Below, one piece after another: positions 1-64,000 of a stretch of 64,000 nucleotides of DNA. The position numbers and the translations under genes are program-made. Position 1 is the stretch's first letter. Each line of letters opens with the position of its first letter. The notes beneath the pieces are model-generated. The model worked only from the letters and a program-made list of their open reading frames with translations. It was not told where the DNA came from and made no database searches. The stretch comes from Aselliscus stoliczkanus (lineage: Eukaryota; Chordata; Mammalia; Chiroptera; Hipposideridae): NCBI GenBank assembly GCA_033961575.1, contig CM066729.1:96165001-96229000 (forward strand). Reading direction: 5' to 3'.

Positions 1-1040
1 GACTTCTTCATTTAGTGTGGGGCTGGGGGACGCCTTGCCATGTCACCGACCCTCTGACCTGTGCAGGCACATCCACAGCACTGGGCTCTCTGGGGGCTGG
101 CAAGGCGCATGCACTAACTGCATCAAGGACCCCAGCCCCCTCATTAACATCGGCTCCTAACTCTATTTCGTGCTTTGCTCTTCTTCCTTCCAGTTCTCAG
201 GACAACCCTATTAGTCCACATTACTATCTCCTTACACAATAGATGAGATCTGAGACTTACAATAGTTTATTTGTGCAAGGCCAGGCAGCCAGTGCAAAGT
301 GAAGCCTTCACAGCTGTCAATATTGTTACTGTGTTCATTACTATGATCGCCTTGGTGGAGTTCCCGTGAGGTGCCCACTGTGAAGGGGCCGGTGGCATCA
401 GGCGCAGCACCGCGAGCATGTCTGAGCATCTTCTGGGGCGGCATGGACGTGAGCGGGGACTGGGGGCTGAGAGAGCAGGAGGCCAGGCAGTTGAGGATGG
501 AAATGGCGATTGGAGGGAAGGATCCTTCAGGCAGGTCAGGGGGGAGGTTACCTGGGAGTCCAGAAAAACTTCCTCAAAACTTGCCTTTGACTTAAATCTC
601 ACCTCTAATCTTCCAGAAGTGATGGAAGGATGACCAAGAAGCCCGAGGTCAGACGCCCAGCCATCTGTGGCAGTCCTTAAGACTCCAAACCTCTTAGGCT
701 CTCAGGCCTGCCTATGGCTGTAGCCCCACCCCCAAAGGCTGGTGGGCTCCTTGGGTGCATTGGACTAAGCACGCTGGGCGGAGTCTCCCAGAAGAAATAC
801 CTCCCATTACTCTCGTTACTGCAGAGGTTTCTGAGCTGCACTAGGCACACCTGGATGAGGTAAGAACAGTCTTGGTCCTCTGGGAAGGTAGATAATGAAG
901 TCAAATATTCCCCCATGGTGGAAAAATGTTGTGAGTTGGAAAGCAAAGACAGATCCCAGCTTGGGAGGTGGAGACACACATCCAAGGGAAAATTTTTAGT
1001 ATAATGGGAAGGAAAGGAAAAAAAGGATGGAACTTCCAGT
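1..1040. other. unassigned sequence, no gene recognised
   Basis: GC-richer than the rest of the window's left flank, but the short ORFs on both strands (up to about 110 codons) resemble no family I recognise. A possible AATAAA signal lies on the minus strand near 260-270. I see no clear repeat family. It may be flanking unique sequence or the remnant of an older insertion. Confidence 0.3.
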
Positions 1041-1424
1041 ATTGGTTTTGTTCTTGTTTTGAATGGTGTGTTTCTGTTGTTTGTTTTGACCTTTTATATA
1101 AAGTCTAGCTTTATTTTAAAAATATTTTACAAGTCTGTCAGCCTCAAATAAGCATAGGTAAATTATTCTTATCTTCCATCAGAGGCTTCCAACTTCAATC
1201 CCTCTCAGGAAAATATAAGTAAAAAAATAAATCTTTTCCACAAATATCCATTATATTACTCAGCTTAGTTCTGAAATTTTCTCTATAAATCCTTTAACAC
1301 AGCTGTTAGTGGTAGCACTTTTGTTGTGCAGCTGCATATGGCTATAGTTTTTCAGGTCTGCTTTACTTTTGCTAGCTCCCTGTTTTGTCTCTAAGACCCA
1401 GATCTTACAAAGGAGAAATAAAGG

Positions 1425-2473
<1,049 letters not shown>

Positions 2474-2739
2474 GGTGCCTTCTTTTGTAGAGATTCTCCC
2501 AGATGCTGGCTTCAGTCACAGTCACAGTCACCTCCAACTCTCTCAGACCTGACCCCAACCAGGTTACTATCAACAGGCATGTTTTCAAGTTTTTATAATG
2601 AAAACTTCCTATCTGATGACTTCTCATTCCTCCATGGTTGTCCAGATAACATGTGATAACATACAATCAGTGAGTGAGGAATGTGGAGAAATTTTAGGAT
2701 GGTGAAATTGTTCTGAGTACTTAGGCAAAACAATTGGCT

Positions 2740-2870
2740 AAGAAAACAATCATATAAGCTCCACCAAGGCAGGGGTTTTTATTTCCTTCACTGGTGTGTC
2801 CCAAGTGTTTAGAAGCGTGTCCAGTACAAAGGAAATGCAGAAGGAATGAATGGATTTTTTTCAGGCAATA
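2740..2870 (+). repeat. possible ancient L2/MIR 3'-end relic
   Basis: The stretch around 2760-2860 has the pattern of an old L2/MIR-type tail: an aggcaggggtttttatttcctt-like start, tgtgtcccaagtg, cagtacaaagg, then gaatgaatgga. Recognition is by motif order only. The rest of 2,500-2,950 shows nothing I can assign. Confidence 0.4.
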
Positions 2871-3239
2871 ATGGGGCTGACAATTAGTTGTAAAACATAA
2901 ATTTATGGTGGTAAAAAACATACTTAATTGTTTGATTTTGTCCAAGATGAATCAGCCCCTCAATGGAAGACAGGTCTAAAAAAGACAAAGTAGAATTTTT
3001 CCAGGCAGGACTGATGAAAAGAGAGTGGGATAGGTTGTTTAGAGTAGAGCTATTTCAGTTTGGGATTAAGTGATGGACCATGAAGTTTTCTTTGTAGAGG
3101 AAATTAAGAGACAAGGTGATCAGATGAACAGGGAGAAAGGATGAAGTGGCTTGTAGTTCCTGAAGAGGCTGAGGGATTGGCATAGAGAAGGCATAAGTTG
3201 AAAGAATAAAGCATAAAGAGTGGACTATCATACTATTTT

Positions 3240-3735
3240 TTTTTCAGAACACAGAAGTACTCCTGGTGATAAGTTCTAGGATATGACCATGAATAAACTG
3301 GAATGGGGGTAAAGGTCTCTGAGATAACAATGGGTAGACAGTGAGAGCCCAACTTGATGGATGGTCTATCCATGTGGATGTTGGGGCCTCTGGCTGATTC
3401 CTCCCCTTCAACTTTCTGTCCTGGGCTCCATCCCACCTCTTTCCTTTCCCAAGGTCTCCACAGAATCAGCATTCCTTGCAACTCTAAGCTCCAGTCAATG
3501 GCATGGCTCTGGGCCAGAAGGCAGAGATGGGGCAGTGAGAGAGAGGGTTGTACACACCTGCTTTGTTTCTGTTTTTGTCTTGGTACCAGCATTCACTCAC
3601 CTTCCGTCAATAGTCCCTCTGTTGTTCTCTGGGGTGCTGATCTCACACCACCTCTACTTCCATGCCACCTTTCCCTGCTTCATTGGATGCTCCAAACTTT
3701 TTGATGTTTTTCTCTTCACTCCATTTAGCCATTAA
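3240..3735. other. unassigned leader of block A, shared with block B
   Basis: Homologous to about 17,340-17,720, with colinear matches such as tgaaagtaaagg/gggggtaaaggt, ccatgtggatgtt/ccacatggatgtt and ggtctccacaga/ggtctccacaaa. Both copies keep ORFs of about 100-120 codons on one or both strands, but frames and sequence diverge and I recognise no domain. It may be a UTR or an exon of the ancestral neighbour of SPATA31. Confidence 0.4.
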
Positions 3736-3870
3736 ACAGTTTGATCCTGATGACATGTATATAGATGAGGGCAAAATCCACTTGACACCTTTGGCCACTT
3801 TTGCTTCAGTGAACTGAATGGGTTTTCCAAGAAGTAACCCTTTGAAGACAATTCCAATGTTTTCATCCAT
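3643..3870 (-). pseudogene. unidentified ORF, possible gene fragment
   Basis: A 75-codon minus-strand frame begins MDENIGIVFKGLLLGKPIQF and ends in a Gly/Glu-rich tail. Its composition looks more protein-like than most chance frames here, and I see no obvious equivalent in block B. I do not recognise the family. It could be a fragment of a retrocopied gene or chance. There is no start context, splice or poly(A) evidence. Confidence 0.25.
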
Positions 3871-4384
3871 GTATAATTACCTTTCCCCTTTAGTGTAGAT
3901 TGATCTTAGTGATTTGCTTCTGACTGATAATATAAACAGAAGGTGACAGGATGTGATTCCATGATTAGTTTACAAAAGACTGTAACGTCTGTCTTTCCAG
4001 CCGACTCTCTCCTGACATTGATGAAGCAAGTTGCCATATTGGAGAAGCACACATGACAAGGAGCTGAGGGTAGCCTCCAGCCAGCTCCAGCGAGCAGCCA
4101 GCAAGGAATTGAGGATCTCAGGCTAATAAGCCTCAAGGAACTGCATCCTGCCAACAGCTATATAGTTAAGTACAGAAGTGGGTTCTTCACCAGTTGAGCC
4201 TTCAGATGAAACTACAGCCCCCACTGACACCATAATTGTGGACTTGTGAGAGCCTCTTAAGCAGATAACTCCAATACTCTTTGCCTGGATTCCTGACCAC
4301 AAAAACTGTAAGATAATATGTGTCTTTTAAGGCACTCATTTTGGAGTACCACTTACATACCAAAAAATAACGAAAGCACCTCAA

Positions 4385-4760
4385 AATAACTGTAACCTTG
4401 TTGCTTGGGAAGATAGGCCCCAAATAGGAGGACAAGCTCTCTGACAACATCCCTGGAGATGTCGTCCTCCTGCTCAGTGATGATCCCACATTTTCTTATG
4501 ATGAAGTGGTGTCACCGTGCTCTACCAAGGCCTGACTGGTGTTCAGGAGGTGAGACCAGGTGAGTGTCAGGTGAAATGGATGGCCAGGATGGAATCATCA
4601 TTAGTAATGATGAGGTCATTCTCCTCTTCCTCATTTTGTTCTTCCTTCCTGACACATTCCTCCATTACGCTTTCCTTACTCTTTGTCTTCTTTTCCCCAA
4701 AATTCTGAGTGGCTGCTTGGTGACCACTCCTACAGGGGATGGCCAGGTGATTTTCTGATC
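4385..4760 (+). pseudogene. DNAJB-family (Hsp40) C-terminal domain remnant, copy A
   Basis: Type II Hsp40 proteins present substrates to Hsp70 through two beta-rich C-terminal domains. On the plus strand this segment reads KLSDNIPGDVVLLL, matching the family pattern DxxPDNIPADIVFVL, and then SGCLVTTPTGDGQ, matching LCGCTVNVPTLDG. The two pieces are separated by about 150 bp (about 4,545-4,695) that looks intronic. Copy B has a similar spacer at the same protein position. The J domain and the last third are not visible, and stops interrupt the frame. It lies just downstream of the SPATA31 copy and points the opposite way. The family member (DNAJB1/4/5-like) cannot be decided by eye. Confidence 0.55.
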
Positions 4761-5049
4761 TTGCAATGATGCTGTTATGCTAAGCACCCTGAAGAGACTT
4801 CCCTGAAGATCAGCTTCCTGTTGTGTGAGATGCTTTCACAAGCAGGAAGACCTCATTGCCTAGCTCAGAATGTGCCTTCCGGACATACTAGCAATACACT
4901 TATAACAGATCCTGCAGCTGGACCCACTCACTTCCTAGACCCTGCCCTGGCCAACCCAGGTCCACAATCACAAAATTCATCCATACACACCCTAATCAAT
5001 GACCTCCCACCAGTGAGATACTCTGGAATCAGCACCTTTTTCTGAATGA

Positions 5050-5900
5050 AAGTAAGCCACTGGGTTCAGGAAAGTATTTGTATCCCAGGTCCTTTTCAGA
5101 GAGGCATGTTTTGTCCTGCCTCCTACTCCATGAAGGGTAGAGGAGGGCGAAAGGGTGAGCTGCTACCCATTTTCATTAGAGTGCGGTAAGGAGAGGGGAA
5201 TGTGGTCTACCCAAACTTCCTGAGGGAAAGAGGAGCTCTTAGGAGCAGGTGATATGTAATTGTGACCAAGAGGTCCAAGAGGAAGGGTTTTCCCTGCCAT
5301 TAAGCTAAGGGCCTACACACCCTTATTCCCCAATACTGCTTACAAAACTTTCTGGAGGCAACAAGGGGGAATTCTAGCTATATTATGCCCAGAGTACCTC
5401 AATCTAGCATACAGCTTTATAGAGCTGTGAAGAGTGAGGGAACAGATAAAAAGAGATTTTTAGCCATCTTCTGGGCTTGAAGGGTTTTGCTCAGTTAGCA
5501 ATGACCTGAAAATTGGTAATGTAAATGTTTTGTAACTTTATGGACAAATAAAGTGTTTTAACTATAGGAACATCTGAGTAGGGTCAAATAAAGGACCCCA
5601 GAATAAAACTGAGAGGGCTCTGTCAGGCTGCCTACAAAAGAGTGGCCATCTTTTAGAAACCAAAAGAGGAAATCTGTAAGAGCTGATCGACTCCTTCCTT
5701 TCCCTAAGCACAAATCAAAGAGTAGTGAAAGCCCTCAGCCTAGTGCAGTGCACAGAGAATCAAGTCTCCATTAGAAGAAACATTTATTGAGAAGGATTCA
5801 ACATCCTTGGTTGGTCCAGGATTGAAACTGAAAGATTGTTCTCACAGACGATGAGTTATCTTCAAAACTGCAAGGTTTTCTCTACAAGGAGTGAGTGATT
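5050..5900. other. 3' flank of SPATA31 copy A
   Basis: Sequence between the DNAJB remnant and the SPATA31 3' end. The part around 5,600-5,790 pairs with about 18,990-19,160 in block B (gtggccatcttttagaa/cggtcaccttttagaa, ctccttcctttccctaagca in both). An AATAAA-like minus-strand signal is plausible around 5,775 (tttattgag on plus). No separate gene is seen. Confidence 0.5.
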
Positions 5901-5924
5901 TCTTTGAAGAAACATTTTTTTCCC

Positions 5925-8900
5925 TGGAGGTGCTGGGGAAGCATTTTCTGTTTGAATACAAGTGTCAGATCTCTGAACATGGTGCCTTCATCAGGGGTGA
6001 GTGTGACTGGAAAGATCTGGAATACTTGATGTATGCAGATTGGTCTTCACAGGCCACAGGGTCCCTGGATAGTAGGAGAGGGTGATGACTCCAGCATAAT
6101 TGCTGGTAATTGAAGCCCACAGTTTTTTGGGGATGTCTGATGCTGACTGTGTTCCTTACAATGTCTGTACGACACCTGTGGTCAGCATAGATGGCTTTTT
6201 GGATGCCACACTGGGGACTTGCTCCTCTCTCTAGCTGCGGGCCACAGAGAGCTTCATGGATGGAGGGATGTCCCTTGTCAGGTAATACCTGTGCCGCGAG
6301 TTCCTTCTTCTGCTGACTTACCTCCCAAACCTCAAGTCCATACCCACAGGCCAGTTTCTCCTCTAGGGTCTTTCCAATGGCTGCCATGTACTCATTAGCT
6401 TCAGGAGGCCCGCAACTCACAAAGATAGCTGCACTCTCAGCTGGGTCTTGGTGCTTTGCAAAGGTTGACCACACCTGGCCTTTTTGGTGGGGACATTCCT
6501 GGCCTTTGGATTTTCTCCTGGAACTGATCCAGTGAAAATTTGCCTCATCTTTTTTTCTGAAGAAATTATCAGGAGTGAAGTGTTCATTCTGTGATGGAGA
6601 CAGGACAAAGCTCTCCAATTCTCTGTCCTCAACATGATGGCTCTTCTTTCTGGCATTGGATGTTGTTCTATATCCTCACTTGCACATTTTCCATCTTTGG
6701 TGCCCAAAAGTCTCACTTTCTTTGCAGCTGGTGGGATATGGTTATCCTGGCAGGTCTATAAGACATGCTTAGAGACCTAGGACTCCTGCCTCAGCTCCAT
6801 TTTGACCCTGCTGCTCTCCAGGTAAATATGCAACACCTGGGAAGCTCCTGCATCCCCACTGGAATCACTGTGGCACTGAGTCAGTGAGACCATGGAAGGG
6901 AAACTGTCTGAAGTAAGAGGAATGTCACCTGCACAGCCTTGAGACTGGCTAGGCTCTCTGCTCTCCAATTTAAACTTAAACTCACCAGGACTTGTTTCTC
7001 AGGTCTGATAGTTTTGAGTTTTGTGGAAATGGTATTTTTGGTGAGGGGCATTCAGTGGTCAGAGTACATTCTACTTTACTCATATTCACATTTATCATTT
7101 GGGAGCTTCCCAACTCCCTGGTGGTCAAGATGTCACAAGATAGTGATTTAAGAGCACTCAGCTCCTTGGGCTTGAATATCTCCCTGGACATGTTGGACAT
7201 CCAAAAACGTCCTAAATATTTAATTGTCTTTTAGTCCTGAATCATTTCTGCTTTGTCACTGACACTCACATTCTTATCCCTTGGCTCAGGTCCAGCTCCG
7301 GCTTGTTTCGTGGGCACCTCTGAGCTGTATCTATTGTCTGGTACAGCCTCATTCCTATTCCCTTTGTCTGTGGTGCTATGTGAGAGCCTGAAAAGTCTGT
7401 TTGCTATGCTCAGTTATCTGGACAACCTTTGCAAATGTATGGTCCATATTTTCATGGGACAGTTTCAGGACCCCCTGTGTTTCATGCCCACAGATGAAGA
7501 AGCCCAGAGAGGACAATCCAGCCAATTCAAGGGACTGAATTTGTTGTTCGTGCCTTTTTTCCCAGAGAAATTTTAGAGTTTCCTTTAAGGGGCTTAGAAA
7601 TCTCAGCTTTGGACTCTACCCCAGAAATATGAGTGGCTGAGTAGAGAAATTCAAATTGGGGAAGAGGCCATGTTTTAACTTTATCTTCTCTCAACATATA
7701 GAAGTTTATGGATTCAACAACCTTGAGGGTGAGGTGCCACCTCTGACTCATGCAAAACCTTATTATATGGGCTTCTAGCACTTGTCGGGTATTGGGATCA
7801 GGAAAACAAAGCTCTAGAATGGTAATCCGGCAGTAGACTACAACTATCATTGTGTTTTTTTGTTTGTTTGTTTGTTTGTTTTTTTTGTTTTTTGAGGGCA
7901 GTGTCACTGGTCCTCATAAGTGGGACCCGAACCGGGGCCGCTGGCTTCCCAAGCCAGCGCTTAACCGCCGCGCCACTCGGCTGGCCATCATTGTGTTTTT
8001 TAAATTTGTGTTTTCCGTATTGGTCTGGAAACTTCCAGAAGGAGGCTATGTATGGTCGTCAGCCAGCCATGAATAACATACACCTATAGGGATCCCAGGC
8101 ATAGTTATGTGCCAAAACTGCATGCTCAACTGTAATCTAAGAATGGTTTTCTCTTGATTCTGGTCTATGTCATTCATTGAGACATTTAAAAGTTCACTCC
8201 CTATGTAATTCCGTCAGTGACACAGTTACTTTTTGTGTCAGACCCTTCACTAGGTAACGTTCTGAGACTCTTTTGTAGGCTGGCTTCTGGGTTCTTTCCT
8301 GGGATATTTCCAAGATTTGTCCTCATGTTCTTCCTTTGCTGCAATTTTGTTGAGATGCTCTCATGGGACCTTCCTAGGAGACTCAAATCAGCCTTGATAG
8401 ATCCTGGTTACTCTGGCTCTGAAGCTCAGAGAATTATAACTGAGCAGGACTGCCTTTCTGCTGAGATGTTTCTGTTAATGTACGTTGAGGCACCATCAGT
8501 GCTGGAGAGTCTAGATTCCTATAGGCATGCAGGCAGCAGTGCAGGATTATCCTCATTGGAACATGGAGCTACAGTTTTTCCTGTGGTTCACTGGTGATAC
8601 GAAAATGGCCGGAAGAATGGAACAGGGATGGGACACAAACTTGGTACAACTAGCTGACCAATGGAAGGTTGGGAGCTTGAGGACAAGTGGACTCTTGAGA
8701 GCTTCAGGGAATAGGGGCTAAACCCCCAAAACTTCCCTGTTGTTTCTGCAACACTTGCCATTCCTGGTCATGATGTGAGAGTCCAACTCATTCTGGGTTC
8801 TATGGGACAACACTCTACAGTGCATAATCTGGAATGGAGAAGATGGAGGGATTGTGAGTCAGGAATGAAGGTGGGTTTGTGGCTAGCCCTGAGTGATATA

Positions 8901-10275
8901 TTGGGATGGGGGCATGATTTAGGGCAAAGGTTGAGGATATCCATTGAGTTGGGGAAAAGAACATGGAAATGAGGAGGTTTTAGAGATTTTTGATGCTGCA
9001 TTTTCCCTGCAAAAGCATTACAGGTTCCATTAAATAAGACATAGTGAGACTCCCTTTGAGAACTACTTCCTAAAACCAGGAGAGTAGCCACTAGGGACTC
9101 CCTGTGCAAAGAAGGAAGACCCCAGAAGAACTGGCTATATTTCTGGTGCAAGTTTTCTCACAGAGTCTTGACATAAATGAATTTCTGGTCAGTGTGTTCT
9201 GGTATGTCTTCAATGTTCCAGCCAGTTTGAGGAGCTGTGGTATCCTGTACTTCAAGTGGCTGCAATAAAATTCATGAAGATGTCCATTGATATCCTGTCA
9301 CAAATGTTTTGAAGATGGTGTCTTATCCTTGTCTCCTCTAAAATCTGAAAAGCCGTTTTGTTTTTTCTTTGTCTCTCTAAGTGTGCCTGGATGTTAAGGC
9401 TAAGGAAAGAATGGCTCGTAGCCTCCTTGTGCTTTGTAACAGAGTCTCCCCAGAGAGAGGTCTCTGGGACGTAGAGAGAAACGTACTCTCACTGAAAATC
9501 AGAGTGTGATAATGTGGGGAGGAACGTGTTCTTGGCATGTGCCTGCCAGCAGGACAAGTCTGCAACTGACAGGTTGAATGGTCAGTGCCTCTGATTGTTG
9601 GGACGTAAGTGGACAATACACCAGGACTATGTCAAATGAGTCCTCTGGGACAGGCTTCAATAAGATGGAAATTGACTTAGATTAAGTCACAGTGAAAGTG
9701 CAATCTGGTGGTCATGAAATATACATTTGTGGGTTGTGATGACAAGCAAATGAATCAGAGGAATTCATTGTCTGATATAAACCTGGTAAGGAGTTGATAT
9801 CTTGGGAAAGGAAGGATCAAGTGAAAAAATGGTAATCAGAACAAAGTGGCCTGTGGTTGGACAACAGGACCCATGCCCTGAGTTCATGTGGTGCTGGAGG
9901 GGCAAAGGCAGGGGATTGGTGTAGGGAACGGTCCACTGGGGATTTAGATTTCAATGTAGGAAATGGTTCTGGTGGCAGACAGTGAGCTGGAGGTGAAGGT
10001 GAAAGAAACTCAGCTAAGGGGTCATTGGATCAAGAAAGGGAATTAAGGCTCAGGAAGAAGGGCAGGGGTTGGGTCTCTTGGTGGGACAACTGAGAAGGCA
10101 GAAGACAGAGTGAATGATGACTCAGTCATAGGAGCTGTGGAAGCCAAAGGGGACAGAGAGGGAGTGGAACCTCCCAGGGCCTCCTGGGACAACAGCCGAT
10201 TGGCCTCAGCAGTTGCACTCTTACAAAATTCACATGCGGACTCTGGGCATAACAATTGACAAAAGCGCATGATAT
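5925..10275 (-). pseudogene. SPATA31: SPATA31 (FAM75)-family gene copy A, large exon, degenerate
   Basis: SPATA31 proteins are long, testis-expressed, fast-evolving proteins whose main exon encodes most of the chain. Reading the minus strand from the right, colinear family blocks appear: a Ser/Pro-rich part (10,270-10,040, STPSLSPLAS); a segment ending ENLHQKYSQFFWGLPSLHRESLVA (9,240-9,080), whose signature is FWGLPSLHxESLVA; NLGNIPGKNPEASL (about 8,310); QVLEAHIIRF with RWHLTLKV (about 7,770-7,720); SCDILTTRELGSS (about 7,120); and a 217-codon C-terminal frame (6,618-5,965) with IRHPQKTVGFNYQQL. Stops and frameshifts between blocks make it a pseudogene as read. A SINE sits inside the exon at 7,861-7,986. 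The order and spacing match one ancestral exon of about 4.2 kb. Confidence 0.88.
7861..7986 (-). mobile_element. tRNA-derived SINE inside SPATA31 copy A
   Basis: Minus-strand element with a GGCCAGCCGAGTGGCG head, a B-box-like GGTTCGGGTCCCAC segment and an (A/C)-rich tail seen on plus as tgtttgtttg repeats. It is flanked by a perfect 15-bp target duplication, atcattgtgtttttt, at 7,846-7,860 and 7,987-8,001. The same family occurs at about 44,364-44,498. Insertion separates FPDPNTRQVLEAHIIRF from the upstream part of the exon, so it disrupts coding. It is absent from block B, so it postdates the duplication. Confidence 0.9.
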
Positions 10276-10279
10276 CGTG

Positions 10280-11225
10280 ATGCTGGCCTAGGGGGCCACA
10301 AAAGACAGGAGTTATGAAGCTACAGCGAGGACCACAACAAATATACAGGACCTTGGGAAGTCTGACAAAGGTAGAGACTCACACTGCATACCATCTTTTC
10401 ACATCCCCCTTAATTTCTCAATGTATGTTTTTATCCCTCTCCCAAAGACTTTCACAATCTGACTAGGGGATTTTCCCTCCCATGTCTATCCCAGGCTTCA
10501 CTGAGGTGCTCGAAATTCATAGACTGTGCTAAGAAAGGCTTATAGAAATAAGGGGGTAATGTTTAATCACCCTTGCAAAAGAGCAAGCACCTTCTTTGCC
10601 TCCTCTACTTCTCTCTGGTAAACTCTTCAATCTGGGACACAAGAAGAGTGATGAAGGTAGAAGCAAAGTGATCTTAGAAGGCTAATTAGAATGTTCTTTA
10701 GAGGTACCCTTGGAGGTTGGACTTGGAAAGTCTTAAGTGTTAGATTACAAGGTCACATGGTCCATGGTAATAATAGGCTCAGGCAAAAGTTTTCTCATTC
10801 ACATAAGGCTTTCATACATATTATCTCATGTGACTTTCAAAAACCACCCTATGAGGAACACTGGTCTATCTCAAAGAGATTATCTCAAAGAAGAGCCTGA
10901 GTCCCAGGAAGCCAAAGTATGTTTCCAACGTCAGTAGACAAAAGTTCTGAGTCTCAACATCTCACATGGCCACCCTTTGGGCAATGCCCATTGCCCAGGT
11001 CTGTCACTGCTTCCTTCCCTGCTACAGCCAAAGCAGGGAACCTGAGAAGTGTCTCAGGGTCTGACTGCCTTCCCATGAGCCTCTCCTCTAAGGGCTCCTG
11101 TTTTCTTAGAGGATCTGTAGTTAACAATAAACATCCTCAGAAACCATGACCTTGGAACATCATTGAAAAGGGATGAAGGGTCATCCTTGGAGAACTCAGG
11201 TAGAGTAGGCAGAACCCTACCTGCC
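10280..11225 (-). other. intron and upstream part of SPATA31 copy A
   Basis: Non-coding sequence that pairs with about 32,600-33,560 in block B. It includes an old MIR-like segment (about 10,790-10,890). No exon with a convincing frame is visible here. Confidence 0.5.
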
Positions 11226-11229
11226 AAAA

Positions 11230-12230
11230 TAGCTGTTAAAGAAGAATAGTTTCTGTGCTAAGAGAAGAGAGAAAATAGAATCATATGAAATACTTGTTTA
11301 AAACCAGAAAAGGCAGAAAAAGAGGGAAAGAAAAGAAATTGATATAATGAAAAGTAAACAGTTACAGGCATGGTAGATATGAATACTAATAGGTGAAATA
11401 AATCAGTAAATGTGAATGGGCTAAACGGACCAATTAAAAGTCAGAGACTGTCAGAATAGCTTAAAAAAAAATACCAATTATATTTGTATATACAACATCC
11501 AGTCTAAATATAAAGATACAGATAGATTAAAGGTAAAGGGAGAAAGAGAAATGTTCCATGTTGACTCTAACCAAAAGTAAACAGGAGTAACTATGATAAT
11601 TTCAAGACAAAGCAGACTGCAGAACAAGGGAAATTATCAGTTACAAAGATAGGCATTACAGAGGCAACAAAGGACTCTATTCTCCAAGACACAGCATTCC
11701 TTTACACCTAACAACAGGGTGTCAAAATATGTGAGGTAACTGGTGCAACAAGGAGGAGTAGATGAATCATTTGTGATTGGAGACTTCAACATCCCTCTAT
11801 GAAAAAGGGGCAGATTCAGTAGGCAGAAAATCAGAAAGGATGTAGTTGACCTAAACAGCAACGTCAGTCACATTAACATTGATAGAATACTTCATCCAAC
11901 AACAGAATTCCCATCCTTTCTAGCTCACATGGAACATTCACCAAAACAGACCACTCTAGACCACAAAACACACCATAACAATTATAAAAGAAGTCATAAA
12001 AAAAATGTTTTCAGACTACAATGAAATTACACTAGGAATCAATTTCAGCTAGAAAGCGGAAAACTCCCAAAATGTATGGAGATGAAACAACATACTACAA
12101 ACACAAGGGTCAAGGAAGAAGTCTCAAAAGAAGGAAGAATTTTAAACTAAATGACAACTAAAATACAACTTAAAATTTTTGAGATGTAGTTAAAGCATTA
12201 CTTTGAGAAAACTTGATAGCACTGAATTTA
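11230..12230 (+). mobile_element. old degraded L1 fragment (ORF1 end / ORF2 endonuclease region)
   Basis: The plus strand carries the L1 series: gtgaatgggctaaac (start of ORF2), then gattggagacttcaacatccct (endonuclease GDFN region), then catggaacattc followed by gacca...agaccacaaaaca. It is heavily diverged with many stops. No matching element sits at the paralogous point of block B (about 33,570-33,600), so it inserted after the duplication or was lost from B. It lies between the large exon and the presumed first-exon region of SPATA31 copy A. Confidence 0.8.
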
Positions 12231-12239
12231 TCTATTTGG

Positions 12240-12850
12240 AAGGAAAGATTTAATATCTCTGAGGTACCCTTGTTTACTTACCTGGTTGATGTTTGTGATT
12301 CCAAAGTCCTGGGAAACGTGGATTCCTGTTTAGGTTGCTCAGTGACAGAAAGAGAAGCCCACCCCACACAGGAAGACAAGGATGGGAAGACCTAGGGAGC
12401 TGAGCTGGAGCTTGGCCACAGTGCAGTGAGGCTCCTCAGACAAAGGAGGTGGTGTGCATCATGGGAAGAGCATTGCTGCATCAGGCAGCCGTGTACTAAG
12501 TGCACATTCTAGACTAGAGTTCCAGGCCCACATCACAGAGCTTTGGCACAGACACCAAAGGATCTTGAGGGTTAAGGAGGGGATGCCTCAAGGGATATGA
12601 ACCCTCATCCTTTGCCCACATTCTCCAGCCCAGCAGATCTGTCCATTCCCCCCAGGGCCTTTTGATCCCTCCAGCCAAAGTCCATCTCCACCCATTCACC
12701 ATACCATATGCTTTATTTACCTCAGTGAAATTTTCTATTTATTTAGCCTGGTACCCAGATAATACCTGAGACTCTTTTACTGCCTGGTGATCTCTGTTTA
12801 GACCCCACATACTCTTTGCAAGCCTTCTGTGCTCATGGATTTGTATTCCC
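12240..12850. other. presumed 5' region of SPATA31 copy A, with a candidate splice donor
   Basis: The minus strand has a near-consensus donor, CAACCAG/GTAAGT, at about 12,280-12,292. The stretch 12,500-12,830 pairs with 34,510-34,800 in block B (ctttatttacc/tatatttacc, aataccTGAG against atattaCCCAGG, ctcttttactg/ccctttactg). The transmembrane first exon seen in copy B is not clearly readable here. Confidence 0.35.
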
Positions 12851-12859
12851 AAATTCCAC

Positions 12860-14400
12860 TCTGTCCTCATCTACAGCTTCCCCTTATATGTGATCTGTTT
12901 TTACCTGTATGAACCCAGGAATACAGTCAGCAGCAGCCCCAATGCCACATCTCTGCCATAGAATCCACATTTATCAAAAAGCATGAGAATGGCAGACTGG
13001 ACTGTAGTAAGGAACGAAAGGGATGCCAAAGAGGGCAATGGGGACCTGGCAGCCCCGTGGATGTGTGACTTTAAAAATTTAGTCATCCTTTTTCTCCCAA
13101 CATCCCTTCCAAGCTCTTCAACTGCTTCCACATATTCAGTGCACCACCCTGCTGTTCTCTCTGTTCTCTTTCCCAACACCTGTCATTCTATGAAAATATT
13201 TACATTGTAGCTGTGCTGGCCCACACCCCAGAGGACCAAACTCATTTTGATCTTGTAGGCAGTGGACTTCTCTTTAGCATAAATTCTAATGAACACAATT
13301 GAAATTATATTTAGCAATACCTTTTGGCTTTTTTGGATCACACTTTTGATTACTCTCCCATGAAAAGCTTTATTTTTCTTCCATCTACTTTCTAACATTT
13401 CACCAAAATTTCTATTGCACCTGCATACCTTTTGAAACAATAAAGTAGTTTTGTGGATGGTGTATGTGTACTTGTTTCATCTCCCAATGCCAGCTATCAT
13501 TGAACAGTTATAACCCCTGTAGCTTCATTATTTAGATTAGAAACTGCTGAAGTGAAGCCCTGTGTCATTTTCTCACTTTCTTTGCCTGCGTTCCCTGAAT
13601 GAAGGAATCAGTCTTGGCCTCAGACACCCCATCCATTCTCTCCCGTATGAGGAAGATTTTCCAGTAATCACAGCTCCTTCTTTGCCTTCTCCCTCAGCCT
13701 CCACAGATTCACTGTTTTCTCCACTCAGGGACACTTCAAGGCCAGCCCCTCTCCAGGCCTCCTGTGTCTGCCGGAGGTGTGTCTGTTCAGTAAATCCTTC
13801 CACATATCTCTGCCTCTCTGGTATTTTTTTCATGCCAAGCCTGGTCCTGACTGTCCCTACCATAGGACTCAAAACGGTAAACATTTCAAGTCTAAGTATG
13901 ATAAGACCCACCAAGAAATTTCCAGGTGAGATGGAGTATAAAAATGGCACGTTGAATACATTCTCCAAAAATGGCCTTTTTATGAAAAACAAAGGCTGAA
14001 AAACGGATCCAGTTTGAAGGAGAGTTAAAAACCCAGGACCACTAAATGCAATATGCAATTCTAGACAGGTTCCTGTAATGGAGGCTTATAAAAAAGTTAC
14101 AATGGACATTACTCAATAAATTGCCAAAAATAGTATATGGATATGAGATTAGTTAAAAGTCTTATGCCAAATTTTAAATTGACTAAAGGGAGTAACTGTA
14201 CTGTATATGGGACACTGTACCATATACAAAGAAATATTCCAGGAGAAAGTGCATGAAATGTATTCTCAGATGTTCAGGAATATATGTGTAGTTCTCATAC
14301 ATGTATGTGTGTGTTTATATACAGAGAGACAAAGGAGGGACAAAGGAGGGAGGACAGGAGCTAGAAACAGAAAGGCAGAGATAGGAGAGAGATGGTAAAT
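12860..14400. other. unassigned sequence with overlapping ORFs
   Basis: Holds a 145-codon plus-strand frame (13,562-13,999) and a 161-codon minus-strand frame (13,573-14,058) over the same DNA, both unrecognised. The plus frame is Ser/Pro-rich and lacks a visible domain. The overlap suggests that at least one is chance. No repeat family is recognised apart from short AT-rich tracts. Confidence 0.25.
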
Positions 14401-14417
14401 GTGTCAACGTATTAGTT

Positions 14418-14576
14418 TTTTTTTGGGGGGGGGGTGGTTTTCAGCTGAGCCATCCTGCCACCTGTTGGCAGCACAGCAGCTGCTCAGCTCAGGCTGGCAT
14501 CGAACCGCCGTTGCTCAGAGCTCAGCTCGCACTCTTGAGCGAGCTCTTAACCGACTGAGCCACTTGGCCGGCCCTG
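14418..14576 (-). mobile_element. tRNA-derived SINE, second subfamily
   Basis: Minus-strand head GGGCCGGCCAAGTGGCTCAG with a tRNA-like GGTTCGATGCCAG box. The body shows ctgttggcagcacagcagctg on plus, with a poly-T/poly-G tail at the left. Near-perfect target duplication: aacgtattagtt (14,406-14,417) and aacatattagtt (14,577-14,588). A truncated relative is at 61,134-61,245. Confidence 0.88.
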
Positions 14577-14599
14577 AACATATTAGTTAATGAACCTGG

Positions 14600-15160
14600 A
14601 TATACGGTTTATGGTTTTTCCACAATTTTACATATTTGGGAACAAATACATTTTTTTTAATACACCATTCACTGTTTTTCTGAATTTTATATGACCTCTG
14701 AGATTTCTGCCTTTGAAATCCACAGCTTCCCTCACTACCACACCCAGACCCCAGAAGTGTGCAATGCAAATTGAAAATGGTTGTCTCTGCTTCTGTCCCT
14801 GCAAGAAACCTAGGAGGCTCTGCACACCGAGCATTCTAACACTGCCACATGAGGTTACAAAATGCTGGAGAGCAGCCCTCCCCTCCAGAAATTTTTTTTT
14901 TTAATTATACACAGTATAAAACAAACACTAAATTGAAGATATTCACAGCATAGAACCCCTGATTTCTTTCTTACCTGGTGCAGCCAGGTTGTCCTTCTTC
15001 TGGGGTTCTGAATTGTGAATTGCTTTGTCAGCACTTCCTCTACTCTGCCAGCCCCTCACCACTCCTCCAAGGATTTCCATCTTCCCAAAACGTGTTGATG
15101 TCTTTTGTCCTATGCTCACCCTTTCTTATCATTCTCAAACACTCTTTTTTAAATCCTGCA
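14600..15160. other. no gene seen
   Basis: Short overlapping ORFs only. No domain, splice structure or repeat family recognised. Confidence 0.3.
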
Positions 15161-15164
15161 CTTG

Positions 15165-15960
15165 TTTTAACAGCTTTATTGAAATTATACTTCACATACC
15201 ACACAATCCTCCCATTTAAAGTGTATAATTCCATTTTTTTCACATTCATAGACATGTGCATCATCACAGTCAATGTTAAGATATTCATGACTTCAAAAAG
15301 GAACTTCATGACCTTTAGCTATCATCCACCTCTTCCCTCTCTCCCCAGGCCTAGGCAATTGCTAATCTACCTTGCCTCTGTAGATTTCCTTATGTGGACA
15401 TTTCATATGAATGGGATCATGTGTGGTCACCTGTGACTGGCTTCATTCACTCAGCATAATGTTTTCAAGATTCATCCATGTTGTAGCATGTATCACTATT
15501 TTTTATTGCCAAACATGTCACATTGTATGGATATACCATGTTTATTTACCCATCCATACCATTATTTACCCATCCAAATGTCCAGTTGATGGACATTTGG
15601 CTTATTTCCACCTTTTGACTCTATGAATAGTACTGCTAAGAATATTGCTTTATAAGTTTTATGTGGACATGCTTTCATTTCTCTTGAATATATTCTTAGA
15701 AGTAGAATTGCTGGGTCATAGGGTAACTCTAGTTGAACATTTTGAGGAAGCACTAGAATTTTTGCCCAAGTGGCTGCGCCATTTTTCATTCCCACCAGCA
15801 TTGTATGAGCTTTCTACTTTCCCCACATTCTCAGTGACATTTATTATCTGACTTAGATTCTAGCTGTGTGTGCGCGCATGCGGGCACACGCTTTCTTGCA
15901 GTAGTTCTGATTTGTATTTCCCTGATGGCCAATGGTGTTGAGCATCTTCTCATTTAATCC
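15165..15960 (-). mobile_element. ancient L1 (L1M-type) 3' region
   Basis: The plus strand shows the antisense order typical of old mammalian L1 3' regions: aacagctttattgaaattatacttcacata, then gtgtataattcc, then cctaggcaattgctaatcta. After that come ggacatttcatatgaatgggatcat, cattcactcagcataatgtttt, gttgatggacatttgg and attgctgggtcatagggtaact. The ORF2 end is therefore to the right. Diverged and non-coding. Confidence 0.88.
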
Positions 15961-15964
15961 CTTA

Positions 15965-17175
15965 CTTTTTGTGGCATTTTGGGAAGCATTGTGTTTAACT
16001 CAACACACAATAGCTCATTTTAATGTGTGACATGAAAGTATTTTCTTTTAAATATTAGAAAACATATATAGCAATACCAAGTCCTATTAACATTTATAGA
16101 TGTCTCCTTTTATACTTTTCCCATGTTAGTATAGCTATTGAGTGATTAATGGACAGCAATATTGTACACTGGGTTCGCTCTGTAAGATTATTTCTTGGGT
16201 GGACTTGAGTGGAAAATTCACTCAAATGACTCCTCGGTTTGAGTAAAAGACAGAACAGGGCTGATTGCCAAAGCATCTAGGAGCTCCATGCTTTGTCATC
16301 ACCAGTGTTTTTTCCATCTGTGCTGTGTAAGTGTGTTCCACAGGTGAGAAATATCAAAGTAATGTGAGAACTTTGACATGGGCACTGAGCATTTGATTGC
16401 GAGTGAATGGCAAGATGCTTCGATGGGCTTTCCCCCTTTATTGTAGTGTAAAAAATGGGATGTGTCACACAGGCAGATGATAATTGGGAAAGTTGGGTGG
16501 GGCTACATGGGAAGATATACTTATCTGTCTGGTCTTGTGCATGTTTAAATGTTTCTGTAATAACAAGATTTTAAAAAAGAAAAGATGTAGGATGCCTCCT
16601 AAGAACAGAGGGTAGTGCAAAAGCATTCCTGTGGAAGCACATGAGCCCCCCCCAAGACTAGAGTTTATCTATTCCTCAGTAAGGTGATTTCAGGAAGTTT
16701 CTTTTTTTCTTTTTTTTCAGGTGAGGAAGGAAATCTCTTTCCATATAAAAGGAAGGAAAAAGGAAAGGAAGAAAATGAAATTGTTTTTTTGAAGTGTTTT
16801 GAAAATTTCACATCTTATGGCTTCTATCTCCTCTGTGAACAGTGGTTCAGCACATCTGTTGAGCAAGTGGAGATGGCCTCAGTTTGAGGAAAGTGAATGA
16901 GATTTGAAATAAGTTTGAGTAGCAATGGAGAGAGAATGGACTCAGGAAACTGTAACCTAAGCGCCATTTGTTCTCTTCACACATTAGTAAGCATGGGATA
17001 ATGATTTGTGGAATGAATGATTTCCAGATAGTTCTAGAGCTGAATTGTTCTGGGTATGAGTAGACTCGAATATGGAATTTAATCCAATAGTGATCAGTTA
17101 CTTTTAGGAAGGCATCTCCCTGTTGCCAATCAGGGAGAATTAAATGGAATTGGAAGGGGCCCATTTGTAGTGGTG
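15965..17175. other. no gene seen
   Basis: AT-rich sequence with short ORFs, a T-rich tract near 16,705 and a (C)8 tract near 16,648. No family recognised. The left edge of block B homology appears near 17,180. Confidence 0.3.
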
Positions 17176-17984
17176 CTTTTAAGTGTTGGTTACCTGAGAG
17201 ACTATCAGGCTTACCTGAGACAGGGAGGAAAACAAGAGCATGGATTGACAGGGAGTAAGTGGGAAATGAATGAAGTAGAGTTTATAAATTAACAAGGGCC
17301 ATATAAGCTGGAAGGATGGGGGTTGAGGCCAAAGCTTGCAATGTATTCTGTATTATTCCAGATGGCAGGGGTTTCCTGGTAATAAGCTCTATAGTGTGGA
17401 AGCATCTGCACTGGAATGAAAGTAAAGGACCCTGAGATGGGATTGATGTAGGACATGGGAAGCTGAGTTATTGCCTGCTCCATCCACATGGATGTTAAAG
17501 ACCTCCACTACCTTTCCACCTCTTTGAGTTCCTGCCATGGGCCCCAACCCACCTTTGGTCTTTCCCCGGGTCTCCACAAAATCTGCACTTCTTTTTGTTT
17601 CCCCAAACTTTAGACACTGTAGGGTCAATGGCATAGCTTGGGATAGGAAGATAAAAGTGTGGTAGTGAGAGAGGGCTGTGGTGGACATCGGTTTTGTTTG
17701 TTTTTGTCTTTACAGGATACATATGTCATACTGGAAAAATGACCTCAAGTGCTTTGTGGGATGCTCACTCCATTTTTGAGTCCCAGTCTGTATAAGTGCA
17801 GCTGCCTTCCTTTAGACACCTGTTGTAAGGGTGTGTATGTGTGCAGTCTTGGCTAATGAGAGCATTCCATGGATGTCCATGGTGAGCCGCCAAATATCTG
17901 TAACCCTGGAACTCACCTCTGATCATGAGCTACAGGTGTTCTGGGCTCTACCCAGATTGGTTAGGGCTCCACCATGGCCGTGAA

Positions 17985-18460
17985 TATCAAAGGTGATACC
18001 TCCATCCTGAGAGCTGAGTGGTACTCACTAAGGGCAAGGTCTTGTATATTTCCATCAAGCATGGTTGGAGGGAAGGCACCAAGATCACCATCCCCAAAGA
18101 CAGGGATGCCATGCCTGATGACATCCTGCAAATATCGTTTTCCCACTCAAGGAAGAGCCCTGTGCCTGTTTGGTCTAAGGCATCAGCATGCTGTGTGGTG
18201 TTTTGATCAGCCTCAAGCAGGTGGAGCTTGGATCAGACTGAGGAAGCTGGGAATAAGACAGGGTCACATTGTGGGGATGATGAGGGATAAAACTTTGTTC
18301 CACTCACAAGATCATTCTTCCCGCTCACCCTTTGTTCTTACTATCCCACTCACTCTAAGTCATCTTTTCCTTACTCTCAGCTTTTTCTTACCCTGGAAGG
18401 TAGGTGGCTGCCTGGTCAACATTCCTACCACTGACAGCTGAGTGATGCTTATGTTTGCAA
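17985..18460 (+). pseudogene. DNAJB-family (Hsp40) C-terminal domain remnant, copy B
   Basis: Better preserved than copy A. A plus-strand frame reads GKVLYISIKHGWREGTKITI and PKDRDAMPDDI (18,020-18,120), which matches the Hsp40 type II motif KxLxIxIKxGWKEGTKITF followed by xEGDxxPDNIPADI. After a frameshift it continues as IVFPLKEEP and ISLKQ, then CLVNIPTTD at about 18,410, equivalent to CTVNVPTLDG. A spacer of about 160 bp separates ISLKQ from the CLVNIP piece and starts at a CAGGT junction, so an intron position seems preserved in both copies. That argues for genomic duplication rather than retrotransposition. The J domain is not seen. The exact DNAJB paralog is uncertain. Confidence 0.65.
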
Positions 18461-18469
18461 AAAGAAAAA

Positions 18470-19200
18470 AAAATGTCATCAATCTGACAGTCTGAAGAAA
18501 TACCTACGGACAGAAACTACTTTGCCAAGGTGACTTTCCAGGAGGGAAACTTCAGTGTCAGGTTTAAAGGATGCTTTCCCAAACCATTAACATGGCCCCA
18601 TGAGACAGACTTGTAAGCAGCATTGGTGCTGTTTCAAGACCCAGCCCCAACCAGCCCTGGATCCACTGGACAATGTCCACCCCAAACACACCCACTGAGA
18701 ATTCACCGTCCTTGGGATCCTCATTACTGACTTCTCCATAATGATGAAACTGCTGTTTCTTCTTCACTGATACTTCCTGAAAATATACCTGTGCTCGACT
18801 ATTTTCAAATACAGAAGGCCTGTCTCCCCACTGCCCTAAAGGATATACAGCATCCATGAGGAGAAGGTGTGGGCTGATGTACATGGTCACTGAGACTAAG
18901 GTAAGGGGCAGGAGACACAGCCCGTCTCCTCACACTTCACCAGAGATGATATGGGCTTTGAGGGACATTTTATCTATTTCTCAGCTAGAGCTGCACGGGA
19001 CCGGTCACCTTTTAGAAGCCAAAAGTAGCAATCGATAAGGGCTGAACACTTAACTCCTTCCTTTCCCTAAGCACAAACCCTGAGTGACCCAAAACCCATG
19101 CACCCCACACAGTGCACAGCAAAAACATCATTACTATTAGAGAAAAGTTTATTAGGGAAAATCAACATTCATCCCAAGGGATGAATTACTTGGGGGTGGG
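18470..19200. other. 3' flank of SPATA31 copy B
   Basis: A minus-strand 108-codon frame (18,564-18,890) is unrecognised. The part from about 18,990 pairs with block A (5,620-5,790) and leads into the SPATA31 3' end. A minus-strand AATAAA-like signal is possible at about 19,150. No further gene is seen. Confidence 0.4.
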
Positions 19201-19289
19201 GAAATGTTTTCCCTGGAAGTTCTGGAGATGAATTTTCTGTGTAAAACGCAGAGACATATCACTGAGAGCAGTGCATTCAGCAGTGGTGA

Positions 19290-22268
19290 GAAAGAGTAGC
19301 CTGAGGCTCAGGCAGCTTGATGTGTGCAGCTGGGGCTTGGATGGGGCAGTCCCTGTGAGACCCAGATTGGCGGTGCTTCTGACTGACTGAATAGCGGCTC
19401 CAGAAATACTGCAACTTTATGGGGTTGTCTGTCTTTCTAATTTTGGCACTCCGGCCAGTGCTTCGATGTGCCACTGTCTCCCTCTGAGGCTGAGACTGGG
19501 GGAGTTCTGATGTAATAGCTGCTTAAACCATGCAAACTTCTGGGGTCTCTCTTATTTGTACAATCCTTAAGAACTCTGGCTGTGGCTTCGATGAGCCAGT
19601 CTCATGGTGGGGCCCCAGTTGGAACTGCTTCTGACAGAATAGCTGTTCCACAAATGCTGCAACTTTCTATGTTTGTTGATGTCTCAGATATGTGCACTAC
19701 TTGGAGAATGCTGGTTGGACTTTGGATGGGTCAGTCTCTCTGTGGGGCCTTGGTTTTCAGTGCTTCTGGTAGAACAGCTGCTCCATAAATGATGCAACTT
19801 TTCGGGGTTGTCTGTCTTTATCTCTGATTCATGCATTACTTGGAGCACTCCGGCCTGTACTTGGATTGGTCACCATCTCTCTATGAAACCATATTGGGGT
19901 TGTTTCAACAGGATACCTGCTTAACAACGCAAATATCAAGGATTCTTTCTGATTTGTGCAATTATTGAGAATTCTGGCTGACTTGCATGAGTCATATTCC
20001 CATTGGGGTCCCAGTTGGGGGTCCTTCTGACAGAATAGCTGCATCATAAATACTGCAACATTTTGGTGTCTTCTGTTTTGTCTCGATATGTGCACTACTT
20101 GGAGAACTCTAGCCAGGCCTTGGATGGGCCAGTCTCCCTGTGAGGCTCCAGTTTTCGGTGCTTCTGCCATTTGAGCTATTCCATAAATGGTGCAACTTTC
20201 TGGGGTTATGTGTGATTATCTCTGATTTGTGCATTACAAGGAGAACTCAGTCCCTTGCTGGGATGGGCCACAGTTTCGCTGTGGGACCCCAGTTGGTAGA
20301 GCTTCTGACAGAATAGCTGCTTAAATGATGCAAATTTCAGGGCTGTCTCTGATTTAGACAATTCTTGAGAACTTTGGCTGGTCCTGGGATTGCCATAGAC
20401 TCCCCCTGGGATCCCTGTTGGCAGAGCTTCTGACAGAATAGCTTCTCCATATGCAGCTTTCTGGGGTTGTCTGTTTTTGTCTTGCATACGTGCACTACTT
20501 GCAGAACTCTCACCAGGCCTTGGATTGGCCAGTCTCCCTGTGGAGCCCCGGTATTTGGTGCTTCTGACAGAATAGCTGATCCATAAATCCAGCTATTTTC
20601 TTTTTTTGTCTCAGATATGTGCACTACTTGGAGAACTCTGACAGGTTCTTGGATGGGCCACAATATACCTGTGGGGTTGGGTTGGGGCTGCTTCTGACAG
20701 CATAGCTACTCTGTAAACGGTGCAATGTTCAGGGGTTGTCAGTCCTTGTCTCTAATTTGTACACTACTTAGAGAACTGTCACCAGGGTTGTATTGGCCAG
20801 AGTCCCCTAGTGAGGTCCAAAATGGGGGCGCTTCTGACAGAATAGCTGCTTAAATGGAATGACACAAATTTGAGGTGTTTCTCTAATTTATGCAGGTCTT
20901 CAAGAACTCTGGCTAAAGTTCAGATGGGCCACAACGTCACTGAGGTTCCCTGGCTAGGGAGCTTCTGACAGTATATCTCCACCATAAATGATGCAGACTT
21001 CTGGGGTTGTCTGTCCTTGTGTCCAATTTCTACACTACTTGAGAAACTCTGGTTGTGTTTTGGATGGGACCATCTGATGTGGGCCCGAGTTTTCAGTATT
21101 TCTGACAGATTATCTCTACCGTAAATGCTGCAGAGTTATGAGGTTGTGTGTCTCTTTCTCTGATGTGTGCACTACTTGGTGCAATCTCACAGGGGATTGG
21201 ATGTGCCACAACCTTTTGGAGAAGCACATATTGGGGATGTATTCATTGAATAGAACCTCCATAAAAGCTGAACTTTCTGGGGTTGTCTGTGTTTGTCTCG
21301 AATATGTGAACTACCTGGAGACCTGAGGCCAGGGTTGTATGGGCCAGACTCATCCTGTGTGGTCCAGATTGGTGGCACTTCTGACAGAATACAGGCTTCA
21401 CTGTTGCAGATTTCAGATGCTGTCTTTGATTTGTGCAAGTTTTGGATAGCTCTGGCTGATGTTTGGATGGGTTACAGTCTCACTGAGGGGCCTGGTTGGT
21501 GGTGCTTCTGAAAGCATAGCAGCTCAACAAAGGCTGAAAATCTCGGGGTTTGTCTGTCTTTGTCTCTGATTTGTGCACTATTTTGAGCACTTCCCTTGTG
21601 TTTAGATGGGCCACAGTCTCCTTGTGAATCACAGATTGGGGGACTTCTGACAGAATAGCTTCCCGTAAATGTTACAATGGCCTGGGGTTTTCTGTTCTTG
21701 TGTCTGATACGTGCACTACTTGTAGATCTCTGCCAAGGCCTTGGATAATCCAGTCTGCCAGTGGAGCCCGGGTTTTGGTGCTTCTGACCAAATAGCTGCT
21801 CCATAAATGCTGCAACTTTCTAGGCTTGTCTGTCTTTGTCAGTTTTTCATGCACTACTTGGAGCCTCTGGCTGGGGTTGGATGGGGCACAGTCTCTGACT
21901 GAAGCCCAGTTTTGGTGTGTTCTCACTGAGTTCCGCTCTCTCAATGTTGCTACTTTCTGGGGTTGTCTCTCCTTGTCTCTGATTTGTGCACTACTTGGCG
22001 AACTCTGGCTGTTTCTGGCATGGGCCATGCTCTCCCACTCGGACCCCTGTTGTGAGGCTACTGACAAGAATAGCTGCTTAAACAACGCAAATTTCAAGAG
22101 TTGTCATGATTTGGGCAATTCTTGGAGAAATTTGGCTGGGGCTGGATGCGCCACAGTCTCCCTGAGGGGCCTCGATTAGGGGTGCTTCTGACAGAAGAGC
22201 TCTGCATAAATGCTACAGCTTTCTGGGGGTTTCTATTTTTGTCTTTAATTTCTGCACTAGTTGGAAAC
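19290..22268 (-). repeat. tandem array of ~135-bp (45-codon) repeats derived from the SPATA31 C-terminus, left part
   Basis: About 22 units counted from the anchor cttctgacagaatagctg (plus strand), spaced mostly 125-141 bp with a mode near 135. Other shared blocks are gctgcaactttctggggttg and gatttgtgcactacttggag. Read on the SPATA31 (minus) strand, one frame gives a 45-residue repeat with RDKxRQPQKVA, then QLFCQKHP. This resembles IRHPQKTVGFNYQQLCWSHHP in copy A. The first unit (19,310-19,435) aligns with copy A at about 6,030-6,150 (cttgatgtgtgcag/cttgatgtatgcag, atggggttgtctg/ttggggatgtctg). Units carry stops and frameshifts; the longest open stretch spans about three units (21,672-22,097). 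Confidence 0.9.
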
Positions 22269-23500
22269 TGCGAGAGGCCAGCCCCCGCGAGGACCAGGGA
22301 TTCCCTCGGGTAGGACGAAGTTGGCGAGGAAAAAGAAGAGAGAAAGAAAAGAAAGAAAAAAGAAGAGAGAAAGTGGAGACACCCGAAAGAGTTTTGCAGG
22401 AGTGTCACACTTTACTGTTACAGCATGTCCCTTTTATAGGGACTCTTTACCAAAATCACAAGTCACAAGTTACGTTTCACATGAGTTTGGTGTTTTCTAT
22501 TTCCCAGGATTTTCACAGTCTTTACTTCCCTGTAAGTGTTCTCTCCAGGGTGCACTGTGACTTACTCTTCCGTTAAAGGATTACCTTGTCTTTTACTATG
22601 ATAACGTCTATGAGACCCAGACCCAGTCTCTGCCTTTCATCCAAAGAATGTTTATCATGACTATCTTATGTTAAGGATAGACTTATCTCTATATATCGCC
22701 TAAAGAGTGATTACCATGACTACCTAGCAATTACCCCAAATTCCAGCAGCTAGATTCACTTGAGGGCGTATACTTGAGTTATTACTAAAAGACTAGCAGT
22801 GGCTGAGTTTAGGGTAAAAGCATCTAAAGTATATTCCTAAGTAAATACAATACATAGCAGCCAAAGGGGTCTCACACCTCTCTTATCCTGCGGAGGTAGC
22901 ATCTGTTTCTCAGTCAAAGCTTCAGTATCTGTTGCTGCAACAAGGCACAAGGTGAAAGAATTCAAACAAGGCTGTTGATTAACATACCCCAAGGTCAGCA
23001 AGTCGCCTCTTACCAGAACTCTTCATGGCCTGGAGACCTTTAATCTCCAAAGAGACTTTTCACAGCAGTGGCTCAAGGACTGATGTTATCATCAGCTTCT
23101 CACAGGCAGGCTGTCAGTTTCTCACAGACAGGCCTTTGTCCTATGTGGCCAGGGGTCTGAGCCTCTGTTTCCAAGAGGCTTGAGTCCTCAATATCTCAGT
23201 TCAGGGGTCCCTTCAGGCTGTAGCCTGTATTAGGTAATTAGGTAGTTCCTTTTTTTTTTTTTAGGAAATCTTGCCCCGTCATTGACTTACACAGCCATCT
23301 CTCATTGGGGTACCACAGGAACTTGCCACAAGTGCAGTGAAAGTACTGTCTCCTATAGGATCTGATGTAGAGGAAAGGCACATGGGTTCACAGAGGCAGG
23401 AAATATTACATGACCAAACATAAGGCAGCACCTCAAACATCCAGTGCTGAGCATGGCAATGTGACCTTGTCAGACACTGGGAGGCTGTCGGCCCTCAACA
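22269..23500 (-). mobile_element. solo LTR (probably class II ERV) inside the tandem array
   Basis: A 1,232-bp element begins TGTTGAGGGCC and ends CTCTCGCA on the minus strand, with TG/CA termini. A TATAAAAG box lies at 22,431-22,438 on the minus strand, upstream of the purine/pyrimidine-rich 3' part. The target-site duplication is approximately tggaac: tggaaac on the left (one extra base) and tggaac at 23,501-23,506. Removing the element rejoins a normal repeat unit (ttggaacaccc...catgagg). No internal retroviral genes are seen, so it is a recombined solo LTR. Family name not assigned. Confidence 0.88.
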
Positions 23501-24890
23501 TGGAACACCCCAGCATGAGGTTTGGATGGGCCAACGTCTCCCCATGAAGCCCAGTTCTGGGTGTTCTGACAGAATAGCCTCTCCACAAATGCTACAGCAT
23601 TCTTAGTTTGTCTCTTGTCATCTCTCATTTGTGCAACTTGGGGTGCTCTGGACGAACTTTGGATGGGCCACTCTGCCCTGGGGCCTGTGTTTTTGGTGCT
23701 TGTCAGAATAGCTGCTCCATAAATGCTACAACTTTCTGGGGTTTTTTGTCTTTGTCTTTAATTTGTGGACTACTTGGAGAACCCTGGCATGAGGCTTGTA
23801 TGGGCCAGCGTCTCCCTGTGAATTACTGTTCCGGGTGTTCTGACAGAATAGCTCTCCAAAATGCTCCAACATTCTTGGGTTGTCTCTCGCCATCTCTCTT
23901 TTGTGCAACATGGGGAACTCTGGGCGAACTTTGGATGGACCATTCTGATGTGAGTCCTGTGTTTTTGTTCTTGTGACAGAATAGCTGTTCCATAAATGCT
24001 AGAACTTTTTTGGGTTGTGTGTCTTTGTCAGTTTTTCATGCACTACTTGGAGCACTGAGGCTGGTGTGGATGGGCCACAGTCACTCTGTGAAGCCCAGAA
24101 TGGGGGTGTTATCACAGAATGACCATTCCATAAATGCTGCACTGTTCTGGGGTTTTCTGCTATTGTCTCAGATATGTGCACTGCTTTGAGAATTCTGGTC
24201 AGGGTTGGATAGATCAGATTTACCCTGTGAGGTTTGGATTGGGGTGCTTCTGACAGAATAGCTGCTCTGTAAATAGTGCAACATTCTGGGGTTGTCTGTC
24301 CTTGTCTCTGATTTGTGCACTACTTGGAGAACTTTGGCCAGGTTTTGGATGTGCCAGTCTCATTGTGGGACCCCGGTTTTCAGAGCTTCTGCCCAGATAC
24401 CTGATCCATAAATCCTGCAGCTTTCTGGGGGTGTCTTTCCTTGTCTCTGATTTGTGCACTACTTGGAGCACCTAGGCTAGTGTTTGGATGGGCCACAGTC
24501 TCTCTGTGGGGCCCAGATTTGTGGCGTACTCACTGAATAGCCACTCCATAAATGGCGTATCTTTCTGGGTTGTCTGTCCTTGAATCTGATATGTGCACTA
24601 CTTGGAGAACCCATGCAGGGTAATTGGATGTGCCACAATCCCCCTGTGGGCTCCTGTTCAAGGTGCTTCTCACAGAGTACATGCTCAAATGCAGCACATT
24701 TCTGGGGTTTCCTCTGGTTTGTGCAATTCTTGGAGAAGTCTGGCTTTGGCTTGCATGGGCCACAGTCTCCCTGAGGGGCCCTGTCTGGGTACTTCAGTCA
24801 GAATGGATGGTCAATAAATGCTGCAACTTTCTGGTGTTGTCCCTTGTCTCTGATTCCGTCAATACTTGGAGAACTCTGGCCAGAAATGGC
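23501..24890 (-). repeat. tandem array of ~135-bp (45-codon) SPATA31-derived repeats, right part
   Basis: About ten more units of the array, anchored near 23,557, 23,702, 23,839, 23,974, 24,112, 24,250, 24,388, 24,530, 24,669 and 24,798. The spacing is mostly 129-145 bp. The right end dissolves into single-copy SPATA31 coding sequence at about 24,890-24,960. Together with the left part this gives about 32 units. Confidence 0.88.
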
Positions 24891-26118
24891 AGCTTTCTCT
24901 TGCCATGACCTTGTATTTGTCACACTACAGCAGTGTGCCCTCAAGTTGCGAGTAGACCCCTGAGCTGGGGCCCTGCCTGGACCTGTACTTCTCTGCCTTC
25001 TACTGAGCTTTCCCAAACTTCACTTGGGATGAAAGACACTCTTGAGAGCAGAGGATATCTGCTGCATGCCAACTCCCCAGTTTCTCCCGTAGGTACCTCC
25101 CAATGCTTGTCCTGACTTTCTGATCTCTGGTCGTCCCAGGCAAGGCAGCTCCACCTTGATCTGGGCATCTGCTGTGTGCACATGATACTGGGCTGCCCTT
25201 TTCATGGATGTTTCCCTGGTTTTTGTTTTCTGTCTCAATATCAAGACAAGGAAAAGAGCATCTCATTGGTTTTTTAAATTGTCTTTCAGGAGCAGACTGC
25301 CCCTTCTGTGACATGGCCTGGAAGACTTGCTCCCAAGCACCTCCTCTAATGCCATGTCCTGAGTAGGAACATTCTTTCTTCTAGGTTGGGATGTGGGGCC
25401 TCGAGGACTCACAAACCTTCTACCTGGTGGAGTAATCTTCTTCTGATAACACCCTAAGACCAGCTTAGGTCCCCGAGGCTCCTTCTGCTTCTCCCTACTG
25501 ACCCCTCGGTCCTCCACATGGACAGGCCACCCTGGGAAGTGCCCATGTTTACACTGGAGACATCGCAAGCCTGAGCAAGGCGGTCTTTGTGAGTCAAGCT
25601 CTCTGAGGCAATGGACATGTCCCTGGGTTGGCCTTGGTCCTCGTTCACAGTTATCCCATGGGAGAGTCCCAGCTTGCTGGTTGTCAGGATGTCACTACTT
25701 TGTAAGTGATGAACATTGAGCTCCTCAGCCCCGGTCATCTCTCCAGACAAGGGAATGGAAGACAGGTTCTGAACTGTTCCCTATCTATTTATCTGTTGCA
25801 GTTCTCCTGTATTACTGGATAGTACACTCTTATCCTTTGCATCCCATCTGACCCTAGCTCTGCATGGGGACTTTGGCAAGGATGCTTTGTTGCTGGAATC
25901 AGTCTGTGACTTGTTTTCCTTATGATATTTGTGTGATAGCCAGAAGATGCTGTCTGGCATCCCTTATTTTCTGAATGGTGTCTGCAAACCCATGGTGGAT
26001 ATCAGAGGGTGGACTCAGGGCTCCCTGTCCTTCATTGCCCAAGTGCGAGGTGACAGGGAGAAGATGGTACAGATGGAGGGTAAATAGGCCTGTCCCACTT
26101 TGTCTCCATGAAGACAAA
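24890..26118 (-). pseudogene. SPATA31: SPATA31-family gene copy B, C-terminal part of large exon (left of provirus)
   Basis: Minus-strand frames carry family blocks colinear with copy A: LQSSDILTTSKLGLSHGITV (about 25,690, like SCDILTTRELGSS in A); GPKLVLGCYQ (about 25,460), matching the family pattern SKLVxEE; and FKKPMRCSFPCLDIETENKN, then YLREKLGSWHAADI (25,260-25,060). That last pair corresponds to the family segment IKQFFQWIFSKKK...GQMLDEKMSLCHAxHA. The reading frame is broken by shifts. The left end merges into the tandem array, and the right end is cut by the provirus target duplication at 26,113-26,118. Continuation is at 30,528. Confidence 0.85.
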
Positions 26119-26744
26119 TGTTGCTTCCAACCTGACAGAGCAGTGGGAGTGGATAAAGGAAGGCAAAAGTTTAAGAAAGAGAGAAACACGAATAAGAGGA
26201 AAATACAGTTGGTGCCACGGGACTCAAGCCTCATGGACTGAGCCCCGAATCAGGCCTGACTGCTCCTTTTATTGTGTCACACATAAGGAAAGATCAATGT
26301 ATCTTGTGTGGTCTGTGAGTCTCATACCAGAGAATTTAGCTCAGGGCCAAATCACCCATGCCTGCAGGCTGCCATTACAGAAGGTCCCATGATGTTATTA
26401 TCATGGACCTCCTAAGAGACAGAAACTTCCTCTGCGGGAACTTACTGATAAGAATGCAATGAGGACAGGTGTTATCACATCATTAGGTCATTTCACAGGC
26501 AGGCTGTCAGAACCTGAAAGAAGGGGTCTATGCCCTTTTCCCTCAACTCCGTGATTCCTCCTATGGCTCCCATGCGACTGTGCCTGTCTTAGGTTATTCC
26601 TCCCTTTCGGGACCCTACCTATCATTGACTAACCAGCCATCTTTTGGGGCCAAGTAGGGATATAGAGTGTAGGCATAATATTGAAGTAATGATCTGTCTT
26701 TATGGATAGGTGCATGGGGGCAGGCAGCCTATCGTGTGATGACA
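26119..26744 (-). repeat. 3' LTR of the provirus
   Basis: 626 bp, beginning TGTCATCACACGATAG on the minus strand and ending GCAACA. Pairs base for base with 29,899-30,521 apart from scattered substitutions and small indels. CAATAAAAGG on the minus strand near 26,263 may serve as TATA or poly(A) signal. Confidence 0.95.
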
Positions 26745-26759
26745 TTTCCCCTTTTTTTT
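26745..26759 (-). promoter_or_regulatory. polypurine tract for plus-strand priming
   Basis: Minus-strand GAAAAAAAAGGGGAAA directly abuts the TGTCAT start of the 3' LTR, the position expected of a retroviral polypurine tract. Confidence 0.9.
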
Positions 26760-26950
26760 CTAAAGTATGAGAAACACAAATCTTGCAGATTTTTCATTTA
26801 CTGCCTGTTGGAGGGCTGCTTGTCTTCTGCTGAGGATTAAACATAGAACAATAAACACAACATCCATAGCATCAGCAAACCCTCCACCCAAAGTTTTTAT
26901 CCAGTTCACAGGATTTAAGGTAGAAAGTTCATCTGCAGCGAGAGACTGTC
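26760..26950 (-). pseudogene. env: env transmembrane-subunit C-terminal remnant
   Basis: A minus-strand frame reads LNPVNWIKTLGG, then a hydrophobic span of about 17 residues and a short basic tail (SRRQ), with a stop just before the polypurine tract. This is the layout of the end of a betaretroviral Env transmembrane subunit. The rest of env is missing, so no envelope protein can be made. Confidence 0.75.
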
Positions 26951-26999
26951 CATTCTAGCAGTGGTCACTGGAGGGCGCTCTGACCCCGGGAACCGTCTC

Positions 27000-27400
27000 A
27001 GCCATCGCTGTAGTCTCTTGTTTTTGATTGAATCCCGGCGGGCTGTTGCTCATAGTAAGGTTTAATGCACCAACTAGGTACCCACAAAGGACGTTCTTCT
27101 GGGCCTAGAGAATTACAAGCAAAACCTCTTCCCCATAGATTAATGGGAATGTCAGCAATGTGGGGTTGTAAAAATCCTTTTTGTCCCTCAGGTCCGAGGC
27201 AAGGAAAAATGCAGACACTCTGGCGTAAATGAAGCTCAGCTCACCCCAACAATATCAATGGTAGGCTCCTAGACTTTCCAGTTTTGTGGCCATTCCTGAT
27301 AATTAATTATTGACACATCTGCACCAGTGTCTAAAAGATCCATAAACTTTTTGCCTCGTATCTCAATTTGACAAACTGGGCGAATTTCTGAAATTTTTTC
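27000..27400 (-). pseudogene. pro: retroviral protease remnant fused to a displaced pol/env-junction piece
   Basis: The protease active-site motif LLDTGADVSII is readable around 27,300-27,335, with an in-frame stop about 20 codons later. A protease-end segment (INLWGRGF, about 27,130) runs almost directly into PLWVPSWCIKP (about 27,085), which resembles the end of betaretroviral integrase. The rest of pol therefore appears deleted between them. The second assignment is tentative. Confidence 0.7.
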
Positions 27401-27760
27401 TGCTAGAAAAATTCCTATTTGACTGGTGCTTCCAAATCCTCCCTTCCCTCTCTTTTGAGTTTTTTTTTTTTTTTTTTACCTGGGATAACATATGGAAATA
27501 AAAGTAATGGTGCAAACTGTCTCCCTTTTTTGCTGACCAAGGAACAGATGAGAACATTACAATTTGAATTTCTCTTTCATGATCAGAATCAATGATACCA
27601 GTATGAACTAAAACTCCTTTCGATGTCAGGTTAGAACGACCAAGGAGAAGTCCAACAGTATTTGGAGAGTGTGGTCCAAAGATGCCTGTAGGCACTTGTA
27701 ATGGACTCTCACCAGGTAGCAATAAAATGTCTTGTCTTGAGCAAAGATCTATCACAGCAC
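27400..27760 (-). pseudogene. betaretroviral dUTPase domain remnant
   Basis: A minus-strand frame of about 100 codons reads IDLCSRQDILLLPGE, VPTGIFGP, VGLLLGRSNL and GVLVHTGIIDSD, the ordered motifs of the dUTPase encoded at the start of the pro ORF in betaretroviruses. The motif carrying the uracil-pocket residues (HTGIIDSD) is readable. Frame loss occurs in a poly-A tract near 27,460-27,478. Confidence 0.9.
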
Positions 27761-27779
27761 TTCCCTCCGTTGCTGGAGT

Positions 27780-29460
27780 TAATTGCTGTACTGAATGCTT
27801 GGGGGAGGAGGCACAGCCTGGTAATTCTGAGGCACTGTTTGATTCATGTATGCCCCGGTTGTTGTTGGAGCCTGGGGCTGGCCCCTCCTCCCATTTCCCT
27901 GAAGCAGAGTGCCATCCTTATGAAATATGGATTTACACTCAGAGGCCCAATGATTTCCTCTTTTACATCTTGAACATAATCCAGTTTGTATTGGTCCCGC
28001 AGGTGTAAAAACATTAGATGGTTGGAAACCGGTTTGATTCTTGTTTCTACACTCTTTTCTGTATGACCATTTTTTCCAAAATTGTAGCAGTTGCCAGAAA
28101 ACTTTTTCTGTCCAATTGTAATTCCTGCCATAGCTTGAGCCAACACATTAGCTTTATATTGTTCTGTCCCAACCTCCAAACAAATGTAACCAGTCAGATC
28201 CGTCTTTCCTTTCATATTCCAGTAGCCTTTTTACAATCTTTATTGGCATTATCATAAGCAAGAATTTGTTGAATTACTTCAGTAGCTCGCGTATTAGCAA
28301 CCTGCTTTTTTACTGCATCTTGTAAACGAACCACAAACTCAGTGTAAGGTTCAGTAAGACCTTGTAAAATTTTGCTGAAAGAACTGGTGGTTTTTCCTTC
28401 TGTTTCTATTTTTTCCCATGCATTTTAACAAATCCTTCTCAGCTGGTCAATGGCCTGATTAGTCATTCCTATTTGTTGATGAGAACCTTCCCAATCACCT
28501 CTTCCTAATATTTGATCTTGATTAATATTAACGTTGTGGGTCTGGTTATGCCTGCTTTGAGTCTCTGCTCCATCAATCCACCAAGTTTTAAATTGTAAAA
28601 ATCGAGCAAGTGAAAGACAGGTCTGAGCCATTGTTTGCCTATCGATAGGAACTAATCTATATCCATCAGCCAAATTTCGCACAATGCCCATTGTGTATGG
28701 TGAATTAGGGCCATACTGTGTTACAGCTATTTTTAATTCCTTAAGGATTTTAAAAGGTAAAGCATCATATTCATTTTCAGAAACTCCTTGCAGATGACAA
28801 ATCAGTACAGATCAGTACCAGGAACAATTTGCTCCCTAGTAACTGCTGGAAAAGCTAAGGCTTCTAAATCACCTTCTAGGCATGCTTGTCTAATTCCTCT
28901 CTCTACCATAGAAAGAGTGGCCCTTATATTTAGAGTAGGAATACAGGCATCAGAAAGAAAGGGATGATTTTTTCTAATCTGATGCTCTCTGTTTGTAAAG
29001 GAAGGCAGGGGTGAGTGCTGATGAAATTCCCCCAATGATGGATACAAAGATCTTGGAGCCTCAATAGAAGTTTCTGTAATTCCTCTCTGTCTTTCCTCAA
29101 ATTCCTGTTCTTCATCTCCATCTTTTGACCTGGGATTGTCCTCCTCATCCTCTTCATCTTCTGTATCGGTCTGTAGAGGTTCTAACACTGACCGAACTAA
29201 TCTCCATGTGTCTCAAATTGTTACTGGGATTAAAACTCCATTTTGATGCAACGCCTAGTGATCTGTACCCAGCCTTTTCCAAGTATTTAAATCTAGGGTT
29301 CCTGTGTCAAGGAACCAGGAGTAATATGTCTCAATCACAATTAAAAGTTCTATTTTCTCTCTGAGACTCATGCTCCCCTAGCCTTAAGAAGCTGATGAAG
29401 CAGACGGATGTAAGGCTGATACTTGCATTGACTATCTGTGTTTACCAGATAGTCAATGTT
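27780..29460 (-). pseudogene. gag: gag remnant (matrix, capsid, nucleocapsid)
   Basis: From right to left: a matrix-like start (DTGTLDLNTWKR near 29,290) with an in-frame stop; an acidic linker DEEDEEDNPRSKDG (about 29,120); a capsid N-terminal segment (MGIVRNLADGYRLVPIDRQ, about 28,690-28,430); and nucleocapsid zinc knuckles near 28,085 and 27,965. The first knuckle, CYNFGKNGHTEKSV, has lost two cysteines. The second, CSRCKRGNHWASEC, keeps the CX2CX4HX4C pattern but lies in another frame. Several stops and shifts; non-functional. Confidence 0.9.
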
Positions 29461-29876
29461 TTTCTTAAGGATAGAAAAGAAAATATCATTTAAACTTCTT
29501 CACTCTGATGCTTGTCTGACCGTGTTCCTCACAGAAGTTTAAGGTCAGTCTTGGCTAAGGTGTGCTCGTTTAAATCCTGGGCCTGGTAGACACCGTTCCT
29601 CATCAGGAACAATGCCTAGTCACCATTTTGCCTTATGATTTGACTACAGAATCACAGATTGGAGCCCACACAAGTTCTGTAGCTGAGGCCGTGGAACTAT
29701 AATCAATCACTCATTCACACTCATTCATATGAAAAGTTAGTATTTTCATCCGTTACCCTGATTAAATTTCCCAACACTTGCCCTACCTCCAAACCAGGTA
29801 GTTTGCTCGCAACACCGTCTCAAGCCTTTCCACCTCTGTACCCCTTTTTCTGACTGATAGTCCTACTTCCTTCTCC

Positions 29877-29896
29877 GGCCCCACAGTTGAGCACCA
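29877..29896 (-). other. retroviral primer-binding site, tRNA-Lys type
   Basis: Minus-strand TGGTGCTCAACTGTGGGGCC starts two bases after the 5' LTR. It matches the tRNA-Lys(1,2) site TGGCGCCCAACGTGGGGC apart from two C-to-T changes and one inserted base. Lysine priming is typical of ERVK/betaretroviruses. Confidence 0.85.
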
Positions 29897-29898
29897 TT

Positions 29899-30521
29899 TG
29901 TCACATCCAGCACAACAGAGCAGTGGGAATGGAGAAGGGATGGCGAAAGGTTAAGAAAGAGAGACACAAATAAGAGCAAAATGCAGTTGGTTCCAGGGGA
30001 CTCAAGCCTCATGGACTGAGCCCTGAATTGGGCCTGACTGCTCCTTTTATTGTCTCACACATAAGAAAAGATCAATGTATCTTGTGTGGTCTGTGAGTCT
30101 CATACCAGAGAATATAGCTCAGGGCCAAATCACCCATGCCTGCAGGCTGCCATTACAGAAGGTCCCATGATGTTATTGTCATGCACCTCCTAAGAGACAG
30201 AAACTTCCTCTGCCAGAACTTACTGATAAGAATGCAATGAGGACAGATGTTATCACATCATTAGGTCATTTCACAGGCAGTCTGTCAGACCTGAAAGAAG
30301 AGGTCTATGCCCTTTTCCCTCAACTCCATGATTCCTCCTATGGCTCCCATGCGACTGTGCCTGTCTTAGCTTGTTCCTCCCCTGAGGAACCCTACCTGTC
30401 ATTGACTAACCAGCCATCTTTTGGGGCCAAGTAGGGATATATAGTGTAGGCATAATATTGAAGTAATGATCTGTCTTTATGGAAAGTTGCATGGGGGCAG
30501 GCAGGCTATCGTGAGATGACA
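29899..30521 (-). repeat. 5' LTR of the provirus
   Basis: 623 bp, TGTCATCTCACGATAG at the start and GGATGTGACA at the end on the minus strand. Differs from the 3' LTR by scattered substitutions; by eye identity is roughly 90-95%. Confidence 0.95.
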
Positions 30522-30527
30522 GACAAA

Positions 30528-32560
<2,033 letters not shown>

Positions 32561-32599
32561 GGTTGTTTTATTGCATACCTGCTAGAAGGGGTCTGGACC

Positions 32600-34280
32600 T
32601 AACTGTTGATGAAAGGGGGTGGTACCATGATGCTGGTGCAGGGGGCTGAAAGAGACAGGAGGTACAAAGCTAGGACCAGAGCAAAGAGAGGACCTCTTAA
32701 AGGCCCTGTGTCGATGGGGCCCCCTGCAAGAAGCCTGCTGCCCTTCACATTGCTCCACATCCCTGACTTCACAATATACTCAATAGCATTCACCCCAGGC
32801 CTTCATGTCCATCCCTGTTCCTATGGCTACTCCACCCTATAACTATGGAAGGCTGCACCAAGGGAACATTGAAAAGAGGGGAAGAATAGTCACCATCTGT
32901 GGATAGAAATCAGCCACTTTGTCTCCCTTCTGCCCTCCAGTAATATGTCCAACCTGGGAAGTCAGGTCAGTTATGTGGGATGAAATAGAAGCATAGGTAC
33001 TATGCAGGAGTCCCTCTATGGGAGATCATTGTGATATTATACTATGAAAGCCCCAAGAATCAGTTGATGAAGTGAAGTGGTCCATGATAATATGAACAAG
33101 GTTCCCATGTGTCTATTGCTTCATTTGTAAAGTACTTTCAAAATATGATCTCATTTGATGCTTAAAACCAATCTGTGAAGCAGAGAGGTCAGTGGTTATG
33201 TCAGAGAGGAATGTCATCACCCAAGCATTCACAGTACTTAAACAAAGTCCAGACACAGAAGTCTCAGTCTTGACATTGATTGGGCAATTTCTCCTGCTCA
33301 GGTCCATCACTGCTCATGCCCAGGGATGGCAGAGCAGGGGACCTGAGAAGTGACTCAGGGCCTGTCTCCCTCCCCATGAGCCTGTCCTCTGACAGCTCTG
33401 TTTTCTGAGAGGAGCTGTATCTAGCAACTAATGTCCTCAGAGACCATGGACCTGAGACCTCATGGAAAGGACAGAAAGGGTCACCCTTGGAGAGCTCAGG
33501 TGAAACAGGCAGAACATGACCTTTCTGTGACCCACCTTTCCTTCTCCTCTTGGCTCTGCCCTGGTGCTAAGAAAAAGAAGAGAATCATTTCTGTCACTTC
33601 TCTCCATAGAAAACTCAGACATTCATGATCCAAGAAAAACATTACTGTATTCTAATTACTAGAACTTTGTGTTGCTTCTTTTGATCCATTTTTTTTTCTG
33701 TTCTAAATGGTTTCAATTTTTCCTTCTATGTAAAACTCAATGAAGGATTTTGTCTATGAGGCCCACACTTGGTATTCTCAGTCAGAAGTCCTCTGCTCAA
33801 GGAGGGCGGAGAATCCCAGGCCAACAGTCGCATCTCTGCTCCCTCAGACAGGATCCCATAGCCTGGGGCCGAGCTCAGGCTCCAGCCTCTGCTCAGAGGC
33901 TCTCAGAGGCTCAGCTCCGCTCTCCTGAGCAGCCCAACACAGAGGAAGGCTCACTGGAGTGATGCCTGAATGAGAATATGACTCCTGATGAAGTACTGGG
34001 GAACTCGATTCTCCTGCAGAGATCCCAAACTCCCTGAATAACCCAAGCTGGGGCCAGGAGATCATTGTTTGGGGTTTGATCCTGGAATCAGTCCTCTACC
34101 ACACCCACATGGCCTGTGAGCTTTCAAGGAAACGGTCTCATCTGAGCTCTGAGCTTGGCCCAGCCTATTCTCCTAGAAGGATGTTCTGTTCTCTGACTTC
34201 CCACCTCAGGTGTTACCCTAAGTCAGCCATACTCATCTTAACAGGTGGGACTAGAAATGAACACAACACTAAAGAAAATC
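32600..34280 (-). other. introns / upstream part of SPATA31 copy B
   Basis: Pairs with 10,280-11,225 in block A over several stretches and contains the shared MIR-like segment (33,100-33,200). A GC-rich piece at 33,780-34,060 keeps a 73-codon minus-strand frame rich in Glu/Ala/Leu but is not recognisable. Small SPATA31 exons 2 and 3 could be here; I cannot place them. Confidence 0.4.
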
Positions 34281-34307
34281 TGGTGGGCCTCGCTCAGGGT
34301 TCCTTAC

Positions 34308-34475
34308 CTTTGGGATGTTTTTGGTTTCCCGGACTGGTGGTAAAGATGGAATCTCCAGCAGGTAGAAAAAGAAGAGGAGGGAACACAACCCACACAAGCA
34401 AATGAGGAGAACCTGTAATGATGTTGAGCAGAAGCTCACACAAATTTCAATAAGGCTATTCAGAAATACAAACAC
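34308..34475 (-). pseudogene. SPATA31: SPATA31 copy B first exon with transmembrane segment
   Basis: SPATA31 proteins start with a short exon encoding a single membrane-spanning helix followed by a Pro/Ser and basic stretch. Here a minus-strand frame has a hydrophobic run, LQVLLICLCGLCSLLFFFYL, then EIPSLPPVRETKNIPK. It ends at a consensus splice donor: CCCAAAG followed by GTAAGG, with the GT at 34,307-34,306. The position relative to the large exon and the orientation fit. No promoter is recognised. The upstream limit is uncertain, since the frame can be extended to about 34,475. Confidence 0.65.
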
Positions 34476-34859
34476 ATTCCATCATGAGAATTCCATTATC
34501 TGAATTGCCAGGCTGACTGAGGCAACTGAGCTCTGAGAGTGCAGACTCCTGACTTTATTGCCAGGCCTGCATCCCAGACCATGGATGAGTCAGAAAGGGT
34601 TGTGACACAGCTCCTCCCCCACCTGCCAGCCCGGTAGATCCCTGCATCCTCCTGGGCCCCTAGGTCCCTCTGCTCTCCGTTGCTAGCCTATTTTCCAATT
34701 CATCTGTAATCATATATTTACCATAAGGAAATGTTCTGCTTGTTCCACCCGTAACCCGGATATTACCCAGGTCCCCCTTTACTGTGTGGAGACTTTGACT
34801 TGGGACTAACCACATCCACTACCTTGAAAGTCTGAAATGCTGCCTGGAATGTTTGCTTG

Positions 34860-35210
34860 TACTCATTTACACTCAGGGTCATATGTGTCCTCAAATCCAT
34901 CTTTTTCACAGAATGTTTTGCCTTACATGAACCCGGATATAGAACTTCAAATTTTTTTATACCTAGTTCTCTGAATGTTGAATAGCAAATTATAGTTCAT
35001 TTCAGTTAGCCTTTTCTCTCTTTAATCAGAGGGCCTGAATCAAATAATTAAAATGAATAATCATTTTCAACATTCACAAAACTGAACTCATATGAAATAA
35101 ATGTAAAGAATTAAACCTTCAAATGATATTGGGGCTAAGTCTGTAGCATTTACTTCTCTGATGTTAATGTAGATTAAACTGCCCAAACACTTTCTGACTT
35201 TCTGGACATG
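34860..35210. other. no gene seen
   Basis: AT-rich sequence at the right edge of block B. No repeat family or ORF recognised. Confidence 0.3.

Positions 35211-35212
<2 letters not shown>

Positions 35213-35260
<48 letters not shown>
35213..35260. repeat. (AC)24 microsatellite
   Basis: Uninterrupted AC dinucleotide tract. Confidence 0.98.
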
Positions 35261-35262
<2 letters not shown>

Positions 35263-35479
35263 CCATACTTCACCATCCAGCAACAGACTGGTATGTTTTT
35301 AGAACCCATGGATGTACATGGAAGCATCATTATCATTCAGAGCCCATAGTTTGTATGAGGATACATTCTATGGGTTTAGACAAATGTAGAATGATGTAAA
35401 TACCCTCCTATAATCACAAACAAAGTAGGTTCACTGCTCTGAAAATCCTCTGTTTTATGTTTATTTATCTCCCCTCACC

Positions 35480-36065
35480 CTAATCCAGGGGCAAACACTG
35501 ATGTCTTTGCTGTTTCCAGAGTTTTACTTTTCCATAATGTCATCTAGTTGCAATTACACAGTGCATAGCCTTTTCAGGTTGGCTTTTTTCACCTAGTAAA
35601 AGTTAAGGTTCCTCCATAACTTTTAATGGCTTAATATGACATTTCTTTTTAGTACTGTATAATATTCCATTATCTGGATATACCACAATTGCTTTATCCA
35701 TTCACTTTGGTCATTTTGGTTGCTTCCCAGTTTTGTGAACTATAAGTGAATCTGTTATAAACTTTTTATTTATAAATAAAATAAAAACTACTGTATGGAG
35801 ATATAATTCACATACCATACAATTCACATATTAAAAATGTACAATTAAGTGGCTTTTTATATATTCACAATATTGTGCATCTATCACCACAATCAATTTT
35901 AAAGCACATTCAACCAACACTCAGAAAGAAACGCTGTTCCCTTTCACCTTCACCTTTCAGTCTTCTTATTGCCCCAGCCCTAGGTTACCACTAATTTGCT
36001 TTCTCTGTAGTTGGGTGAATTCTGAACATTTCACACAATGGAATCATACAATATGTGGCTGTTTG
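35480..36065 (-). mobile_element. two adjacent ancient L1 (L1M-type) 3' fragments
   Basis: The plus strand shows antisense L1 motifs: actgtataatattccattatctggatatacc (35,655) and cagttttgtgaactataagtg (35,730). A second piece then restarts with tggagatataattcacatacc (35,798), gtacaattaagtgg and cctaggttaccactaatttgc (35,980). The order indicates two fragments in the same orientation rather than one. Confidence 0.8.
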
Positions 36066-36069
36066 CCAG

Positions 36070-37240
36070 GAGTGCCCCACTCAATTAATTTTATGTAATA
36101 AACATACTATATGAATACAGAGCATCGTATACGTATTTTAATATGCTTCTGGTGAACACACCTAAATAAGCATGAGTTGTTTCCTGCAGGAAAATCTCAA
36201 TGTTCAGAGAGCAAGGGACGAGTTTACCAAGATATGGGCGAGACTTAGAGAACCCAACTGATCAAAGATGGCACAGCAGCAGAACCAGCAGTAATAGGTA
36301 GACCTCAGCATCTCTAGGTCTGAAGGGAGAAGGGAAGGGAGGGATTTCCCAAGTTCAGAGAGAGAGAGCTGAGCTTCTCTCTGACTTCTCTCTGACTTCC
36401 TGGTGCCCTGGACATCAGCAGGCAGGGAAGCTCAGCTGGTGCTGAGCACAGAGCAGGACAGAGGCAGCTGAAAAGTTCACTGGGATTGGCACATGGCAAA
36501 TATTCAGCACATATAATATCATCCAGCTTCTAAATTCTGACAAATAGAATTGTAATTGGTATATAGAATACCGAAATTACTTAAAACCGGCAATAAAGGA
36601 AAATTTCCCAATTGATCCTCTTGACAAAAACGGAATTATGTTCCTCAAGGAGAAAAAAATTCACCTCAGGCCAAAGAAATCAGCCTTAAGTATATTGAAC
36701 ATAGAGTGTCATATGATAAAAATTATTCACCCCAACAAATCTGAAAATACAAATGCTGAAAAGAAAAGCTGAAGAAATGGTGATCTTATGTCAGACCACA
36801 AATGGAGCCACGGGTCTCAGGCTCACGTCCCCAACACTGACCTGTCTGCATAGACCATTAAAGTACCATCTCCTCTAACATTTTTGTAAAGACAGGTCCT
36901 CGGTGCCACATTTTCTGACATTTAGAGTCTGAAATCATGATGGAATCATCTATATTCTTAAGAAAACACATGCTTTGCCCAGAATGCTTAACGTCTCAAA
37001 GGATTGTTGTTCCTCTTTGCATCATTTTCCATTACTCTGCATTCTTATCTTTGTGAACTTTAAATGGGTCACCTAAACTTTCCTTATCTTTGTCTTTTCT
37101 CACTGATGAAATAGGGAAGTGAGATTTATTCAATTCTTCTTTCCCCAACCTACCCTTCCAGTTGGTTCCCACATTCCAACAGTGCAAGTCTCCTTCTCTT
37201 TCTATATTCAAATAAGGGCAGAGTTCTCTGTTCTTCCCTG
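36070..37240. other. no gene seen
   Basis: Short ORFs only, plus an AG-rich stretch around 36,320-36,400. No family recognised. Confidence 0.3.
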
Positions 37241-37243
37241 TAT

Positions 37244-37447
37244 CACCACACACAGACATACACAGACACAGAAGCACACACACACTCACACACCGCACCA
37301 CATCACGCACACTACACACACACACACACACACACCACACACACACAAACAGGCACACACACCACACACAGCCCACATACACACCACACACATACCATAT
37401 ACACTCCACACACACACCACACACACCACACGCACACACCACAGACA

Positions 37448-37481
<34 letters not shown>

Positions 37482-37491
37482 CACACGCACA
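37244..37491. repeat. compound CA-rich microsatellite
   Basis: About 250 bp of CA repeats broken by CCACA, GCACA and CATAC variants, ending in a purer (CA)n tract. The Cys/Val-rich and Thr/His-rich ORFs over it are artefacts of the repeat. Confidence 0.95.
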
Positions 37492-37599
37492 CCCTCTTAG
37501 GTTCTCTTCACTGTCCAAGGAAATCCTTCAAGTTTCATTTTCAATGTCATCTCTTATATCAACTCCTCAGTAATCTTGCCCCATCCCATGCCCTCTAGG

Positions 37600-37800
37600 A
37601 ACACCCCCCACAACCAATATAACTAAACACCCCCTCTTCTCTGATCACCTGACACTTAGTCCCCAAACTTTAGAATGTTCCTCATCACCTGTATTACAGT
37701 TTGCTCTTTCGGTGATCATTGCACATATATTGTTAGCTCTTGGAGGCAGAAATCATGCAGTTTACCTGTGTGTCCCCAGTAACAGAAGGAGAAGGCTCTT
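37600..37800 (+). repeat. possible L2 relic
   Basis: Order of motifs: aacaccccctcttctctgatcacctg, then ttagctcttggaggcagaaatcatg, then gtgtccccagta. This resembles an old L2 3' end. The remainder of 37,800-39,140 holds AT-rich unique sequence with no gene seen. Confidence 0.4.
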
Positions 37801-39149
37801 TATTTATGTTGAAAGAAAGGAAAAAAATCTGAAAAGGTCTTCAAGATAACTTTAACTTCTTCATTGCATTAATTGATTTCAAATTTTTTTCAAAATGTGT
37901 CAGAAATTTTCAAAAAACAAAAAGTTGATATTTTAATTATTTTATTCATTTAATAACAATTTGAGCTGCTTTGTGTATAAATGACATTACTTTTATGTAT
38001 AAAAATTTCAAATATATTCTTATAGATATATCCGACCATTGCAACAAAAGAGTTAAGGTTTTGTAAGACGATAAGGAACCTTTGTGTCCTCCTCTCTACT
38101 CCAACGGTAGGTGGAGCCAGGATGACATCTGAGCCAGGGTGACAACGTGATAGATGGTGTAATCTGCGCTTCCCATTTGATCCAGAAATCAGGTCAAGAC
38201 CATTGCAACAGTCCCTTTAAGACCCTTTAAGATAAATCAATGAACAACATGTAATAAATTAAAACCTCCTTTTGCCACTTAATTCTTAGCCAAGTTCTGT
38301 ATGTGAAGTGGCTTTAAAATGAGAGGTGGCTATTTATGAATATCTTCCTGTTTATTAATAAGCAATGAGCTGTGTTTATGAAACAGTTTGCAGCTATAAC
38401 ACATTTACACAGTTATCAGTAAAGCAAACTGTAAAGTGGTTAGCAGTGGAAGATCTGAGATTTTGTTTCCACGAGGTCCCTCCCAGTGACTTCACGCTTA
38501 TGGCAAAGTCATGACCATGTCCTAAGGTCTATTTAGCTGAGACTCAGTGGCCAGCATTAGCCCCATTAATGCCACAGGAGGCTCAGGGAAGCTGCTTACA
38601 CACCATGGAGGAGAATGATGTCACTTTGCTTTTAATAGATGCAGTTCTAAACTCTTTGAATTTTCTTCACAGTCAGTAAACACAGACCCCAAGTGCAGCC
38701 AGAGAAGTTTATGACTATCAACTTTCAGGGGCTCCCTTCAAGTCTGCCCTGCCTGAGTCATGTTTACTATGCACATTAGATGGTTACACAGTGCACAGGA
38801 AGTTCCTATGATTTGCTACCATTGTTCTCTAACACTGCTTGGGAACTAAAAAATTCACTTGTTTTGCTGTCTGAGGGGGGGACACTCCTCCTCCATCTGC
38901 AATTACCAGCACACATATCACAACTACCTACCAGTGAGGATGGACTTCCTGATTTCTAAAGCAACATATTAATGTGGAAAGAATGCTTTGTTTAGAGAGC
39001 TAAAGGCTTAGGTCCAAATTCTGGCGATGTTACCAGATCTGGGACTAGGGTGAGGTGAGCAAGAGGCCCAGGGAGCTAAATTTAGGCAGCATTCCCTCTC
39101 AGGCTCCCCCTGGTCCTAACCCGTCCATACAACCTCTATCATTTTTTTT

Positions 39150-39375
39150 CTAAATTGAGGGTAAATTCATATAACATTTGAAGTGTACAATTCAGTGGCA
39201 TTTACCAGTCATAATGTTATACAACCACCACCTCCAACTAGCCTCACATGTTTTCATCACTGCAAACAGAAACCATGTGCTCAGTAAGAGGTCACATCAC
39301 ATTCCTCCCGCCCCCACAACCCCTGCCAATGCCAACTGTCTTTCCATCTCTATGGATACACCGTGTGTACTTTTG
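39150..39375 (-). mobile_element. ancient L1 (L1M-type) fragment
   Basis: The plus strand reads ggtaaattcatataacat, gaagtgtacaattcagtggc and ttatacaaccaccacc, then tttccatctctatggataca. This is the antisense of an old L1 3' region. Confidence 0.75.
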
Positions 39376-39384
39376 AGTAATAAT

Positions 39385-39485
39385 ACTAATAACTAACTTA
39401 TTTTGTGCCAAAATACTATTTGAAAAGTTTAGTTGCATTAATTCAATTAAACTTCACAAAAATCCAATGAGGTAAGCATAAATAT
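39385..39485. repeat. MIR-like relic
   Basis: ttattttgtgcc...aattaaacttcacaaaaatccaatgaggtaag resembles the MIR core (catttaatcctcacaacaaccctatgaggtag). Weak but ordered match. Confidence 0.5.
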
Positions 39486-39949
39486 GCCCATGAGAATGAC
39501 TTTATTTGTCTCTAAATATTACTTCTTCAACTGTAAAATGAATAAAATAACAATATGCTAGGAACAGTTCGCTAAGCACATTTGTGTAAGCGGCATGGTT
39601 CTAGACCAGGAATCGCAAATAGGACTCACCTCCAACCAGTAGCAGGGGTCTGACTTCCAGAAGAACAGGGGGAGAGGGATTTTTGAGATCTCGAGATGGC
39701 TGACGGAAACAGCATAGCCATCGACTCATAACATCTGTCATGGACAGAGCAATGCGTGACGTGCCCTAAAGAACAGAAACTTGCCTTCCCTCCCGGGCAA
39801 GTGAGAAAAAAAAAAAACAGAATAGAAAAAGAACAAGTGAAATGCAGACTCAGCTTCAGTCAAGAACAGGAGGGAAGCATCACCCATATGAGTGTAGTGA
39901 GGCAGGGAAGGCAAATTGCAGAGTGTTAAGAGCAGAGCTGTTGGAATTC

Positions 39950-40145
39950 AAAACAAAGAAAATGGAATATGTTGAAATCCCAACTCTGCAACTCAGCTAA
40001 TGTCCTGAAAAGTTATTTAACCTTTCTTGTTTTCATACTCTTGTAAAATGGGTAATAAATCTAACTCACAAAGTTCTGGTGGGAAAGGCATGAGATAACA
40101 TCAGGGAAATATTAAGTATGGTATCTGACATATAGTAAGACCTTA
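39950..40145. repeat. MIR-like relic
   Basis: Ordered MIR-type features: ttgaaatcccaactctgcaact, tgaaaagttatttaacctttctt, ttgtaaaatgggtaataa and agtatggtatctgacatatagtaag. Confidence 0.65.
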
Positions 40146-40239
40146 ATAAGTGATAAGGAAATTTTTAAAAAATATGTTATATATTATACATAATACATTA
40201 TATTTTATTGTAATACCAATATACTTTATATATGTCATA

Positions 40240-40366
40240 CATGAGGTGTGCCAAAAAATGTATACACATGACTTGTATTTGTCTTTTGTTATTGGTATAT
40301 ATTATTGTAATTTTAATACAGGTTTTCTTTTCTTAAAATGTGTATATATTTTTTTGTCACCCTCTG
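40240..40366. mobile_element. short mariner-type MITE
   Basis: 127 bp flanked by TA (40,238-40,239 and 40,367-40,368). The inverted ends are gaggtgtgccaaaaaatgtatacaca and aaaatgtgtatatatttttttgtcaccctc. It shares the interior cttgtatttgtcttttgttattggtatat with the longer element at 42,381-42,610, so it looks like a deletion derivative of the same family. No coding capacity. Confidence 0.8.
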
Positions 40367-40369
40367 TAT

Positions 40370-42380
40370 ATAAAGAGGAGAGAACATATGCGTACACATG
40401 TAACATACACACATATATATACACACACATACATATTTTCTCCTCCTTATAGGACACAGAATGCACAGCAAGGAAGAAACAAATCTGCTTACAACAAGAA
40501 GAAGAGGTCAGTAAGGCCTTCATAGAAGACGAGGCCCTTAACATGACCCACATGCCTGCCTCACTCGGTTGTTTTGAGGATTTGATGACGCCGTTTGTTT
40601 AAAGCATTTAGCACAATGCCTGCGGTCCACACATGTGAGCTGAGCATAAATGTTTTTGTTAGTTGTGCTATTATTCAATTGTGACCCTCTGAATCAGTCA
40701 GGGTTCTTGATAGCAAACAGTAGAAATTGCTTCTGGTTAACCTAAGCAGAAGAGAAATGTTTTAGATGGTCTCAGAGAGCTCAAAGAGTCAACAGGATGC
40801 AGGCTCAGAGCAGAGGTGGGAACCAGAGAGGCTGGACAGCTGACACAGCCAGGGTCAGCTTCTAGGAGCACAGCCACTGGACACTCAGCACTGTTGCCAT
40901 CCTCAGGGATAATTCTCCATGTCCTTGGGAGGTTATACACTTCCTCAGGATAGAACACCCCTAGTGAGAGGACCCAGTATCCGAATCTAGCTGCCAGTGG
41001 TCATTGACAGAAGGAATCTGGCCTTTTCAACTTCCATAGTAGGAAGCAGATCTCTTTTTCCTACTAAGAATCACACAGCAGGACCTATTTTAGAAATAAA
41101 AAGGGAATTTGGATGTAGGGCTTCAAAACAAAGTTTTTGGTGGTATCTTAAAACACTGTTTTGACATCTCAGAGAACATTGTACCAAAATGTAGAAAATG
41201 ATCATAAATCACAGAAATTGATCGCCATGTTTAAAATACTTAAACATCAAGACTTTCAGATCATCTTTTAGTGTTTCATGCCAAATACCTTCTAGATAAT
41301 AGGCAATCAAGAAAAAATAGGGAAAATAAATATAGAGTCAGTAACTCCAAGTGTGATTAATATAATCAGAGTCATTTCTTCAAATCTTAAAAGTTGGTCC
41401 AAAATGTTGATTCCTCACTTTGAACTCATATGCAGCCCAATTTGAAACATAGGAAGATGAGTTTTGCTGTCTTTACCCCCACTAACAAATTTGAGAGATA
41501 TTTTTATCTAATGTGAGTAGAGCAACTGGAAAATAGTCAGAGGAAAATGTGGGCTTATGAGTAAATAACAAAAGCTGGTTGTTCAAAATTAGCTGATGAA
41601 TTAACAAGTGATAATTCTGATGCTCCTAAAAGATCTGCTCTGAGATTTCCAGGAATTACACAGACCTTTAGAGAGAAAACAGGAGCCAGAGATGAGAAAA
41701 ATGATCTCATTAGAAAAACTGGCCTCTTACCATCAGGACTAAACATGCACAGCTCTGTCCCATAACAGATTACCCCCCCGACACACACACACACACATCT
41801 TCGCCTGTAGGGATTGCCCTACTACTCCCCACCCCTTGACTGTCCCAAGCTTCCTGACAGTTGCTTTTATTCCTTTTTCCTACTTCCTCACTTCTTGCTC
41901 ATTTCCTAGCCCACTGCATTCTGGCTTCTAGGCCTGCCACTCCACTGAAGCATCGTTTGTCAAGGTCACCGACAACTTCTTTATAGCGAAACTTAACAGA
42001 CACCTTTCCATCTTTGTCTTACTTGGCCTTACAGCATCTGTGGATGATAACTTTCTCTTGGAGATACCGTCTTGACTAAACTTCTATAATTCAATAGTTT
42101 CATGGTTTTCCTGCTGTGTATATTCAATTGGAATACATTGTATTGGATTTTACAAAGGCATACAAAACACAACACTCCCAGACTGAATGCATAATGTTTC
42201 TCTGCACTTTTCATCCAAAGTCCTCCTTCAAAATGAATGCCTCCCACATACATAGGTGTCAAATCACAAGACTCTAGCACCATCTTTGAATTTCCCTCTC
42301 CCGCAGTACCTAATCTGTCATCCCACCCCCAACCAGTCATTTGGTGCTGCTTAGTACACTGCCTGAGTAGTGTTCAAATA
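40370..42380. other. no gene seen; contains an L2-like relic
   Basis: About 41,825-42,075 contains ccactgaagcatcgtttgtcaaggtcaccga and tcttacttggccttacagcatctgt, which resemble old L2 coding sequence. A short CA tract lies at 41,783-41,799. Other parts hold only short ORFs, with an AT/CA-rich tract at 40,385-40,440. Confidence 0.4.
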
Positions 42381-42610
42381 CCAGGAATGCCAAAAAAATG
42401 TATACAAGTGGACAACTAGGTCAACATTGCTCAAGCAGTAGTTTGCTATAATCAAAAGTGTCTGAACTCTGATAGTAACCACTTTGAGCACCTCTTGTAA
42501 TTGCAGACACCAAACTTGATTTGTATTCATCTTTTGTTATTGGTATATCTTGAGTATTACTATGGTTTTTCCTGTCTTAAAATGTGTATACACTTTCTTG
42601 GCACCCCTGG
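42381..42610. mobile_element. mariner-type MITE, longer member
   Basis: 230 bp between TA dinucleotides (42,379-42,380 and 42,611-42,612). Inverted ends: ccaggaatgccaaaaaaatgtatacaagt and aaatgtgtatacactttcttggcacccctgg. The interior resembles the short element at 40,240. No transposase frame. Confidence 0.85.
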
Positions 42611-42689
42611 TATTTCTACTTTTCTGCATCCTTTCTAAAACTGCTCTAGTCCAAGTAATCAACTAAATAAATGGATGATCTTAAAGACC

Positions 42690-42760
42690 TCATTCCTCTC
42701 TCTGAGCCTCAATTTCCTGGTTTGTAAAATGAGACAGTTGAAATGAACACCAAGTTTCTT
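42690..42760. repeat. MIR-like relic
   Basis: cctctctctgagcctcaatttcctggtttgtaaaatgagacagttg matches the conserved MIR region. Interval 42,770-43,155 shows nothing else I can assign. Confidence 0.6.
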
Positions 42761-43159
42761 CCTTCCCTATATTCTGTGATTGCAAGAATTTAAACCCAAG
42801 GAGAGGCTCAGAGTAGAACCAATTCTAGTGCTTTTGGTGAACATCTCACTTTCCTCATTGAATCGCACACTGGGGTGACTGAGATTGTGCTTCATATCCT
42901 CCCATAGCACTGCTCTTATGGACAATCTCAGGGTCTTCAAGGCAACTGATAATCAGGCCGTTTCTCTTCAATAGTGCCTTATGCCACATCTGAGCTGTAG
43001 AAAATATTTTAGAATGAGCTTCTAATGTTGGTAACACATGTAGTTTCCTTGTTTAAATTGTACAAAACTTCCTGTTGTTAAAAATGGGCCATGCAGAAGA
43101 AACAGTCCCATGTAAAGAAGTAGTCCATCTTTGTTGAATATCATTTGAATATACACATA

Positions 43160-43641
43160 CAGTAAGTCCCCGACTTATGAACATTCGAGTTACGAACTTT
43201 CACAGATATGAATGGACCTCACATTATGAACATTCGTAGATGCGAACAAATCACAGAAGTAGCTCACGTGTCTGCCGGACATTGTCACAGTTGTGCTGCT
43301 GTATGCTTACTGTACAGTGCGATAGTGTACAGTAGTACAGTGCTCAGTCAGAGCCTAGGATGCCCGGAAACTAGAGGAAAAGCAATGGTGATGTGGAGGG
43401 AACTGCTGGAAGCACAAAGCAATAACCATGGAAACAAAAGGGAAAATAATTGAGAGATTGGACCAAGGCAAAAAGATGTTAGATGTTACTCATTCTTATA
43501 ACATAAATCATTCAACCAGTGGCCTTACATTGTTTGTTTGTGTCAAAGTTGCATAAGACTCATTTTGTTGGACTTACGAATGAATCTGACTTACGAACGT
43601 TCTCCCAGAACTGAACTCGTTTGTAAGCCGGGGACTTACTG
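43160..43641 (+). mobile_element. Tigger-like (TcMar) DNA transposon remnant
   Basis: 482 bp flanked by TA (43,158-43,159 and 43,642-43,643). The terminal inverted repeats are cagtaagtccccgacttatgaac at the left and gtttgtaagccggggacttactg at the right. Subterminal acgaac/gttcgt motifs recur. An interior stretch (about 43,430-43,520) reads GKIIERLDQGKKMLDVTHSY on the plus strand, like the helix-turn-helix start of a Tigger/pogo transposase. This is an internally deleted element, not active. Confidence 0.85.
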
Positions 43642-43935
43642 TATACAAAAACCTAAATAACAGGAAAAGGTTGATGGAGATTGAGGGAGAAGGGCAGTGA
43701 TGAAATAATCGGGTTGATTTCCTGCGGTAGAAAGATGAAACTAAAAGCCTTATTAAAAAAGAGTAAAGGATTTAGGTCAGGGATTTCCTGACCATAAAAG
43801 TTTTATGGAATGTTTTGGACCTTTATTATATACAATATGCTCTAATATTATCTATTCAATTTTGTTTCATTGTCTTATAAGGGTTTGTTGCAATCACCAC
43901 AATTATTTCATAATTCACTAATCAGTTTCTCCAAA

Positions 43936-44455
43936 AAGATCCCAAATAGCCAAAGCAATCCTAAGAAAAAAGAACAATGCTGGACGTATCACACTCCCTG
44001 ACTTCAGCTGTACTACAGAGCAACAAAAATCAAAACAGCATGGTATTGGCAGAAAAACAGACACACAGAACAATGTAATGGAATTGAAACACCAAAAATA
44101 AACCCGCATAAATATGGACAGATAATTTTTGCCAAAGAAGCTGAAAACATACAATGGAGAAGAGACAGCCTCTTCAATAAACAGTCCTGGGAGAATTGGA
44201 AAGCTTCATGCCAAAGAATGAAAGTAGACTGCTAGCTGTCACTGTGTACTAAAATTAACTCAAAATGGACCAAAGACCTAAACATAAAACCTGAAACAAT
44301 AAACTGCATAAAAGAAAACATTGGTACTAAATTTATGGACCTTGGGTTCAAAGAGGATTTTATGGGGCCGGCCGAGTGGTGCATTGGTTAAGAGCTGGTT
44401 TTGGGATGCCAGCGGCCCCGGTTCGGTCCCACATATAAGGGCCAGTGACACTGCA

Positions 44456-44501
<46 letters not shown>

Positions 44502-45385
44502 GCAGAAAACCTGATAGACATTTCTCCAAAGAGGACATACAGATGGCCAATAGACATATGAAAAAATGCTCAACATCACTAATCATTAGAGAAATGCAAA
44601 TAAAAACCACAATGAGATATCACCTCACACCAGTTAGAATGGCTATCATCAATAAGACAAATAAAAACAAGAGTTGGAGAGGCTGTGGAGAAAAAGGAAC
44701 CCTCATTCACTGTTGATGGGAATGCAGATTGGTGAAGTGCCATGGAAGGCACTGTGGAGGTTCCTCAAAAAATTAAGAATAGAATTACCATATAACCCAT
44801 CAATCCCTCTCCTGGGTATCTACCCCCCAAAAATTTGAAAACATTTATTCATAAATATCTGATCTCTGATGTTCATTGCAGCTTTATTTATGGTGGCCAA
44901 GACATGAAAACAACCAAAATGTCCTTCTATAGATGATTGGATAAAGAAGATGTGGTACATATACACAATGAAATACTATTCTGCCATAAGAAAGGATGAA
45001 ATAATGTCATTTGTGACAACATGACTGGATCTTGAGATTATTATGTTAAGTGAAATAAGTCAGACATAAAAAGTCAAGAACCATATGATGTATATAAAAC
45101 TGAAAACAACAAAGGAACAAGACAAACAAATGAAGAAACAAAAACTCATAGAAACAGACAATAGTTTAGTGGTTACCAGAGGGTAAGTGAGTAGGGGGGG
45201 TGGTAGATGAGGGTTAAAGGGATCAAATATATGGTGATGGAAGGAGAACTGACTTTGGATGGTGAATGCACAATGTGATGTATAGATGATGTATTACGGA
45301 ATTGTACACCTGAAACCTATGTAACTTTACTAACAATTGTCACCCCAATAAACTTTAATTAATGTTAAAAAAAAGAGAAAAGAAA
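43936..45385 (+). mobile_element. older 5'-truncated L1, 3' end, split by a SINE
   Basis: Colinear with the C-terminal half of ORF2 in the full-length element at 46.5-54.7 kb. Left part 43,936-44,363 equals about 52,970-53,410 there. Right part 44,499-45,000 equals about 53,630-54,130, including the [12 protein letters not shown] zinc-knuckle region (the first Cys of the knuckle is lost: SWRGC). The 3' UTR and an A-rich tail follow. About 220 bp of ORF2 are missing at the SINE position. Many substitutions; inactive. Confidence 0.9.
44364..44498 (+). mobile_element. tRNA-derived SINE with a 38-bp poly(A) tail
   Basis: Plus-strand head GGGGCCGGCCGAGTGGTGC, A-box-like ggttaagagctgg, and B-box-like ggttcggtcccac. 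It ends in tgacactgcact and about 38 A residues (44,458-44,498). Same family as 7,861-7,986. A clear target duplication is not visible because of the associated host deletion. Confidence 0.88.
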
Positions 45386-45389
45386 GATT

Positions 45390-46095
45390 CAAATGCATTA
45401 GGGAATATTCAAACCATAGGAAATATGAATGTAAAAGCTGTGAGCTGGAAGCAGGTTTGGAATACTGAGGGATATGAAAGGAGACAAGTGATTGAGGCCC
45501 AGTGAGTGAAGAGACAGGAGGTCTGATATTAAGTGAAAGAGAATAATCATGAGAACAACCATCAGTGCCTTCTTTCCATATCACGGTAAGGGTCTGAGTG
45601 AAATTGGACTTATGGAAGGGTCTTTTTGCCAGAAAAGTCATTTAATTTTGTGTTTGTATTCATTTTAAAATAATCACTTCTGTACTGGAAATAGCCATGC
45701 CATAACATCAACTTGAAAATGATAATTGAGAAAAGGCTAATTCTAGAAGAATATGTTAACCAGTAATTTGTCCAAATTATACATTTCTTTCATATCAAAT
45801 CTGTTCAGCAGAAAGCTAGACAATATAAATTGCCTTCCACCCATTCCTTTTAACTATTGTCAGGAATAAATTTATTAATGTTTTACTTTTATAACTTATT
45901 AAAAGATAAACAACTGTAAGTAGAAGTTTTTGAAAACTTAAAATGAAGAAAATTTACCAATATGTTGTTTTTAATTATTATAGAATAAATCAACATAACA
46001 AATGTATCTTCTAACTCTAGAAAATAATTTTTTCAAAGAAATTTGATCCATTTTCTGTCATAGAAGAGAACTGTTGTGAATGCTTTTTCTGGTAT
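45390..46095. other. no gene seen
   Basis: AT-rich sequence with a 103-codon chance frame on the minus strand. No family recognised. Confidence 0.3.
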
Positions 46096-46097
46096 TA

Positions 46098-46178
46098 TTG
46101 GGTTGACGGAAAAGTTAGGATGTATTTTTTCTATTTTTTTCATTTCAAAAATGCATCATGACTTTTCCAACAACCCAA
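46098..46178. mobile_element. 81-bp mariner hairpin MITE (MADE1-like)
   Basis: Near-perfect palindrome flanked by TA (46,096-46,097, 46,179-46,180). The ends are ttgggttgacggaaaagt and acttttccaacaacccaa. The arms continue through aggatgtattttt/aaaaatgcatcat. The size and ends match mariner-derived MITEs of the MADE1 kind. Confidence 0.9.
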
Positions 46179-46659
46179 TATTTTCCCTCCATTTTCTTAT
46201 TAAAATTTTTATCTATATTAAACCTTTTTCATGATTTTATTTTAGAAGTGCCCAATTGATTTTGATTCCATCAAAGTGAAAATAAATAGGCATATAACTT
46301 AGACACAATGCTATCAGATATGCTTTCCAGGCAAATAGTATTGAATAGAATATAATTTTCCTTTTCAATGTTTTAAATGTTTAGTAAAAAATACATAATG
46401 GAAAGTACTCATAACAGTATATATACTTTTAAAATGTAATATGTATGACTTCTTTGCCCAACTAGTTGTGACCTTATTGAGATGGTCCTTACTTTAAAAT
46501 AGACATATTTTGGAGAGGGAGGGGCAAGATGGCAGCTGTGAGGAGGGCTCCATGAAATCTCCCCTGGAAATATCCACAATTTGAACTTCTAATACGCTTC
46601 AAAGAGACATCTACTCATCACACTGAGCAACTAAGAGTTCCACACAAGGATTGCTGGAT

Positions 46660-47780
46660 GGTGGGCAGTCCGGGCGAGTGGGGGAAGAAGGCGGTGAGAC
46701 GCATGAGGTGCAGCCTGCACCCGCGGCTGCTGAGTCACGGTGAGTGTTGCCCCAGCTCGCTCCCTGCGGCCCGCGGCCCACCTAGAGTTCAGCAAGAGCG
46801 CGTTGGTTTGCAGTCTGAGGCAGAAGCCTCAGGCCAGGCAAGTGCGGGAGGAGAGAGAGGAGACGACTGTGCAGAGGTACGAGCTGCACCCGCGGCTCGC
46901 CGGGTCCCCAGGAAGCAGGGTGCAGAGCCCCACAGCGGCAGGGCAAGATCAATCCCTGCACCCTCCCGGTTCAGGGATCAGTCTCTGTGCCCACCGGGTA
47001 CGCGGAGCGCAGAAGCCTGAAACCCGGGAGGAGGGGAAAACAGAGGACTCGCCCGCGTAGAAGCAGCGCGCCAGGCGGAGACGCAGGTCCCCGAGAAACG
47101 GAGCGGGGATCGGAGCTGTGCGGCAGGGTGCGCGCAGTCCCCTAAACCCCGGCGGCAGTCCCTCCAGAAGCGCAGCAGGAGAACGGCTCTGAGGCAGAAT
47201 CCTTAAACCCGGGAGCAGGGGGAAAAAGCGGACTCACGCGCGGAGAGGCAGCATGCGCTGGGCGGAGACGCAGGTCCCCGAGAGACAGAGCAGGGATCGG
47301 AGCTGCGTGGAAAGGTGCGCGCAGTCCCCTGAACCCCGGTGGCAGTCCCTCCAGGAGCGCAGCAGGAGAACGGCGCGGGCGCGCGCCGGCTCCAAGGCAG
47401 AAGCCTTAAACCTGGGAGCAGGGGGAAACAGAGGACTCGCCCGCGGAGACGCAGCACGCCGGCCAGAGTCACAGGTCCCGGAGAGACGGAGCGGGGATCG
47501 GAGCCTCGGGGCAGGGCACGCGCAGTCCCTTAAACCCAGGCAGTCTCTTTGGGAGAGCAGCAGGAGCACCGCGCGGGTGCGCACCGGCTCCAAGGCAGAA
47601 GCCTTAAACCCGGGAGCAGGGAGAAAAAATGACTCACTCGGACACGCAGCGCGCCGGGCAGAGACGCAGGTCCCCGAGAGACGCAGAGCGGGGATCTTGG
47701 CCACACGGTAGGGTGCGCGCAATTCCCTAAATCCCGGCAGACCCTTTGGGAGAGCAGCAGGAACTCCGCTGGAGCATAAG
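46660..47780 (+). promoter_or_regulatory. GC-rich L1 5' UTR with tandem monomers
   Basis: The segment is CpG-rich, unlike the surrounding AT-rich DNA. A unit containing gagacgcaggtccccgagag, gcggggatcggagc, gcgcgcagtcccctaaa and gcagaagccttaaacccggga recurs with anchors at 47,078, 47,265, 47,466 and 47,661 (intervals of about 187-201 bp). A diverged unit may precede it (46,880-47,070). By analogy with rodent L1 monomers this would be the internal promoter. The downstream 5' UTR (47,780-49,480) is AT-rich with T-rich tracts. Confidence 0.85.
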
Positions 47781-49485
47781 AGGCAAAGGCCTTAGCTTAA
47801 AACAGTGTTGGAACTGTGGCTTTGTTTATTTTTATGTTTTTTATTTTTTTTTCCTTTTTCTACTCTTGAACAGAAAGCAAAAAAAAAACCAATAACTCAC
47901 CCACTCCCACAAACTTTAGCCCCCGCCAAGACAGTCTTAAACTGACTCCTGAATGGAGCAATAGGGGCAGAGTAGGAAGATATCCTTACCTGCAGGGGGT
48001 TGAGAATTTCCACCCAGTAAAGGCTGCAGAGTGAGACTACCTACCCCGCCCCCCACCTTTAGGCAAGGCTTGGGAGGCAGGGCAGGTTCACCTGCTGAGG
48101 CACTAAGTAAAGATTCTTAGCAGCAGGCTTTTGGTAGTGAGGAATTCTTTAATTCTCCACAGCTGTCAACCCAAAGGGTGCCCAGAGACACTCATTGAGC
48201 CTTTGGGGGTGCAGCCTGCCTTGGGACAGGCAAAAGCAAAAAGACAGTGACTTTGTAAAAACCACCAATCACACGTCACAACCACACTCAAGTACAGCAA
48301 ACCTGCAGTGCCAGGATCACGCTAGGCATCAGGTGGCCTACTGTTCCCACAAGACGCACAGGAATTTTTTGTACAGCAGACAAACTGAAAAGAGCTTGGT
48401 GGACTTGAGCCTAGACCAGCATGGGTATTTTTGGTTTGTTTGGTTTTATTCTGTTTTGTTTTCCCTTTATTGGCTGCTTATCTTGGTTGTTTTTGGTTTT
48501 TATTTCTATTTCATTCTAATCATATTGTAGTTTTTAATATAGGCATATATATAGGTGTATATAGGTGAATATATGTCCATATATATGGGTGTGTAGACAA
48601 ATATATATATATATTTTTTTTCTTTTTCTTTTTCTTTCTTTTCTTTTTCTTTTTTCCCCCACCCTCACTTTCTCTCTTATTTTATTCATTCTTCTCACTG
48701 ATATACTTTTCCTCTTTTCCTTTTTTCTGAAAATTTTATTTTTTAATTTTTCTTACTTTTTTTATTATTATTTTAGTTTATTTTTATTTTTTAGGTATAC
48801 CTAATCGGTTTCTCATGTTTATTCTATTTTTTATTTTAGGATATTGTATTTTGTTTCCCCTTCTGTTATTATTGAGTGTGTGGTTTTTGTTTTGTTTCTG
48901 TTTGTTTTCTTCATTAGTATGATTGATATTTCTGTACAAGTTGACTGTAGTTTGATGGTTGGTTTTTTTTACTTGTGCGAGCATTTGGTTTCCTTTGGTG
49001 GCTGCGGAGGTTGTTCTTGTTGATCTGTTGTGATCTAAAATCACTCTGCAGCAGTGGGTCCAAACAAACAGACACAAGAATCATCCTACCCGGAGGCCAA
49101 CTTTAGATAAAACCAGAGCATTTCTGGGTGACATACAAGAGTCACACCCAAAAGGAAGTTGCTACAGGTACTAGGGCCCATAGGGTCCAAGTTTCATCAC
49201 AGGGGTCAATCCTCTCACAGCAGCTCATAAACTGCAGACGCTGCTGATTCTCACAGCTAATCAATTTGGGAGTCAATCCCACCTACTGACAAACCAAAAG
49301 TAATCAAAACTAAAACTTCAACAAGTGAGGACGCACGACACAAGGAACACCTCAGATACAAGCACAGGACAATAGGGAGACTGAGTAATTCAAATATAAA
49401 GGACACACACCGTATAAGTTTACCCAGAAAAGACTGAGAAATCTGGGGGATCTATCTGTTATATTGAAGCAAACACAAAGAGTAA

Positions 49486-50367
49486 GCTAGAATTGGGAGA
49501 CAAAGAAACATAACACAAATAAAAGAACAGAAGAAACTTCCTGAATCAGTGGAAATAGAGGAAATAGAGGTAACCAACCTATCGGAGACAGAGTTAAGAA
49601 CACTGATTATTAGAATGTTCAAGGAAATTAATGAAAATATAAAGGAAGATAGAGAAATCATGAAAAGCAACCAGCTAGAACTTAAGAACACAACTACTGA
49701 ATTAAATAACAAACTTGATGGAATCACTAGCAGATTGGATGAAGCAGAAAATTGAATCAGTGACTTAGAAGACAAAATAGCAGAGATCACCCATGTGGAA
49801 CAACAAAAAGAAAAAAGAATGAAAAACATGGAAAATAGTTTAAGAGAGCTGGGGGACAACATCAAATGCAATAACCCACGGGTCATTGGAGTACCAGAAG
49901 GAGAAGAGAGGGAGCAAGGGATTGAGAATATATTTGAAGTAATAATGTCTGAAAACTTCCCTAACCTGGCAAAGGACACTGAAATACAAGCCCAGGAAGT
50001 GCAGAGAGTTCCAACCAGGATGATTCCAAACAGGCCCACTCCAAGACACATTCTAGTGAAAATGGCAAGGGTTAAGGACAAAGACAGAATCCTTAAAGCA
50101 GCAAGGGAAAGGCAGCAAGTTACTTACAAGGGTACCCCTATTAGATTATCAGCTGACTTTTCTACAGAAACTTTGCAGGCCAGAAGGGAGTGGCAGGAGG
50201 TTTTCAAAGTGATGAAAAATAAAGGCCTACAACCAAGATTGCTGTATCCAGCAAGGTTATCATTTAAAATCAAAGGTGAGATAAGGAGCTTTGCAGAAAA
50301 GAATAAGTTAAGGGAATTCATTACCACCAAGCCAGCTTTGCAGGAAATGCTAAAAGGGCTTCTTTAA
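49486..50367 (+). pseudogene. L1 ORF1 (ORF1p RNA-binding chaperone), start lost and one stop
   Basis: ORF1p forms trimers that coat L1 RNA. The frame opens after a stop at 49,483 and reads RIGRQRNITQIKEQKKLPES. The usual start methionine is not visible, which suggests a mutated ATG near 49,480. A coiled-coil part (EIEEIEVTNLSETELRTLII) is interrupted by TGA at 49,753-49,755, where related elements have Arg (a CGA-to-TGA change is likely). The frame then continues to 50,367 with the RRM and C-terminal domains intact (VKMARVKDKDRILKAARERQ, YKGTPIRLSADFS, LYPARLSFKIKGE). Forty-eight bases separate it from the ORF2 ATG. Confidence 0.88.
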
Positions 50368-50415
50368 GTAGAAGAGAAAAACAACCTAAAAAAGACTACG
50401 AACACAAATAACAAA

Positions 50416-53400
50416 ATGGCAATAAATACACACCTATCAATAATCACATTAAATGTAAATGGATTAAATGCTCCAATAAAAAGACATAGGGTGGCTGAAT
50501 GGATAAGAAAGCAAGACCCCAGCATATGCTGTATACAAGAGACTCACCTCAGATCCAAAGACTCATACAGGCTGAAAGTAAAGGGATGGAGTAAAATATT
50601 TCATGCAAATGGTACTGAGAAAAAAGCTGTAGTAGCAATACTTATATCAGATAAAATGGACTTTAAATTGAAGAATGTAACAAAGGACAAAGAAGGACAT
50701 TTCATAGTAATGAAGGGATTGATCCAACAAGAGGACATAACTCTAGTAAACATCTATGCACCTAACATAGGAGCCCCTAAATATATAAAACAGATATTGT
50801 CAGACATAAAGACAAAGATCAACAGTAACACTATCATAGTAGGGAACTTCAACACCCCGCTGTCACTAATGGACAGATCCTCCAGACAGAAAATCAATGT
50901 GGAAACAGCGACCTTAAATGACACATTAGACCAGCTGGATTTCACAGACATTTTCAGAGCATTTCATCCCAAAGCTACAGAATATACGTTCTTTTCAAGT
51001 GCACATGGAACATTTTCTAAGATAGACCACATGTTAGGCCACAAAACAAGTCTTAATAAATTTAAGAAGATTGAAATCATTTCAACTGTATTCTCTGACC
51101 ACAATGCTATGAAACTAGAAATCAATTATAAGAAGAAATCTGAGAAGCTGACAAATAAATGGAGGCTAAACAATATGCTATTAAACAGTGAGTGGGTCAA
51201 AAATGAGATCAAGGAGGAAATCAAAAGATACCTCGAGACAAACGAAAATGAAAACACCACGACCCAAAATCTCTGGGATGCTGCGAAAGCAGTCCTAAGA
51301 GGGAAGTTTATAGCAATGCAAGCCTACCTAAAGAAGGAAGAAAAATCTCAAATCAACAGGTTATCCTTATACCTAAGGGAACTGGAAAAGGAACAGCAAA
51401 AGAGGCCCAAGGGGAGTACAAGAAAGGAAATAATAAAGACCAGAGCAGAAATAAACAATATAGAGAAGAGAAAAACAATTCAAAAGATCAATGAAACCAA
51501 GAGCTGGTTTCTTGAGAAGATAAACAAAATTGACAAACCTCTAGCCAGGCTCATCAAAAAAAAAAAAAAAAAAAAAGAGAAGACTCAAATTAGCAAAATC
51601 AGGAATGAAAGAGGGGAAATGACTACAGACATCACAGAAATACAAAAAATTCTAAGAAATTACTATGAGCAACTATATGCCAACAAATTTGACAATCTGG
51701 AAGAAATGGATAATTTTCTAGAAGCATACAACCTTCCAAAGCTAACACAAGAAGAAACAGAAAATCTAAATACGCTGATTACTACTAAGGAAATTGAATC
51801 AGTAATTGACAAGCTCCCAAAAAACAAAAGCCCTGGACCAGACGGCTTCACAAGTGAATTTTATCAAACATTCAAAAAAGAACTATCACCTATTTTTCTC
51901 AAACTATTCCAAAAAATCCAGAAGGAGGGAAGGCTCCCAAACTCTTTTTATGAAGCCACTATCACCCTGATTCCAAAACCAGATAAAGACATCACAAAAA
52001 AGGAAAACTACAGGCCAATGTCCCTGATGAATATAGATGCAAAAATTCTCTATAAAATATTAGCAAACAGAATTCAGCAATATATTACGAAGATCATACA
52101 TCATGATCAAGTGAGATTCATCCCTAGTGCGCAAGGCTGGTTCAACATCCATAAATCAATTAATGGGATACAACACGTCAACAAAATGAAGGATAAAGAT
52201 CACATGGTCATTTCAATAGATGCAGAAAAAGCATTTGACAAAATCCAACAGCCATTTATGTTAAAAACCCTTAGCAAAGTGGGAATACAGGGATCATATC
52301 TCAACCTAATAAAAGCCATATATGATAAACCTACAGCTAACATCATACTCAATGGGGAAAAGCTAAAACCATTCCCCTTAAGATCAGGAACAAGACAAGG
52401 CTGTCCACTTTCTCCTCTTTTATTCAACATAGTGCTGGAAGTTCTAGCCACAGCAATCAGACAACAAAAAGAAATAAAAGTCATCCAAATTGGCAAGGAA
52501 GAAGTAAAATTGTCATTATATGCAGATGACACGATACTGTATATAGAGAACCCCAAAGACTCCATCAAAAAACTATTGGAACTGATAGACGAATTCAGTA
52601 AAGTAGCAGGATATAAAATCAATGTTCAGAAATCAGTGGCATTTGCATATACCAATAATAAACTAATGGAAAGAGAAATTAAGAAAACTGTCCCATTTAC
52701 AACTGCGTCAAGAACTATAAAATACCTAGGAATAAATTTAACCAAAGAAGTGAAAGATCTGTACTCAGAAAATTATAAGACACTGAAGAAAGAAATCATA
52801 GAAGATACAAATAAATGGAAACACCTACCATGCTCATGGATAGGAAGAATTAATATAGTTAAAATGTCCATACTGCCTAAAGCAATATATAGATTCAATG
52901 CAATTCCTATCAAACTACCAAGGGCATTTTTCACAGAAATACAAAATATAATCCTAAAATTTATATGGAATCATAAAAGACCCAGAATAGCCTCGGCAAT
53001 TCTGAGAAATAAAAACAAAGTCGGGGGGTCACACTACCAGACATCAAAAGCTACTACAAGGCCACAGTAATCAAGACAGTTTGGTATTGGCATAAAAACA
53101 GTCACATCGATCAGTGGAACAGAACAGAGAGCCCAGAAATAAATCCAAGCATTTACGGACAGTTAATCTATGACAAGAGAAGCAAGAGTTTACACTGGAG
53201 TAAAGATAGTCTATTCAATAAATGGTGCTGGGAAAATTGGACTGACACATGCAAAAAAATGAAACTGGATCATCTCCTTACGCCTTATACAAGAACAAAT
53301 TCAAAATGGATTAAAGACTTAAATGTAAGACCTGAAACCATAAAAATCCTAAAAGAAAATATAGGGAGTACATTTGCAGACATTACCCGGAGCAATATTT

Positions 53401-54248
53401 TTACTGATACATCCCTACAGGCAAGGGAAGTAAAAGAAAATATGAACATATGGGATTATATCAGACTTAAAAGTTTTTTCACAACAAAGGAAACCATTAA
53501 TAAAACAAAAAGGAAGCCTACTGAATGGGAGAATATATTTGCCAATGATATATCTGATAAGGGGTTAATATCCAAAATTTATAAAACACTCATGAAACTC
53601 AACACCATAAAAACAAACAACCCAATTAAAAAATGGGCAGAAGATATGAAGAGACATTTCTCTAAAGAGGACATACAGATGGCCAACAGGCATATGAAAA
53701 AATGTTCAACCTCACTGGTCATTAAGCAAATGCAAATAAAAACCACAATGAGATACCACCTCACTCCAGTCAGAATGGCTATCATCAATAAATCAACAAA
53801 CAACAAGTGCTGGCGGGGCTGTGGGGAAAAGGGGACCCTGCTGCACTGTTGGTGGGACTGCAGATTGGTGCAGCCACTATGGAAGTCAGTATGGAGGTAT
53901 CTTAAAGAACTGGAAATAGAGCTACCGTTTGACCCAGCAATTCCACTCCTAGGTATTTATCCTGAAAAAACCAAGACACTTATTCAAAAACAGTTATGCA
54001 CCCCTATGTTCATAGCAGCACTATTTACATTAGCTAAGACTTGGAAACAACCAAAAGGCCCATCAGTAGATGACTGGATTAAGAATCTGTGGTATATTTA
54101 TATAATGGAGTATTACTCCGCTATAAAGAAGAATGAAATCGTGCCATTTGCAATGATATGGATGGACCTAGAGACTATAATGTTGAGTGAAATAAGTCAG
54201 TCAGAGAAGGACAAATACCATACGATCTCACTCATATGTGGAATCTGA
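50416..54248 (+). pseudogene. L1 ORF2 (endonuclease-reverse transcriptase), one frameshift
   Basis: ORF2p nicks DNA and copies L1 RNA at the target. The first 884 codons are open. The N-terminal APE-like endonuclease has [10 protein letters not shown] and QETHL, then VGNFNTPLS (around residue 144) in place of the usual VGDFN, then SDHN. The reverse transcriptase follows, with [22 protein letters not shown] and the catalytic YADD (around residue 702). A one-base loss in the run of Gs near 53,023-53,027 shifts frame and stops translation at 53,070. The correct frame is then open through 53,259-54,248, including the Cys/His motif [19 protein letters not shown] run of 20 As at 51,558-51,577 encodes a poly-lysine stretch and is another potential slip site. 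Confidence 0.95.
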
Positions 54249-54751
54249 AAAACTGTATTAATGAGCAAAGTAAACAGAAACTGTCTCATAGATATAGAGG
54301 AAAAATCAGGGTTGCTAATTGGGAGAGGAATGGGGATGAGGGAGAAGGGGAAGGGATTAGACAGCAAAAATAAGCAACTACAATATTGCTACTGGGATAG
54401 GAAAAACAGTTTGGGGAATATAATTAATAATGTTGTAAATATTCTGTGGAATGTCAGATGATCATAGGTCTTGTTAGGGAGACCATTTCATGGATGGAGT
54501 AGAGGTTTGATCACTGCACTGTATTACTAAAGCGGATGTGGTATACCTACTGTAATTGAATATATATAGATAGTCACGGGATGTGGATTATACTGTGGAA
54601 GAGAGTCAGAGGAAGAGTAATAGATATATTTGATATGGGGGGGAGTGGCGTGGTGTATTGGGGTGGGGGGTTGTCACTTTGAGGGGTAAAATGTATAACT
54701 ATTGCACTGTGTTGTACACCTGAAACTAATGAAAAAAAAAAACAAAGAAAA
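54249..54751 (+). other. L1 3' UTR and tail
   Basis: G-rich tract (gggaggggcgtgg-like runs at 54,639-54,670), then cactgtgttgtacacctgaaac and an A-rich tail interrupted by C and G. No canonical AATAAA immediately precedes the tail. Confidence 0.85.
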
Positions 54752-54826
54752 AAAATAGACATATTTTTAGAACTATTCAATAAAATGCTGTTTCATTTTT
54801 TCCTAGAGTATTTCTTCAGAAAGAAT

Positions 54827-54870
54827 ATAGATAGATAGATATACGATACATAGATATAGATAGATATGAC
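54827..54870. repeat. imperfect (GATA)n microsatellite
   Basis: atagatagatagat with variants through 54,870. Confidence 0.9.
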
Positions 54871-54879
54871 ATATACACA

Positions 54880-55850
54880 TTATCACAATGTGAATACATT
54901 AGAAAGCTACTCTTTAAATAGACATATTTTTTTAATAAAATTATATGAAATGATTGTTTTTTTGGCATACTTCTAGGTTGTTTTATAGTGAGTATCCATT
55001 ATTCAAGACAACTAAGATCAGACATGGAAGAGAGATAACAATCTCAATGAATTTCTATCTGTATATCGATCTGACTAATGAAAGATATGGCTCATCAATG
55101 AGAAAATGACAGAGAACATTCCTGATGGTGAGGAGGTTATTTAATAAATTAAAGAAGAAAGGAAGATCTAAAGAAGTAACTTTCTGCAACAAATTTAATT
55201 GCTTGAAATATCTGTTCTAAGTCACACATGCAAAGATAACCATGAACCATATATGTAACTAAATGAATCAGAGAAGTTTTGTAGTGTTTCCAATTCAAAT
55301 TTCTGGGGACTTATAATCTATTGAAAGTTGATTGTTTTCTTTTTATTTCATTATTATTTTTTTAAAATCTGTGCTTGGTTGGTTAGTTTTATTGTTTTGT
55401 TTTGTTTTTTAAAGGAAACCTGAACCCCAACTATTACAGAACCTACAATGTTCAGTGTTTATATAGTTGTTTGTTTTTACTTAGGGATATTTCTACAAGA
55501 GGAAGGAATATAACATAATTTTTTTGAATAAAATAAATATAAAGGTAACAGTAATCTCTAACATAAGGAATATTATGATCATATTTTATTTTTTGTTTAT
55601 ATTTACTCTGGTTTGAAACATGCATTTATCTGCTTGTTTTTATTTGTATAAGAGAGAAAATAGAATTTGTTTTTCCTATTTTACTTCCTATTCATGTGTA
55701 TATTTAAGACTGCACAGAAGGGACAATAATCCACACTTTGTTTGGATTATTTAAGAGATAAACAATAATGTAGGAAAGCAAGCTGTTATTTCCCTATCCA
55801 GACAAGTTGGGTGACTGTTCTTCCCAAACTAAAATAAGAATTGAGCATTT
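54880..55850. other. no gene seen
   Basis: AT-rich unique-looking sequence. No ORF above background and no repeat family recognised. Confidence 0.3.
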
Positions 55851-55857
55851 ATTATTA

Positions 55858-55887
55858 GTTATGATGATGATGATGATGATGATGATA
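55858..55887. repeat. (ATG)n microsatellite
   Basis: About nine uninterrupted GAT/ATG units. Confidence 0.95.
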
Positions 55888-55889
55888 AT

Positions 55890-56060
55890 TTAAGCATTGG
55901 ACTAAATATTTACATGCTTGAAATTAATATTCCTCTCACTATCTCAACTAAGTAAGTACTACTGTCATTTTCATTTTACCAATAATGATACTGAGGCTCA
56001 AAGAGGATGTGTAATCTTCCAAAGATCACAGAGCATTTAAGGAGTACAATTCTACACTCT
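55890..56060. repeat. MIR-like relic
   Basis: aagcattggactaaatatttacatgc, ctcactatctcaactaagtaagtac, ttttaccaataatgatactgaggctcaaagagg and ttccaaagatcacagagc follow the MIR order. Confidence 0.75.
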
Positions 56061-56064
56061 ACCC

Positions 56065-58070
56065 CCAACTAGTTTTGCATTTTCGTGGAAGTATAGTTGT
56101 TTTTCATTTGGAATAAAACCATATCCTTACATGAGTACTGGTGACTGCTTTTTTAACCAAGTATTTATACTTTCCAAAACAGAGAATCTGTGTTAGTATC
56201 TTGGCTGCCATGGCCACTTGGATGCTTTATATCGGTGCTCTTAACATTATTCACCACATCATCTCAGAGGTGCTGACTTCCCTCAGATCTGGGCTCTATA
56301 GCTTTTGTTAAACCCTTACAGTGATTTCTAGGCTAGTATGTTGAGGTTGGGTTAACAGATGTATTTCACTCAATATATGACATACAGGTCAACAATCTTC
56401 AGAAGATGAGAAACACTTGAATCTGCCATCCAAATTTAAAACTTAATAGTGCTCTCTAATGGTAGGCCCTTAGATAGATCTCTTTGAGTGGAAGACAATT
56501 TGAATAGATTATTATTAATTTTTAAAGATCTCCTGTTTTAAGGTGCCAGCAGGACCATCTAAATGGTAGAGAAAATGATAGAAGCATTGAGTTTTTGGAA
56601 TTTGGTCATAAGCCCACCATTATTTTGTAATAGGAATTACTAGAAAAGGTTCCTAATCTAGGGAATCAGTGATGATCAGTAAAGGGAAAACAAAAACAGC
56701 TAAGAATCTGGAAAAATACAATGTTCCTCTTCTCCAATTCCCCAACACTGTTCTCTTCCCCAATTCCCCAATAAAATCTTAAAACAAACAAACAAAAAAC
56801 AAAACACCTAAGAATCAAATATTTAAAGATCCAGTTCAAAATCCAATGTATCTGTATTAACCATAGTGTGGAGCTGATCAGCAGAAAATGTATCAAGATG
56901 AAAACAATCATAATCATTTTTAAACTATATTGAAAAGTCAAATAAATTATATCTAAATGTATGCATTAAGTGAAGCAAAAGTAATAGATAATCTTAGTGA
57001 AACTGACCAGTGCAAAATATCAGGTAAGGTGAGCAGGAGGCAAGGGTATGGTGATAACAGTTACAGAAAATATTTTACAGAAGATTTGATAAATAAGAAG
57101 AAAGGGACATTTGTGTAGCTGAAGAAGAATGAGGGATTACCCAGTTTTTTCTTCATAAATTTGTCATTATTTAATGGGAGAAATTTGAGCATATTTGAAA
57201 GAACATGGAATTTATCCAGTGTTAAATGTGAAAAAAATTGGAGAAGACTACATTCAATAAAATAAAATACATATAAATCCTAAAGAATTCAAATATGCCA
57301 TATATTTTATTGGATATAAGCAAATCTATTTTAAAAAATGGAAATGTAAGACTTAAATTTAGTTACATGGTCCTTTTTGGGATAGAGAGAAAAGAATTTG
57401 GTTGGGCAGGGACACAAGGATGCTTTGATTCTACTTGAAAGCACTTATTTTTTTTTTTAAATATGTGTGTATACAGAGTATTATGTTATCTATACTTTGA
57501 TTGGACTGGTAATAATCTATTACAGAGGAAATGTTTGCATATAAAATAGAAAGTAGATCATCCATAATGTAAGAATTTTGAGTTGTGAATTAAAATACAA
57601 TGGAGAATATCTATAGCTTTTTTCCCCTGTTGTCTGTAGAGTACATTCACACCCCTCCACAGAGGCAGCTGGGGACTAGAGACCTAAGCACAGATTTTCA
57701 TCTTATACTTTGACAAGTCTACACAACCGTGTTTAGTGATATGACCTGGAGTAGCTAAATAAGAAAGCTAAACTAATGTTGCAGATTTGTTTCCAGTTTC
57801 TTTAGGATATCATGAAACTCTTCTTTGCTGCACTGGAAATGAATTAATTTTAATGAATTAAATGAATTAATTCTGTGGAATGAATTAATTTGAGTCATGC
57901 TCTAGAAAAAAATGATGTAGATGTTTTAAACAAATCATAACTGATGCTAGACCTAGTAAGTCAGAAAATTCATGCCATAGGCTTGGCATCTGGGACAGTG
58001 TGATGATAAAAACATATATATTCGAAACTGCAGACAATTGATTAATTTGATCTAGGATGAAGGGAAATCT
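56065..58070. other. no gene seen
   Basis: AT-rich intergenic sequence with only short frames. A small local repeat of gaattaatt motifs lies at 57,840-57,893. Confidence 0.3.
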
Positions 58071-58074
58071 ACTT

Positions 58075-58110
58075 TATCTATCTATCTATCATCTATCTAT
58101 CACCTATCTC
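58075..58110. repeat. (CTAT)n microsatellite
   Basis: tatctatctatctatc with two small interruptions. Confidence 0.9.
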
Positions 58111-58309
58111 TCCTTTTTTTGTTGTTGTTGTTGAATGATAGAAAGTTTGAGTGACAATGGAAATAAATTTGATAAATCTCCACTTTAAATCTAGTTTTAT
58201 TTAAACAAATTTTGGCATATATTTTTCTCAGAATCAAATTAAACAATAGTAATAAATTTTAGAGAAAGTATTAGAATAATGTGTTATTTAGTTAGACAGA
58301 CTATGTTAA

Positions 58310-58425
58310 AATTTTAACTGTGTGGCTTCATAGCTCTGTAACCTTGAGAAGTTTACTTTCCTATCTGTGACTAAATTTCTTCATCTGGAAAGTAGAAGCA
58401 ATAATACCAAATTTGTAGAGGTATC
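58310..58425. repeat. MIR-like relic
   Basis: tgtgtggcttcatagctctgtaaccttgag, then tatctgtgactaaatttcttcatctggaaagtag, resembles the MIR core. It is followed by a (TG)n tract. Confidence 0.6.
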
Positions 58426-58429
58426 GTGA

Positions 58430-58457
58430 GTGTGTGTGTGTGTGTGTGTGTATATAC
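58430..58457. repeat. (TG)n microsatellite
   Basis: About ten TG units followed by TATATAC. Confidence 0.95.
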
Positions 58458-58499
58458 ACTTAAAGTAGTGTCCTGCAAAAGCTCAAAAAATATATTAAA

Positions 58500-61077
58500 T
58501 TTTATTAGAATGTTTTCTTTTTGCAGGCATTTCATATTCATGTTATCATTTTATTATCTCAGTTACTTTGTGAGGTAGGTAAGCTGTCATGCCAATTTGT
58601 TTCTTCCTGCCATTTTTCTCTTTGCCTCCTTTCATAGATATTTCTTCCTCCTTGCTTCTGTTCTTTCTATCAGCGTGTAAAGAGCAAGGCATTATGTTAA
58701 GCCCCAGAATTACAAAGATAAATATGACAGAAAAACTGCTGTAGAATTCATCAAAATGTAGGAAGAAAGAAAAACACAATGTATGAGAATATAGAATAGA
58801 GTGCTCTATTACTTCATTTTAAGGTCATAGTTCTAGTCACTGAGAAAGAAGATGTGCGTATTCAAAAGTCATAACTTTTAGTATTGGGCCCTGTATACTT
58901 CAAATATAAGTCACTCAGGCTTTTCTGGTTTGTTTAGTTTGCTTTGTTTTATTCTTGCTCCACCAACCCCCATTTATTGGGATAATTGTATTAACGATCT
59001 GAGCCATAACTGGTGAAGGTCATATTACATTAAGAAATATTTTTAATCTTTAACATATTTGAGAAAAAAAAATTAGCAGACTGTAATTTCGATGCTATAC
59101 TATCTTTCAGAGTTTGTAGTAAAATGTGATTTGAATTCCATTTGCTTCAAAAGATAACTTATTCTGCATTTTAAGATTCAGGTTCCCAAATATCTTTTAT
59201 TCAGTTCGACTGAAGGACAGAATGAAATGAAGCTGATAATGAGCTAGCTAGCTAGCAGCTCATAAGACTAACCTTTTTGAATAATTAAAAAATAGTACAT
59301 TAGCTCCCTTAGGTTATGTTACAACAGAAAAGGCATGTATCCATCTTGTCAAAAGGAATCTAAGGGATCTCTAAACATCAAAATGAAAAAAATCAGAAGT
59401 GCATTATTATTATAGGGGTAAGAAAATGTCTATTAATGTATCTGTAGGAAAGAGTTCTTTTACCAAACAAACAGGGAAACTGTGTATTGCAGTTGTATTA
59501 ATTAATTTTGGGATCATGATAAAGAAAAAAATTGTACAACTAATTGATAAGACATCTGAGGACTTTTAACAGTTGATTCCTAATACTGAACAGAAATTAA
59601 TCTAATTATTGAGATGGAGAAGAACAGCAAATGGGCCACAGACAAAAATAATGAATTACTTATACAACAACTCTCCCAATAGGGATATTTTTTAAATTTC
59701 AACTAAATAAATATATGAGAAGTATACTGGATTGGCATAAACTGTTTAAGAAAAAGCTGTGATTCTGTATATAAGAATTATTGAAGTACAAAACAAAAAA
59801 ATATTCTATTTTAAGAGCAGCAGTTAATTTTCCTAGAACTACCTCATCTCTAGATTTTTATAGTGTAAATCTTTAAGTTGAGATAACATGGCATTCCATA
59901 AATATATCTTGGAACTAACTTAGTCCCAAATTTTTAAATATATCTAGTAAATTGAATTTTTCTTAATACAGCAAAGCATTGACATGATGAACAGTCTTAA
60001 TGCTGAATTGTGCCATGATAAAATACAGCCCAAAACGGTGACCTAAAAACATCTATCTTTAAGGTGCTCAGTATCATAATTATAAATTCTTATGGAATGA
60101 TTCTATGGAAGGGAAATTCTCTTCATTGAATGTCGAATGATCACTAGAAATACTAAAGAAAAATCAGGCATCTCAGCCATCATTTTGCTGCATCTTGATA
60201 ACACTCTTTCAGTTTGTTTCTTTAGTGAATATGAATGTGAATAATTTATAAATGTATAACTAGGAAAATTCACAAAGAACAGTAGTGCCTCCTGAACTTA
60301 AATTAGAAAATAGCCAAGTTGATTGTATTATTCTCCTGAAACAATTAATGCAGTATTCTATGAAACCACTTTCATTTCAGAATATCTAGAATGGAAGGAA
60401 AATTGAAACAGATATGAAATCTTAAGTAACTTAATTTTATGTAAATTTATGTATGAAACAAAAAGCAGCATTTCAATGAAATCTTCTGGGTTTTAATTTG
60501 ATTCAAGTTCTGATACATATTTTGACCATCTTTCCTTCATGCAAAACGGGAAATACTCCAGATAGAACAAGTCATTGACTGCCTAATGTACATCAATCAA
60601 GCTTTCTAATTTATAACTTTCCTCAAGGGTATTGGCTCTTCAATATCATCAGAAATATAAATGAACAACATAGTGTGGTATATTGCGCAATAGAGCAGAG
60701 AGGCATGGTATTCAATGTGCCATGTATCTTATTTTCAAACAACAAATTAATGGTCTTCCATATATTCTGTTTCTCAGGGGTCAGAGGTATTGTTAAGAAT
60801 TTTCAATGTTGCCTGTTTAAATAAAAGATGACAGATTCATCTAAGCATAAAGGGAGGAGAACGTTTTTGTCTCTAGAAAGCTCATGAAAAAGAATATAAG
60901 CAAAGAAATCCAAGAGAATTAGTTCTTTTTGATAAATTTCATTTATTAAACTTTTAACCCTTAACGAAGAAAAATTAAAGTAGTTTATTCTAAGCCAATA
61001 ATTAATTTGATGTATTTTGTCTGTGAAGCCAATTCCCTGAGTTAATTTTATGATTAAACCACTTGTAGTATAATCAG

Positions 61078-61078
<1 letters not shown>
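58500..61078. other. no gene seen
   Basis: Very AT-rich intergenic sequence. No frame above background. A small palindromic agctagctagctagcagct occurs at about 59,243-59,262. No recognisable repeat family. Confidence 0.3.

Positions 61079-61080
<2 letters not shown>

Positions 61081-61133
<53 letters not shown>
61081..61133. repeat. (TA)26 microsatellite at a SINE tail
   Basis: Pure TA tract directly abutting a truncated minus-strand SINE, at the position of its tail. Confidence 0.95.
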
Positions 61134-61136
<3 letters not shown>

Positions 61137-61245
61137 GGTGAGCCATCCTTCTGCCTGTTGGCAGCTTAACATCACCTCAGCTCAGGCTGGGCATCGAACT
61201 GCTGTTGCTCAGAGCTCAGCTCTCACTCTTGAGCGATCAGCAGAA
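61134..61245 (-). mobile_element. truncated SINE, same subfamily as 14,418-14,576
   Basis: ggtgagccatccttctgcctgttggcagc and gctcaggctgggcatcgaactg match the element at 14.4 kb in order. The tRNA head (GGGCCGGCC) is missing; the copy stops after cactcttgagcga. The tail position is occupied by the (TA)n tract. Confidence 0.85.
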
Positions 61246-61249
61246 TATT

Positions 61250-62119
61250 TTTAAAAGAAATATTTCTGAGAAGAATCATGTCATCAATTTTAGAATTTCC
61301 TTCTCTCTTTTCCAAAGCAAAATATTTTCTTACAGTGAGAATTTAAGTGTGTTTGAATGCCAAGGTTAGAGAGTAGGGCATATTTAGGTTATAAGAAAAA
61401 AAAATCAATAAACTTAAGTCAGCTAGCATGTATTAAATAGGAAATAGCATGTATTCATACTGAATACAATTTTAATTAGATAGAAATATAGTCTTGATAT
61501 TTACAAAGAAAGGAACATTTGATGAGCATATTTTAATAATTTTTACTTGGGTTATAAACACTATTAAAAATTGGAATTCATTATTTTTTTCTCATATACT
61601 CAGAGTCAGTCAATGCTGAGCTATCTGGTAGAAATTAGAGGTGAACAGAATCCAACAGAAAATTAATGGTATGTATATCTCTCTTCTATGTGTTAAGCAT
61701 TTCTCTAAATGCTAGAATTAATAATAGACATTATGAAGTTTATATTCTTCTAAGAATTATACATAATAAATATATATTAAATCTTAGGTAATTACATTTG
61801 GTGTTAAACCATATGAATGAAGTACAAAGTGAAGCATGATCTGACAGAAAATGGAAAAAGACAGTTTATATAGGGGCATCAGGAAGCCTCTTGAGAAGAG
61901 ACCGTATAAACCTAGTGGATTAACTGGACTAAGAATCATGGAGCGCATTCCACAGACCCAGTAGAAAGAAAAGGTCAGGCATGTCTGGGAAATAGGAAGG
62001 AAGCCATTGTAGCTGGAAAACAAAAAGAAAGGGGGCAAAGATAAAAAGGGAAAAAAATGAATCTTCAAGATAATTTTAAGTCATAAAAAAACAGTTGTTG
62101 TTTTCCCTGAACACAATGG

Positions 62120-62120
<1 letters not shown>
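61250..62120. other. no gene seen
   Basis: AT-rich intergenic sequence with no recognised element. Confidence 0.3.

Positions 62121-62123
<3 letters not shown>

Positions 62124-62176
<53 letters not shown>
62124..62176. repeat. (GA)n microsatellite
   Basis: About 24 GA units with one interruption, then a poly-G tract. Confidence 0.97.
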
Positions 62177-62194
62177 TGGGGGGGGAGGGACACA

Positions 62195-63235
62195 AGAGGG
62201 TCAAGATGGTGGTGTAGATAAAAGCTGTGCTTGCCTCGTCCCATGACCACATTAAAATCACAACTAAATTATAGATTAACCAATCTGGGGAACCATTTGA
62301 AGCACAGCTGAACAGAAGTCCTATAAATAAGGATATAATGAAGAAGCCACAGTGAGACTATTATGAGGGGAAAAGATGCAAAATAGGCTGGCCCCACACT
62401 TGTGTGTGTGGCAACTGAGAATTGGAAGGGATATCTCGGCAGTGGAGGTCCCCCTTAGAGGAGTGAGCAACCTCAGCCCCACACCAGGCTCACCAGCCTG
62501 GAGTATCATTGCCCCTACAACATCTGGCTGTGCAAAACTGGAGAGTTTGATTGTCTAAGTGAGATGGAAGGCTGCAAGAAACCCAGACATTTTCTAAAAT
62601 AGTTCAAGCACATACCCACTCTCATGGGCGCTCACCCTGGGCTCTGGAGGAGGAATGGAGATTCATGAGGTGTCAGAAGGATATAAGAACAGACTGAGTT
62701 GTATGCCTTCAGGAAGAGGACTGGAAAAACAATTGCCATCTTCCCTGTGTAGAGTTCTTCTCCCAAACAGCTGGTAGGTGGAAGCTATCTTTCCTGTATT
62801 CAGCATTTCCCCTACACAGCTAAATCTGAATCTGTATTGGCCTGGTGAACTACTTTCATTTCACTCTGGTGACTCCCTGGGATCATGCTCCACCCAACTC
62901 ACCCACCGCAAGAGGCACAATCATCAACAAACACCTGATCTCAATTTATGTGCTATCAGAGGCAGTTTTGCAGTCAGCAGCCAGACCCACTCGCACTACA
63001 GTCTTTCTTGGACAACTGTTGGGGATCAGTGGACACTAGTTGGTCAGCAGCTGGACTAGTTGTGCTCTGAGCCTCTTACTGAGTTGCACAGGTTCAGCAC
63101 TGGTGCAAACTGAATCTAAATTACCCTGATAAACACCACTCATCCCACCCTTGTAACTCCCTGAGACCCCACCTCAACCCGGTTTGCTTACTGCATGAGG
63201 CTCTATCAGCAGCCAACCCTGTTTCGTTAGTGAGA
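62195..63235 (+). mobile_element. ancient L1 5' UTR fragment (5' end only)
   Basis: gtcaagatggtggtgtagataaaagctgtgcttgcctcgtcccatgaccac, then actaaattatagattaacc and gctgaacagaagtcctataaa, follow the 5' end of older L1MA/PB-type elements, as found in many mammals. No ORF1 or ORF2 follows; the element stops near 63,235. It is unrelated in sequence to the 5' UTR of the young L1 at 46.5 kb. Confidence 0.75.
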
Positions 63236-63419
63236 AAATTTAAATCATTTTTTTTTTATCACAAAACAAATGGTGCCATAATATTTAGAAAAATGTTAAT
63301 AAAATCCAGGAGAGATTTTTTTTAAATGAGACTCAAAACTTTCTATTCACATGGAGGAAAAAAATTCTAGAAATGATCCTGAGAATTACTTTTCTTCTGT
63401 TACTATTAATATTGTCAGT

Positions 63420-63680
63420 CAACAATTTAATGTTTATTTTTAATTAATGTACAGTGTAACTTACTTTCCTTATATGTATTCCATGAATTTTAACACATTA
63501 AGAGATTCATGTAATCGCCAGTACAGTCAGGATACAGAACAGTTGTTTCACTCCATAAAACCTCCTCTTTGCTACCCCTTTTTAGTGATAAATTCCACAT
63601 ACTTCTAATTCCTAATAAATACTGATTTGTTCTCTCTCACTTTTGTTCTCTCTTTTCAGTTATATCATATAAATTAAATC
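63420..63680 (-). mobile_element. possible ancient L1 3' relic
   Basis: tgtacagtgtaacttactttcc, ccatgaattttaacacatta, gtcaggatacagaacagttgtttcactcc and cctcctctttgctacccc resemble antisense old L1 3' sequence. Weak match. Confidence 0.45.
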
Positions 63681-63705
63681 ATATAGTTTGTGACTTCTTG
63701 GAAAT

Positions 63706-64000
63706 GACTTTTTTTTTTATATTGGGTATTGGGGGAGAGGAACAGCTAAGTTGTTCTTTTGTTCTTCAGTCTAGTTGTGGGGGATGCTACTTCACTGGCC
63801 CATGTGTATTATGATCATTGTGCTCTTCCCAGCTGAGGCAGATCAGTACTGGCCATTGGACGGCTGCTCACTGCAGCTCACAGCAGCTCACATCAGCTGC
63901 CGGCCACTCACGGTAGCTCATGGTAGCCCCACTATAGCCAACGCTGTCGCCGGCAACTCAGAGAAGCCCAGCTCAAGGTGGAGCTGTTGTTCACAATCTT
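63706..64000 (-). mobile_element. SINE-like composite element running off the window
   Basis: A T-rich start (63,706-63,720) is followed by agttgtgggggatgctacttcactggccc and then tandem cagctcac/gctcatggtagc motifs rich in agctca. The minus strand would read as a SINE 3' region with an A-rich tail. The head lies beyond 64,000. Family not named. Confidence 0.5.

Follow-up and report, generated by a model that had tools for sequence, protein, structure and literature searches.

How did a segment of a coding exon come to stand in about 32 tandem copies, and was the gene still being read as protein when this happened? The question arises from a stretch of 64,000 nt (the window), in which a first-pass annotation had described a coding minisatellite of about 32 copies of a 45-codon segment of the SPATA31 C-terminus with a period of about 135 bp, expanded in frame in a working gene and later decayed.

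Structure of the array and its unit

An iterative profile search of the window (nhmmer) found head-to-tail units spanning 19327–24889, all in the same orientation. When the search hits were cut in the phase of SPATA31 and the consensus was built and translated, the array (19331–24880, minus strand) comprised 32 units of 124–142 nt within 19331–24881, as the earlier copy number had it. The 142-nt unit reaches a few bases into an insertion, and the interval spanning this insertion was left out of the count. In form the array is minisatellite-like, with head-to-tail units in one orientation at a single locus. In an arbitrary phase the unit lengths had a mean of 134.8 nt and a median of 137 nt, the commonest being 140 nt (6 of 32) and then 139 nt (5 of 32). 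The arbitrary-phase consensus was 140 nt, from which the period would not be a multiple of three; this was rejected once the units had been cut afresh in the phase shown by the single-copy paralogs, which gave a consensus of 141 nt, that is 47 codons rather than 45, open across tandem copies. Single-copy loci have the two halves of the unit in an order which indicates that the first unit consensus was circularly permuted. No unit is exactly 141 nt long in the SPATA31 phase (0/32), and lengths divisible by three were found in 9 of 32 units in this phase and in 7 of 32 in the arbitrary one; when decay was simulated from a 141-nt founder, a 141-nt consensus was recovered in 24 of 24 runs. Tandem Repeats Finder, which the annotation had proposed as a check, found a period of 139, but it covered the array in part only (23704–24676, 7.0 copies), presumably because of the divergence of the units, whose mean pairwise identity is 0.655.

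The insertion that splits the array is an element of ∼1.2 kb (22269–23500, no strand assigned) with the ends TG...CA, by which we regard it as a putative solo LTR. A second copy, 76% identical, lies in another piece of the genome (L042:1510–2625), at a different place from the array.

Origin of the unit in the SPATA31 family

The array unit is a coding segment of the SPATA31 C-terminal exon, on the minus strand, as the annotation had recognized. The genome of 2.19 Gb in which the window occupies C3:96165001–96229000 was searched with the unit consensus, and very common words were skipped, so that the list of matches is a lower bound: at least 51 matches were obtained, 27 inside the array and the remaining 24 distributed over 19 loci on C2, C3, C5 and C10. 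Thirteen of these 19 loci were checked by tblastn and all 13 match bat SPATA31 proteins; the remaining six lie 3.3–3.4 kb from matches to the domain PF15371. The phased array profile found a full unit in the sister loci, paralogs other than copy A (see below) being matched at E down to 4.7e-37, and two units in L048, L049 and L050, and a wider profile added the two-unit loci L055, L056 and L058 (L049, L055, L056 and L058 are absent from the consensus match list; L049 and L054 were added from the PF15371 matches). Across 139 compared positions the array consensus shows zero indels relative to the second units of L048 and L049, and the first units of these two loci are one codon longer (48 versus 47 codons).

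The annotation had also named what would overturn this identity, a better match of the unit to a known satellite or transposon. Apart from the tandem form itself nothing speaks for an unrelated element of that kind having entered the exon, and a dispersed element with many copies outside the host gene family did not appear in the genome search. Each of the 19 outside loci in the lower-bound list falls at a SPATA31 gene or domain match, and the unit can be aligned collinearly with intact coding frames. A hidden abundant satellite may escape a search that skips very common words and gives an incomplete list; even so, we regard this origin as extremely unlikely.

The paralog with which the unit had originally been aligned, copy A, is a more distant SPATA31 member on the minus strand (5640–11222), placed by its DUF4599 match (10130–10294, within a 111-aa open frame), by collinearity and by comparison with the L049 frame, with which it shares 66% identity and against which it has 90 frameshift indels and 16 stops. 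The likeness had been put at about 6,030–6,150, and this position is right (6108–6167), but the match is weak, with E = 0.034 from a profile of 30 array units only; an E of 4.2e-8 came from a profile that already included copy A. The other paralogs are far better comparators for the unit.

Place of the array in a SPATA31 pseudogene

Copy B, the gene that holds the array, lies on the minus strand and is a pseudogene of the SPATA31 family (SPATA31D1-like). Its 3′ end beyond the array (19003–19330, minus) is collinear by blastn with intact and sister SPATA31 loci; the exon directly 5′ of the array in the gene sense (24881–26118, minus) is collinear with L039, L041, L045 and L052 and partly with L049; and the remaining 5′ part (30534–34194, minus) is placed by collinearity and by a DUF4599 (PF15371) match at 32483–32647 (E 4.0e-9, above the cut-off), which contains three in-frame stops. 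Positions 3–4180 of L048 align by blastn to 15219–19436 of the window, 5264–5744 to 25640–26114, 5755–7238 to 30534–32062 and 7350–9482 to 32090–34194. On the 3′ side L044 (324–5107) likewise aligns to 14616–19436, and from the other side L049, in which a FAM75 domain (PF14650) was found, is collinear with copy B at the DNA level up to 24688. Because collinear SPATA31 sequence flanks the array on both sides, the array occupies the place of the two units of the intact genes; its outermost units had been noted from the sequence at first to grade into exon sequence on either side.

The exon is interrupted by an endogenous retrovirus (26126–30521, minus strand) with an LTR pair at 26135–26744 and 29915–30521 that is 93.4% identical, and with open pieces on the minus strand at 27.4–29.2 kb. 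The divergence of its LTRs is far below that of the units, thus the provirus is probably younger than the array. Sequences like its LTRs also occur in L040, L041, L042 and L046. Elsewhere in the window, long open frames of 203, 900 and 411 aa lie on the plus strand at 49756–54248, which we take to be L1-like, and a GC-rich tandem repeat of 187–198 bp occupies 47009–47769 (∼3.8 copies at period 187).

Number of units in related loci and proteins

Units were surveyed in 26 pieces of the genome (L039–L064), some of which, where no unit was seen, may miss the place. Two units are present at six loci (L048, L049, L050, L055, L056 and L058) and one full-length unit in nine pieces from eight loci (L039, L040, L041, L042, L043/L044, which overlap and are one locus, L045, L046 and L052). 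A shortened single unit was found in three pieces (L047, L051 and L053) and a weak partial match in L061 and L063; the profile recognized no unit in six of the 26 pieces (L054, L057, L059, L060, L062 and L064), and more than two units in none of the 26 pieces surveyed outside the array. Both units are wholly in frame in L048, L049 and L056, and the second unit shifts the frame in L050, L055 and L058; the open frames of L048 and L049 run to 1352 and 1342 aa. The closest database proteins are SPATA31D1-like proteins of Hipposideros larvatus, Rhinolophus ferrumequinum and R. sinicus, and four of the five closest bat proteins (P0001–P0004, two from Hipposideros and two from Rhinolophus) have two units, the fifth (P0005) having one; the window itself presumably comes from a rhinolophoid bat. 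The annotation had known of no SPATA31 with such a C-terminal repeat. This needs qualifying, as a milder, two-unit form exists in the six loci and the four bat proteins, but none of the 26 pieces exceeds two units, and among the literature matches listed no title concerns a SPATA31 C-terminal tandem repeat.

Several further members of the group were seen. L047, L051 and L053 form a SPATA31 group in which the single unit is without the same 27 nt; an open frame of 939 aa in L047 stops directly ahead of the unit. L054, also a SPATA31-like locus, has an open frame of 1288 aa, and no unit could be recognized in the piece examined. At G000:C2:29204127-29255341 there are five PF15371 matches with identical scores at a spacing of ∼12.75 kb, and a sixth at 29745018; this series probably represents SPATA31-like genes in a tandem cluster of recent origin.

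Loss of the reading frame relative to the expansion

Copy B has no open reading frame through the exon. Compared with the frame of L049, 35 of its 45 indels are frameshifting and it has 8 stops; the intact L048, treated by the same method as a control, shows 5 frameshifting indels among 13 and one stop, hence a few of the lesions of copy B are background. An early lesion, a +1 at position ∼401 of the L049 frame, is present in copy B and in all five sister copies examined for it (L039, L041, L044, L045 and L052; L042 was left out), and it leads to the same TAA in copy B, L039, L041 and L045; L044 stops earlier after the +1, and L052 was not placed in the stop comparison. Because these five sisters share the early frameshift and each has one unit, loss of the frame most likely preceded the array. 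The +1 is also found, with the same stop, in L050, a two-unit locus of another branch, and it sits in a T run, so that it may be recurrent or have been spread by gene conversion. It is absent from the one-unit locus L046, which has a different lesion, and the L040 piece does not reach position ∼401. A −1/+1 pair near 2597/2627 is common to the same six C3 copies, copy B and the five sisters, and absent from L040 and L046; this pair is self-compensating. A −1 near 3243, present in copy B, L041, L045 and L052 and not in L039 or L044, is at odds with the tree and did not serve as a marker.

The divergence of the units at codon positions 1, 2 and 3 is 286/1420, 242/1432 and 275/1423 (0.201, 0.169 and 0.193), without an excess at the third position, and that of copy B and its sisters is also flat (0.163/0.162/0.159 with L052, for example), as is that of L049 and the broken L050; the open pair L048/L049 gives 0.125/0.158/0.169, and since even this open pair shows a slight excess only, codon-position tests have little power here. 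Of the 104 unit indels, 87 shift the frame and 17 have a length divisible by three; 11 of 32 units are free of stops in the native frame. The decay by stops and indels that had been described is therefore real, and the array is not a coding tandem repeat of open units in multiples of three, although its 141-nt consensus is itself open.

The alternative put forward at the outset, that in-frame expansion took place in a gene still making protein, which thereby gained a long repeat-rich C-terminus, and that the gene died later, would account for the open phased consensus of 141 nt, and intact genes already have two in-frame units to start from. An open, multiple-of-three consensus does fit such an expansion, but it only shows that the founder unit was unbroken, and an unbroken founder in a pseudogene gives the same. 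The frameshift of the five one-unit sisters, three of them with the stop of copy B, the flat codon positions in exon and units, the frameshifting majority of unit indels and the absence of more than two units from the 26 pieces surveyed all argue against it, and we consider growth within a working gene distinctly unlikely.

Growth of the array and divergence of its units

In a tree of the units the terminal branches are long, seven short units cluster with 97% support, and many other nodes are weak. The identity of neighbouring units (lag 1) is 0.644 against 0.655 overall; neighbours are thus no more alike than distant units, which points to little homogenization after a burst. One two-unit duplication was recognized, of the units at 23515 and 23653 relative to those at 23789 and 23925 (0.81 identity each). 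A higher-order A-B-B pattern in the unit tree (19456–20514) was weak and was set aside; within the first 16 units the identity at lag 3 is elevated, with 44 of 5000 permutations as high, for a lag and a stretch picked after looking.

The units differ from their own consensus by 0.188 on average, or 0.168 in the core away from gaps, and the copy B exon branch measures 0.093–0.12 against the five sisters with L049 as outgroup (0.167 in the shorter comparison with L040). The units have diverged ∼1.4–2 times as much as the copy B exon has since its split from the sisters. Unit indels amount to 0.023 per base against 0.012–0.029 in pairwise exon comparisons, and since the pairwise figures sum two lineages, an excess of indels in the units is less sure. 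The idea that misalignment inflates the unit divergence was rejected, as simulated decay at 0.023 indels per base, with an indel-length mix chosen by the analyst, gave no such effect. A low transition/transversion ratio (0.77) was likewise rejected as special to the units, since in the core a comparison of seven single-unit relatives with the consensus gives 29 to 54.

An excess of the units over the exon (0.188 versus ∼0.09–0.12) would also be expected of an array that predated the split, had the sisters since been reduced to a single unit through exchange between their outer units; the units would then merely seem to have changed faster. The edge unit u19331 is indeed the closest array unit to 17 of 17 paralog units, u24745 also stands among the single-unit loci in the tree, and the single-unit relatives fall in about three tree branches (L045; L040; and a clade of L039, L041, L042, L044 and L052), so that two or three contractions could suffice. 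This history is nevertheless fairly unlikely. No surveyed locus has an intermediate number of units, and 28 of 30 interior units (27 of 30 in the core) are farther from outgroup units than all seven single-unit relatives, a distance that should be independent of when the array formed; the comparison used seven outgroup units, and because the units are related the counts are not independent tests. Compared over their full length, the two edge units lie within the range of the relatives; in the core they slightly exceed it. It is quite possible, if somewhat short of probable, that the array state raised the long-term rate of substitution, perhaps also of indels, by ∼1.4–2 times over the adjoining exon and above that of the same segment in single copy. 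Repair of meiotic breaks is reported to be mutagenic (PMC7615360), and repeated breaks and repair within the array might, speculatively, be a cause.

Proposed history and comparison with known systems

In our judgement it is likely that a SPATA31 C-terminal segment was amplified by unequal exchange within a pseudogene, and that its units then decayed independently. The starting state would have been that of the intact family members, with a two-unit C-terminal tandem repeat of 48 and 47 codons; the frame would have been lost in the branch of copy B before the expansion, and the expansion would have followed the split from the one-unit sisters. Unequal exchange or replication slippage may then have multiplied the segment in place to ∼32 units, presumably as a burst with some multi-unit duplications, after which the units would have decayed each on its own, without visible homogenization and more than the surrounding exon. 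The solo-LTR-like element and the provirus were probably inserted after the array had grown.

The amplification is an ordinary kind of event, its source is unusual, and the rate effect is possibly of interest. These results suggest how, after the death of a gene, a long array may grow from a short coding repeat in a fast-evolving family of testis genes, and that an open consensus unit alone is no proof of a repeat protein. Should the more rapid change of the units be borne out, the same sequence can be compared as an array and as a single copy in one genome; and if the array state is what raised the rate, copy B and its single-unit sisters would form a natural experiment in which the effect of array state can be told apart from those of sequence and place.

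The present array is like minisatellites and coding tandem repeats in general in being a head-to-tail array that grew from a segment not itself repeated, and in having duplications of several units at once. It differs from minisatellites in general in that its unit is longer than usual and much diverged, and in that neighbouring units bear no sign of homogenization. Its closest unit relatives are the single-unit SPATA31 pseudogene copies (L039, L041, L042, L044, L045 and L052), whose flanks are collinear with copy B and which differ from it in having one unit only. The intact SPATA31D1-like genes (L048 and L049, and those of Hipposideros larvatus and Rhinolophus represented by P0001–P0004) carry the same segment in tandem at the same position of the gene; there it is present as two units in an open gene, whereas in copy B it has become ∼32 decayed units in a broken one.
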